DNA from: Rallus limicola
Taxonomy: Eukaryota; Chordata; Aves; Gruiformes; Rallidae
DNA: 64,000 nt
NCBI GenBank assembly: GCA_022605955.1
Contig: JAKCOZ010000083.1
Coordinates: 1,550,001-1,614,000, forward strand
Direction: 5' to 3'
A program made the translations under genes and the position numbers. The notes under the pieces are model-generated. The model had not been told where the DNA came from, made no database searches, and was given only the letters and a program-made list of their open reading frames with translations. Shown piece by piece: positions 1 through 64,000 of the stretch. Numbering within the stretch: the stretch's first letter is position 1; each line of letters starts with the position of its first letter.

Positions 1-3000
1 AGGGCCGAGAAAAGCACCGTAGGAGGTTCCAGGCATGTTCCCTCTTTCCAGGCAAAGGAAAAGGCTGAGAGCCAAAGTGACAGGGGCTGCTCGTGTGTCC
101 TGTTAGGAGGTTTCAGACAAGCTATGCCTTTCAGGCCTAGCTTCTTTACTTTGGGAGTTATTGCTGGACGTTTAGCATGTTTTGAACTGCAGTCTGCTAG
201 GGCCGAGAAAAGCACCGTAGGAGGTTCCAGGCATGTTCCCTCTTTCCAGGCAAAGGAAAAGGCTGAGAGCCAAAGTGACAGGTGCTGCTCATGTGTCCTG
301 TTAGGAGGTTTCAGACAAGCTATGCCTTTCAGGCCTAGCTTCTTTACTTTGGGAGTTATTGCTGGACGTTTAGCATATTTTGAATTGCAGTCTGCTAGGG
401 CCGAGAAAAGCACCGTAGGAGGTTCCAGGCATGTTCCCTCTTTCCAGGCAAAGGAAAAGGCTGAGAGCCAAAGTGACAGGGTCTGCTCGTGTGTCCTGTT
501 AGGAGGTTTCAGACAAGCTATGCCTTTCAGGCCTAGCTTCTTTACTTTGGGAGTTATTGCTGGACGTTTAGCATGTTTTGAACTGCAGTCTGCTAGGGCC
601 GAGAAAAGCACCGTAGGAGGTTCCAGGCATGTTCCCTCTTTCCAGGCAAAGGAAAAGGCTGAGAGCCAAAGTGACAGGGTCTGGTCGGGTGTCCTTTTAG
701 GAGGTTTCAGACAAGCTATGCCTATCAGGCCTAGCTTCTTTACTTTGGGAGTTATTGCTGGACGTTTAGCATGTTTTGAACTGCAGTCTGCTAGGGCCGA
801 GAAAAGCACCGTAGGAGGTTCCAGGCATGTTCCCTCTTTCCAGGCAAAGGAAAAGGCTGAGAGCCAAAGTGACAGGGGCTGCTCGTGTGTCCTGTTAGGA
901 GGTTTCAGACAAGCTATGCCTTTCAGGCCTAGCTTCTTTACTTTGGGAGTTATTGCTGGACGTTTAGCATGTTTTGAACTGCAGTCTGCTAGGGCCGAGA
1001 AAAGCACCGTAGGAGGTGCCAGGCATGTTCCCTCTTTCCAGGCAAAGGAAAAGGCTGAGAGCCAAAGTGAAAGGGTCTGCTCGTGTGTCCTGTTAGGAGG
1101 TTTCAGACAAGCTATGCCTTTCAGGCCTAGCTTCTTTACTTTGGGAGTTATTGCTGGACGTTTAGCATGTTTTGAACTGCAGTCTGCTAGGGCCGAGAAA
1201 AGCACCGTAGGAGGTTCCAGGCATGTTCCCTCTTTCCAGGCAAAGGAAAAGGCTGAGAGCCAAAGTGACAGGGGCTGCTCGTGTGTCATGTTAGGAGGTT
1301 TCAGACAAGCTATGCCTTTCAGGCCTAGCTTCTTTACTTTGGGAGTTATTGCTGGACGTTTAGCATGTTTTGAACTGCAGTCTGCTAGGGCCGAGAAAAG
1401 CACCGTAGGAGGTTCCAGGCATGTTCCCTCTTTCCAGGCAAAGGAAAAGGCTGAGAGCCAAAGTGACAGGGTCTGCTCGTGTGTCCTGTTAGGAGGTTTC
1501 AGACAAGCTATGCCTTTCAGGCCTAGCTTCTTTACTTTGGGAGTTATTGCTGGACGTTTAGCATGTTTTGAACTGCAGTCTGCTAGGGCCGAGAAAAGCA
1601 CCGTAGGAGGTTCCAGGCATGTTCCCTCTTTCCAGGCAAAGGAAAAGGCTGAGAGCCAAAGTGACAGGGTCTGCTCGTGTGTCCTGTTAGGAGGTTTCAG
1701 ACAAGCTATGCCTTTCAGGCCTAGCTTCTTTACTTTGGGAGTTATTGCTGGACGTTTAGCATGTTTTGAACTGCAGTCTGCTAGGGCCGAGAAAAGCACC
1801 GTAGGAGGTTCCAGGCATGTTCCCTCTTTCCAGGCAAAGGAAAAGGCTGAGAGCCAAAGTGACAGGGTCTGCTCGGGTGTCCTGTTAGGAGGTTTCAGAC
1901 AAGCTATGCCTTTCAGGCCTAGCTTCTTTACTTTGGGAGTTATTGCTGGACGTTTAGCATGTTTTGAACTGCAGTCTGCTAGGGCCGAGAAAAGCACCGT
2001 AGGAGGTTCCAGGCATGTTCCCTCTTTCCAGGCAAAGGAAAAGGCTGAGAGCCAAAGTGACAGGGTCTGCTCGGGTGTCCTGTTAGGAGGTTTCAGACAA
2101 GCTATGCCTTTCAGGCCTAGCTTCTTTACTTTGGGAGTTATTGCTGGACGTTTAGCATGTTTTGAGCTGCAGTCTGCTAGGGCCGAGAAAAGCACCGTAG
2201 GAGGTTCCAGGCATGTTCCCTCTTTCCAAGCAAAGGAAAAAGCTGAGAGCCAAAGTGAAAGGGTTTGCTCGTGTGTCCTGTTAGGAGGTTTCAGACAAGC
2301 TATGCCTTTCAGGCCTAGCTTCTTTACTTTGGGAGTTATTGCTGGACGTTTAGCATGTTTTGAATTGCAGTCTGCTAGGGCCGAGAAAAGCACCGTAGGA
2401 GGTTCCAGGCATGTTCCCTCTTTCCAGGCAAAGGAAAAGGCTGAGAGCCAAAGTGACAGGGTCTGCTTGTGTGTCCTGTTAGGAGGTTTCAGACAAGCTA
2501 TGCCTTTCAGGCCTAGCTTCTTTACTTTGGGAGTTATTGCTGGACGTTTAGCATGTTTTGAACTGCAGTCTGCTAGGGCCGAGAAAAGCACCGTAGGAGG
2601 TTCCAGGCATGTTCCCTCTTTCCAGGCAAAGGAAAAGGCTGAGAGCCAAAGTGACAGGGGCTGCTCGTGTGTCCTGTTAGGAGGTTTCAGACAAGCTATG
2701 CCTTTCAGGCCTAGCTTCTTTACTTTGGGAGTTATTGCTGGACGTTTAGCATGTTTTGAACTGCAGTCTGCTAGGGCCGAGAAAAGCACCGTAGGAGGTT
2801 CCAGGCATGTTCCCTCTTTCAAGCAAAGGAAAAGGCTGAGAGCCAAAGTGACAGGGTCTGCTCGGGTGTCCTGTTAGGAGGTTTCAGACAAGCTATGCCT
2901 TTCAGGCCTAGCTTCTTTACTTTGGGAGTTATTGCTGGACGTTTAGCATGTTTTGAACTGCAGTCTGCTAGGGCCGAGAAAAGCACCGTAGGAGGTTCCA

Positions 3001-4498
3001 GGCATGTTCCCTCTTTCCAGGCAAAGGAAAAGGCTGAGAGCCAAAGTGACAGTGTCTGCTCGTGTGTCCTGTTAGGAGGTTTCAGACAAGCTATGCCTTT
3101 CAGCCCTAGCTTCTTTACTTTGGGAGTTATTGCTGGACGTTTAGCATGTTTTGAATTACAGTCTGCTAGGGCCGAGAAAAGCACCGTAGGAGGTTCCAGG
3201 CATGTTCCCTCTTTCCAGGCAAAGGAAAAGGCTGAGAGCCAAAGTGACAGGGTCTGCTCGTGTGTCCTGTTAGGAGGTTTCAGACAAGCTATGCCTTTCA
3301 GGCCTAGCTTCTTTACTTTGGGAGTTATTGCTGGACGTTTAGCATGTTTTGAACTGCAGTCTGCTAGGGCCGAGAAAAGCACCGTAGGAGGTTCCAGGCA
3401 TGTTCCCTCTTTCCAGGCAAAGGAAAAGGCTGAGAACCAAAGTGACAGGGGCTGCTCGTGTGTCATGTTAGGAGGTTTCAGACAAGCTATGCCTTTCAGG
3501 CCTAGCTTCTTTACTTTGGGAGTTATTGCTGGACGTTTAGCATGTTTTGAACTGCAGTCTGCTAGGGCCGAGAAAAGCACCGTAGGAGGTTCCAGGCATG
3601 TTCCCTCTTTCCAGGCAAAGGAAAAGGCTGAGAGCCAAAGTGACAGGGGCTGCTCGTGTGTCCTGTTAGGAGGTTTCAGACAAGCTATGCCTTTCAGGCC
3701 TAGCTTCTTTACTTTGGGAGTTATTGCTGGACGTTTAGCATGTTTTGAACTGCAGTCTGCTAGGGCCAAGAAAAGCACCGTAGGAGGTTCCAGGCATGTT
3801 CCCTCTTTCCAGGCAAAGGAAAAGGCTGAGAGCCAAAGTGACAGGGGCTGCTCGTGTGTCCTGTTAGGAGGTTTCAGACAAGCTATGCCTTTCAGGCCTA
3901 GCTTCTTTACTTTGGGAGTTATTGCTGGACGTTTAGCATGTTTTGAACTGCAGTCTGCTAGGGCCGAGAAAAGCACCGTAGGAGGTTCCAGGCATGTTCC
4001 CTCTTTCCAGGCAAAGGAAAAGGCTGAGAACCAAAGTGACAGGGGCTGCTCGTGTGTCATGTTAGGAGGTTTCAGACAAGCTATGCCTTTCAGGCCTAGC
4101 TTCATTAATTTGGGAGTTATTGCTGGACGTTTAGCATGTTTTGAACTGCAGTCTGCTAGGGCCGAGAAAAGCACCATAGGAGGTTCCAGGCATGTTCCCT
4201 CTTTCCAGGCAAAGGAAAAGGCTGAGAACCAAAGTGACAGGGGCTGCTCGTGTGTCATGTTAGGAGGTTTCAGACAAGCTATGCCTTTCAGGCCTAGCTT
4301 CTTTACTTTGGGAGTTATTGCTGGACGTTTAACATGTTTTGAATTGCAGTCTGGTAGGGCCGAGAAAAGCACCGTAGGAGGTTCCAGGCATGTTCCCTCT
4401 TTCCAGGCAAAGGAAAAGGCTGAGAGCCAAAGTGACAGGGTCTGCTCGTGTGTCCTGTTAGGAGGTTTCAGACAAGCTATGCCTTTCAGGCCTAGCTT
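1..4498 (+). repeat. Segment 0: 22.7 monomers before the first junction
   Basis: A partial G monomer is followed by 22 full units starting at 124. Their order is a TGCTGCTCATG variant, L, a TGGTCGGGTG variant, G, a GAAAGGGTCTGC variant, G with CATG, T, T, X, X, K (2164), L with CTTGTG, G, X with a 1-bp deletion near 2820, an AGTGTCTGC variant, T with CAGCCC, N, G, G with CCAAGA, N, N (with TTCATTAATT and ACCATAGG), and L with TCTGGTAGG. The run K to the deleted X recurs 4,204 bp downstream in segment 1, deletion included. Confidence 0.93.
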
Positions 4499-4545
4499 GT
4501 CTGAAACCTCCTAACAGGACAAGCTATGCCTTTCATGCCTAGCTT
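4499..4545 (+). repeat. Junction 1: 47-bp inverted-duplication insertion
   Basis: The first 20 bp (gtctgaaacctcctaacagg) are the reverse complement of cctgttaggaggtttcagac lying 28-47 bp upstream. The remaining 27 bp directly repeat acaagctatg to ctagctt with one change (CAGG to CATG). Together with the upstream copy this makes an inverted repeat at 4451-4521: arms 4451-4479 and 4493-4521 (29 bp, perfect) around a 13-nt centre whose GCCT and AGGC can pair across TTC. The preceding monomer is type L. Confidence 0.96.
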
Positions 4546-7514
4546 CTTTACTTTGGGAGTTATTGCTGGACGTTTAGCATGTTTTGAACTGCAGTCTGCT
4601 AGGGCCGAGAAAAGCACCGTAGGAGGTTCCAGGCATGTTCCCTCTTTCCAGGCAAAGGAAAAGGCTGAGAGCCAAAGTGACAGGGGCTGCTCGTGTGTCC
4701 TGTTAGGAGGTTTCAGACAAGCTATGCCTTTCAGGCCTAGCTTCTTTACTTTGGGAGTTATTGCTGGACGTTTAGCATGTTTTGAGCTGCAGTCTGCTAG
4801 GGCCGAGAAAAGCACCGTAGGAGGTTCCAGGCATGTTCCCTCTTTCCAAGCAAAGGAAAAAGCTGAGAGCCAAAGTGAAAGGGTTTGCTCGTGTGTCCTG
4901 TTAGGAGGTTTCAGACAAGCTATGCCTTTCAGGCCTAGCATCTTTACTTTGGGAGTTATTGCTGGACGTTTAGCATATTTTGAATTGCAGTCTGCTAGGG
5001 CCGAGAAAAGCACCGTAGGAGGTTCCAGGCATGTTCCCTCTTTCCAGGCAAAGGAAAAGGCTGAGAGCCAAAGTGACAGGGGCTGCTTGTGTGTCCTGTT
5101 AGGAGGTTTCAGACAAGCTATGCCTTTCAGGCCTAGCTTCTTTACTTTGGGAGTTATTGCTGGACGTTTAGCATGTTTTGAACTGCAGTCTGCTAGGGCC
5201 GAGAAAAGCACCGTAGGAGGTTCCAGGCATGTTCCCTCTTTCCAGGCAAAGGAAAAGGCTGAGAGCCAAAGTGACAGGGTCTGCTCGTGTGTCCTGTTAG
5301 GAGGTTTCAGACAAGCTATGCCTTTCAGGCCTAGCTTCTTTACTTTGGGAGTTATTGCTGGACGTTTAGCATGTTTTGAACTGCAGTCTGCTAGGGCCGA
5401 GAAAAGCACCGTAGGAGGTTCCAGGCATGTTCCCTCTTTCCAGGCAAAGGAAAAGGCTGAGAGCCAAAGTGACAGGGGCTGCTCGTGTGTCCTGTTAGGA
5501 GGTTTCAGACAAGCTATGCCTTTCAGGCCTAGCTTCTTTACTTTGGGAGTTATTGCTGGACGTTTAGCATGTTTTGAACTGCAGTCTGCTAGGGCCGAGA
5601 AAAGCACCGTAGGAGGTTCCAGGCATGTTCCCTCTTTCCAGGCAAAGGAAAAGGCTGAGAGCCAAAGTGAAAGGGTCTGCTCGTGTGTCCTGTTAGGAGG
5701 TTTCAGACAAGCTATGCCTTTCAGGCCTAGCTTCTTTACTTTGGGAGTTATTGCTGGACGTTTAGCATGTTTTGAACTGCAGTCTGCTAGGGCCGAGAAA
5801 AGCACCGTAGGAGGTTCCAGGCATGTTCCCTCTTTCCAGGCAAAGGAAAAGGCTGAGAGCCAAAGTGACAGGGTCTGCTCGTGTGTCCTGTTAGGAGGTT
5901 TCAGACAAGCTATGCCTTTCAGGCCTAGCTTCTTTACTTTGGGAGTTATTGCTGGACGTTTAGCATGTTTTGAACTGCAGTCTGCTAGGGCCGAGAAAAG
6001 CACCGTAGGAGGTTCCAGGCATGTTCCCTCTTTCCAGGCAAAGGAAAAGGCTGAGAGCCAAAGTGACAGGGTCTGCTCGTGTGTCCTGTTAGGAGGTTTC
6101 AGACAAGCTATGCCTTTCAGGCCTAGCTTCTTTACTTTGGGAGTTATTGCTGGACGTTTAGCATGTTTTGAATTGCAGTCTGCTAGGGCCGAGAAAAGCA
6201 CCGTAGGAGGTTCCAGGCATGTTCCCTCTTTCCAGGCAAAGGAAAAGGCTGAGAGCCAAAGTGACAGGGTCTGCTCGGGTGTCCTGTTAGGAGGTTTCAG
6301 ACAAGCTATGCCTTTCAGGCCTAGCTTCTTTACTTTGGGAGTTATTGCTGGACGTTTAGCATGTTTTGAGCTGCAGTCTGCTAGGGCCGAGAAAAGCACC
6401 GTAGGAGGTTCCAGGCATGTTCCCTCTTTCCAAGCAAAGGAAAAAGCTGAGAGCCAAAGTGAAAGGGTTTGCTCGTGTGTCCTGTTAGGAGGTTTCAGAC
6501 AAGCTATGCCTTTCAGGCCTAGCTTCTTTACTTTGGGAGTTATTGCTGGACGTTTAGCATGTTTTGAATTGCAGTCTGCTAGGGCCGAGAAAAGCACCGT
6601 AGGAGGTTCCAGGCATGTTCCCTCTTTCCAGGCAAAGGAAAAGGCTGAGAGCCAAAGTGACAGGGTCTGCTTGTGTGTCCTGTTAGGAGGTTTCAGACAA
6701 GCTATGCCTTTCAGGCCTAGCTTCTTTACTTTGGGAGTTATTGCTGGACGTTTAGCATGTTTTGAACTGCAGTCTGCTAGGGCCGAGAAAAGCACCGTAG
6801 GAGGTTCCAGGCATGTTCCCTCTTTCCAGGCAAAGGAAAAGGCTGAGAGCCAAAGTGACAGGGGCTGCTCGTGTGTCCTGTTAGGAGGTTTCAGACAAGC
6901 TATGCCTTTCAGGCCTAGCTTCTTTACTTTGGGAGTTATTGCTGGACGTTTAGCATGTTTTGAACTGCAGTCTGCTAGGGCCGAGAAAAGCACCGTAGGA
7001 GGTTCCAGGCATGTTCCCTCTTTCAAGCAAAGGAAAAGGCTGAGATCCAAAGTGACAGGGTCTGCTCGGGTGTCCTGTTAGGAGGTTTCAGACAAGCTAT
7101 GCCTTTCAGGCCTAGCTTCTTTACTTTGGGAGTTATTGCTGGACGTTTAGCATGTTTTGAACTGCAGTCTGCTAGGGCCGAGAAAAGCACCGTAGGAGGT
7201 TCCAGGCATGTTCCCTCTTTCCAGGCAAAGGAAAAGGCTGAGAGCCAAAGTGACAGGGTCTGCTCGGGTGTCCTGTTAGGAGGTTTCAGACAAGCTATGC
7301 CTTTCAGCCCTAGCTTCTTTACTTTGGGAGTTATTGCTGGACGTTTAGCATGTTTTGAGCTCCAGTCTGCTAGGGCCGAGAAAAGCACCGTAGGAGGTTC
7401 CAGGCATGTTCCCTCTTTCCAGGCAAAGGAAAAGGCTGAGAGCCAAAGTGACAGGGTCTGCTCGTGTGTCCTGTTAGGAGGTTTCAGACAAGCTATGCCT
7501 TTCAGGCCTAGCTT
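4546..7514 (+). repeat. Segment 1: 15 monomers (one base short)
   Basis: Order: G, K (4784), L with TAGCATC, T, G, GAAAGGGTCTGC variant, T, T, LX, K (6368), L with CTTGTG, G, X with 1-bp deletion at about 7024, X, and a T unit carrying CAGCCC and GAGCTCCAG. The last six units are the start of the 3,016-bp higher-order repeat. Confidence 0.93.
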
Positions 7515-7561
7515 GTCTGAAACCTCCTAACAGGACAAGCTATGCCTTTCATGCCTAGCTT
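7515..7561 (+). repeat. Junction 2: 47-bp inverted-duplication insertion
   Basis: Same structure as junction 1. The inverted repeat spans 7467-7537 with perfect 29-bp arms. The monomer that follows carries the junction-linked GATAGGG variant at 7614. Confidence 0.96.
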
Positions 7562-10530
7562 CTTTACTTTGGGAGTTATTGCTGGACGTTTAGCATGTTT
7601 TGAACTGCAGTCTGATAGGGCCGAGAAAAGCACCGTAGGAGGTTCCAGGCATGTTCCCTCTTTCCAGGCAAAGGAAAAGGCTGAGAGCCAAAGTGACAGG
7701 GTCTGCTTGTGTGTCCTGTTAGGAGGTTTCAGACAAGCTATGCCTTTCAGGCCTAGCTTCTTTACTTTGGGAGTTATTGCTGGACGTTTAGCATGTTTTG
7801 AACTGCAGTCTGCTAGGGCCGAGAAAAGCACCGTAGGAGGTTCCAGGCATGTTCCCTCTTTCCAGGCAAAGGAAAAGGCTGAGAGCCAAAGTGACAGGGT
7901 CTGCTCGTGTGTCCTGTTAGGAGGTTTCAGACAAGCTATGCCTTTCATGCCTAGCTTCTTTACTTTGGGAGTTATTGCTGGACGTTTAGCATGTTTTGAA
8001 CTGCAGTCTGCTAGGGCCGAGAAAAGCACCGTAGGAGGTTCCAGGCATGTTCCCTCTTTCCAGGCAAAGGAAAAGGCTGAGAGCCAAAGTGACAGGGGCT
8101 GCTCGTGTGTCCTGTTAGGAGGTTTCAGACAAGCTATGCCTTTCAGGCCTAGCTTCTTTACTTTGGGAGTTATTGCTGGACGTTTAGCATGTTTTGAACT
8201 GCAGTCTGCTAGGGCTGAGAAAAGCACCGTAGGAGGTTCCAGGCATGTTCCCTCTTTCCAGGCAAAGGAAAAGGCTGAGAGCCAAAGTGACAGGGGCTGC
8301 TCGTGTGTCCTGTTAGGAGGTTTCAGACAAGCTATGCCTTTCAGGCCTAGCTTCTTTACTTTGGGAGTTATTGCTGGACGTTTAGCATGTTTTGAATTGC
8401 AGTCTGCTAGGGCCGAGAAAAGCACCGTAGGAGGTTCCAGGCATGTTCCCTCTTTCCAGGCAAAGGAAAAGGCTGAGAGCCAAAGTGACAGGGTCTGCTC
8501 GTGTGTCCTGTTAGGAGGTTTCAGACAAGCTATGCCTTTCAGGCCTAGCTTCTTTACTTTGGGAGTTATTGCTGGACGTTTAGCATGTTTTGAACTGCAG
8601 TCTGCTAGGGCCGAGAAAAGCACCGTAGGAGGTTCCAGGCATGTTCCCTCTTTCCAGGCAAAGGAAAAGGCTGAGAGCCAAAGTGACAGTGTCTGCTCGT
8701 GTGTCCTGTTAGGAGGTTTCAGACAAGCTATGCCTTTCAGGCCTAGCTTCTTTAATTTGGGAGTTATTGCTGGACATTTAGCATGTTTTGAACTGCAGTC
8801 TGCTAGGCCCGAGAAAAGCACCGTAGGAGGTTCCAGGCATGTTCCCTCTTTCCAGGCAAAGGAAAAGGCTGAGAGCCAAAGTGACAGGGTCTGCTCGTGT
8901 GTCCTGTTAGGAGGTTTCAGACAAGCTATGCCTTTCAGGCCTAGCTTCTTTACTTTGGGAGTTATTGCTGGACGTTTAGCATGTTTTGAACTGCAGTCTG
9001 CTAGGGCCGAGAAAAGCACCGTAGGAGGTTCCAGGCATGTTCCCTCTTTCCAGGCAAAGAAAAAGGCTGAGAGCCAAAGTGACAGGTGCTGCTCGTGTGT
9101 CCTGTTAGGAGGTTTCAGACAAGCTATGCCTTTCAGGCCTAGCTTCTTTACTTTGGGAGTTATTGCTGGACGTTTAGCATGTTTTGAACTGCAGTCTGCT
9201 AGGGCCGAGAAAAGCACCATAGGAGGTTCCAGGCATGTTCCCTCTTTCCAGGCAAAGGAAAAGGCTGAGAGCCAAAGTGACAGGGTCTGCTCGGGTGTCC
9301 TGATAGGAGGTTTCAGACAAGCTATGCCTTTCAGGCCTAGCTTCTTTACTTTGGGAGTTATTGCTGGACGTTTAGCATGTTTTGAGCTGCAGTCTGCTAG
9401 GGCCGAGAAAAGCACCGTAGGAGGTTCCAGGCATGTTCCCTCTTTCCAAGCAAAGGAAAAAGCTGAGAGCCAAAGTGAAAGGGTTTGCTCGTGTGTCCTG
9501 TTAGGAGGTTTCAGACAAGCTATGCCTTTCAGGCCTAGCTTCTTTACTTTGGGAGTTATTGCTGGACGTTTAGCATGTTTTGAATTGCAGTCTGCTAGGG
9601 CCGAGAAAAGCACCGTAGGAGGTTCCAGGCATGTTCCCTCTTTCCAGGCAAAGGAAAAGGCTGAGAGCCAAAGTGACAGGGTCTGCTTGTGTGTCCTGTT
9701 AGGAGGTTTCAGACAAGCTATGCCTTTCAGGCCTAGCTTCTTTACTTTGGGAGTTATTGCTGGACGTTTAGCATGTTTTGAACTGCAGTCTGCTAGGGCC
9801 GAGAAAAGCACCGTAGGAGGTTCCAGGCATGTTCCCTCTTTCCAGGCAAAGGAAAAGGCTGAGAGCCAAAGTGACAGGGGCTGCTCGTGTGTCCTGTTAG
9901 GAGGTTTCAGACAAGCTATGCCTTTCAGGCCTAGCTTCTTTACTTTGGGAGTTATTGCTGGACGTTTAGCATGTTTTGAACTGCAGTCTGCTAGGGCCGA
10001 GAAAAGCACCGTAGGAGGTTCCAGGCATGTTCCCTCTTTCAAGCAAAGGAAAAGGCTGAGATCCAAAGTGACAGGGTCTGCTCGGGTGTCCTGTTAGGAG
10101 GTTTCAGACAAGCTATGCCTTTCAGGCCTAGCTTCTTTACTTTGGGAGTTATTGCTGGACGTTTAGCATGTTTTGAACTGCAGTCTGCTAGGGCCGAGAA
10201 AAGCACCGTAGGAGGTTCCAGGCATGTTCCCTCTTTCCAGGCAAAGGAAAAGGCTGAGAGCCAAAGTGACAGGGTCTGCTCGGGTGTCCTGTTAGGAGGT
10301 TTCAGACAAGCTATGCCTTTCAGCCCTAGCTTCTTTACTTTGGGAGTTATTGCTGGACGTTTAGCATGTTTTGAGCTCCAGTCTGCTAGGGCCGAGAAAA
10401 GCACCGTAGGAGGTTCCAGGCATGTTCCCTCTTTCCAGGCAAAGGAAAAGGCTGAGAGCCAAAGTGACAGGGTCTGCTCGTGTGTCCTGTTAGGAGGTTT
10501 CAGACAAGCTATGCCTTTCAGGCCTAGCTT
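7562..10530 (+). repeat. Segment 2: 15 monomers (one base short)
   Basis: Order: GATAGGG unit with CTTGTG, T, G (CATGCC), G (GGCTGAG), L, AGTGTCTGC variant, a unit with TTTAATTTGG, GGACATTT and AGGCCCGAG, a unit with CAAAGAAAA and TGCTGC, an X unit with ACCATAGG and CCTGATAGG, K (9384), L with CTTGTG, G, X with 1-bp deletion at about 10040, X, T with CAGCCC and GAGCTCCAG. The last six units repeat the end of segment 1 and the first nine repeat into segment 3. Confidence 0.93.
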
Positions 10531-10577
10531 GTCTGAAACCTCCTAACAGGACAAGCTATGCCTTTCATGCCTAGCTT
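10531..10577 (+). repeat. Junction 3: 47-bp inverted-duplication insertion
   Basis: The inverted repeat spans 10483-10553 with perfect 29-bp arms. It lies exactly 3,016 bp after junction 2 within duplicated flanks. The next monomer has GATAGGG at 10630. Confidence 0.96.
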
Positions 10578-13151
10578 CTTTACTTTGGGAGTTATTGCTG
10601 GACGTTTAGCATGTTTTGAACTGCAGTCTGATAGGGCCGAGAAAAGCACCGTAGGAGGTTCCAGGCATGTTCCCTCTTTCCAGGCAAAGGAAAAGGCTGA
10701 GAGCCAAAGTGACAGGGTCTGCTTGTGTGTCCTGTTAGGAGGTTTCAGACAAGCTATGCCTTTCAGGCCTAGCTTCTTTACTTTGGGAGTTATTGCTGGA
10801 CGTTTAGCATGTTTTGAACTGCAGTCTGCTAGGGCCGAGAAAAGCACCGTAGGAGGTTCCAGGCATGTTCCCTTTTTCCAGGCAAAGGAAAAGGCTGAGA
10901 GCCAAAGTGACAGGGTCTGCTCGTGTGTCCTGTTAGGAGGTTTCAGACAAGCTATGCCTTTCAGGCCTAGCTTCTTTACTTTGGGAGTTATTGCTGGACG
11001 TTTAGCATGTTTTGAACTGCAGTCTGCTAGGGCCGAGAAAAGCACCGTAGGAGGTTCCAGGCATGTTCCCTCTTTCCAGGCAAAGGAAAAGGCTGAGAGC
11101 CAAAGTGACAGGGGCTGCTCGTGTGTCCTGTTAGGAGGTTTCAGACAAGCTATGCCTTTCAGGCCTAGCTTCTTTACTTTGGGAGTTATTGCTGGACGTT
11201 TAGCATGTTTTGAACTGCAGTCTGCTAGGGCTGAGAAAAGCACCGTAGGAGGTTCCAGGCATGTTCCCTCTTTCCAGGCAAAGGAAAAGGCTGAGAGCCA
11301 AAGTGACAGGGGCTGCTCGTGTGTCCTGTTAGGAGGTTTCAGACAAGCTATGCCTTTCAGGCCTAGCTTCTTTACTTTGGGAGTTATTGCTGGACGTTTA
11401 GCATGTTTTGAATTGCAGTCTGCTAGGGCCGAGAAAAGCACCGTAGGAGGTTCCAGGCATGTTCCCTCTTTCCAGGCAAAGGAAAAGGCTGAGAGCCAAA
11501 GTGACAGGGTCTGCTCGTGTGTCCTGTTAGGAGGTTTCAGACAAGCTATGCCTTTCAGGCCTAGCTTCTTTACTTTGGGAGTTATTGCTGGACGTTTAGC
11601 ATGTTTTGAACTGCAGTCTGCTAGGGCCGAGAAAAGCACCGTAGGAGGTTCCAGGCATGTTCCCTCTTTCCAGGCAAAGGAAAAGGCTGAGAGCCAAAGT
11701 GACAGTGTCTGCTCGTGTGTCCTGTTAGGAGGTTTCAGACAAGCTATGCCTTTCAGGCCTAGCTTCTTTAATTTGGGAGTTATTGCTGGACATTTAGCAT
11801 GTTTTGAACTGCAGTCTGCTAGGCCCGAGAAAAGCACCGTAGGAGGTTCCAGGCATGTTCCCTCTTTCCAGGCAAAGGAAAAGGCTGAGAGCCAAAGTGA
11901 CAGGGTCTGCTCGTGTGTCCTGTTAGGAGGTTTCAGACAAGCTATGCCTTTCAGGCCTAGCTTCTTTACTTTGGGAGTTATTGCTGGACGTTTAGCATGT
12001 TTTGAACTGCAGTCTGCTAGGGCCGAGAAAAGCACCGTAGGAGGTTCCAGGCATGTTCCCTCTTTCCAGGCAAAGAAAAAGGCTGAGAGCCAAAGTGACA
12101 GGTGCTGCTCGTGTGTCCTGTTAGGAGGTTTCAGACAAGCTATGCCTTTCAGGCCTAGCTTCTTTACTTTGGGAGTTATTGCTGGACGTTTAGCATGTTT
12201 TGAACTGCAGTCTGCTAGGGCCGAGAAAAGCACCATAGGAGGTTCCAGGCATGTTCCCTCTTTCCAGGCAAAGGAAAAGGCTGAGAGCCAAAGTGACAGG
12301 GTCTGCTCGGGTGTCCTGATAGGAGGTTTCAGACAAGCTATGCCTTTCAGGCCTAGCTTCTTTACTTTGGGAGTTATTGCTGGACGTTTAGCATGTTTTG
12401 AACTGCAGTCTGCTAGGGCCGAGAAAAGCACCGTAGGAGGTTCCAGGCATGTTCCCTCTTTCCAGGCAAAGGAAAAGGCTGAGAGCCAAAGTGACAGGGT
12501 CTGCTCGTGTGTCCTGTTAGGAGGTTTCAGACAAGCTATGCCTTTCAGGCCTAGCTTCTTTACTTTGGGAGTTATTGCTGGACGTTTAGCATGTTTTGAA
12601 CTGCAGTCTGCTAGGGCCGAGAAAAGCACCGTAGGACGTTCCAGGCATGTTCCCTCTTTCCAGGCAAAGGAAAAGGCTGAGAGCCAAAGTGACAGGTGCT
12701 GCTCATGTGTCCTGTTAGGAGGTTTCAGACAAGCTATGCCTTTCAGGCCTAGCTTCTTTACTTTTGGAGTTATTGCTGGACGTTTAGCATGTTTTGAACT
12801 GCAGTCTGCTAGGGCCGAGAAAAGCACCATAGGAGGTTCCAGGCATGTTCCCTCTTTCCAGGCAAAGGAAAAGGCTGAGAGCCAAAGTGACAGGGTCTGC
12901 TCGGGTGTCCTGATAGGAGGTTTCAGACAAGCTATGCCTTTCAGGCCTAGCTTCTTTACTTTGGGAGTTATTGCTGGACGTTTAGCATGTTTTGAACTGC
13001 AGTCTGCTAGGGCCGAGAAAAGCACCGTAGGAGGTTCCAGGCATGTTCCCTCTTTCCAGGCAAAGGAAAAGGCTGAGAGCCAAAGTGACAGGGGCTGCTC
13101 GTGTGTCCTGTTAGGAGGTTTCAGACAAGCTATGCCTTTCAGGCCTAGCTT
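10578..13151 (+). repeat. Segment 3: 13 monomers
   Basis: The first nine units repeat segment 2 units 1-9 almost exactly, including AGTGTCTGC, TTTAATTTGG, CAAAGAAAA and CCTGATAGG. They are followed by T, a unit with TAGGACGTTCC and TGCTGCTCATG, a second ACCATAGG/CCTGATAGG unit (with TACTTTTGG), and G. The CCTGATAGG marker recurs 594 bp apart (12318 and 12912), which suggests a local three-monomer duplication. Confidence 0.92.
11746..12933 (+). repeat. Probable local three-monomer (594-bp) duplication
   Basis: A TGCTGC unit followed by an ACCATAGG/CCTGATAGG unit occurs twice, 594 bp apart. The first unit of each triplet is less alike, so the exact edges are uncertain. Confidence 0.6.
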
Positions 13152-13198
13152 GTCTGAAACCTCCTAACAGGACAAGCTATGCCTTTCATGCCTAGCTT
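13152..13198 (+). repeat. Junction 4: 47-bp inverted-duplication insertion
   Basis: The inverted repeat spans 13104-13174 with perfect 29-bp arms. The preceding unit is type G and the restored copy has CATGCC. Confidence 0.96.
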
Positions 13199-15548
13199 CT
13201 TTACTTTGGGAGTTATTGCTGGACGTTTAGCATGTTTTGAACTGCAGTCTGCTAGGGCCGAGAAAAGCACCGTAGGAGGTTCCAGGCATGTTCCCTCTTT
13301 CCAGGCAAAGGAAAAGGCTGAGAGCCAAAGTGACAGGGGCTGCTCGTGTGTCCTGTTAGGAGGTTTCAGACAAGCTATGCCTTTCAGGCCTAGCTTCTTT
13401 ACTTTGGGAGTTATTGCTGGACGTTTAGCATGTTTTGAACTGCAGTCTGCTAGGGCCGAGAAAAGCACCGTAGGAGGTTCCAGGCATGTTCCCTCTTTCC
13501 AGGCAAAGGAAAAGGCTGAGAGCCAAAGTGACAGGTGCTGCTCATGTGTCCTGTTAGGAGGTTTCAGACAAGCTATGCCTTTCAGGCCTAGCTTCTTTAC
13601 TTTGGGAGTTATTGCTGGACGTTTAGCATGTTTTGAACTGCAGTCTGCTAGGGCCGAGAAAAGCACCGTAGGAGGTTCCAGGCATGTTCCCTCTTTCCAG
13701 GCAAAGGAAAAGGCTGAGAGCCAAAGTGACAGGGTCTGCTCGTGTGTCCTGTTAGGAGGTTTCAGACAAGCTATGCCTTTCAAGCCTAGCTTCTTTACTT
13801 TGGGAGTTATTGCTGGACGTTTAGCATGTTTTGAACTGCAGTCTGCTAGGGCCGAGAAAAGCACCGTAGGAGGTTCCAGGCATGTTCCCTCTTTCCAGGC
13901 AAAGGAAAAGGCTGAGAGCCAAAGTGACAGGGTCTGCTCGTGTGTCCTGTTAGGAGGTTTCAGACAAGCTATGCCTTTCAGGCCTAGCTTCTTTACTTTG
14001 GGAGTTATTGCTGGACGTTTAGCATGTTTTGAACTGCAGTCTGCTAGGGCCGAGAAAAGCACCGTAGGAGGTTCCAGGCATGTTCCCTCTTTCCAGGCAA
14101 AGGAAAAGGCTGAGAGCCAAAGTGACAGGGTCTGCTCGGGTGTCCTGTTAGGAGGTTTCAGACAAGCTATGCCTTTCAGGCCTAGCTTCTTTACTTTGGG
14201 AGTTATTGCTGGACGTTTAGCATGTTTTGAGCTGCAGTCTGCTAGGGCCGAGAAAAGCACCGTAGGAGGTTCCAGGCATGTTCCCTCTTTCCAAGCAAAG
14301 GAAAAAGCTGAGAGCCAAAGTGAAAGGGTTTGCTCGTGTGTCCTGTTAGGAGGTTTCAGACAAGCTATGCCTTTCAAGCCTAGCTTCTTTACTTTGGGAG
14401 TTATTGCTGGACGTTTAGCATGTTTTGAATTGCAGTCTGCTAGGGCCGAGAAAAGCACCGTAGGAGGTTCCAGGCATGTTCCCTCTTTCCAGGCAAAGGA
14501 AAAGGCTGAGAGCCAAAGTGACAGGTTTCAGACAAGCTATGCCTTTCAGGCCTCGCTTCTTTACTTTGGGAGGTATTGCTGGACGTTTAGCATGTTTTGA
14601 ACTGCAGTCTGCTAGGGCCGAGAAAAGCACCGTAGGAGGTTCCAGGCATGTTCCCTCTTTCCAGGCAAAGGAAAAGGCTGAGAGCCAAAGTGACAGGGTC
14701 TGCTCGTGTGTCCTGTTAGGAGGTTTCAGACAAGCTATGCCTTTCAGGCCTAGCTTCTTTACTTTGGGAGTTATTGCTGGACGTTTAGCATGTTTTGAAC
14801 TGCAGTCTGCTAGGGCCGAGAAAAGCACCGTAGGAGGTTCCAGGCATGTTCCCTCTTTCCAGGCAAAGGAAAAGGCTGAGAGCCAAAGTGACAGGGGCTG
14901 CTCGTGTGTCCTGTTAGGAGCTTTCAGACAAGCTATGCCTTTCAGGCCTAGCTTCTTTACTTTGGGAGTTATTGCTGGACGTTTAGCATGTTTTGAACTG
15001 CAGTCTGCTAGGGCCGAGAAAAGCACCGTAGGAGGTTCCAGGCATGTTCCCTCTTTCCAGGCAAAGGAAAAGGCTGAGAACCAAAGTGACAGGGGCTGCT
15101 CGTGTGTCATGTTAGGAGGTTTCAGACAAGCTATGCCTTTCAGGCCTAGCTTCTTTACTTTGGGAGTTATTGCTGGACGTTTAGCATGTTTTGAACTGCA
15201 GTCTGCTAGGGCCGAGAAAAGCACCGTAGGAGGTTCCAGGCATGTTCCCTCTTTCCAGGCAAAGGAAAAGGCTGAGAACCAAAGTGACAGGGGCTGCTCG
15301 TGTGTCATGTTAGGAGGTTTCATACAAGCTATGCCTTTCAGGCCTAGCTTCTTTACTTTGGGAGTTATTGCTGGACGTTTAGCATGTTTTGAATTGCAGT
15401 CTGCTAGGGCCGAGAAAAGCACCGTAGGAGGTTCCAGGCATGTTCCCTCTTTCCAGGCAAAGGAAAAGGCTGAGAGCCAAAGTGACAGGGTCTGCTCGTG
15501 TGTCCTGTTAGGAGGTTTCAGACAAGCTATGCCTTTCAGGCCTAGCTT
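13199..15548 (+). repeat. Segment 4: 12 monomers with a 26-bp deletion
   Basis: Order: G, TGCTGCTCATG unit, T, T (CAAGCC), X, K (14229), L (CAAGCC) that has lost 26 bp at 14525/14526, T with CCTCGCTTC and GAGGTATT, G with GAGCTTTC, N, N with CATACAAG, L. The deletion joins GACAGG directly to TTTCAGAC. The AGG before it matches the AGG at the end of the lost segment, a short microhomology. Confidence 0.92.
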
Positions 15549-15595
15549 GTCTAAAACCTCCTAACAGGACAAGCTATGCCTTTCATGCCTAGCTT
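15549..15595 (+). repeat. Junction 5: 47-bp insertion, GTCTAAAACC variant
   Basis: The inverted repeat spans 15501-15571 with one mismatch in the 29-bp arms (GTCTAAAAC in place of GTCTGAAAC). Junctions 14 and 15 share this change, which marks them as close relatives. It is preceded by L and followed by a GATAGGG unit. Confidence 0.95.
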
Positions 15596-17500
15596 CTTTA
15601 CTGTAGGAGTTATTGCTGGACGTTTAGCATGTTTTGAACTGCAGTCTGATAGGGCCGAGAAAAGCACCGTAGGAGGTTCCAGGCATGTTCCCTCTTTCCA
15701 GGCAAAGGAAAAGGCTGAGAACCAAAGTGACAGGGGCTGCTCGTGTGTCATGTTAGGAGGTTTCAGACAAGCTATGCCTTTCAGGCCTAGCTTCTTTACT
15801 TTGGGAGTTATTGCTGGACGTTTAGCATGTTTTGAACTGCAGTCTGCTAGGGCCGAGAAAAGCACCGTAGGAGGTTCCAGGCATGTTCCCTCTTTCCAGG
15901 CAAAGGAAAAGGCTGAGAGCCAAAGTGACAGGGGCTGCTCGTGTGTCCTGTTAGGAGGTTTCAGACAAGCTATGCCTTTCAGGCTTGCTTCTTTACTTTG
16001 GGAGTTATTGCTGGACGTTTAGCATGTTTTGAACTGCAGTCTGCTAGGGCCGAGAAAAGCACCGTAGGAGGTTCCAGGCATGTTCCCTCTTTCCAGGCAA
16101 AGGAAAAGGCTGAGAGCCAAAGTGACAGGGGCTGCTCGTGTGTCCTGTTAGGAGGTTTCAGACAAGCTATGCCTTTCAGGCCTAGCTTCTTTACTTTGGG
16201 AGTTATTGCTGGACGTTTAGCATGTTTTGAACTGCAGTCTGCTAGGGCCGAGAAAAGCACCGTAGGAGGTTCCAGGCATGTTCCCTCTTTCCAGGCAAAG
16301 GAAAAGGCTGAGAGCCAAAGTGACAGGGTCTGCTCGTGTGTCCTGTTAGGAGGTTTCAGACAAGCTATGCCTTTCAGGCCTAGCTTCTTTACTTTGGGAG
16401 TTATTGCTGGACGTTTAGCATGTTTTGAACTGCAGTCTGCTAGGGCCGAGAAAAGCACCGTAGGAGGTTCCAGGCATGTTCCCTCTTTCCAGGCAAAGGA
16501 AAAGGCTGAGAGCCAAAGTGACAGGGTCTGCTCGTGTGTCCTGTTAGGAGGTTTCAGACAAGCTATGCCTTTCAGGCCTAGCTTCTTTACTTTGGGAGTT
16601 ATTGCTGGACGTTTAGCATGTTTTGAACTGCAGTCTGCTAGGGCCGAGAAAAGCACCGTAGGAGGTTCCAGGCATGTTCCCTCTTTCCAGGCAAAGGAAA
16701 AGGCTGAGAGCCAAAGTGACAGGGTCTGCTCGTGTGTCCTGTTAGGAGGTTTCAGACAAGCTATGCCTTTCAGGCCTAGCTTCTTTACTTTGGGAGTTAT
16801 TGCTGGACGTTTAGCATGTTTTGAACTGCAGTCTGCTAGGGCCGAGAAAAGCACCGTAGGAGGTTCCAGGCATGTTCCCTCTTTCCAGGCAAAGGAAAAG
16901 GCTGAGAGCCAAAGTGACAGGGGCTGCTCGTGTGTCCTGTTAGGAGCTTTCAGACAAGCTATGCCTTTCAGGCCTAGCTTCTTTACTTTGGGAGTTATTG
17001 CTGGACGTTTAGCATGTTTTGAACTGCAGTCTGCTAGGGCCGAGAAAAGCACCGTAGGAGGTTCCAGGCATGTTCCCTCTTTCCAGGCAAAGGAAAAGGC
17101 TGAGAGCCAAAGTGACAGGGTCTGCTCGTGTGTCTGTTAGGAGGTTTCAGACAAGCTATGCCTTTCAGGCCTAGCTTCTTTACTTTGGGAGTTATTGCTG
17201 GACGTTTAGCATGTTTTGAACTGCAGTCTGCTAGGGCCGAGAAAAGCACCGTAGGAGGTTCCAGGCATGTTCCCTTTTTCCAGGCAAAGGAAAAGGCTGA
17301 GAACCAAAGTGACAGGGGCTGCTCGTGTGTCATGTTAGGAGGTTTCAGACAAGCTATGCCTTTCAGGCCTAGCTTCTTTACTTTGGGAGTTATTGCTGGA
17401 CGTTTAGCATGTTTTGAACTGCAGTCTGCTAGGGCCGAGAAAAGCACAGTAGGAGGTTCCAGGCATGTTCCCTCTTTCCAGGCAAAGGAAAAGGCTGAGA
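15549..17500 (+). repeat. 2-kb block shared with 32051-34003
   Basis: Junction 5 and the ten monomers after it match junction 15 and its following ten in order and in rare markers: GTCTAAAACC, GATAGGG, the CAGGCTTGCTTC deletion, GGAGCTTTC in the seventh unit, and GCACAGTAGG at 17445 and 33948. The offset is 16,502-16,503 bp; the one-base drift is the extra deletion at 17134. This is a dispersed copy and not an adjacent one. Confidence 0.87.
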
Positions 17501-18167
17501 GCCAAAGTGACAGGGGCTGCTCGTGTGTCCTGTTAGGAGGTTTCAGACAAGCTATGCCTTTCAGGCCTAGCTTCTTTACTTTGGGAGTTATTGCTGGACG
17601 TTTAGCATGTTTTGAACTGAAGTCTGCTAGGGCTGAGAAAAGCACCGTAGGAGGTTCCAGGCATGTTCCCTCTTTCCAGGCAAAGGAAAAGGCTGAGAGC
17701 CAAAGTGACAGGGTCTGCTCGTGTGTCCTGTTAGGAGGTTTCAGACAAGCTATGCCTTTCAGGCCTAGCTTCTTTACTTTGGGAGTTATTGCTGGACGTT
17801 TAGCATGTTTTGAACTGCAGTCTGCTAGGGCCGAGAAAAGCACCGTAGGAGGTTCCAGGCATGTTCCCTCTTTCCAGGCAAAGGAAAAGGCTGAGAGCCA
17901 AAGTGACAGGGGCTGCTCGTGTGTCCTGTTAGGAGGTTTCAGACAAGCTATGCCTTTCAGGCCTAGCTTCTTTACTTTGGGAGTTATTGCTGGACGTTTA
18001 GCATGTTTTGAACTGCAGTCTGCTAGGGCCGAGAAAAGCACCGTAGGAGGTTCCAGGCATGTTCCCTCTTTCCAGGCAAAGGAAAAGGCTGAGAGCCAAA
18101 GTGACAGGGTCTGCTCGTGTGTCCTGTTAGGAGGTTTCAGACAAGCTATGCCTTTCAGGCCTAGCTT
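15596..18167 (+). repeat. Segment 5: 13 monomers (two bases short)
   Basis: Order: GATAGGG N (with ACTGTAGGAG), G, unit with 1-bp deletion giving CAGGCTTGCTTC at about 15983, T, T, T, G with GAGCTTTC, T with 1-bp deletion TGTGTCTGTT at about 17134, N, G with GCACAGTAGG (17445), T with GAACTGAAG, G, T. Units 1-10 recur in the same order 16.5 kb downstream in segment 15, apart from unit 5, which is T here and G there. Confidence 0.92.
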
Positions 18168-18214
18168 GTCTGAAACCTCCTAACAGGAGAAGCTATGCCT
18201 TTCCTGCCTAGCTT
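18168..18214 (+). repeat. Junction 6: 47-bp insertion, AGGAGAAGC variant
   Basis: The inverted repeat spans 18120-18190 with one mismatch near the outer end (AGGAGAAGC for AGGACAAGC). The restored copy reads TTTCCTGCC. Junction 17 shares AGGAGAAGC. Confidence 0.95.
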
Positions 18215-19402
18215 CTTTACTTTGGGAGTTATTGCTGGACGTTTAGCATGTTTTGAACTGCAGTCTGCTAGGGCCGAGAAAAGCACCGTAGGAGGTTCCA
18301 GGCATGTTCCCTCTTTCCAGGCAAAGGAAAAGGCTGAGAGCCAAAGTGACAGGGTCTGCTCGTGTGTCCTGTTAGGAGGTTTCAGACAAGCTATGCCTTT
18401 CAGGCCTAGCTTCTTTACTTTGGGAGTTATTGCTGGACGTTTAGCATGTTTTGAACTGCAGTCTGCTAGGGCCGAGAAAAGCACCGTAGGAGGTTCCAGG
18501 CATGTTCCCTCTTTCCAGGCAAAGGAAAAGGCTGAGAGCCAAAGTGACAGGGGCTGCTCGTGTGTCCTGTTAGGAGGTTTCAGACAAGCTATGCCTTTCA
18601 GGCCTAGCTTCTTTACTTTGGGAGTTATTGCTGGACGTTTAGCACGTTTTGAACTGCAGTCTGCTAGGGCCGAGAAAAGCACCGTAGGAGGTTCCAGGCA
18701 TGTTCCCTCTTTCCAGGCAAAGGAAAAGGCTGAGAGCCAAAGTGACAGGGTCTGCTCGTGTGTCCTGTTAGGAGGTTTCAGACAAGCTATGCCTTTCAGG
18801 CCTAGCTTCTTTACTTTGGGAGTTATTGCTGGACGTTTAGCATGTTTTGAACTGCAGTCTGCTAGGGCCGAGAAAAGCACCGTAGGAGGTTCCAGGCATG
18901 TTCCCTCTTTCCAGGCAAAGGAAAAGGCTGAGAGCCAAAGTGACAGGGTCTGCTCGTGTGTCCTGTTAGGAGGTTTCAGACAAGCTATGCCTTTCAGGCC
19001 TAGCTTCTTTACTTTGGGAGTTATTGCTGGACGTTTAGCATGTTTTGAACTGCAGTCTGCTAGGGCCGAGAAAAGCACCGTAGGAGGTTCCAGGCATGTT
19101 CCCTCTTTCCAGGCAAAGGAAAAGGCTGAGAGCCAAAGTGAGAGGGGCTGCTCGTGTGTCATGTTAGGAGGTTTCAGACAAGCTATGCCTTTCAGGCCTA
19201 GCTTCTTTACTTTGGGAGTTATTGCAGGACGTTTAGCATGTTTTGAACTGCAGTCTGCTAGGGCCGAGAAAAGCACCGTAGGAGGTTCCAGGCATGTTCC
19301 CTCTTTCCAGGCAAAGGAAAAGGCTGAGAGCCAAAGTGACAGGGTCTGCTCGTGTGTCCTGTTAGGAGGTTTCAGACAAGCTATGCCTTTCAGGCCTAGC
19401 TT
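18215..19402 (+). repeat. Segment 6: 6 monomers
   Basis: Order: T, G, T with GCACGTTT, T, a GAGAGGGGCTGC unit with CATG, and T with GCAGGACG. There are no length changes. Confidence 0.93.
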
Positions 19403-19449
19403 GTCTGAAACCTCCTAACAGGACAAGCTATGCCTTTCAGGCCTAGCTT
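19403..19449 (+). repeat. Junction 7: 47-bp insertion, CAGGCC form
   Basis: The inverted repeat spans 19355-19425 with perfect arms. The restored direct copy keeps CAGGCC, matching the standard monomer. Junctions 9, 10, 18, 21 and 24 share this, against CATGCC in most others. Confidence 0.96.
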
Positions 19450-20043
19450 CTTTACTTTGGGAGTTATTGCTGGACGTTTAGCATGTTTTGAACTGCAGTC
19501 TGCTAGGGCCGAGAAAAGCACCGTAGGAGGTTCCAGGCATGTTCCCTTTTTCCAGGCAAAGGAAAAGGCTGAGAGCCAAAGTGACAGGGTCTGCTCGTGT
19601 GTCCTGTTAGGAGGTTTCAGACAAGCTATGCCTTTCAGGCCTAGCTTCTTTACTTTGGGAGTTATTGCTGGACGTTTAGCATGTTTTGAACTGCAGTCTG
19701 CTAGGGCCGAGAAAAGCACCGTAGGAGGTTCAAGGCATGTTCCCTCTTTCCAGGCAAAGGAAAAGGCTGAGAGCCAAAGTGACAGGGGCTGCTCGTGTGT
19801 CCTGTTAGGAGGTTTCAGACAAGCTATGCCTTTCAGGCCTAGCTTCTTTACTTTGGGAGTTATTGCTGGACGTTTAGCATGTTTTGAACTGCAGTCTGCT
19901 AGGGCCGAGAAAAGCACCGTAGGAGGTTCCAGGCATGTTCCCTCTTTCCAGGCAAAGGAAAAGGCTGAGAGCCAAAGTGACAGGGTCTGCTCGTGTGTCC
20001 TGTTAGGAGGTTTCAGACAAGCTATGCCTTTCAGGCCTAGCTT
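19450..20043 (+). repeat. Segment 7: 3 monomers
   Basis: Order: T with CCCTTTTTCC, G with GGTTCAAGG, T. This is one of the shortest intervals between junctions. Confidence 0.93.
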
Positions 20044-20090
20044 GTCTGAAACCTCCTAACAGGACAAGCTATGCCTTTCATGCCTAGCTT
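20044..20090 (+). repeat. Junction 8: 47-bp inverted-duplication insertion
   Basis: The inverted repeat spans 19996-20066 with perfect arms. The following monomer has CTTTTCTTTGG, GGACTTTTAG and GATAGGG. Confidence 0.96.
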
Positions 20091-22267
20091 CTTTTCTTTG
20101 GGAGTTATTGCTGGACTTTTAGCATGTTTTGAACTGCAGTCTGATAGGGCTGAGAAAAGCACCGTAGGAGGTTCCAGGCATGTTCCCTCTTTCCAGGCAA
20201 AGGAAAAGGCTGAGAGCCAAAGTGACAGGGTCTGCTCGTGTGTCCTGTTAGGAGGTTTCAGACAAGCTATGCTTTCAGGCCTAGCTTCTTTACTTTGGGA
20301 GTTATTGCTGGACGTTTAGCATGTTTTGAACTGCAGTCTGCTAGGGCCGAGAAAAGCACCGTAGGAGGTTCCAGGCATGTTCCCTCTTTCCAGGCAAAGG
20401 AAAAGGCTGAGAGCCAAAGTGACAGGGGCTGCTCGTGTGTCCTGTTAGGAGGTTTCAGACAAGCTATGCCTTTCAGGCCTAGCTTCTTTACTTTGGGAGT
20501 TATTGCTGGACGTTTAGCATGTTTTGAACTGCAGTCTGCTAGGGCCGAGAAAAGCACCGTAGGAGGTTCCAGGCATGTTCCCTCTTTCCAGGCAAAGGAA
20601 AAGGCTGAGAGCCAAAGTGACAGGGTCTGCTCGTGTGTCCTGTTAGGAGGTTTCAGACAAGCTATGCCTTTCAGGCCTAGCTTCTTTACTTTGGGAGTTA
20701 TTGCTGGACGTTTAGCATGTTTTGAACTGCAGTCTGCTAGGGCCGAGAAAAGCACCGTAGGAGGTTCCAGGCATGTTCCCTCTTTCCAGGCAAAGGAAAA
20801 GGCTGAGAGCCAAAGTGACAGGGGCTGCTCGTGTGTCCTGTTAGGAGGTTTCAGACAAGCTATGCCTTTCAGGCCTAGCTTCTTTACTTTGGGAGTTATT
20901 GCTGGACGTTTAGCATGTTTTGAACTGCAGTCTGCTAGGGCCGAGAAAAGCACCGTAGGAGGTTCCAGGCATGTTCCCTCTTTCCAGGCAAAGGAAAAGG
21001 CTGAGAGCCAAAGTGACAGGGTCTGCTCGTGTGTCCTGTTAGGAGGTTTCAGACAAGCTATGCCTTTCAGGCCTAGCTTCTTTACTTTGGGAGTTATTGC
21101 TGGACGTTTAGCATGTTTTGAGCTGCAGTCTGCTAGGGCCGAGAAAAGCACCGTAGGAGGTTCCAGGCATGTTCCCTCTTTCCAGGCAAAGGAAAAGGCT
21201 GAGAGCCAAAGTGACAGGGTCTGCTCGTGTGTCCTGTTAGGAGGTTTCAGACAAGCTATGCCTTTCAGGCCTAGCTTCTTTACTTTGGGAGTTATTGCTG
21301 GACGTTTAGCATGTTTTGAACTGCAGTCTGCTAGGGCCGAGAAAAGCACCGTAGGAGGTTCCAGGCATGTTCCCTCTTTCCAGGCAAAGGAAAAGGCTGA
21401 GAGCCAAAGTGACAGGGGCTGCTCGTGTGTCCTGTTAGGAGGTTTCAGACAAGCTATGCCTTTCAGGCCTAGCTTCTTTACTTTGGGAGTTATTGCAGGA
21501 CGTTTAGCATGTTTTGAACTGCAGTCTGCTAGGGCCGAGAAAAGCACCGTAGGAGGTTCCAGGCATGTTCCCTCTTTCCAGGCAAAGGAAAAGGCTGAGA
21601 GCCAAAGTGACAGGGGCTGCTCGTATGTCCTGTTAGGAGGTTTCAGACAAGCTATGCCTTTCAGGCCTAGCTTCTTTACTTTGGGAGTTATTGCTGGACG
21701 TTTAGCATGTCTTGAACTGCAGTCTGCTAGGGCCGAGAAAAGCACCGTAGGAGGTTCCAGGCATGTTCCCTCTTTCCAGGCAAAGGAAAAGGCTGAGAGC
21801 CAAAGTGACAGGGGCTGCTCGTGTGTCCTGTTAGGAGGTTTCAGACAAGCTATGCCTTTCAGGCCTAGCTTCTTTACTTTGGGAGTTATTGCAGGACGTT
21901 TAGCATGTTTTGAACTGCAGTCTGCTAGGGCCGAGAAAAGCACCGTAGGAGGTTCCAGGCATGTTCCCTCTTTCCAGGCAAAGGAAAAGGCTGAGAGCCA
22001 AAGTGACAGGGGCTGCTCGTGTGTCCTGTTAGGAGGTTTCAGACAAGCTATGCCTTTCAGGCCTAGCTTCTTTACTTTGGGAGTTATTGCTGGACGTTTA
22101 GCATGTCTTGAACTGCAGTCTGCTAGGGCCGAGAAAAGCACCGTAGGAGGTTCCAGGCATGTTCCCTCTTTCCAGGCAAAGGAAAAGGCTGAGAGCCAAA
22201 GTGACAGGGTCTGCTCGTGTGTCCTGTTAGGAGGTTTCAGACAAGCTATGCCTTTCAGGCCTAGCTT
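20091..22267 (+). repeat. Segment 8: 11 monomers (one base short)
   Basis: The first unit is GATAGGG T. A 1-bp deletion (ATGCTTTCAGG) at about 20272 follows, then G, T, G, T, T with GAGCTGCAG only, G, and two copies of a dimer: a GCAGGACG unit plus a CATGTCTTGAACTG unit. The dimer copies lie 396 bp apart. Confidence 0.92.
21456..22247 (+). repeat. Two-monomer (396-bp) higher-order repeat, two copies
   Basis: The pair of a GCAGGACG monomer and a CATGTCTTG monomer occurs at 21456-21851 and again at 21852-22247, the second directly before junction 9. The copies differ at TCGTATGTCC versus TCGTGTGTCC and in the type G/T site. The same pair ends segments 17 and 20 and occurs inside segment 18. 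Confidence 0.85.
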
Positions 22268-22314
22268 GTCTGAAACCTCCTAACAGGACAAGCTATGCCT
22301 TTCAGGCCTAGCTT
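22268..22314 (+). repeat. Junction 9: 47-bp insertion, CAGGCC form
   Basis: The inverted repeat spans 22220-22290 with perfect arms. The preceding monomer carries CATGTCTTG, as before junctions 18 and 21. Confidence 0.96.
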
Positions 22315-23106
22315 CTTTACTTTGGGAGTTATTGCTGGACGTTTAGCATGTTTTGAACTGCAGTCTGCTAGGGCCGAGAAAAGCACCGTAGGAGGTTCCA
22401 GGCATGTTCCCTCTTTCCAGGCAAAGGAAAAGGCTGAGAGCCAAAGTGACAGGGTCTGCTCGTGTGTCCTGTTAGGAGGTTTCAGACAAGCTATGCCTTT
22501 CAGGCCTAGCTTCTTTACTTTGGGAGTTATTGCTGGACGTTTAGCATGTTTTGAACTGCAGTCTGCTAGGGCCGAGAAAAGCACCGTAGGAGGTTCCAGG
22601 CATGTTCCCTCTTTCCAGGCAAAGGAAAAGGCTGAGAGCCAAAGTGACAGGGGCTGCTCGTGTGTCCTGTTAGGAGGTTTCAGACAAGCTATGCCTTTCA
22701 GGCCTAGCTTCTTTACTTTGGGAGTTATTGCTGGACGTTTAGCATGTTTTGAACTGCAGTCTGCTAGGGCCGAGAAAAGCACCGTAGGAGGTTCCAGGCA
22801 TGTTCCCTCTTTCCAGGCAAAGGAAAAGGCTGAGAGCCAAAGTGACAGGGTCTGCTCGTGTGTCCTGTTAGGAGGTTTCAGACAAGCTATGCCTTTCAGG
22901 CCTAGCTTCTTTACTTTGGGAGTTATTGCTGGACGTTTAGCATGTTTTGAACTGAAGTCTGCAAGGGCCGAGAAAAGCACCGTAGGAGGTTCCAGGCATG
23001 TTCCCTCTTTCCAGGCAAAGGAAAAGGCTGAGAGCCAAAGTGACAGGGTCTGCTCGTGTGTCCTGTTAGGAGGTTTCAGACAAGCTATGCCTTTCAGGCC
23101 TAGCTT
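22315..23106 (+). repeat. Segment 9: 4 monomers
   Basis: Order: T, G, T, and T with GAACTGAAG and GCAAGGGCC. There are no length changes. Confidence 0.93.
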
Positions 23107-23153
23107 GTCTGAAACCTCCTAACAGGACAAGCTATGCCTTTCAGGCCTAGCTT
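23107..23153 (+). repeat. Junction 10: 47-bp insertion, CAGGCC form
   Basis: The inverted repeat spans 23059-23129 with perfect 29-bp arms. Confidence 0.96.
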
Positions 23154-24143
23154 CTTTACTTTGGGAGTTATTGCTGGACGTTTAGCATGTTTTGAACTGC
23201 AGTCTGCTAGGGCCGAGAAAAGCACCGTAGGAGGTTCCAGGCATGTTCCCTCTTTCCAGGCAAAGGAAAAGGCTGAGAGCCAAAGTGACAGGGTCTGCTC
23301 GTGTGTCCTGTTAGGAGGTTTCAGACAAGCTATGCCTTTCAGGCCTAGCTTCTTTACTTTGGGAGTTATTGCTGGACGTTTAGCATGTTTTGAACTGCAG
23401 TCTGCTAGGGCCAAGAAAAGCACCGTAGGAGGTTCCAGGCATGTTCCCTCTTTCCAGGCAAAGGAAAAGGCTGAGAGCCAAAGTGACAGGGGCTGCTCGT
23501 GTGTCCTGTTAGGAGGTTTCAGACAAGCTATGCCTTTCAGGCCTAGCTTCTTTACTTTGGGAGTTATTGCTGGACGTTTAGCATGTTTTGAACTGCAGTC
23601 TGCTAGGGCCGAGAAAAGCACCGTAGGAGGTTCCAGGCATGTTCCCTCTTTCCAGGCAAAGGAAAAGGCTGAGAACCAAAGTGACAGGGGCTGCTCGTGT
23701 GTCATGTTAGGAGGTTTCAGACAAGCTATGCCTTTCAGGCCTAGCTTCTTTACTTTGGGAGTTATTGCTGGACGTTTAGCATGTTTTGAACTGCAGTCTG
23801 CTAGGGCCGAGAAAAGCACCGTAGGAGGTTCCAGGCATGTTCCCTCTTTCCAGGCAAAGGAAAAGGCTGAGAACCAAAGTGACAGGGGCTGCTCGTGTGT
23901 CATGTTAGGAGGTTTCAGACAAGCTATGCCTTTCAGGCCTAGCTTCTTTACTTTGGGAGTTATTGCTGGACGTTTAGCATGTTTTGAATTGCAGTCTGCT
24001 AGGGCCGAGAAAAGCACCGTAGGAGGTTCCAGGCATGTTCCCTCTTTCCAGGCAAAGGAAAAGGCTGAGAGCCAAAGTGACAGGGTCTGCTCGTGTGTCC
24101 TGTTAGGAGCTTTCAGACAAGCTATGCCTTTCAGGCCTAGCTT
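23154..24143 (+). repeat. Segment 10: 5 monomers
   Basis: Order: T, G with GGCCAAGAAAAG, N, N, L ending in GGAGCTTTCAGAC. The N, N, L ending is shared with segments 4 and 14. Confidence 0.93.
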
Positions 24144-24190
24144 GTCTGAAACCTCCTAAAAGGACAAGCTATGCCTTTCATGCCTAGCTT
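24144..24190 (+). repeat. Junction 11: 47-bp insertion with two arm mismatches
   Basis: The inverted repeat spans 24096-24166. The left arm has GGAGCTTTC for GGAGGTTTC and the right arm CCTAAAAGG for CCTAACAGG, so the 29-bp arms carry two mismatches. Confidence 0.95.
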
Positions 24191-25378
24191 CTTTACTTTG
24201 GGAGTTATTGCTGGACGTTTAGCATGTTTTGAACTGCAGTCTGCTAGGGCCGAGAAAAGCACCGTAGGAGGTTCCAGGCATGTTCCCTCTTTCCAGGCAA
24301 AGGAAAAGGCTGAGAGCCAAAGTGACAGGGGCTGCTCGTGTGTCCTGTTAGGAGGTTTCAGACAAGCTATGCCTTTCAGGCCTAGCTTCTTTACTTTGGG
24401 AGTTATTGCTGGACGTTTAGCATGTTTTGAACTGCAGTCTGCTAGGGCTGAGAAAAGCACCGTAGGAGGTTCCAGGCATGTTCCCTCTTTCCAGGCAAAG
24501 GAAAAGGCTGAGAGCCAAAGTGAAAGGGTTTGCTCGTGTGTCCTGTTAGGAGGTTTCAGACAAGCTATGCCTTTCAGGCCTAGCTTCTTTACTTTGGGAG
24601 TTATTGCTGGACGTTTAGCATGTTTTGAACTGCAGTCTGCTAGGGCCGAGAAAAGCACCGTAGGAGGTTCCAGGCATATTCCCTCTTTCCAGGCAAAGGA
24701 AAAGGCTGAGAGCCAAAGTGACAGGGTCTGCTCGTGTGTCCTGTTAGGAGGTTTCAGACAAGCTATGCCTTTCAGGCCTAGCTTCTTTACTTTGGGAGTT
24801 ATTGCTGGACGTTTAGCATGTTTTGAACTGCAGTCTGCTAGGGCCGAGAAAAGCACCGTAGGAGGTTCCAGGCATGTTCCCTCTTTCCAGGCAAAGGAAA
24901 AGGCTGAGAGCCAAAGTGACAGGGTCTGCTCGTGTGTCCTGTTAGGAGGTTTCAGACAAGCTATGCCTTTCAGGCCTAGCTTCTTTACTTTGGGAGTTAT
25001 TGCTGGACGTTTAGCATGTTTTGAGCTGCAGTCTGCTAGGGCCGAGAAAAGCACCGTAGGAGGTTCCAGGCATGTTCCCTCTTTCCAAGCAAAGGAAAAA
25101 GCTGAGAGCCAAAGTGAAAGGGTTTGCTCGTGTGTCCTGTTAGGAGGTTTCAGACAAGCTATGCCTTTCAGGCCTAGCTTCTTTACTTTGGGAGTTATTG
25201 CTGGACGTTTAGCATGTTTTGAATTGCAGTCTGCTAGGGCCGAGAAAAGCACCGTAGGAGGTTCCAGGCATGTTCCCTCTTTCCAGGCAAAGGAAAAGGC
25301 TGAGAGCCAAAGTGACAGGGTCTGCTCGTGTGTCCTGTTAGGAGCTTTCAGACAAGCTATGCCTTTCAGGCCTTGCTT
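24191..25378 (+). repeat. Segment 11: 6 monomers
   Basis: Order: G, a half-K monomer, T with GCATATTCC, T, K (25023), L with GGAGCTTTC. The half-K unit has GAACTGCAG, TCCAGGC and AAAGGCTG in its first part but the K-type GAAAGGGTTTGC at its end. That is what recombination or conversion inside a monomer would give. Confidence 0.92.
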
Positions 25379-25425
25379 GTCTGAAACCTCCTAACAGGAC
25401 AAGCTATGCCTTTCATGCCTAGCTT
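25379..25425 (+). repeat. Junction 12: 47-bp insertion with two arm mismatches
   Basis: The inverted repeat spans 25331-25401. The left arm has GGAGCTTTC, and CCTTGCTT replaces CCTAGCTT at the inner right arm. The next monomer has GATAGGG. Confidence 0.95.
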
Positions 25426-27603
25426 CTTTACTTTGGGAGTTATTGCTGGACGTTTAGCATGTTTTGAACTGCAGTCTGATAGGGCCGAGAAAAGCACCGT
25501 AGGAGGTTCCAGGCATGTTCCCTCTTTCCAGGCAAAGGAAAAGGCTGAGAACCAAAGTGACAGGGGCTGCTCGTGTGTCATGTTAGGAGGTTTCAGACAA
25601 GCTATGCCTTTCAGGCCTAGCTTCTTTACTTTGGGAGTTATTGCTGGACGTTTAGCATGTTTTGAACTGCAGTCTGCTAGGGCCGAGAAAAGCACCGTAG
25701 GAGGTTCCAGGCATGTTCCCTCTTTCCAGGCAAAGGAAAAGGCTGAGAGCCAAAGTGACAGGGGCTGCTCGTGTGTCCTGTTAGGAGGTTTCAGACAAGC
25801 TATGCCTTTCAGGCCTAGCTTCTTTACTTTGGGAGTTATTGCTGGACGTTTAGCATGTTTTGAACTGCAGTCTGCTATGGCCGAGAAAAGCACCGTAGGA
25901 GGTTCCAGGCATGTTCCCTCTTTCCAGGCAAAGGAAAAGGCTGAGAGCCAAAGTGACAGGGGCTGCTCGTGTGTCCTGTTAGGAGGTTTCAGACAAGCTA
26001 TGCCTTTCATGCCTAGCTTCTTTACTTTGGGAGTTATTGCTGGACGTTTAGCATGTTTTGAACTGCAGTCTGCTAGGGCCGAGAAAAGCACCGTAGGAGG
26101 TTCCAGGCATGTTCCCTCTTTCCAGGCAAAGGAAAAGGCTGAGAGCCAAAGTGACAGGGGCTGCTCGTGTGTCCTGTTAGGAGGTTTCAGACAAGCTATG
26201 CCTTTCAGGCCTAGCTTCTTTACTTTGGGAGTTATTGCTGGACGTTTAGCATGTTTTGAACTGCAGTCTGCTAGGGCCGAGAAAAGCACCGTAGGAGGTT
26301 CCAGGCATGTTCCCTCTTTCCAGGCAAAGGAAAAGGCTGAGAGCCAAAGTGACAGGGGCTGCTCGTGTGTCCTGTTAGGAGGTTTCAGACAAGCTATGCC
26401 TTTCAGGCCTAGCTTCTTTACTTTGGGAGTTATTGCTGGACGTTTAGCATGTTTTGAACTGCAGTCTGCTAGGGCCGAGAAAAGCACCGTAGGAGGTTCC
26501 AGGCATGTTCCCTCTTTCCAGGCAAAGGAAAAGGCTGAGAGCCAAAGTGACAGGGTCTGCTCGTGTGTCCTGTTAGGAGGTTTCAGACAAGCTATGCCTT
26601 TCAGGCCTAGCTTCTTTACTTTGGGAGTTATTGCTGGACGTTTAGCATGTTTTGAACTGCAGTCTGCTAGGGCCGAGAAAAGCACCGTAGGAGGTTCCAG
26701 GCATGTTCCCTCTTTCCAGGCAAAGGAAAAGGCTGAGAGCCAAAGTGACAGGGTCTGCTGGTGTGTCCTGTTAGGAGGTTTCAGACAAGCTATGCCTTTC
26801 ATGCCTAGCTTCTTTACTTTGGGAGTTATTGCTGGACGTTTAGCATGTTTTGAACTGCAGTCTGCTAGGGCCGAGAAAAGCACCGTAGGAGGTTCCAGGC
26901 ATGTTCCCTCTTTCCAGGCAAAGGAAAAGGCTGAGAACCAAAGTGACAGGGGCTGCTCGTGTGTCATGTTAGGAGGTTTCAGACAAGCTATGCCTTTCAG
27001 GCCTAGCTTCTTTACTTTGGGAGTTATTGCTGGACGTTTAGCATGTTTTGAACTGCAGTCTGCTAGGGCCGAGAAAAGCACCGTAGGAGGTTCCAGGCAT
27101 GTTCCCTCTTTCCAGGCAAAGGAAAAGGCTGAGAGCCAAAGTGACAGGGTCTGCTCGTGTGTCCTGTTAGGAGGTTTCAGACAAGCTATGCCTTTCAGGC
27201 CTAGCTTCTTTACTTTGGGAGTTATTGCTGGACGTTTAGCATGTTTTGAGCTGCAGTCTGCTAGGGCCGAGAAAAGCACCGTAGGAGGTTCCAGGCATGT
27301 TCCCTCTTTCCAAGCAAAGGAAAAAGCTGAGAGCCAAAGTGAAAGGGTTTGCTCGTGTGTCCTGTTAGGAGGTTTCAGACAAGCTATGCCTTTCAGGCCT
27401 AGCTTCTTTACTTTGGGAGTTATTGCTGGACGTTTAGCATGTTTTGAATTGCAGTCTGCTAGGGACGAGAAAAGCACCGTAGGAGGATCCAGGCATGTTC
27501 CCTCTTTCCAGGCAAAGGAAAAGGCTGAGAGCCAAAGTGACAGGGTCTGCTCGTGTGTCCTGTTAGGAGCTTTCAGACAAGCTATGCCTTTCAGGCCTAG
27601 CTT
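25426..27603 (+). repeat. Segment 12: 11 monomers
   Basis: Order: GATAGGG N, G, G with GCTATGGCC, G (CATGCC), G, T, T with CTGCTGGTG, N (CATGCC), T, K (27248), L with GGGACGAG and GGATCCAGG. The last unit ends with GGAGCTTTC. GGATCC at 27486 is a BamHI site not seen in other monomers. Confidence 0.92.
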
Positions 27604-27650
27604 GTCTGAAACCTCCTAACAGGACAAGCTATGCCTTTCATGCCTAGCTT
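27604..27650 (+). repeat. Junction 13: 47-bp insertion, GGAGCTTTC left arm
   Basis: The inverted repeat spans 27556-27626 with one arm mismatch. It is preceded by L and followed by a GATAGGG unit. Confidence 0.95.
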
Positions 27651-29432
27651 CTTTACTTTGGGAGTTATTGCTGGACGTTTAGCATGTTTTGAACTGCAGT
27701 CTGATAGGGCCGAGAAAAGCACCGTAGGAGGTTCCAGGCATGTTCCCTCTTTCCAGGCAAAGGAAAAGGCTGAGAACCAAAGTGACAGGGGCTGCTCGTG
27801 TGTCATGTTAGGAGGTTTCAGACAAGCTATGCCTTTCAGGCCTAGCTTCTTTACTTTGGGAGTTATTGCTGGACGTTTAGCATGTTTTGAACTGCAGTCT
27901 GCTAGGGCCGAGAAAAGCACCGTAGGAGGTTCCAGGCATGTTCCCTCTTTCCAGGCAAAGGAAAAGGCTGAGAGCCAAAGTGACAGGGGCTGCTCGTGTG
28001 TCCTGTTAGGAGGTTTCACACAAGCTATGCCTTTCAGGCCTAGCTTCTTTACTTTGGGAGTTATTGCTGGACGTTTAGCATGTTTTGAACTGCAGTCTGC
28101 TAGGGCCGAGAAAAGCACCGTAGGAGGTTCCAGGCATGTTCCCTCTTTCCAGGCAAAGGAAAAGGCTGAGAGCCAAAGTGACAGGGTCTGCTCGTGTGTC
28201 CTGTTAGGAGGTTTCAGACAAGCTATGCCTTTCATGCCTAGCTTCTTTACTTTGGGAGTTATTGCTGGACGTTTAGCATGTTTTGAACTGCAGTCTGCTA
28301 GGGCCGAGAAAAGCACCGTAGGAGGTTCCAGGCATGTTCCCTCTTTCCAGGCAAAGGAAAAGGCTGAGAGCCAAAGTGACAGGGTCTGCTCGTGTGTCCT
28401 GTTAGGAGGTTTCAGACAAGCTATGCCTTTCAGGCCTAGCTTCTTTACTTTGGGAGTTATTGCTGGACGTTTAGCATGTTTTGAACTGCAGTCTGCTAGG
28501 GCCGAGAAAAGCACCGTAGGTGGTTCCAGGCATGTTCCCTCTTTCCAGGCAAAGGAAAAGGCTGAGAGCCAAAGTGACAGGGGCTGCTCGTGTGTCCTGT
28601 TAGGAGGTTTCAGACAAGCTATGCCTTTCAGGCCTAGCTTCTTTACTTTGGGAGTTATTGCTGGACGTTTAGCATGTTTTGAACTGCAGTCTGCTAGGGC
28701 CGAGAAAAGCACCGTAGGAGGTTCCAGGCATGTTCCCTCTTTCCAGGCAAAGGAAAAGGCTGAGAGCCAAAGTGACAGGGTCTGCTCGTGTGTCCTGTTA
28801 GGAGGTTTCAGACAAGCTATGCCTTTCAGGCCTAGCTTCTTTACTTTGGGAGTTATTGCTGGACGTTTAGCATGTTTTGAACTGCAGTCTGCTAGGGCCG
28901 AGAAAAGCACCGTAGGAGGTTCCAGGCATGTTCCCTCTTTCCAGGCAAAGGAAAAGGCTGAGAGCCAAAGTGACAGGGGCTGCTCGTGTGTCCTGTTAGG
29001 AGCTTTCAGACAAGCTATGCCTTTCAGGCCTAGCTTCTTTACTTTGGGAGTTATTGCTGGACGTTTAGCATGTTTTGAACTGCAGTCTGCTAGGGCCGAG
29101 AAAAGCACCGTAGGAGGTTCCAGGCATGTTCCCTCTTTCCAGGCAAAGGAAAAGGCTGAGAACCAAAGTGACAGGGGCTGCTCGTGTGTCATGTTAGGAG
29201 GTTTCAGACAAGCTATGCCTTTCAGGCCTAGCTTCTTTACTTTGGGAGTTATTGCTGGACGTTTAGCATGTTTTGAATTGCAGTCTGCTAGGGCCGAGAA
29301 AAGCACCGTAGGAGGTTCCAGGCATGTTCCCTCTTTCCAGGCAAAGGAAAAGGCTGAGAGCCAAAGTGACAGGGTCTGCTCGTGTGTCCTGTTAGGAGGT
29401 TTCAGACAAGCTATGCCTTTCAGGCCTAGCTT
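27651..29432 (+). repeat. Segment 13: 9 monomers
   Basis: Order: GATAGGG N, G with TTTCACACAAG, T, T (CATGCC), G with CGTAGGTGG, T, G with GGAGCTTTC, N, L. The ending resembles the end of segment 14 with one N unit fewer. Confidence 0.92.
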
Positions 29433-29479
29433 GTCTAAAACCTCCTAACAGGACAAGCTATGCCTTTCATGCCTAGCTT
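29433..29479 (+). repeat. Junction 14: 47-bp insertion, GTCTAAAACC variant
   Basis: The inverted repeat spans 29385-29455 with one arm mismatch, identical to that in junctions 5 and 15. A GATAGGG unit follows. Confidence 0.95.
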
Positions 29480-32050
29480 CTTTACTTTGGGAGTTATTGC
29501 TGGACGTTTAGCATGTTTTGAACTGCAGTCTGATAGGGCCGAGAAAAGCACCGTAGGAGGTTCCAGGCATGTTCCCTCTTTCCAGGCAAAGGAAAAGGCT
29601 GAGAACCAAAGTGACAGGGGCTGCTCGTGTGTCATGTTAGGAGGTTTCAGACAAGCTATGCCTTTCAGGCCTAGCTTCTTTACTTTGGGAGTTATTGCTG
29701 GACGTTTAGCATGTTTTGAACTGCAGTCTGCTAGGGCCGAGAAAAGCACCGTAGGAGGTTCCAGGCATGTTCCCTCTTTCCAGGCAAAGGAAAAGGCTGA
29801 GAGCCAAAGTGACAGGGTCTGCTCGTGTGTCCTGTTAGGAGGTTTCAGACAAGCTATGCCTTTCAGGCTTGCTTCTTTACTTTGGGAGTTATTGCTGGAC
29901 GTTTAGCATGTTTTGAACTGCAGTCTGCTAGGGCCGAGAAAAGCACCGTAGGAGGTTCCAGGCATGTTCCCTCTTTCCAGGCAAAGGAAAAGGCTGAGAG
30001 CCAAAGTGACAGGGGCTGCTCGTGTGTCCTGTTAGGAGGTTTCAGACAAGCTATGCCTTTCAGGCTTGCTTCTTTACTTTGGGAGTTATTGCTGGACGTT
30101 TAGCATGTTTTGAACTGCAGTCTGCTAGGGCCGAGAAAAGCACCGTAGGAGGTTCCAGGCATGTTCCCTCTTTCCAGGCAAAGGAAAAGGCTGAGAGCCA
30201 AAGTGACAGGGGCTGCTCGTGTGTCCTGTTAGGAGGTTTCAGACAAGCTATGCCTTTCAGGCCTAGCTTCTTTACTTTGGGAGTTATTGCTGGACGTTTA
30301 GCATGTTTTGAACTGCAGTCTGCTAGGGCCGAGAAAAGCACCGTAGGAGGTTCCAGGCATGTTCCCTCTTTCCAGGCAAAGGAAAAGGCTGAGAGCCAAA
30401 GTGACAGGGTCTGCTCGTGTGTCCTGTTAGGAGGTTTCAGACAAGCTATGCCTTTCAGGCCTAGCTTCTTTACTTTGGGAGTTATTGCTGGACGTTTAGC
30501 ATGTTTTGAACTGCAGTCTGCTAGGGCCGAGAAAAGCACCGTAGGAGGTTCCAGGCATGTTCCCTCTTTCCAGGCAAAGGAAAAGGCTGAGAGCCAAAGT
30601 GACAGGGGCTGCTCGTGTGTCCTGTTAGGAGGTTTCAGACAAGCTATGCCTTTCAGGCCTAGCTTCTTTACTTTGGGAGTTATTGCTGGACGTTTAGCAT
30701 GTTTTGAACTGCAGTCTGCTAGGGCCGAGAAAAGCACCGTAGGAGGTTCCAGGCATGTTCCCTCTTTCCAGGCAAAGGAAAAGGCTGAGAGCCAAAGTGA
30801 CAGGGTCTGCTCGTGTGTCCTGTTAGGAGGTTTCAGACAAGCTATGCCTTTCAGGCCTAGCTTCTTTACTTTGGGAGTTATTGCTGGACGTTTAGCATGT
30901 TTTGAACTGCAGTCTGCTAGGGCCGAGAAAAGCACCGTAGGAGGTTCCAGGCATGTTCCCTCTTTCCAGGCAAAGGAAAAGGCTGAGAGCCAAAGTGACA
31001 GGGGCTGCTCGTGTGTCCTGTTAGGAGCTTTCAGACAAGCTATGCCTTTCAGGCCTAGCTTCTTTACTTTGGGAGTTATTGCTGGACGTTTAGCATGTTT
31101 TGAACTGCAGTCTGCTAGGGCCGAGAAAAGCACCGTAGGAGGTTCCAGGCATGTTCCCTCTTTCCAGGCAAAGGAAAAGGCTGAGAGCCAAAGTGACAGG
31201 GTCTGCTCGTGTGTCTGTTAGGAGGTTTCAGACAAGCTATGCCTTTCAGGCCTAGCTTCTTTACTTTGGGAGTTATTGCTGGACGTTTAGCATGTTTTGA
31301 ACTGCAGTCTGCTAGGGCCGAGAAAAGCACCGTAGGAGGTTCCAGGCATGTTCCCTCTTTCCAGGCAAAGGAAAAGGCTGAGAGCCAAAGTGACAGGGGC
31401 TGCTCGTGTGTCCTGTTAGGAGCTTTCAGACAAGCTATGCCTTTCAGGCCTAGCTTCTTTACTTTGGGAGTTATTGCTGGACGTTTAGCATGTTTTGAAC
31501 TGCAGTCTGCTAGGGCCGAGAAAAGCACCGTAGGAGGTTCCAGGCATGTTCCCTCTTTCCAGGCAAAGGAAAAGGCTGAGAACCAAAGTGACAGGGGCTG
31601 CTCGTGTGTCATGTTAGGAGGTTTCAGACAAGCTATGCCTTTCAGGCCTAGCTTCTTTACTTTGGGAGTTATTGCTGGACGTTTAGCATGTTTTGAACTG
31701 CAGTCTGCTAGGGCCGAGAAAAGCACCGTAGGAGGTTCCAGGCATGTTCCCTCTTTCCAGGCAAAGGAAAAGGCTGAGAACCAAAGTGACAGGGGCTGCT
31801 CGTGTGTCATGTTAGGAGGTTTCAGACAAGCTATGCCTTTCAGGCCTAGCTTCTTTACATTGGGAGTTATTGCTGGACGTTTAGCATGTTTTGAATTGCA
31901 GTCTGCTAGGGCCGAGAAAAGCACCGTAGGAGGTTCCAGGCATGTTCCCTCTTTCCAGGCAAAGGAAAAGGCTGAGAGCCAAAGTGACAGGGTCTGCTCG
32001 TGTGTCCTGTTAGGAGGTTTCAGACAAGCTATGCCTTTCAGGCCTAGCTT
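29480..32050 (+). repeat. Segment 14: 13 monomers (three bases short)
   Basis: Order: GATAGGG N, T, two successive units with the CAGGCTTGCTTC 1-bp deletion (about 29867 and 30064, 197 bp apart), T, G, T, G with GGAGCTTTC, T with the TGTGTCTGTT deletion at about 31215, G with GGAGCTTTC, N, N, L. The two adjacent deleted units look like a local duplication of one 197-bp monomer. Confidence 0.92.
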
Positions 32051-32097
32051 GTCTAAAACCTCCTAACAGGACAAGCTATGCCTTTCATGCCTAGCTT
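32051..32097 (+). repeat. Junction 15: 47-bp insertion, GTCTAAAACC variant
   Basis: The inverted repeat spans 32003-32073 with one arm mismatch. It lies 2,618 bp after junction 14 in related flanks, and a GATAGGG unit follows. Confidence 0.95.
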
Positions 32098-35000
32098 CTT
32101 TACTTTGGGAGTTATTGCTGGACGTTTAGCATGTTTTGAACTGCAGTCTGATAGGGCCGAGAAAAGCACCGTAGGAGGTTCCAGGCATGTTCCCTCTTTC
32201 CAGGCAAAGGAAAAGGCTGAGAACCAAAGTGACAGGGGCTGCTCGTGTGTCATGTTAGGAGGTTTCAGACAAGCTATGCCTTTCAGGCCTAGCTTCTTTA
32301 CTTTGGGAGTTATTGCTGGACGTTTAGCATGTTTTGAACTGCAGTCTGCTAGGGCCGAGAAAAGCACCGTAGGAGGTTCCAGGCATGTTCCCTCTTTCCA
32401 GGCAAAGGAAAAGGCTGAGAGCCAAAGTGACAGGGGCTGCTCGTGTGTCCTGTTAGGAGGTTTCAGACAAGCTATGCCTTTCAGGCTTGCTTCTTTACTT
32501 TGGGAGTTATTGCTGGACGTTTAGCATGTTTTGAACTGCAGTCTGCTAGGGCCGAGAAAAGCACCGTAGGAGGTTCCAGGCATGTTCCCTCTTTCCAGGC
32601 AAAGGAAAAGGCTGAGAGCCAAAGTGACAGGGGCTGCTCGTGTGTCCTGTTAGGAGGTTTCAGACAAGCTATGCCTTTCAGGCCTAGCTTCTTTACTTTG
32701 GGAGTTATTGCTGGACGTTTAGCATGTTTTGAACTGCAGTCTGCTAGGGCCGAGAAAAGCACCGTAGGAGGTTCCAGGCATGTTCCCTCTTTCCAGGCAA
32801 AGGAAAAGGCTGAGAGCCAAAGTGACAGGGTCTGCTCGTGTGTCCTGTTAGGAGGTTTCAGACAAGCTATGCCTTTCAGGCCTAGCTTCTTTACTTTGGG
32901 AGTTATTGCTGGACGTTTAGCATGTTTTGAACTGCAGTCTGCTAGGGCCGAGAAAAGCACCGTAGGAGGTTCCAGGCATGTTCCCTCTTTCCAGGCAAAG
33001 GAAAAGGCTGAGAGCCAAAGTGACAGGGGCTGCTCGTGTGTCCTGTTAGGAGGTTTCAGACAAGCTATGCCTTTCAGGCCTAGCTTCTTTACTTTGGGAG
33101 TTATTGCTGGACGTTTAGCATGTTTTGAACTGCAGTCTGCTAGGGCCGAGAAAAGCACCGTAGGAGGTTCCAGGCATGTTCCCTCTTTCCAGGCAAAGGA
33201 AAAGGCTGAGAGCCAAAGTGACAGGGTCTGCTCGTGTGTCCTGTTAGGAGGTTTCAGACAAGCTATGCCTTTCAGGCCTAGCTTCTTTACTTTGGGAGTT
33301 ATTGCTGGACGTTTAGCATGTTTTGAACTGCAGTCTACTAGGGCCAAGAAAAGCACCGTAGGAGGTTCCAGGCATGTTCCCTCTTTCCAGGCAAAGGAAA
33401 AGGCTGAGAGCCAAAGTGACAGGGGCTGCTCGTGTGTCCTGTTAGGAGCTTTCAGACAAGCTATGCCTTTCAGGCCTAGCTTCTTTACTTTGGGAGTTAT
33501 TGCTGGACGTTTAGCATGTTTTGAACTGCAGTCTGCTAGGGCCGAGAAAAGCACCGTAGGAGGTTCCAGGCATGTTCCCTCTTTCCAGGCAAAGGAAAAG
33601 GCTGAGAGCCAAAGTGACAGGGTCTGCTCGTGTGTCCTGTTAGGAGGTTTCAGACAAGCTATGCCTTTCAGGCCTAGCTTCTTTACTTTGGGAGTTATTG
33701 CTGGACGTTTAGCATGTTTTGAACTGCAGTCTGCTAGGGCCGAGAAAAGCACCGTAGGAGGTTCCAGGCATGTTCCCTCTTTCCAGGCAAAGGAAAAGGC
33801 TGAGAACCAAAGTGACAGGGGCTGCTCGTGTGTCATGTTAGGAGGTTTCAGACAAGCTATGCCTTTCAGGCCTAGCTTCTTTACTTTGGGAGTTATTGCT
33901 GGACGTTTAGCATGTTTTGAACTGCAGTCTGCTAGGGCCGAGAAAAGCACAGTAGGAGGTTCCAGGCATGTTCCCTCTTTCCAGGCAAAGGAAAAGGCTG
34001 AGAACCAAAGTGACAGGGGCTGCTCGTGTGTCCTGTTAGGAGGTTTCAGACAAGCTATGCCTTTCAGGCCTAGCTTCTTTACTTTGGGAGTTATTGCTGG
34101 ACGTTTAGCATGTTTTGAACTGCAGTCTGCTAGGGCCGAGAAAAGCACCGTAGGAGGTTCCAGGCATGTTCCCTCTTTCCAGGCAAAGGAAAAGGCTGAG
34201 AGCCAAAGTGACAGGGTCTGCTCGTGTGTCCTGTTAGGAGGTTTCAGACAAGCTATGCCTTTCAGGCCTAGCTTCTTTACTTTGGGAGTTATTGCTGGAC
34301 GTTTAGCATGTTTTGAACTGCAGTCTGCTAGGGCCGAGAAAAGCACCGTAGGAGGTTCCAGGCATGTTCCCTCTTTCCAGGCAAAGGAAAAGGCTGAGAG
34401 CCAAAGTGACAGGGTCTGCTCGTGTGTCCTGTTAGGAGGTTTCAGACAAGCTATGCCTTTCAGGCCTAGCTTCTTTACTTTGGGAGTTATTGCTGGACGT
34501 TTAGCATGTTTTGAACTGCAGTCTGCTAGGGCCGAGAAAAGCACCGTAGGAGGTTCCAGGCATGTTCCCTCTTTCCAGGCAAAGGAAAAGGCTGAGAGCC
34601 AAAGTGACAGGGGCTGCTCGTGTGTCCTGTTAGGAGGTTTCAGACAAGCTATGCCTTTCAGGCCTAGCTTCTTTACTTTGGGAGTTATTGCAGGACGTTT
34701 AGCATGTTTTGAACTGCAGTCTGCTAGGGCCGAGAAAAGCACCGTAGGAGGTTCCAGGCATGTTCCCTCTTTCCAGGCAAAGGAAAAGGCTGAGAGCCAA
34801 AGTGACAGGGGCTGCTCGTGTGTCCTGTTAGGAGGTTTCAGACAAGCTATGCCTTTCAGGCCTAGCTTCTTTACTTTGGGAGTTATTGCTGGACGTTTAG
34901 CATGTTTTGAACTGCAGTCTGCTAGGGACGAGAAAAGCACCGTAGGAGGTTCCAGGCATGTTCCCTCTTTCCAGGCAAAGGAAAAGGCTGAGAGCCAAAG

Positions 35001-35264
35001 TGACAGGGGCTGCTCGTGTGTCCTGTTAGGAGGTTTCAGACAAGCTATGCCTTTCAGGCCTAGCTTCTTTACTTTGGGAGTTATTGCTGGACGTTTAGCA
35101 TGTTTTGAACTGCAGTCTGCTAGGGCCGAGAAAAGCACCGTAGGAGGTTCCAGGCATGTTCCCTCTTTCCAGGCAAAGAAAAAGGCTGAGAGCCAAAGTG
35201 ACAGGGTCTGCTCGTGTGTCCTGTTAGGAGGTTTCAGACAAGCTATGCCTTTCAGGCCTAGCTT
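32098..35264 (+). repeat. Segment 15: 16 monomers (one base short)
   Basis: Order: GATAGGG N, G, unit with CAGGCTTGCTTC deletion at about 32485, T, G, T, G with TCTACTAGGGCCAAG and GGAGCTTTC, T, N, a GAGAACC unit with GCACAGTAGG (33948), T, T, G, G with GCAGGACG, G with GGGACGAG, T with CAAAGAAAA. Confidence 0.92.
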
Positions 35265-35311
35265 GTCTGAAACCTCTTACCAGGACAAGCTATGCCTTTC
35301 ATGCCTAGCTT
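35265..35311 (+). repeat. Junction 16: 47-bp insertion, CCTCTTACCAGG variant
   Basis: The inverted repeat spans 35217-35287 with two changes in the right arm (CCTCTTACCAGG for CCTCCTAACAGG). The change removes the TAA found at this place in every other junction. A GATAGGG unit follows. Confidence 0.95.
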
Positions 35312-36103
35312 CCTTTCTTTGGGAGTTATTGCTGGACGTTTAGCATGTTTTGAACTGCAGTCTGATAGGGCCGAGAAAAGCACCGTAGGAGGTTCCAGGC
35401 ATGTTCCCTCTTTCCAGGCAAAGGAAAAGGCTGAGAACCAAAGTGACAGGGGCTGCTCGTGTGTCCTGTTAGGAGGTTTCAGACAAGCTATGCCTTTCAG
35501 GCCTAGCTTCTTTACTTTGGGAGTTATTGCTGGACGTTTAGCATGTTTTGAACTGCAGTCTGCTAGGGCTGAGAAAAGCACCGTAGGAGGTTCCAGGCAT
35601 GTTCCCTCTTTCCAGGCAAAGGAAAAGGCTGAGAGCCAAAGTGACAGGGTCTGCTCGTGTGTCCTGTTAGGAGGTTTCAGACAAGCTATGCCTTTCAGGC
35701 CTAGCTTCTTTACTTTGGGAGTTATTGCTGGACGTTTAGCATGTTTTGAACTGCAGTCTGCTAGGGCCAAGAAAAGCACCGTAGGAGGTTCCAGGCATGT
35801 TCCCTCTTTCCAGGCAAAGGAAAAGGCTGAGAGCCAAAGTGACAGTGTCTGCTCGTGTGTCCTGTTAGGAGGTTTCAGACAAGCTATGCCTTTCAGGCCT
35901 AGCTTCTTTACTTTGGGAGTTATTGCTGGACGTTTAGCATGTTTTGAACTGCAGTCTGCTAGGGCCGAGAAAAGCACCGTAGGAGGTTCCAGGCATGTTC
36001 CCTCTTTCCAGGCAAAGGAAAAGGCTGAGAGCCAAAGTGACAGGGTCTGCTCGTGTGTCCTGTTAGGAGGTTTCAGACAAGCTATGCCTTTCAGGCCTAG
36101 CTT
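35312..36103 (+). repeat. Segment 16: 4 monomers
   Basis: Order: GATAGGG unit with CCTTTCTTTGG and GAGAACC but CCTG, T with GGCTGAG, an AGTGTCTGC unit with CCAAGAAAAG, T. There are no length changes. Confidence 0.93.
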
Positions 36104-36150
36104 GTCTGAAACCTCCTAACAGGAGAAGCTATGCCTTTCATGCCTAGCTT
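36104..36150 (+). repeat. Junction 17: 47-bp insertion, AGGAGAAGC variant
   Basis: The inverted repeat spans 36056-36126 with one outer mismatch, the same one as in junction 6. Confidence 0.95.
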
Positions 36151-37536
36151 CTTTACTTTGGGAGTTATTGCTGGACGTTTAGCATGTTTTGAACTGCAGT
36201 CTGCTAGGGCCGAGAAAAGCACCGTAGGAGGTTCCAGGCATGTTCCCTCTTTCCAGGCAAAGGAAAAGGCTGAGAGCCAAAGTGACAGGGTCTGCTCGTG
36301 TGTCCTGTTAGGAGGTTTCAGACAAGCTATGCCTTTCAGGCCTAGCTTCTTTACTTTGGGAGTTATTGCAGGACGTTTAGCATGTTTTGAATTGCAGTCT
36401 GCTAGGGCCGAGAAAAGCACCGTAGGAGGTTCCAGGCATGTTCCCTCTTTCCAGGCAAAGGAAAAGGCTGAGAGCCAAAGTGACAGGGGCTGCTCGTGTG
36501 TCCTGTTAGGAGGTTTCAGACAAGCTATGCCTTTCAGGCCTAGCTTCTTTACTTTGGGAGTTATTGCTGGACGTTTAGCATGTTTTGAACTGCAGTCTGC
36601 TAGGGCCGAGAAAAGCACCGTAGGAGGTTCCAGGCATGTTCCCTCTTTCCAGGCAAAGGAAAAGGCTGAGAGCCAAAGTGACAGGGTCTGCTCGTGTGTC
36701 CTGTTAGGAGGTTTCAGACAAGCTATGCCTTTCAGGCCTAGCTTCTTTACTTTGGGAGTTATTGCTGGACGTTTAGCATGTTTTGAACTGCAGTCTGCTA
36801 GGGCCGAGAAAAGCACCGTAGGAGGTTCCAGGCATGTTCCCTCTTTCCAGGCAAAGGAAAAGGCTGAGAGCCAAAGTGACAGGGTCTGCTCGTGTGTCCT
36901 GTTAGGAGGTTTCAGACAAGCTATGCATTTCATGCCTAGCTTCTTTACTTTGGGAGTTATTGCTGGACGTTTAGCATGTTTTGAACTGCAGTCTGCTAGG
37001 GCCGAGAAAAGCACCGTAGGAGGTTCCAGGCATGTTCCCTCTTTCCAGGCAAAGGAAAAGGCTGAGAGCCAAAGTGACAGGGGCTGCTCGTGTGTCCTGT
37101 TAGGAGGTTTCAGACAAGCTATGCCTTTCAGGCCTAGCTTCTTTACTTTGGGAGTTATTGCAGGACGTTTAGCATGTTTTGAACTGCAGTCTGCTAGGGC
37201 CGAGAAAAGCACCGTAGGAGGTTCCAGGCATGTTCCCTCTTTCCAGGCAAAGGAAAAGGCTGAGAGCCAAAGTGACAGGGGCTGCTCGTGTGTCCTGTTA
37301 GGAGGTTTCAGACAAGCTATGCCTTTCAGGCCTAGCTTCTTTACTTTGGGAGTTATTGCTGGACGTTTAGCATGTCTTGAACTGCAGTCTGCTAGGGCCG
37401 AGAAAAGCACCGTAGGAGGTTCCAGGCATGTTCCCTCTTTCCAGGCAAAGGAAAAGGCTGAGAGCCAAAGTGACAGGGTCTGCTCGTGTGTCCTGTTAGG
37501 AGGTTTCAGACAAGCTATGCCTTTCAGGCCTAGCTT
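36151..37536 (+). repeat. Segment 17: 7 monomers
   Basis: Order: T, LG with GCAGGACG, T, T, G with CTATGCATTTCATGCC, G with GCAGGACG, T with CATGTCTTG. The final pair matches the dimer that also precedes junctions 9 and 21. Confidence 0.93.
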
Positions 37537-37583
37537 GTCTGAAAACTCCTAACAGGACAAGCTATGCCTTTCAGGCCTAGCTT
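37537..37583 (+). repeat. Junction 18: 47-bp insertion, GAAAACTCC variant, CAGGCC form
   Basis: The inverted repeat spans 37489-37559 with one mismatch (GAAAACTCC for GAAACCTCC). Confidence 0.95.
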
Positions 37584-40500
37584 CTTTACTTTGGGAGTTA
37601 TTGCTGGACGTTTAGCATGTTTTGAACTGCAGTCTGCTAGGGCCGAGAAAAGCACCGTAGGAGGTTCCAGGCATGTTCCCTCTTTCCAGGCAAAGGAAAA
37701 GGCTGAGAGCCAAAGTGACAGGGTCTGCTCGTGTGTCCTGTTAGGAGGTTTCAGACAAGCTATGCCTTTCAGGCCTAGCTTCTTTACTTTGGGAGTTATT
37801 GCTGGACGTTTAGCATGTTTTGAACTGCAGTCTGCTAGGGCCGAGAAAAGCACCGTAGGAGGTTCCAGGCATGTTCCCTCTTTCCAGGCAAAGGAAAAGG
37901 CTGAGAGCCAAAGTGACAGGGGCTGCTCGTGTGTCCTGTTAGGAGGTTTCAGACAAGCTATGCCTTTCAGGCCTAGCTTCTTTACTTTGGGAGTTATTGC
38001 TGGACGTTTAGCATGTTTTGAACTGCAGTCTGCTAGGGCTGAGAAAAGCACCGTAGGAGGTTCCAGGCATGTTCCCTCTTTCCAGGCAAAGGAAAAGGCT
38101 GAGAGCCAAAGTGACAGGGTCTGCTCGTGTGTCCTGTTAGGAGGTTTCAGACAAGCTATGCCTTTCAGGCCTAGCATCTTTACTTTGGGAGTTATTGCTG
38201 GACGTTTAGCATGTTTCAAATTGCAGTCTGCTAGGGCCGAGAAAAGCACCGTAGGAGGTTCCAGGCATGTTCCCTCTTTCCAGGCAAAGGAAAAGGCTGA
38301 GAGCCAAAGTGACAGGGTCTGCTTGTGTGTCCTGTTAGGAGGTTTCAGACAAGCTATGCCTTTCATGCCTAGCTTCTTTACTTTGGGAGTTATTGCTGGA
38401 CGTTTAGCATGTTTTGAACTGCAGTCTGCTAGGGCCGAGAAAAGCACCGTAGGAGGTTCCAGGCATGTTCCCTCTTTCCAGGCAAAGGAAAAGGCTGAGA
38501 GCCAAAGTGACAGGGTCTGCTCGGGTGTCCTGTTAGGAGGTTTCAGACAAGCTATGCCTTTCAGGCCTAGCTTCTTTACTTTGGGAGTTATTGCTGGACG
38601 TTTAGCATGTTTTGAACTGCAGTCTGCTAGGGCCGAGAAAAGCACCGTAGGAGGTTCCAGGCATGTTCCCTCTTTCCAGGCAAAGGAAAAGGCTGAGAAC
38701 CAAAGTGACAGGGGCTGCTCGTGTGTCCTGTTAGGAGGTTTCAGACAAGCTATGCCTTTCAGGCCTAGCTTCTTTACTTTGGGAGTTATTGCTGGACGTT
38801 TAGCATGTTTTGAACTGCAGTCTGCTAGGGCCGAGAAAAGCACCGTAGGAGGTTCCAGGCATGTTCCCTCTTTCCAGGCAAAGGAAAAGGCTGAGAGCCA
38901 AAGTGACAGGGGCTGCTCGTGTGTCCTGTTAGGAGGTTTCAGACAAGCTATGCCTTTCAGGCCTAGCTTCTTTACTTTGGGAGTTATTGCAGGACGTTTA
39001 GCATGTTTTGAACTGCAGTCTGCTAGGGCCGAGAAAAGCACCGTAGGAGGTTCCAGGCATGTTCCCTCTTTCCAGGCAAAGGAAAAGGCTGAGAGCCAAA
39101 GTGACAGGGGCTGCTCGTGTGTCCTGTTAGGAGGTTTCAGACAAGCTATGCCTTTCAGGCCTAGCTTCTTTACTTTGGGAGTTATTGCTGGACGTTTAGC
39201 ATGTTTTGAACTGCAGTCTGCTAGGGCCGAGAAAAGCACCGTAGGAGGTTCCAGGCATGTTCCCTCTTTCCAGGCAAAGGAAAAGGCTGAGAGCCAAAGT
39301 GACAGGGTCTGCTCGGGTGTCCTGTTAGGAGGTTTCAGACAAGCTATGCCTTTCAGGCCTAGCTTCTTTACTTTGGGAGTTATTGCTGGACGTTTAGCAT
39401 GTTTTGAACTGCAGTCTGCTAGGGCCGAGAAAAGCACCGTAGGAGGTTCCAGGCATGTTCCCTCTTTCCAGGCAAAGGAAAAGGCTGAGAGCCAAAGTGA
39501 CAGGGTCTGCTCGTGTGTCCTGTTAGGAGGTTTCAGACAAGCTATGCCTTTCAGGCCTAGCTTCTTTACTTTGGGAGTTATTGCTGGACGTTTAGCATGT
39601 TTTGAACTGCAGTCTGCTAGGGCCGAGAAAAGCACCGTAGGAGGTTCCAGGCATGTTCCCTCTTTCCAGGCAAAGGAAAAGGCTGAGAGCCAAAGTGACA
39701 GGGGCTGCTCGTGTGTCCTGTTAGGAGGTTTCAGACAAGCTATGCCTTTCAGGCCTAGCTTCTTTACTTTGGGAGTTATTGCAGGACGTTTAGCATGTTT
39801 TGAACTGCAGTCTGCTAGGGCCGAGAAAAGCACCGTAGGAGGTTCCAGGCATGTTCCCTCTTTCCAGGCAAAGGAAAAGGCTGAGAGCCAAAGTGACAGG
39901 GGCTGCTCGTGTGTCCTGTTAGGAGGTTTCAGACAAGCTATGCCTTTCAGGCCTAGCTTCTTTACTTTGGGAGTTATTGCTGGACGTTTAGCATGTCTTG
40001 AACTGCAGTCTGCTAGGGCCGAGAAAAGCACCGTAGGAGGTTCCAGGCATGTTCCCTCTTTCCAGGCAAAGGAAAAGGCTGAGAGCCAAAGTGACAGGGT
40101 CTGCTCGTGTGTCCTGTTAGGAGGTTTCAGACAAGCTATGCCTTTCAGGCCTAGCTTCTTTACTTTGGGAGTTATTGCTGGACGTTTAGCATGTTTTGAA
40201 CTGCAGTCTGCTAGGGCCGAGAAAAGCACCGTAGGAGGTTCCAGGCATGTTCCCTCTTTCCAGGCAAAGGAAAAGGCTGAGAGCCAAAGTGACAGGGGCT
40301 GCTCGTGTGTCCTGTTAGGAGGTTTCAGACAAGCTATGCCTTTCAGGCCTAGCTTCTTTACTTTGGGAGTTATTGCTGGACGTTTAGCATGTTTTGAACT
40401 GCAGTCTGCTAGGGCCGAGAAAAGCACCGTAGGAGGTTCCAGGCATGTTCCCTCTTTCCAGGCAAAGGAAAAGGCTGAGAGCCAAAGTGACAGGGGCTGC

Positions 40501-40751
40501 TCGTGTGTCCTGTTAGGAGGTTTCAGACAAGCTATGCCTTTCAGGCCTAGCTTCTTTACTTTGGGAGTTATTGCTGGACGTTTAGCATGTTTTGAACTGC
40601 AGTCTGCTAGGGCCGAGAAAGGCACGGTAGGAGGTTCCAGGCATGTTCCCTCTTTCCAGGCAAAGGAAAAGGCTGAGAGCCAAAGTGACAGGGTCTGCTC
40701 GTGTGTCCTGTTAGGAGGTTTCAGACAAGCTATGCCTTTCAGGCCTAGCTT
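37584..40751 (+). repeat. Segment 18: 16 monomers
   Basis: Order: T, G, T with GGCTGAG, L-like unit with TAGCATC and TTTCAAATTG (38213) and CTTGTG, X (CATGCC), G with GAGAACC, G, G with GCAGGACG, X, T, G, G with GCAGGACG, T with CATGTCTTG (39991), G, G, T with GAAAGGCACGG. Unit 3 starts the 4.6/4.9-kb tandem duplication. The CATGTCTTG unit here has no junction after it, unlike its three relatives. Confidence 0.92.
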
Positions 40752-40798
40752 GTCTGAAACCTCCTAACAGGACAAGCTATGCCTTTCATGCCTAGCTT
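40752..40798 (+). repeat. Junction 19: 47-bp inverted-duplication insertion
   Basis: The inverted repeat spans 40704-40774 with perfect arms. Its counterpart in the downstream duplicate is junction 22, 4,893 bp away. Confidence 0.96.
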
Positions 40799-42382
40799 CT
40801 TTACTTTGGGAGTTATTGCTGGACGTTTAGCATGTTTTGAACTGCAGTCTGCTAGGGCCGAGAAAAGCACCGTAGGAGGTTCCAGGCATGTTCCCTCTTT
40901 CCAGGCAAAGGAAAAGGCTGAGAGCCAAAGTGACAGGGGCTGCTCGTGTGTCCTGTTAGGAGGTTTCAGACAAGCTATGCCTTTCAGGCCTAGCTTCTTT
41001 ACTTTGGGAGTTATTGCTGGACGTTTAGCATGTTTTGAACTGCAGTCTGCTAGGGCTGAGAAAAGCACCGTAGGAGGTTCCAGGCATGTTCCCTCTTTCC
41101 AGGCAAAGGAAAAGGCTGAGAGCCAAAGTGACAGGGTCTGCTCGTGTGTCCTGTTAGGAGGTTTCAGACAAGCTATGCCTTTCAGGCCTAGCATCTTTAC
41201 TTTGGGAGTTATTGCTGGACGTTTAGCATGTTTCAAATTGCAGTCTGCTAGGGCCGAGAAAAGCACCGTAGGAGGTTCCAGGCATGTTCCCTCTTTCCAG
41301 GCAAAGGAAAAGGCTGAGAGCCAAAGTGACAGGGTCTGCTTGTGTGTCCTGTTAGGAGGTTTCAGACAAGCTATGCCTTTCATGCCTAGCTTCTTTACTT
41401 TGGGAGTTATTGCTGGACGTTTAGCATGTTTTGAACTGCAGTCTGCTAGGGCCGAGAAAAGCACCGTAGGAGGTTCCAGGCATGTTCCCTCTTTCCAGGC
41501 AAAGGAAAAGGCTGAGAGCCAAAGTGACAGGGTCTGCTCGGGTGTCCTGTTAGGAGGTTTCAGACAAGCTATGCCTTTCAGGCCTAGCTTCTTTACTTTG
41601 GGAGTTATTGCTGGACGTTTAGCATGTTTTGAACTGCAGTCTGCTAGGGCCGAGAAAAGCACCGTAGGAGGTTCCAGGCATGTTCCCTCTTTCCAGGCAA
41701 AGGAAAAGGCTGAGAACCAAAGTGACAGGGGCTGCTCGTGTGTCCTGTTAGGAGGTTTCAGACAAGCTATGCCTTTCAGGCCTAGCTCCTTTACTTTGGG
41801 AGTTATTGCTGGACGTTTAGCATGTTTTGAACTGCAGTCTGCTAGGGCCGAGAAAAGCACCGTAGGAGGTTCCAGGCATGTTCCCTCTTTCCAGACAAAG
41901 GAAAAGGCTGAGAGCCAAAGTGACAGGGGCTGCTCGTGTGTCCTGTTAGGAGGTTTCAGACAAGCTATGCCTTTCAGGCCTAGCTTCTTTACTTTGGGAG
42001 TTATTGCTGGACGTTTAGCATGTTTTGAACTGCAGTCTGCTAGGGCCGAGAAAAGCACCGTAGGAGGTTCCAGGCATGTTCCCTCTTTCCAGGCAAAGGA
42101 AAAGGCTGAGAACCAAAGTGACAGGGGCTGCTCGTGTGACATGTTAGGAGGTTTCAGACAAGCTATGCCTTTCAGGCCTAGCTTCTTTACTTTGGGAGTT
42201 ATTGCTGGACGTTTAGCATGTTTTGAATTGCAGTCTGCTAGGGCCGAGAAAAGCACCGTAGGAGGTTCCAGGCATGTTCCCTCTTTCCAGGCAAAGGAAA
42301 AGGCTGAGAGCCAAAGTGACAGGGGCTGCTCGTGTGTCCTCTTAGGAGGTTTCAGACAAGCTAGGCCTTTCAGGCCTAGCTT
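40799..42382 (+). repeat. Segment 19: 8 monomers
   Basis: Order: G, T with GGCTGAG, TTTCAAATTG unit (41230), X (CATGCC), GAGAACC G, G with AGCTCCTTTAC and CCAGACAAAGG, N-like with GTGTGACATG, L with CCTCTTAGG and CTAGGCC. Segment 22 repeats it 4,893 bp downstream almost base for base. Confidence 0.93.
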
Positions 42383-42429
42383 GTCTGAAACCTCCTAACA
42401 GGACAAGCTATGCCTTTCATGCCTAGCTT
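42383..42429 (+). repeat. Junction 20: 47-bp insertion with extended central palindrome
   Basis: The upstream copy reads CTAGGCC where others read CTATGCC. This lets the centre pair fully: arms 42342-42368 and 42372-42398 (27 bp, perfect) around the 3-nt loop TTC. One C/C mismatch (CCTCTTAGG) follows, then 6 more paired bases to 42335 and 42405. Confidence 0.95.
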
Positions 42430-44805
42430 CTTTACTTTGGGAGTTATTGCTGGATGTTTAGCATGTTTTGAACTGCAGTCTGCTAGGGCCGAGAAAAGCA
42501 CCGTAGGAGGTTCCAGGCATGTTCCCTCTTTCCAGGCAAAGGAAAAGGCTGAGAGCCAAAGTGACAGGGGCTGCTCGTGTGTCCTGTTAGGAGGTTTCAG
42601 ACAAGCTATGCCTTTCAGGCCTAGCTTCTTTACTTTGGGAGTTATTGCTGGACGTTTAGCATGTTTTGAACTGCAGTCTGCTAGGGCTGAGAAAAGCACC
42701 GTAGGAGGTTCCAGGCATGTTCCCTCTTTCCAGGCAAAGGAAAAGGCTGAGAGCCAAAGTGACAGGGTCTGCTCGTGTGTCCTGTTAGGAGGTTTCAGAC
42801 AAGCTATGCCTTTCAGGCCTAGCATCTTTACTTTGGGAGTTATTGCTGGACGTTTAGCATGTTTCAAATTGCAGTCTGCTAGGGCCGAGAAAAGCACCGT
42901 AGGAGGTTCCAGGCATGTTCCCTCTTTCCAGGCAAAGGAAAAGGCTGAGAGCCAAAGTGACAGGGTCTGCTTGTGTGTCCTGTTAGGAGGTTTCAGACAA
43001 GCTATGCCTTTCATGCCTAGCTTCTTTACTTTGGGAGTTATTGCTGGACGTTTAGCATGTTTTGAACTGCAGTCTGCTAGGGCCGAGAAAAGCACCGTAG
43101 GAGGTTCCAGGCATGTTCCCTCTTTCCAGGCAAAGGAAAAGGCTGAGAGCCAAAGTGACAGGGTCTGCTCGGGTGTCCTGTTAGGAGGTTTCAGACAAGC
43201 TATGCCTTTCAGGCCTAGCTTCTTTACTTTGGGAGTTATTGCTGGACGTTTAGCATGTTTTGAACTGCAGTCTGCTAGGGCCGAGAAAAGCACCGTAGGA
43301 GGTTCCAGGCATGTTCCCTCTTTCCAGGCAAAGGAAAAGGCTGAGAACCAAAGTGACAGGGGCTGCTCGTGTGTCCTGTTAGGAGGTTTCAGACAAGCTA
43401 TGCCTTTCAGGCCTAGCTTCTTTACTTTGGGAGTTATTGCTGGACGTTTAGCATGTTTTGAACTGCAGTCTGCTAGGGCCGAGAAAAGCACCGTAGGAGG
43501 TTCCAGGCATGTTCCCTCTTTCCAGGCAAAGGAAAAGGCTGAGAGCCAAAGTGACAGGGGCTGCTCGTGTGTCCTGTTAGGAGGTTTCAGACAAGCTATG
43601 CCTTTCAGGCCTAGCTTCTTTACTTTGGGAGTTATTGCAGGACGTTTAGCATGTTTTGAACTGCAGTCTGCTAGGGCCGAGAAAAGCACCGTAGGAGGTT
43701 CCAGGCATGTTCCCTCTTTCCAGGCAAAGGAAAAGGCTGAGAGCCAAAGTGACAGGGGCTGCTCGTGTGTCCTGTTAGGAGGTTTCAGACAAGCTATGCC
43801 TTTCAGGCCTAGCTTCTTTACTTTGGGAGTTATTGCTGGACGTTTAGCATGTTTTGAACTGCAGTCTGCTAGGGCCGAGAAAAGCACCGTAGGAGGTTCC
43901 AGGCATGTTCCCTCTTTCCAGGCAAAGGAAAAGGCTGAGAGCCAAAGTGACAGGGTCTGCTCGGGTGTCCTGTTAGGAGGTTTCAGACAAGCTATGCCTT
44001 TCAGGCCTAGCTTCTTTACTTTGGGAGTTATTGCTGGACGTTTAGCATGTTTTGAACTGCAGTCTGCTAGGGCCGAGAAAAGCACCGTAGGAGGTTCCAG
44101 GCATGTTCCCTCTTTCCAGGCAAAGGAAAAGGCTGAGAGCCAAAGTGACAGGGTCTGCTCGTGTGTCCTGTTAGGAGGTTTCAGACAAGCTATGCCTTTC
44201 AGGCCTAGCTTCTTTACTTTGGGAGTTATTGCTGGACGTTTAGCATGTTTTGAACTGCAGTCTGCTAGGGCCGAGAAAAGCACCGTAGGAGGTTCCAGGC
44301 ATGTTCCCTCTTTCCAGGCAAAGGAAAAGGCTGAGAGCCAAAGTGACAGGGGCTGCTCGTGTGTCCTGTTAGGAGGTTTCAGACAAGCTATGCCTTTCAG
44401 GCCTAGCTTCTTTACTTTGGGAGTTATTGCAGGACGTTTAGCATGTTTTGAACTGCAGTCTGCTAGGGCCGAGAAAAGCACCGTAGGAGGTTCCAGGCAT
44501 GTTCCCTCTTTCCAGGCAAAGGAAAAGGCTGAGAGCCAAAGTGACAGGGGCTGCTCGTGTGTCCTGTTAGGAGGTTTCAGACAAGCTATGCCTTTCAGGC
44601 CTAGCTTCTTTACTTTGGGAGTTATTGCTGGACGTTTAGCATGTCTTGAACTGCAGTCTGCTAGGGCCGAGAAAAGCACCGTAGGAGGTTCCAGGCATGT
44701 TCCCTCTTTCCAGGCAAAGGAAAAGGCTGAGAGCCAAAGTGACAGGGTCTGCTCGTGTGTCCTGTTAGGAGGTTTCAGACAAGCTATGCCTTTCAGGCCT
44801 AGCTT
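42430..44805 (+). repeat. Segment 20: 12 monomers
   Basis: Order: G with GGATGTTTAG, T with GGCTGAG, TTTCAAATTG unit (42861), X (CATGCC), GAGAACC G, G, G with GCAGGACG, X, T, G, G with GCAGGACG, T with CATGTCTTG (44639). Units 2-12 match segment 18 units 3-13 at an offset of 4,648 bp. Confidence 0.92.
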
Positions 44806-44852
44806 GTCTGAAACCTCCTAACAGGACAAGCTATGCCTTTCAGGCCTAGCTT
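44806..44852 (+). repeat. Junction 21: 47-bp insertion, CAGGCC form
   Basis: The inverted repeat spans 44758-44828 with perfect arms. This junction plus one monomer (245 bp) is absent from the matching place in the upstream duplicate, near 40,130. Confidence 0.96.
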
Positions 44853-45644
44853 CTTTACTTTGGGAGTTATTGCTGGACGTTTAGCATGTTTTGAACTGCA
44901 GTCTGCTAGGGCCGAGAAAAGCACCGTAGGAGGTTCCAGGCATGTTCCCTCTTTCCAGGCAAAGGAAAAGGCTGAGAGCCAAAGTGACAGGGTCTGCTCG
45001 TGTGTCCTGTTAGGAGGTTTCAGACAAGCTATGCCTTTCAGGCCTAGCTTCTTTACTTTGGGAGTTATTGCTGGACGTTTAGCATGTTTTGAACTGCAGT
45101 CTGCTAGGGCCGAGAAAAGCACCGTAGGAGGTTCCAGGCATGTTCCCTCTTTCCAGGCAAAGGAAAAGGCTGAGAGCCAAAGTGACAGGGGCTGCTGGTG
45201 TGTCCTGTTAGGAGGTTTCAGACAAGCTATGCCTTTCAGGCCTAGCTTCTTTACTTTGGGAGTTATTGCTGGATGTTTAGCATGTTTTGAACTGCAGTCT
45301 GCTAGGGCCGAGAAAAGCACCGTAGGAGGTTCCAGGCATGTTCCCTCTTTCCAGGCAAAGGAAAAGGCTGAGAGCCAAAGTGACAGGGGCTGCTCGTGTG
45401 TCCTGTTAGGAGGTTTCAGACAAGCTATGCCTTTCAGGCCTAGCTTCTTTACTTTGGGAGTTATTGCTGGACGTTTAGCATGTTTTGAACTGCAGTCTGC
45501 TAGGGCCGAGAAAGGCACGGTAGGAGGTTCCAGGCATGTTCCCTCTTTCCAGGCAAAGGAAAAGGCTGAGAGCCAAAGTGACAGGGTCTGCTCGTGTGTC
45601 CTGTTAGGAGGTTTCAGACAAGCTATGCCTTTCAGGCCTAGCTT
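44853..45644 (+). repeat. Segment 21: 4 monomers
   Basis: Order: T, G with CTGCTGGTG, G with GGATGTTTAG, T with GAAAGGCACGG. Units 2-4 match the last three units of segment 18 at an offset of 4,893 bp. Confidence 0.92.
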
Positions 45645-45691
45645 GTCTGAAACCTCCTAACAGGACAAGCTATGCCTTTCATGCCTAGCTT
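45645..45691 (+). repeat. Junction 22: 47-bp inverted-duplication insertion
   Basis: The inverted repeat spans 45597-45667 with perfect arms. It is the duplicate of junction 19. Confidence 0.96.
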
Positions 45692-47275
45692 CTTTACTTT
45701 GGGAGTTATTGCTGGACGTTTAGCATGTTTTGAACTGCAGTCTGCTAGGGCCGAGAAAAGCACCGTAGGAGGTTCCAGGCATGTTCCCTCTTTCCAGGCA
45801 AAGGAAAAGGCTGAGAGCCAAAGTGACAGGGGCTGCTCGTGTGTCCTGTTAGGAGGTTTCAGACAAGCTATGCCTTTCAGGCCTAGCTTCTTTACTTTGG
45901 GAGTTATTGCTGGACGTTTAGCATGTTTTGAACTGCAGTCTGCTAGGGCTGAGAAAAGCACCGTAGGAGGTTCCAGGCATGTTCCCTCTTTCCAGGCAAA
46001 GGAAAAGGCTGAGAGCCAAAGTGACAGGGTCTGCTCGTGTGTCCTGTTAGGAGGTTTCAGACAAGCTATGCCTTTCAGGCCTAGCATCTTTACTTTGGGA
46101 GTTATTGCTGGACGTTTAGCATGTTTCAAATTGCAGTCTGCTAGGGCCGAGAAAAGCACCGTAGGAGGTTCCAGGCATGTTCCCTCTTTCCAGGCAAAGG
46201 AAAAGGCTGAGAGCCAAAGTGACAGGGTCTGCTTGTGTGTCCTGTTAGGAGGTTTCAGACAAGCTATGCCTTTCATGCCTAGCTTCTTTACTTTGGGAGT
46301 TATTGCTGGACGTTTAGCATGTTTTGAACTGCAGTCTGCTAGGGCCGAGAAAAGCACCGTAGGAGGTTCCAGGCATGTTCCCTCTTTCCAGGCAAAGGAA
46401 AAGGCTGAGAGCCAAAGTGACAGGGTCTGCTCGGGTGTCCTGTTAGGAGGTTTCAGACAAGCTATGCCTTTCAGGCCTAGCTTCTTTACTTTGGGAGTTA
46501 TTGCTGGACGTTTAGCATGTTTTGAACTGCAGTCTGCTAGGGCCGAGAAAAGCACCGTAGGAGGTTCCAGGCATGTTCCCTCTTTCCAGGCAAAGGAAAA
46601 GGCTGAGAACCAAAGTGACAGGGGCTGCTCGTGTGTCCTGTTAGGAGGTTTCAGACAAGCTATGCCTTTCAGGCCTAGCTTCTTTACTTTGGGAGTTATT
46701 GCTGGACGTTTAGCATGTTTTGAACTGCAGTCTGCTAGGGCCGAGAAAAGCACCGTAGGAGGTTCCAGGCATGTTCCCTCTTTCCAGACAAAGGAAAAGG
46801 CTGAGAGCCAAAGTGACAGGGGCTGCTCGTGTGTCCTGTTAGGAGGTTTCAGACAAGCTATGCCTTTCAGGCCTAGCTTCTTTACTTTGGGAGTTATTGC
46901 TGGACGTTTAGCATGTTTTGAACTGCAGTCTGCTAGGGCCGAGAAAAGCACCGTAGGAGGTTCCAGGCATGTTCCCTCTTTCCAGGCAAAGGAAAAGGCT
47001 GAGAACCAAAGTGACAGGGGCTGCTCGTGTGACATGTTAGGAGGTTTCAGACAAGCTATGCCTTTCAGGCCTAGCTTCTTTACTTTGGGAGTTATTGCTG
47101 GACGTTTAGCATGTTTTGAATTGCAGTCTGCTAGGGCCGAGAAAAGCACCGTAGGAGGTTCCAGGCATGTTCCCTCTTTCCAGGCAAAGGAAAAGGCTGA
47201 GAGCCAAAGTGACAGGGGCTGCTCGTGTGTCCTCTTAGGAGGTTTCAGACAAGCTAGGCCTTTCAGGCCTAGCTT
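45692..47275 (+). repeat. Segment 22: 8 monomers
   Basis: Near-identical to segment 19, including TTTCAAATTG (46123), CCAGACAAAGG, GTGTGACATG, CCTCTTAGG and CTAGGCC. One visible difference is AGCTTCTTTAC here against AGCTCCTTTAC in segment 19. Confidence 0.93.
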
Positions 47276-47322
47276 GTCTGAAACCTCCTAACAGGACAAG
47301 CTATGCCTTTCATGCCTAGCTT
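47276..47322 (+). repeat. Junction 23: 47-bp insertion with extended central palindrome
   Basis: Duplicate of junction 20, with the same CTAGGCC change: 27-bp arms at 47235-47261 and 47265-47291 around TTC, within an inverted repeat at 47228-47298. Confidence 0.95.
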
Positions 47323-50292
47323 CTTTACTTTGGGAGTTATTGCTGGATGTTTAGCATGTTTTGAACTGCAGTCTGCTAGGGCCGAGAAAAGCACCGTAGG
47401 AGGTTCCAGGCATGTTCCCTCTTTCCAGGCAAAGGAAAAGGCTGAGAGCCAAAGTGACAGGGGCTGCTCGTGTGTCCTGTTAGGAGGTTTCAGACAAGCT
47501 ATGCCTTTCAGGCCTAGCTTCTTTACTTTGGGAGTTAGTGCTGGACGTTTAGCATGTTTTGAACTGCAGTCTGCTAGGGCCGAGAAAAGCACCGTAGGAG
47601 GTTCCAGGCATGTTCCCTCTTTACAGGCAAAGGAAAAGGCTGAGAGCCAAAGTGACAGGGGCTGCTCGTGTGTCCTGTTAGGAGGTTTCAGACAAGCTAT
47701 GCCTTTCAGGCCTAGCTTCTTTACTTTGGGAGTTATTGCTGGACGTTTAGCATGTTTTGAACTGCAGTCTGCTAGGGCCGAGAAAAGCACCGTAGGAGGT
47801 TCCAGGCATGTTCCCTCTTTACAGGCAAAGGAAAAGGCTGAGAGCCAAAGTGACAGGGGCTGCTCGTGTGTCATGTTAGGAGGTTTCAGACAAGCTATGC
47901 CTTTCAGGCCTAGCTTCTTTACTTTGGGAGTTATTGCTGGACGTTTAGCATGTTTTGAACTGCAGTTTGCTAGGGCCGAGAAAAGCACCGTAGGAGGTTC
48001 CAGGCATGTTCCCTCTTTCCAGGCAAAGGAAAAGGCTGAGAGCCAAAGTGACAGGGTCTGCTCGTGTGTCCTGTTAGGAGGTTTCAGACAAGCTATGCCT
48101 TTCAGGCCTAGCTTCTTTACTTTGGGAGTTATTGCTGGACGTTTAGCATGTTTTGAACTGCAGTCTGCTAGGGCCGAGAAAAGCACCGTAGGAGGTTCCA
48201 GGCATGTTCCCTCTTTCCAGGCAAAGGAAAAGGCTGAGAGCCAAAGTGACAGGGGCTGCTCGTGTGTCCTGTTAGGAGGTTTCAGACAAGCTATGCCTTT
48301 CAGGCTTAGCTTCTTTACTTTGGGAGTTATTGCTGGACGTTTAGCATGTTTTGAATTGCAGTCTGCTAGGGCCGAGAAAAGCACCGTAGGAGGTTCCAGG
48401 CATGTTCCCTCTTTCCAGGCAAAGGAAAAGGCTGAGAGCCAAAGTGACAGGGGCTGCTCGTGTGTCCTGTTAGGAGGTTTCAGACAAGCTATGCCTTTCA
48501 GGCCTATCTTCTTTACTTTGGGAGTTATTGCTGGACGTTTAGCATGTTTTGAACTGCAGTCTGCTAGGGCCGAGAAAAGCACCGTAGGAGGTTCCAGGCA
48601 TGTTCCCTCTTTACAGGCAAAGGAAAAGGCTGAGAGCCAAAGTGACAGGGGCTGCTCGTGTGTCATGTTAGGAGGTTTCAGACAAGCTATGCCTTTCAGG
48701 CCTAGCTTCTTTACTTTGGGAGTTATTGCTGGACGTTTAGCATGTTTTGAACTGCAGTCTGCTAGGGCCGAGAAAAGCACCGTAGGAGGTTCCAGGCATG
48801 TTCCCTCTTTCCAGGCAAAGGAAAAGGCTGAGAGCCAAAGTGACAGGGTCTGCTCGTGTGTCCTGTTAGGAGGTTTCAGACAAGCTATGCCTTTCAGGCC
48901 TAGCTTCTTTACTTTGGGAGTTATTGCTGGACGTTTAGCATGTTTTGAACTGCAGTCTGCTAGGGCCGAGAAAAGCACCGTAGGAGGTTCCAGGCATGTT
49001 CCCTCTTTCCAGGCAAAGGAAAAGGCTGAGAGCCAAAGTGACAGGGTCTGCTCGTGTGTCCTGTTAGGAGGTTTCAGACAAGCTATGCCTTTCAGGCCTA
49101 GCTTCTTTACTTTGGGAGTTATTGCTGGACGTTTAGCATGTTTTGAACTGCAGTCTGCTAGGGCCGAGAAAAGCACCGTAGGAGGTTCCAGGCATGTTCC
49201 CTCTTTCCAGGCAAAGGAAAAGGCTGAGAGCCAAAGTGACAGGGTCTGCTCGTGTGTCCTGTTAGGAGGTTTCAGACAAGCTATGCCTTTCAGGCCTAGC
49301 TTCTTTACTTTGGGAGTTATTGCTGGACGTTTAGCATGTTTTGAACTGCAGTCTGCTAGGGCCGAGAAAAGCACCGTAGGAGGTTCCAGGTATGTTCCCT
49401 CTTTCCAGGCAAAGGAAAAGGCTGAGAGCCAAAGTGACAGGGTCTGCTCGTGTGTCCTGTTAGGAGGTTTCAGACAAGCTATGCCTTTCATGCCTAGCTT
49501 CTTTACTTTGGGAGTTATTGCTGGACGTTTAGCATGTTTTGAACTGCAGTCTGCTAGGGCCGAGAAAAGCACCGTAGGAGGTTCCAGGCATGTTCCCTCT
49601 TTCCAGGCAAAGGAAAAGGCTGAGAGCCAAAGTGACAGGGTCTGCTCGGGTGTCCTGTTAGGAGGTTTCAGACAAGCTATGCCTTTCAGGCCTAGCTTCT
49701 TTACTTTGGGAGTTATTGCTGGACGTTTAGCATGTTTTGAGCTGCAGTCTGCTAGGGCCGAGAAAAGCACCGTAGGAGGTTCCAGGCATGTTCCCTCTTT
49801 CCAAGCAAAGGAAAAAGCTGAGAGCCAAAGTGAAAGGGTTTGCTCGTGTGTCCTGTTAGGAGGTTTCAGACAAGCTATGCCTTTCAGGCCTAGCTTCTTT
49901 ACTTTGGGAGTTATTGCTGGACGTTTAGCATGTTTTGAACTGCAGTCTGCTAGGGCCGAGAAAAGCACCGTAGGAGGTTCCAGGCATGTTCCCTCTTTCC
50001 AGGCAAAGGAAAAGGCTGAGAACCAAAGTGACAGGGGCTGCTCGTGTGTCATGTTAGGAGGTTTCAGACAAGCTATGCCTTTCAGGCCTAGCTTCTTTAC
50101 TTTGGGAGTTATTGCTGGACGTTTAGCATGTTTTGAACTGCAGTCTGCTAGGGCCGAGAAAAGCACCGTAGGAGGTTCCAGGCATGTTCCCTCTTTCCAG
50201 GCAAAGGAAAAGGCTGAGAGCCAAAGTGACAGGGGCTGCTCGTGTGTCCTGTTAGGAGGTTTCAGACAAGCTATGCCTTTCAGGCCTAGCTT
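47323..50292 (+). repeat. Segment 23: 15 monomers
   Basis: Order: G with GGATGTTTAG, G with GTTAGTGCTG and CTTTACAGGC, G with CTTTACAGGC and CATG, T with GCAGTTTGC, G, LG with CAGGCTTAGC (48301), G with CCTATCTTC, CTTTACAGGC and CATG, T, T, T, T with AGGTATGTTCC, X (CATGCC), K (49739), N, G. Units 3-8 and 12-14 have counterparts in segment 24. Confidence 0.92.
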
Positions 50293-52893
50293 GTCTGAAA
50301 CCTCCTAACAGGACAAGCTATGCCTTTCAGGCCTAGCTTCTTTACTTTGGGAGTTATTGCTGGACGTTTAGCATGTTTTGAACTGCAGTCTGCTAGGGCC
50401 GAGAAAAGCACCGTAGGAGGTTCCAGGCATGTTCCCTCTTTCCAGGCAAAGGAAAAGGCTGAGAGCCAAAGTGACAGGGTCTGCTCGTGTGTCCTGTTAG
50501 GAGGTTTCAGACAAGCTATGCCTTTCAGGCCTAGCTTCTTTACTTTGGGAGTTATTGCTGGACGTTTAGCATGTTTTGAACTGCAGTCTGCTAGGGCCGA
50601 GAAAAGCACCGTAGGAGGTTCCAGGCATGTTCCCTCTTTCCAGGCAAAGGAAAAGGCTGAGAGCCAAAGTGACAGGGGCTGCTCGTGTGTCCTGTTAGGA
50701 GGTTTCAGACAAGCTATGCCTTTCAGGCCTAGCTTCTATACTTTGGGAGTTATTGCTGGACGTTTAGCATGTTTTGAACTGCAGTCTGCTAGGGCCGAGA
50801 AAAGCACCGTAGGAGGTTCCAGGCATGTTCCCTCTTTCCAGGCAAAGGAAAAGGCTGAGAGCCAAAGTGACAGGGGCTGCTCGTGTGTCCTGTTAGGAGG
50901 TTTCAGACAAGCTATGCCTTTCAGGCCTAGCTTCTTTACTTTGGGAGTTATTGCTGGACGTTTAGCATGTTTTGAACTGCAGTCTGCTAGGGCCGAGAAA
51001 AGCACCGTAGGAGGTTCCAGGCATGTTCCCTCTTTCCAGGCAAAGGAAAAGGCTGAGAGCCAAAGTGACAGGGGCTGCTCGTGTGTCCTGTTAGGAGGTT
51101 TCAGACAAGCTATGCCTTTCAGGCCTAGCTTCTTTACTTTGGGAGTTATTGCTGGACGTTTAGCATGTTTTGAACTGCAGTCTGCTAGGGCCGAGAAAAG
51201 CACCGTAGGAGGTTCCAGGCATGTTCCCTCTTTACAGGCAAAGGAAAAGGCTGAGAGCCAAAGTGACAGGGGCTGCTCGTGTGTCATGTTAGGAGGTTTC
51301 AGACAAGCTATGCCTTTCAGGCCTAGCTTCTTTACTTTGGGAGTTATTGCTGGACGTTTAGCATGTTTTGAACTGCAGTCTGCTAGGGCCGAGAAAAGCA
51401 CCGTAGGAGGTTCCAGGCATGTTCCCTCTTTCCAGGCAAAGGAAAAGGCTGAGAGCCAAAGTGACAGGGTCTGCTCGTGTGTCCTGTTAGGAGGTTTCAG
51501 ACAAGCTATGCCTTTCAGGCCTAGCTTCTTTACTTTGGGAGTTATTGCTGGACGTTTAGCATGTTTTGAACTGCAGTCTGCTAGGGCCGAGAAAAGCACC
51601 GTAGGAGGTTCCAGGCATGTTCCCTCTTTCCAGGCAAAGGAAAAGGCTGAGAGCCAAAGTGACAGGGGCTGCTCGTGTGTCCTGTTAGGAGGTTTCAGAC
51701 AAGCTATGCCTTTCAGGCTTAGCTTCTTTACTTTGGGAGTTATTGCTGGACGTTTAGCATGTTTTGAATTGCAGTCTGCTAGGGCCGAGAAAAGCACCGT
51801 AGGAGGTTCCAGGCATGTTCCCTCTTTCCAGGCAAAGGAAAAGGCTGAGAGCCAAAGTGACAGGGGCTGCTCGTGTGTCCTGTTAGGAGGTTTCAGACAA
51901 GCTATGCCTTTCAGGCCTAGCTTCTTTACTTTGGGAGTTATTGCTGGACGTTTAGCATGTTTTGAACTGCAGTCTGCTAGGGCCGAGAAAAGCACCGTAG
52001 GAGGTTCCAGGCATGTTCCCTCTTTCCAGGCAAAGGAAAAGGCTGAGAGCCAAAGTGACAGGGGCTGCTCGTGTGTCATGTTAGGAGGTTTCAGACAAGC
52101 TATGCCTTTCAGGCCTAGCTTCTTTACTTTGGGAGTTATTGCTGGACGTTTAGCATGTTTTGAACTGCAGTCTGCTAGGGCCGAGAAAAGCACCGTAGGA
52201 GGTTCCAGGCATGTTCCCTCTTTCCAGGCAAAGGAAAAGGCTGAGAGCCAAAGTGACAGGGTCTGCTCGTGTGTCCTGTTAGGAGGTTTCAGACAAGCTA
52301 TGCCTTTCAGGCCTAGCTTCTTTACTTTGGGAGTTATTGCTGGACGTTTAGCATGTTTTGAACTGCAGTCTGCTAGGGCCGAGAAAAGCACCGTAGGAGG
52401 TTCCAGGCATGTTCCCTCTTTCCAGGCAAAGGAAAAGGCTGAGAGCCAAAGTGACAGGGTCTGCTCGGGTGTCCTGTTAGGAGGTTTCAGACAAGCTATG
52501 CCTTTCAGGCCTAGCTTCTTTACTTTGGGAGTTATTGCTGGACGTTTAGCATGTTTTGAGCTGCAGTCTGCTAGGGCCGAGAAAAGCACCGTAGGAGGTT
52601 CCAGGCATGTTCCCTCTTTCCAAGCAAAGGAAAAAGCTGAGAGCCAAAGTGAAAGGGTTTGCTCGTGTGTCCTGTTAGGAGGTTTCAGACAAGCTATGCC
52701 TTTCAGGCCTAGCTTCTTTACTTTGGGAGTTATTGCTGGACGTTTAGCATGTTTTGAACTGCAGTCTGCTAGGGCCGAGAAAAGCACCGTAGGAGGTTCC
52801 AGGCATGTTCCCTCTTTCCAGGCAAAGGAAAAGGCTGAGAACCAAAGTGACAGGGGCTGCTCGTGTGTCATGTTAGGAGGTTTCAGACAAGCT
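47699..52893 (+). repeat. Partial higher-order repeat, offsets 3,413 then 2,819 bp
   Basis: Monomers at 47699-48886 match 51112-52299 (offset 3,413; markers CTTTACAGGC and CAGGCTTAGC). Monomers at 49481-50074 match 52300-52893 (offset 2,819; X, K, N order). The difference of 594 bp is three monomers present in the first copy only. Confidence 0.8.
50293..50339 (+). repeat. Junction 24: 47-bp insertion, CAGGCC form
   Basis: The inverted repeat spans 50245-50315 with perfect 29-bp arms. It is followed by the longest junction-free interval in the window. Confidence 0.96.
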
Positions 52894-55091
52894 ATGCCTT
52901 TCAGGCCTAGCTTCTTTACTTTGGGAGTTATTGCTGGACGTTTAGCATGTTTTGAACTGCAGTCTGCTAGGGCCGAGAAAAGCACCGTAGGAGGTTCCAG
53001 GCATGTTCCCTCTTTCCAGGCAAAGGAAAAGGCTGAGAGCCAAAGTGACAGGGTCTGCTCGTGTGTCCTGTTAGGAGGTTTCAGACAAGCTATGCCTTTC
53101 AGGCCTAGCTTCTTTACTTTGGGAGTTATTGCTGGACGTTTAGCATGTTTTGAACTGCAGTCTGCTAGGGCCGAGAAAAGCACCGTAGGAGGTTCCAGGC
53201 ATGTTCCCTCTTTCCAGGCAAAGGAAAAGGCTGAGAACCAAAGTGACAGGGTCTGCTCGTGTGTCATGTTAGGAGGTTTCAGACAAGCTATGCCTTTCAG
53301 GCCTAGCTTCTTTACTTTGGGAGTTATTGCTGGACGTTTAGCATGTTTTGAACTGCAGTCTGCTAGGGCCGAGAAAAGCACCGTAGGATGTTCCAGGCAT
53401 GTTCCCTCTTTCCAGGCAAAGGAAAAGGCTGAGAGCCAAAGTGACAGGGGCTGCTCGTGTGTCCTGCTAGGAGGTTTCAGACAAGCTATGCCTTTCAGGC
53501 CTAGCTTCTTTACTTTGGGAGTTATTGCTGGACGTTTAGCATGTTTTGAACTGCAGTCTGCTAGGGCCGAGAAAAGCACCGTAGGAGGTTCCAGGCATGT
53601 TCCCTCTTTCCAGGCAAAGGAAAAGGCTGAGAGCCAAAGTGACAGGGGCTGCTCGTGTGTCCTGTTAGGAGGTTTCAGACAAGCTATGCCTTTCAGGCCT
53701 AGCTTCTTTACTTTGGGAGTTATTGCTGGACGTTTAGCATGTTTTGAACTGCAGTCTGCTAGGGCCGAGAAAAGCACCGTAGGAGGTTCCAGGCATGTTC
53801 CCTCTTTCCAGGCAAAGGAAAAGGCTGAGAGCCAAAGTGACAGGGGCTGCTCGTGTGTCCTGTTAGGAGGTTTCAGACAAGCTATGCCTTTCAGGCCTAG
53901 CTTCTTTACTTTGGGAGTTATTGCTGGACGTTTAACATGTTTTGAACTGCAGTCTGCTAGGGCCGAGAAAAGCACCGTAGGAGGTTCCAGGCATGTTCCC
54001 TCTTTCCAGGCAAAGGAAAAGGCTGAGAACCAAAGTGACAGGGGCTGCTCGTGTGTCATGTTAGGAGGTTTCAGACAAGCTATGCCTTTCAGGCCTAGCT
54101 TCTTTACTTTGGGAGTTATTGCTGGACGTTTAGCATGTTTTGAACTGCAGTCTGCTAGGGCCGAGAAAAGCACCGTAGGAGGTTCCAGGCATGTTCCCTC
54201 TTTCGAGGCAAAGGAAAAGGCTGAGAGCCAAAGTGACAGGGTCTGCTCGTGTGTCCTGTTAAGAGGTTTCAGACAAGCTATGCCTTTCAGGCCTAGCTTC
54301 TTTACTATGGGAGTTATTGCTGGACGTTTAGCATGTTTTGAACTGCAGTCTGCTAGGGCCGAGAAAAGCACCGTAGGAGGTTCCAGGCATGTTCCCTCTT
54401 TCCAGGCAAAGGAAAAGGCTGAGAACCAAAGTGACAGGGGCTGCTCGTGTGTCCTGTTAGGAGGTTTCAGACAAGCTATGCCTTTCAGGCCTAGCTTCTT
54501 TACTTTGGGAGTTATTGCTGGACGTTTAGCATGTTTTGAACTGCAGTCTGCTAGGGCCGAGAAAAGCACCGTAGGAGGTTCCAGGCATGTTCCCTCTTTC
54601 GAGGCAAAGGAAAAGGCTGAGAGCCAAAGTGACAGGGTCTGCTCGTGTGTCCTGTTAGGAGGTTTCAGACAAGCTATGCCTTTCAGGCCTAGCTTCTTTA
54701 CTATGGGAGTTATTGCTGGACGTTTAGCATGTTTTGAACTGCAGTCTGCTAGGGCCGAGAAAAGCACCGTAGGAGGTTCCAGGCATGTTCCCTCTTTCCA
54801 GGCAAAGGAAAAGGCTGAGAACCAAAGTGACAGGGGCTGCTCGTGTGTCATGTTAGGAGGTTTCAGACAAGCTATGCCTTTCAGGCCAAGCTTCTTTACT
54901 TTGGGAGTTATTGCTGGACGTTTAGCATGTTTTGAATTGCAGTCTGCTAGGGCCGAGAAAAGCACCGTAGGAGGTTCCAGGCATGTTCCCTCTTTCCAGG
55001 CAAAGGAAAAGGCTGAGAGCCAAAGTGACAGGGTCTGCTCGAGTGTCCTGTTAGGAGGTTTCAGACAAGCTATGCCTTTAAGGCCTAGCTT
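50340..55091 (+). repeat. Segment 24: 24 monomers, the longest run
   Basis: Order: T, G, G with TTCTATAC, G, G with CTTTACAGGC and CATG, T, G, LG with CAGGCTTAGC (51714), G with CATG, T, X, K (52558), N, T, GAGAACC T with CATG, G with TAGGATGTTCC and CCTGCTAGG, G, G, N with TTTAACATG, T with TTTCGAGGC and TTAAGAGG, GAGAACC G with ACTATGGG, T with TTTCGAGGC, N with ACTATGGG, L with CTCGAGTG. An uninterrupted open frame of 1,595 codons (50320-55107) is a by-product of the absence of junctions and indels here. Confidence 0.92.
54082..54873 (+). repeat. Two-monomer (396-bp) repeat, two copies
   Basis: A TTTCGAGGC monomer followed by a GAGAACC, ACTATGGG monomer occurs twice in a row (54082-54477, 54478-54873). 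The TTTCGAGG markers are exactly 396 bp apart (about 54203 and 54599). The copies differ at TTAAGAGG versus TTAGGAGG and at CCTG versus CATG. Confidence 0.85.
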
Positions 55092-55138
55092 GTCTGAAAC
55101 CTCCTAACAGGACAAGCTATGCCTTTCATGCCTAGCTT
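55092..55138 (+). repeat. Junction 25: 47-bp insertion, loop variant
   Basis: The inverted repeat spans 55044-55114 with perfect 29-bp arms. The centre reads GCCTTTAAGGCC. Junction 28 is its duplicate 2,913 bp downstream. Confidence 0.95.
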
Positions 55139-56128
55139 CTTTACTTTGGGAGTTATTGCTGGACGTTTAGCATGTTTTGAACTGCAGTCTGCTCGGTCCG
55201 AGAAAAGCACCGTAGGAGGTTCCAGGCATGTTCCCTCTTTCCAGGCAAAGGAAAAGGCTGAGAGCCAAAGTGACAGGGTCTGCTCGTGTGTCCTGTTAGG
55301 AGGTTTCAGACAAGCTATGCCTTTCAGGCCTAGCTTCTTTACTTTGGGAGTTATTGCTGGACGTTTAGCATGTTTTGAACTGCAGTCTGCTAGGGCCGAG
55401 AAAAGCACCGTAGGATGTTCCAGGCATGTTCCCTCTTTCCAGGCAAAGGAAAAGGCTGAGAACCAATGTGACAGGGGCTGCTCATGTGTCATGTTAGGAG
55501 GTTTCAGACAAGCTATGCCTTTCAGGCCTAGCTTCTTTACTTTGGGAGTTATTGCTGGACGTTTAGCATGTTTTGAACTGCAGTCTGCTAGGGCCGAGAA
55601 AAGCACCGTAGGAGGTTCCAGGCATGTTCCCTCTTTCCAGGCAAAGGAAAAGGCTGAGAGCCAAAGTGACAGGGGCTGCTCGTGTGTCCTGTTAGGAGGT
55701 TTCAGACAAGCTATGCCTTTCAGGCCTAGCTTCTTTACTTTGGGAGTTATTGCTGGACGTTTAGCATGTTTTGAACTGCAGTCTGCTAGGTCCGAGAAAA
55801 GCACCGTAGGAGGTTCCAGGCATGTTCCCTCTTTCCAGGCAAAGGAAAAGGCTGAGAGCCAAAGTGACAGGGTCTGCTCGTGTGTCCTGTTAGGAGGTTT
55901 CAGACAAGCTATGCCTTTCAGGCCTAGCTTCTTTACTTTGGGAGTTATTGCTGGACGTTTAGCATGTTTTGAACTGCAGTCTGCTAGGGCCGAGAAAAGC
56001 ACCGTAGGAGGTTCCAGGCATGTTCCCTCTTTCCAGGCAAAGGAAAAGGCTGAGAGCCAAAGTGACAGTGTCTGCTCGTGTGTCCTGTAAGGAGGTTTCA
56101 GACAAGCTATGCCTTTCAGGCCTAGCTT
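55139..56128 (+). repeat. Segment 25: 5 monomers
   Basis: Order: T with GCTCGGTCCGAG, N with TAGGATGTTCC and CCAATGTGAC, G, T with AGGTCCGAG, AGTGTCTGC unit ending in CCTGTAAGG. Confidence 0.93.
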
Positions 56129-56175
56129 GTCTGAAACCTCCTAACAGGACAAGCTATGCCTTTCATGCCTAGCTT
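56129..56175 (+). repeat. Junction 26: 47-bp insertion, left-arm mismatch
   Basis: The inverted repeat spans 56081-56151 with one mismatch (CCTGTAAGG for CCTGTTAGG in the left arm). Confidence 0.95.
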
Positions 56176-56571
56176 CTTTACTTTGGGAGTTATTGCTGGA
56201 CGTTTAGCATGTTTTGAACTGCAGTCTGCTAGGGCCGAGAAAAGCACCGTAGGAGGTTCCAGGCATGTTCCCTCTTTCCAGGCAAAGGAAAAGGCTGAGA
56301 GCCAAAGTGACAGGGTCTGCTCGTGTGTCCTGTTAGGAGGTTTCAGACAAGCTATGCCTTTCAGGCCTAGCTTCTTTACTTTGGGAGTTATTGCTGGACG
56401 TTTAGCATGTTTTGAACTGCAGTCTGCTAGGGCCGAGAAAAGCACCGTAGGAGGTTCCAGGCATGTTCCCTCTTTCCAGGCAAAGGAAAAGGCTGAGAGC
56501 CAAAGTGACAGGGGCTGCTCGTGTGTCCTGTTAGGAGGTTTCAGACAAGCTATGCCTTTCAGGCCTAGCTT
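56176..56571 (+). repeat. Segment 26: 2 monomers, the shortest run
   Basis: Order: T, G. The two junctions on either side are only 443 bp apart, so two long hairpins lie within half a kilobase. Confidence 0.94.
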
Positions 56572-56618
56572 GTCTGAAACCTCCTAACAGGACAAGCTAT
56601 GCCTTTCATGCCTAGCTT
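56572..56618 (+). repeat. Junction 27: 47-bp inverted-duplication insertion
   Basis: The inverted repeat spans 56524-56594 with perfect 29-bp arms. Confidence 0.96.
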
Positions 56619-58004
56619 CTTTACTTTGGGAGTTATTGCTGGACGTTTAGCATGTTTTGAACTGCAGTCTGCTAGGGCCGAGAAAAGCACCGTAGGAGGT
56701 TCCAGGCATGTTCCCTCTTTCCAGGCAAAGGAAAAGGCTGAGAGCCAAAGTGACAGGGTCTGCTCGTGTGTCCTGTTAGGAGGTTTCAGACAAGCTATGC
56801 CTTTCAGGCCTAGCTTCTTTACTTTGGGAGTTATTGCTATACGTTTAGCATGTTTTGAGCTGCAGTCTGCTAGGGCCGAGAAAAGCACCGTAGGAGGTTC
56901 CAGGCATGTTCCCTCTTTCCAAGCAAAGGAAAAAGCTGAGAGCCAAAGTGAAAGGGTTTGCTCGTGTGTCCTGTTAGGAGGTTTCAGACAAGCTATGCCT
57001 TTCAGGCCTAGCTTCTTTACTTTGGGAGTTATTGCTGGACGTTTAGCATGTTTTGAACTGCAGTCTGCTAGGGCCGAGAAAAGCACCGTAGGAGGTTCCA
57101 GGCATGTTCCCTCTTTCCAGGCAAAGGAAAAGGCTGAGAGCCAAAGTGACAGGGTCTGCTCGTGTGTCATGTTAGGAGGTTTCAGACAAGCTATGCCTTT
57201 CAGGCCTAGCTTCTTTACTTTGAGAGTTATTGCTGGACGTTTAGCATGTTTTGAACTGCAGTCTGCTAGGGCCGAGAAAAGCACCGTAGGAGGTTCCAGG
57301 CATGTTCCCTCTTTCCAGGCAAAGGAAAAGGCTGAGAACCAAAGTGACAGGGGCTGCTCGTGTGTCATGTTAGGAGGTTTCAGACAAGCTATGCCTTTCA
57401 GGCCTAGCTTCTTTACTTTGGGAGTTATTGCTGGACGTTTAGCATGTTTTGAACTGCAGTCTGCTAGGGCCGAGAAAAGCACCGTAGGAGGTTCCAGGCA
57501 TGTTCCCTCTTTCGAGGCAAAGGAAAAGGCTGAGAGCCAAAGTGACAGGGTCTGCTCGTGTGTCCTGTTAAGAGGTTTCAGACAAGCTATGCCTTTCAGG
57601 CCTAGCTTCTTTACTATGGGAGTTATTGCTGGACGTTTAGCATGTTTTGAACTGCAGTCTGCTAGGGCCGAGAAAAGCACCGTAGGAGGTTCCAGGCATG
57701 TTCCCTCTTTCCAGGCAAAGGAAAAGGCTGAGAACCAAAGTGACAGGGGCTGCTCGTGTGTCATGTTAGGAGGTTTCAGACAAGCTATGCCTTTCAGGCC
57801 AAGCTTCTTTACTTTGGGAGTTATTGCTGGACGTTTAGCATGTTTTGAATTGCAGTCTGCTAGGGCCGAGAAAAGCACCGTAGGAGGTTCCAGGCATGTT
57901 CCCTCTTTCCAGGCAAAGGAAAAGGCTGAGAGCCAAAGTGACAGGGTCTGCTCGAGTGTCCTGTTAGGAGGTTTCAGACAAGCTATGCCTTTAAGGCCTA
58001 GCTT
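56619..58004 (+). repeat. Segment 27: 7 monomers
   Basis: Order: T, K with GCTATACG (56857), T with CATG, N with TTTGAGAG, T with TTTCGAGGC and TTAAGAGG, N with ACTATGGG, L with CAAGCTTC and CTCGAGTG. The last two units repeat the end of segment 24. CCAAGCTT creates a HindIII site in both. Confidence 0.93.
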
Positions 58005-58051
58005 GTCTGAAACCTCCTAACAGGACAAGCTATGCCTTTCATGCCTAGCTT
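58005..58051 (+). repeat. Junction 28: 47-bp insertion, loop variant
   Basis: The inverted repeat spans 57957-58027 with perfect arms and the GCCTTTAAGGCC centre. It is the duplicate of junction 25. Confidence 0.95.
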
Positions 58052-59833
58052 CTTTACTTTGGGAGTTATTGCTGGACGTTTAGCATGTTTTGAACTGCAG
58101 TCTGCTCGGTCCGAGAAAAGCACCGTAGGAGGTTCCAGGCATGTTCCCTCTTTCCAGGCAAAGGAAAAGGCTGAGAGCCAAAGTGACAGGGTCTGCTCGT
58201 GTGTCCTGTTAGGAGGTTTCAGACAAGCTATGCCTTTCAGGCCTAGCTTCTTTACTTTGGGAGTTATTGCTGGACGTTTAGCATGTTTTGAACTGCAGTC
58301 TGCTAGGGCCGAGAAAAGCACCGTAGGAGGTTCCAGGCATGTTCCCTCTTTCCAGGCAAAGGAAAAGGCTGAGAACCAATGTGACAGGGGCTGCTCGTGT
58401 GTCATGTTAGGAGGTTTCAGACAAGCTATGCCTTTCAGGCCTAGCTTCTTTACTTTGGGAGTTATTGCTGGACGTTTAGCATGTTTTGAACTGCAGTCTG
58501 CTAGGTCCGAGAAAAGCACCGTAGGAGGTTCCAGGCATGTTCCCTCTTTCCAGGCAAAGGAAAAGGCTGAGAGCCAAAGTGACAGGGTCTGCTCGTGTGT
58601 CCTGTTAGGAGGTTTCAGACAAGCTATGCCTTTCAGGCCTAGCTTCTTTACTTTGGGAGTTATTGCTGGACGTTTAGCATGTTTTGAACTGCAGTCTGCT
58701 AGGGCCGAGAAAAGCACCGTAGGAGGTTCCAGGCATGTTCCCTCTTTCCAGGCAAAGGAAAAGGCTGAGAGCCAAAGTGACAGGGGCTGCTCGTGTGTCC
58801 TGTTAGGAGGTTTCAGACAAGCTATGCCTTTCAGGCCTAGCTTCTTTACTTTGGGAGTTATTGCTGGACGTTTAGCATGTTTTGAACTGCAGTCTGCTAG
58901 GGCCGAGAAAAGCACCGTAGGAGGTTCCAGGCATGTTCCCTCTTTCCAGGCAAAGGAAAAGGCTGAGAGCCAAAGTGACAGGGTCTGCTCGTGTGTCCTG
59001 TTAGGAGGTTTCAGACAAGCTATGCCTTTCAGGCCTAGCTTCTTTACTTTGGGAGTTATTGCTATACGTTTAGCATGTTTTGAGCTGCAGTCTGCTAGGG
59101 CCGAGAAAAGCACCATAGGAGGTTCCAGGCATGTTCCCTCTTTCCAAGCAAAGGAAAAAGCTGAGAGCCAAAGTGAAAGGGTTTGCTCGTGTGTCCTGTT
59201 AGGAGGTTTCAGACAAGCTATGCCTTTCAGGCCTAGCTTCTTTACTTTGGGAGTTATTGCTGGACGTTTAGCATGTTTTGAATTGCAGTCTGCTAGGGCC
59301 GAGAAAAGCATCGTAGGAGGTTCCAGGCATGTTCCCTCTTTCCAGGCAAAGGAAAAGGCTGAGAGCCAAAGTGACAGGGTCTGCTTGTGTGTCCTGTTAG
59401 GAGGTTTCAGACAAGCTATGCCTTTCAGGCCTAGCTTCTTTACTTTGGGAGTTATTGCTGGACGTTTAGCATGTTTTGAACTGCAGTCTGCTAGGGCCGA
59501 GAAAAGCACCGTAGGAGGTTCCAGGCATGTTCCCTCTTTCCAGGCAAAGGAAAAGGCTGAGAGCCAAAGTGACAGGGTCTGCTGGTGTGTCCTGTTAGGA
59601 GGTTTCAGACAAGCTATGCCTTTCAGGCCTAGCTTCTTTACTTTGGGAGTTATTGCTGGACGTTTAGCATGTTTTGAACTGCAGTCTGCTAGGGCCGAGA
59701 AAAGCACCGTAGGAGGTTCCAGGCATGTTCCCTCTTTCCAGGCAAAGGAAAAGGCTGAGAGCCAAAGTGACAGGGGCTGCTCGTGTGTCCTGTTAGGAGC
59801 TTTCAGACAAGCTATGCCTTTCAGGCCTAGCTT
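58052..59833 (+). repeat. Segment 28: 9 monomers
   Basis: Order: T with GCTCGGTCCGAG, N with CCAATGTGAC, T with AGGTCCGAG, G, T, K with GCTATACG and ACCATAGG (59082), L with GCATCGTAGG and CTTGTG, T with CTGCTGGTG, G with GGAGCTTTC. Confidence 0.93.
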
Positions 59834-59880
59834 GTCTGAAACCTCCTAACAGGACAAGCTATGCCTTTCATGCCTAGCTT
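59834..59880 (+). repeat. Junction 29: 47-bp insertion, GGAGCTTTC left arm
   Basis: The inverted repeat spans 59786-59856 with one arm mismatch, as in junction 13. Confidence 0.95.
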
Positions 59881-62800
59881 CTTTACTTTGGGAGTTATTG
59901 CTGGACGTTTAGCATGTTTTGAACTGCAGTCTGCTAGGGCCGAGAAAAGCACCGTAGGAGGTTCCAGGCATGTTCCCTCTTTCCAGGCAAAGGAAAAGGC
60001 TGAGAACCAAAGTGACAGGGGATGCTCGTGTGTCATGTTAGGAGGTTTCAGACAAGCTATGCCTTTCAGGCCTAGCTTCTTTACTTTGGGAGTTATTGCT
60101 GGACGTTTAGCATGTTTTGAACTGCAGTCTGCTAGGGCCGAGAAAAGCACCGTAGGAGGTTCCAGGCATGTTCCCTCTTTCCAGGCAAAGGAAAAGGCTG
60201 AGAGCCAAAGTGACAGGGTCTGCTCGGGTGTCCTGTTAGGAGGTTTCAGACAAGCTATGCCTTTCAGGCCTAGCTTCTTTACTTTGGGAGTTATTGCTGG
60301 ACGTTTAGCATGTTTTGAACTGCAGTCTGCTAGGGCCGAGAAAAGCACCGTAGGAGGTTCCAGGCATGTTCCCTCTTTCCAGGCAAAGGAAAAGGCTGAG
60401 AGCCAAAGTGACAGGGGCTGCTCGTGTGTCCTGTTAGGAGGTTTCAGACAAGCTATGCCTTTCAGGCCTAGCTTCTTTACTTTGGGAGTTATTGCTGGAC
60501 GTTTAGCATGTTTTGAACTGCAGTCTGCTAGGGCCGAGAAAAGCACCGTAGGAGGTTCCAGGCATGTTCCCTCTTTCCAGGCAAAGGAAAAGGCTGAGAG
60601 CCAAAGTGACAGGGGCTGCTCGTGTGTCCTGTTAGGAGGTTTCAGACAAGCTATGCCTTTCAGGCCTAGCTTCTTTACTTTGGGAGTTATTGCTGGACGT
60701 TTAGCATGTTTTGAACTGCAGTCTGCTAGGGCCGAGAAAAGCACCGTAGGAGGTTCCAGGCATGTTCCCTCTTTCCAGGCAAAGGAAAAGGCTGAGAACC
60801 AAAGTGACAGGGGCTGCTCGTGTGTCATGTTAGGAGGTTTCAGACAAGCTATGCCTTTCAGGCCTAGCTTCTTTACTTTGGGAGTTATTGCTGGACGTTT
60901 AGCATGTTTTGAACTGCAGTCTGCTAGGGCCGAGAAAAGCACCGTAGGAGGTTCCAGGCATGTTCCCTCTTTCCAGGCAAAGGAAAAGGCTGAGAGCCAA
61001 AGTGACAGGGGCTGCTCGTGTGTCCTGTTAGGAGGTTTCAGACAAACTATGCCTTTCAGGCCTAGCTTCTTTACTTTGGGAGTTATTGCTGGACGTTTAG
61101 CATGTTTTGAACTGCAGTCTGCTAGGGCCGAGAAAAGCACCGTAGGAGGTTCCAGGCATGTTCCCTCTTTCCAGGCAAAGGAAAAGGCTGAGAGCCAAAG
61201 TGACAGGGGCTGCTCGTGTGTCCTGTTAGGAGGTTTCAGACAAGCTATGCCTTTCAGGCCTAGCTTCTTTACTTTGGGAGTTATTGCTGGACGTTTAGCA
61301 TGTTTTGAACTGCAGTCTGCTAGGGCCGAGAAAAGCACCGTAGGAGGTTCCAGGCATGTTCCCTCTTTCCAGGCAAAGGAAAAGGCTGAGAGCCAAAGTG
61401 ACAGGGGCTGCTCGTGTGTCCTGTTAGGAGGTTTCAGACAAGCTATGCCTTTCAGGCCTAGCTTCTTTACTTTGGGAGTTATTGCTGGACGTTTAGCATG
61501 TTTTGAACTGCAGTCTGCTAGGGCCGAGAAAAGCACCGTAGGAGGTTCCAGGCATGTTCCCTCTTTCCAGGCAAAGGAAAAGGCTGAGAACCAAAGTGAC
61601 AGGGGCTGCTCGTGTGTCATGTTAGGAGGTTTCAGACAAGCTATGCCTTTCAGGCCTAGCTTCTTTACTTTGGGAGTTATTGCTGGACGTTTAGCATGTT
61701 TTGAACTGCAGTCTGCTAGGGCCGAGAAAAGCACCGTAGGAGGTTCCAGGCATGTTCCCTCTTTCCAGGCAAAGGAAAAGGCTGAGAGCCAAAGTGACAG
61801 GGGCTGCTCGGGTGTCCTGTTAGGAGGTTTCAGACAAGCTATGCCTTTCAGGCCTAGCTTCTTTACTTTGGGAGTTATTGCTGGACGTTTAGCATGTTTT
61901 GAACTGCAGTCTGCTAGGGCCGAGAAAAGCACCGTAGGAGGTTCCAGGCATGTTCCCTCTTTCCAGGCAAAGGAAAAGGCTGAGAGCCAAAGTGACAGGG
62001 GCTGCTCGTGTGTCATGTTAGGAGGTTTCAGACAAGCTATGCCTTTCAGGCCTAGCTTCTTTACTTTGGGAGTTATTGCTGGACGTTTAGCATGTTTTGA
62101 ACTGCAGTCTGCTAGGGCCGAGAAAAGCACCGTAGGAGGTTCCAGGCATGTTCCCTCTTTCCAGGCAAAGGAAAAGGCTGAGAGCCAAAGTGACAGGGGC
62201 TGCTCGTGTGTCCTGTTAGGAGGTTTCAGACAAGCTATGCCTTTCAGGCCTAGCTTCTTTACTTTGGGAGTTATTGCTGGACGTTTAGCATGTTTTGAAC
62301 TGCAGTCTGCTAGGGCCGAGAAAAGCACCGTAGGAGGTTCCAGGCATGTTCCCTCTTTCCAGGCAAAGGAAAAGGCTGAGAACCAAAGTGACAGGGGCTG
62401 CTCGTGTGTCATGTTAGGAGGTTTCAGACAAGCTATGCCTTTCAGGCCTAGCTTCTTTACTTTGGGAGTTATTGCTGGACGTTTAGCATGTTTTGAACTG
62501 CAGTCTGCTAGGGCCGAGAAAAGCACCGTAGGAGGTTCCAGGCATGTTCCCTCTTTCCAGGCAAAGGAAAAGGCTGAGAGCCAAAGTGACAGGGGCTGCT
62601 CGGGTGTCCTGTTAGGAGGTTTCAGACAAGCTATGCCTTTCAGGCCTAGCTTCTTTACTTTGGGAGTTATTGCTGGACGTTTAGCATGTTTTGAACTGCA
62701 GTCTGCTAGGGCCGAGAAAAGCACCGTAGGAGGTTCCAGGCATGTTCCCTCTTTCCAGGCAAAGGAAAAGGCTGAGAGCCAAAGTGACAGGGGCTGCTCG

Positions 62801-63028
62801 TGTGTCCTGTTAGGAGGTTTCAGACAAGCTATGCCTTTCAGGCCTAGCTTCTTTACTTTGGGAGTTATTGCTGGACGTTTAGCATGTTTTGAACTGCAGT
62901 CTGCTAGGGCCGAGAAAAGCACCGTAGGAGGTTCCAGGCATGTTCCCTCTTTCCAGGCAAAGGAAAAGGCTGAGAACCAAAGTGACAGGGGCTGCTCGTG
63001 TGTCATGTTAGGAGGTTTCAGACAAGCT
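59861..63028 (+). repeat. Four-monomer (792-bp) higher-order repeat
   Basis: N-type monomers lie at 59861, 60653, 61445 and 62237, each exactly 792 bp apart, then at 62831 after 594 bp. The CTCGGG marker follows each N in three of four copies (60223, 61807, 62599). This is the most regular short-period organisation in the window and probably the most recent. Confidence 0.85.
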
Positions 63029-63246
63029 ATGCCTTTCAGGCCTAGCTTCTTTACTTTGGGAGTTATTGCTGGACGTTTAGCATGTTTTGAATTGCAGTCT
63101 GCTAGGGCCGAGAAAAGCACCGTAGGAGGTTCCAGGCATGTTCCCTCTTTCCAGGCAAAGGAAAAGGCTGAGAGCCAAAGTGACAGGGTCTGCTCGTGTG
63201 TCCTGTTAGGAGGTTTCAGACAAGCTATGCCTTTCAGGCCTAGCTT
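59881..63246 (+). repeat. Segment 29: 17 monomers
   Basis: Order: N (GGGATGCTC), X, G, G, N, G with GACAAACTATG, G, G, N, GX, G with CATG, G, N, GX, G, N, L. The N units fall every fourth place, so the segment is organised as a four-monomer repeat. Confidence 0.93.
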
Positions 63247-63293
63247 GTCTGAAACCTCCTAACAGGACAAGCTATGCCTTTCATGCCTAGCTT
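63247..63293 (+). repeat. Junction 30: 47-bp inverted-duplication insertion
   Basis: The inverted repeat spans 63199-63269 with perfect 29-bp arms. It is preceded by L. Confidence 0.96.
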
Positions 63294-64000
63294 CTTTACT
63301 TTGGGAGTTATTGCTGGACGTTTAGCATGTTTTGAACTGCAGTCTGCTAGGGCCGAGAAAAGCACCGTAGGAGGTTCCAGGCATGTTCCCTCTTTCCAGG
63401 CAAAGGAAAATGCTGAGAGCCAAAGTGACAGGGGCTGCTCGTGTGTCCTGTTAGGAGGTTTCAGACAAGCTATGCCTTTCAGGCCTAGCTTCTTTACTTT
63501 GGGAGTTATTGCTGGACGTTTAGCATGTTTTGAACTGCAGTCTGCTAGGGCCGAGAAAAGCACCGTAGGAGGTTCCAGGCATGTTCCCTCTTTCCAGGCA
63601 AAGGAAAAGGCTGAGAGCCAAAGTGACAGGGGCTGCTCGTGTGTCCTGTTAGGAGGTTTCAGACAAGCTATGCCTTTCAGGCCTAGCTTCTTTACTTTGG
63701 GAGTTATTGCTGGACGTTTAGCATGTTTTGAACTGCAGTCTGCTAGGGCCGAGAAAAGCACCGTAGGAGGTTCCAGGCATGTTCCCTCTTTCCAGGCAAA
63801 GGAAAAGGCTGAGAACCAAAGTGACAGGGGCTGCTCGTGTGTCATGTTAGGAGGTTTCAGACAAGCTATGCCTTTCAGGCCTAGCTTCTTTACTTTGGGA
63901 GTTATTGCTGGACGTTTAGCATGTTTTGAATTGCAGTCTGCTAGGGCCGAGAAAAGCACCGTAGGAGGTTCCAGGCATGTTCCCTCTTTCCAGGCAAAGG
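63294..64000 (+). repeat. Segment 30: 3.6 monomers to the window end
   Basis: Order: G with AAAATGCTGAG, G, N, and a truncated L. The array clearly continues past the window, as it does before position 1. Confidence 0.93.

Follow-up and report, generated by a model that had tools for sequence, protein, structure and literature searches.

Short template switch mutations create hairpins in RNA genes, and at MIR633 a later inversion of the loop was taken as support for the mechanism (PMC8794818; PNAS 2022). Template switching in yeast homogenizes the arms of inverted repeats and inverts the spacers between them, and long arms favour inversion (PMC8604942; Sci Rep 2021). In Tribolium madens, satellite inversion sites named INV_1a, INV_1b and INV_2 are conserved and present in thousands of copies (PMC13081366; Genome Biol 2026). 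Satellites of birds include the Anseriform repeats APL-HaeIII (190 bp) and AFA-HinfI-L (192 bp), both with GC near 50% (PMC6435179), and a candidate centromeric repeat of 191 bp in a parrot (PMC8854603).

The DNA described here is a 198-bp satellite of Rallus limicola in which a longer monomer, of 245 bp, carries a hairpin junction. It resembles the RNA genes of PMC8794818 in that a reverse-complement copy of adjacent sequence gives a perfect stem, and in the inversion of the loop, but the setting is a satellite, the copies number tens of thousands, and second-order ladders are present. Exact inversion of the spacer between the arms is shared with yeast (PMC8604942), where single loci in strains are concerned, whereas here thousands of copies with two arm lengths occur in one genome. 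A recurring, conserved hairpin junction in a major satellite is also seen in T. madens (PMC13081366). There the array flips orientation at the site; here an array inversion boundary was rejected, as monomer orientation is unchanged across all 30 junctions of the window. The avian satellites resemble the 198-bp monomer in length, and those of the Anseriformes also in GC near 50%, a comparison made by description only; the main text of PMC6435179 nowhere uses the word 'inverted'.

It is our reading, to which we give a probability of about 83%, that one template switch turned an ancestral 198-bp monomer into the 245-bp form, which was then spread and further rearranged. Mutations of this type are known; what is new, as far as we have seen, is where this one sits, how many copies it has and how it was rearranged afterwards. 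Among the titles and abstract openings listed, from mostly non-subscription literature, none describes a single template-switch product amplified inside a satellite. Events are rare and copies similar, which makes it hard to measure how often template switching happens in heterochromatic tandem arrays. In this one genome a single haplotype-marked event is present about 24,000 times beside about 750,000 unswitched copies of the same seed. Loop inversion can be set side by side for arms of about 10 and 29 bp, and an order established among the second-order products. Replication through satellite hairpins becomes a counting problem on existing assemblies and raw reads, and the arrays a natural record of how copying slips reshape repetitive DNA.

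The satellite array and the junction monomer

The window, by which is meant the whole stretch of 64,000 nucleotides analysed, is positions 1,550,001–1,614,000 of contig C83 (1.71 Mb) in an assembly of 1.395 Gb and 1102 contigs. Its 315 monomers comprise 274 of 198 bp, 10 of 197 bp, 30 of 245 bp and one of 172 bp. The lone 172-bp monomer, at 14442–14613, lacks 26 bp just upstream of the hairpin region and is the only large length variant in the window besides the junction type. At 16 other 10-kb stretches sampled on C83 the 198-bp satellite was found in all 16. Mean likeness of ordinary monomers to the consensus was 98.3–99.5% in the 15 inner samples and the window, and 97.1% in the sample from the contig end (L001).

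The satellite is not confined to this contig. It was present in 12 of 20 stretches sampled on other contigs (L017–L036) and absent from 8. One 23-mer from the monomer arm has 801,543 exact matches genome-wide, two for each junction, from which rough arithmetic puts the satellite at about 11% of the assembly. The 128-Mb contig C1 also has the satellite near 78 Mb, a location that would suit a centromere. On one chromosome stretch, L017, lies an ORF that we take to be a CR1 reverse transcriptase, with loose matches to CR1 end motifs, as fits a bird genome. Several searches gave no matches: Rfam had none at the gathering threshold within 1–5400, the sole stretch searched; no plasmid relatives of 4275–4745 were found; a DNA similarity search for relatives, which skips very common words, returned 0 matches; and six monomer strings sought in the texts of papers to name the satellite were not found. 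A higher-order repeat of fixed period was rejected, since at lags of 1–79 monomers the mean difference never fell below 2.3 (overall 3.41) and gaps between junctions range from 2 to 24 monomers.

The original prediction, made from the window alone, was that the same 47 bp interrupts the satellite at 30 places, each time giving an inverted repeat of 71 nt whose 29-bp arms are perfect in 16. The junction is in register at every one of the 30 places. When the whole window was scanned for arms of 29 bp separated by 13 nt, allowing up to 6 mismatches, exactly 30 places were found, with 0 mismatches in 16, 1 in 11 and 2 in 3. The 'stop position' listed earlier for each insert always falls on the same inner base, 7 nt short of the end of the 71-nt repeat. 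The predicted composition of the insert, a 20-nt inverted copy followed by a 27-nt direct duplication, is read from the sequence at 4499–4545; the duplication repeats the stretch immediately preceding the insert. A check of breakpoints, in copies read on C83 and four other contigs, bore out a single recurring junction. To say that it breaks the satellite was too strong, as the junction is a longer monomer type in which phase is kept. The features are listed below in window coordinates; the numbered inverted repeats, of 71 nt each, come from the arm scan, and other bases are given in brackets.

1–64000, + strand, 198-bp satellite, continuous uninterrupted array in one orientation (monomer parse; sampling of C83)
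119–143, + strand, native quasi-palindrome of the first monomer, the junction's seed, 10-bp arms with one mismatch, 5-nt loop (monomer position, folding)
4499–4518, + strand, first part of insert, 20 nt copied in inverted form from monomer sequence upstream (sequence, arm scan)
4519–4545, + strand, 27-nt direct duplication with diagnostic G-to-T change, second part of insert (sequence, site comparison)
4451–4521, + strand, inverted repeat 1, perfect arms (also folding)
7467–7537, + strand, inverted repeat 2, perfect arms
10483–10553, + strand, inverted repeat 3, perfect arms
13104–13174, + strand, inverted repeat 4, perfect arms
15501–15571, + strand, inverted repeat 5, 1 mismatch
18120–18190, + strand, inverted repeat 6, 1 mismatch
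19355–19425, + strand, inverted repeat 7, perfect arms
19996–20066, + strand, inverted repeat 8, perfect arms
22220–22290, + strand, inverted repeat 9, perfect arms
23059–23129, + strand, inverted repeat 10, perfect arms
24096–24166, + strand, inverted repeat 11, 2 mismatches
25331–25401, + strand, inverted repeat 12, 2 mismatches
27556–27626, + strand, inverted repeat 13, 1 mismatch
29385–29455, + strand, inverted repeat 14, 1 mismatch
32003–32073, + strand, inverted repeat 15, 1 mismatch
35217–35287, + strand, inverted repeat 16, 2 mismatches
36056–36126, + strand, inverted repeat 17, 1 mismatch
37489–37559, + strand, inverted repeat 18, 1 mismatch
40704–40774, + strand, inverted repeat 19, perfect arms
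42335–42405, + strand, inverted repeat 20, 1 mismatch; a loop-adjacent T-to-G change completes the inner stem
44758–44828, + strand, inverted repeat 21, perfect arms
45597–45667, + strand, inverted repeat 22, perfect arms
47228–47298, + strand, inverted repeat 23, 1 mismatch; T-to-G as in repeat 20, in a block common to both (also block comparison)
50245–50315, + strand, inverted repeat 24, perfect arms
55044–55114, + strand, inverted repeat 25, perfect arms
56081–56151, + strand, inverted repeat 26, 1 mismatch
56524–56594, + strand, inverted repeat 27, perfect arms
57957–58027, + strand, inverted repeat 28, perfect arms
59786–59856, + strand, inverted repeat 29, 1 mismatch
63199–63269, + strand, inverted repeat 30, perfect arms

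Folded as a single strand, the 95-nt junction reaches −40.8 kcal/mol (z = −14.8), with 0 of 200 shuffles as good. The small native stem forms in an ordinary 95-nt stretch, which reaches −10.3 kcal/mol (z = −2.0; 6 of 200 shuffles as good).

Seed, founding insert and spread

The ordinary monomer contains a quasi-palindrome, AAGCTATGCC-TTTCA-GGCCTAGCTT, at 119–143, which is exact in 841 of 999 monomers examined. In the junction monomer the sequence runs through this native stem, continues into the reverse copy GTCTGAAACCTCCTAACAGG and from there goes back to ...ACAAGCTATGCC. At the return point the inverted copy would go on with GGACA and the direct template has AGACA, so that GACA is common to both, a microhomology of 4 nt. 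Four features by which a template switch is recognized are present: an exact reverse-complement copy, pre-existing inverted homology, a return at microhomology and, as described below, loop inversion. Taken as sequence, the insert is the signature of a putative fold-back template switch with microhomology return.

The founding event may be pictured as follows. During DNA synthesis the nascent strand would arrive at the end of the native quasi-palindrome and fold back, or switch to the complementary strand, so that its 3′ end paired within the hairpin. About 20 nt would be copied in reverse, after which synthesis would leave and re-enter the direct template 27 nt upstream by way of the common GACA. 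The outcome would be a gain of 47 bp and the conversion of a 10-bp imperfect stem into a perfect stem of 29 bp, with the change presumably running from the 198-bp to the 245-bp form. The variant may then have spread within arrays and between contigs by unequal crossing over, conversion and segmental copying, and the long hairpin would have become a hotspot, at which later switches inverted the loop and stacked extra inverted copies. In the 245-bp monomers a single site distinguishes the two copies of the duplicated stretch: the second has T there in 70 of 77 and the first in 0 of 77. The same T is found in 57 of 959 ordinary monomers. The difference may reflect a return onto another monomer that bore the T, or a later G-to-T change.

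The linked variants of junction monomers bear on how often the event occurred. On C83 the junction type makes up 80 of 1086 monomers, and of these 80 there are 77 of 245 bp and 3 of 244 bp; the site-by-site comparison used the 77, leaving out the three of 244 bp, and a 347-bp monomer in L015 stands outside the 80. T at site 85 is found in 66 of the 77 junction monomers vs 515 of 959 ordinary ones (P = 1.5e-8), and variants common among ordinary monomers are scarce in junction monomers (site 99, 1/77 vs 111/959; site 70, 1/77 vs 104/959). Junction monomers diverge by 0.75% from their own consensus, vs 1.04% for ordinary monomers. The junction is one founder lineage, genome-wide; many independent junction events are unsupported, given the common linked variants.

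The sampled stretches are split by site 91 into two broad subfamilies, T91 and C91. In the summed samples, junctions occur in 0 of 210 monomers of T91-type stretches vs 82 of 1085 of the C91 type (P = 5e-7). Patterns of 53 and 54 letters for the exact C91 and T91 junctions gave 13,261 and 210 matches genome-wide, raw counts that are not scaled to the sizes of the subfamilies. The exact 23-letter junction word occurs 23,837 times on many contigs, and rough division of word counts gives a junction share of about 3% of monomers. Five copies on C20 (17.8 Mb), C31 (9.6 Mb), C220 and C240 have breakpoints as on C83, and one of them was read over 235 of its 245 bp.

Further rearrangement at the hairpin

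Local inversions were sought in 1036 monomers of 198 or 245 bp as exact inversions of 4–40 nt that account for at least 3 changes. Two were found, of 39 and 11 nt, both centred on the hairpin. Control strings that were only reversed gave 2 matches (4 and 7 nt, both in the indel-rich L001), and strings that were only complemented gave 0. One of the two inversions, at L002:9096, turns the 13-nt loop of a junction around; the other, at L008:1931, does so to the 5-nt loop of an ordinary monomer. In a third event, at L015:3902, an inverted loop is joined to another position of the monomer at the microhomology GGCAT. Two further monomers of L015, at 126 and 2794, have in common a cluster of changes adjoining the left side of the native hairpin.

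Genome-wide, in a single 53-letter frame, junctions with the loop inverted number 1,199 and those with the loop unflipped 13,261 (1,199/14,460 = 8.3%). The word for the flipped loop also matches ladders, which account for at most 14 of the 1,199. A 13-nt flip pattern (121 matches) was discarded in favour of a longer one, because its reverse complement has the same letters as a point variant of the normal junction. In ordinary monomers, inverted loops were found in 52 copies of the 5-nt pattern, on 22 contigs, and 66 of the 13-nt pattern, 118 together, against an estimated 754,000 or so monomers. Flips per copy are thus about 500 times as frequent for the long arms as for the ordinary short ones, as gauged with patterns of unequal length. 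These counts are of copies, not events, and some copies are clustered by descent, as at 1.00–1.02 Mb on C70. Control patterns read backwards gave 0 matches in all of the genome-wide pattern searches.

More complex forms occur on C31, where junction words are spaced 47, 75 and 83 bp apart, and forward and reverse pieces alternate in the three stretches examined (L039–L041). L039 and L040 are ladders that have in common an off-consensus upstream base but in which the second loop does not point the same way, so that a flip probably separates close relatives. L041 is another complex form, with a longer inverted stretch. The word for the second-order palindromic ladder has 14 exact copies on 7 contigs, six of the copies on C31; two were read.

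Fold-back in break repair or exchange between arms could give an identical sequence. In such a chemistry a broken end would fold back at the quasi-palindrome and be filled in, and the flips would come about by crossing over between arms or by cutting of a cruciform. Perfect arms of 29 bp are capable of exchange, and the roughly 500-fold excess of inverted loops per long-arm copy is what any process that depends on arm length would give. Yet the inner stem of the 5-nt flip in an ordinary monomer has only a few bp, too short for ordinary homologous exchange, and the 4-nt microhomology at the return of the founding insert directly fits polymerase switching. We therefore consider this chemistry unlikely and prefer a template switch during synthesis for both the insert and the flips. 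It is equally doubtful that the hairpin drives its own spread, by stalling forks or by breaking, with repair then taking place out of register from the sister or another chromosome. If it did, junction monomers would be preferentially copied, helping the satellite to reach about one-tenth of the genome, and switch events would be recorded, as they happened, in loop orientation and ladder order.

Spacing, selection and array structure

The spacing of junctions had been described as irregular and in whole monomers. Both parts stood, with distances of 2 to 24 monomers, but the spacing is not random, being too even. The variance of the gaps is 27, lower than under random placement (P = 0.0004); no two junctions in the window are adjacent (P = 0.047), and the longest gap is 24 (P = 0.024). 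Plain random exchange does not predict such even spacing. Elsewhere on C83 two adjacent pairs were found, in L013 and L014, and the 15 inner samples have 0 to 6 junctions per 10 kb, a distribution not clearly distinct from Poisson (dispersion 1.49, P = 0.11).

Some junctions have been copied in blocks. A block of 11 monomers holding two junctions is present both at 40411 and at 45304, and a block of 7 monomers holding one junction both at 6383 and at 9399. Runs of at least 5 shared monomers are found for 2.3% of junction pairs vs 0.8% of random pairs. The monomers flanking junctions are more alike than those flanking random monomers at 2 of 16 neighbouring offsets, +1 (P = 0.02) and +4 (P < 0.002; 0 of 500 random sets as low), with offsets −8 and −7 borderline. 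Since only these two offsets stand out, spread was mostly not by way of large recent blocks.

It is very unlikely that the hairpin spread because it is selected, for instance as a cruciform aiding the assembly of centromere or heterochromatin proteins. Its presence in some 3% of monomers would fit, and dyad symmetries have been proposed to matter at centromeres (PMC13081366). Selection for arm perfection is, however, unsupported by the decay of the arms: a mean of 0.545 arm changes per copy leads to an expectation of 58% perfect, and 43 of 77 (56%) were observed. Change per bp was 0.94% in the arms vs 0.63% in the rest (P = 0.04, in a test inflated by shared descent). With perfection at the neutral expectation and arms that change no more slowly, nothing shows selection or arm-to-arm repair. 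The absence of the hairpin from the 210 T91-type monomers and its patchiness among the 15 samples also count against a selected role, as does the absence of a CENP-B box, which had 0 matches on both strands of the window and, with 2 mismatches allowed, none in the consensus. Artefacts of sequencing or assembly, among them the fold-back chimaeric reads that can yield inverted duplications in long-read data, are extremely improbable as the source of a junction that has the same breakpoints with differing linked variants in 77 copies on C83 and 5 on four other contigs, that recurs as 23,837 exact junction words, and that keeps whole-monomer phase.

Three observations concern the arrays themselves. 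On contig C250 the C91 subfamily is found at 100 kb (L026) and the T91 subfamily in the opposite orientation at 200 kb (L029), which indicates that array inversions and blocks of subfamilies exist. The first 10 kb of C83 (L001) belongs to the T91 subfamily, has many monomers of 199 bp and some longer ones, with 0 junctions, and is like an array edge. In the consensus monomer, positions 19–84 and 103–168 have a common start, TAGGAGGTT.CAG, and are identical without gaps at 32 of 66 positions; the 198-bp monomer, by this internal likeness, looks like an old dimer.
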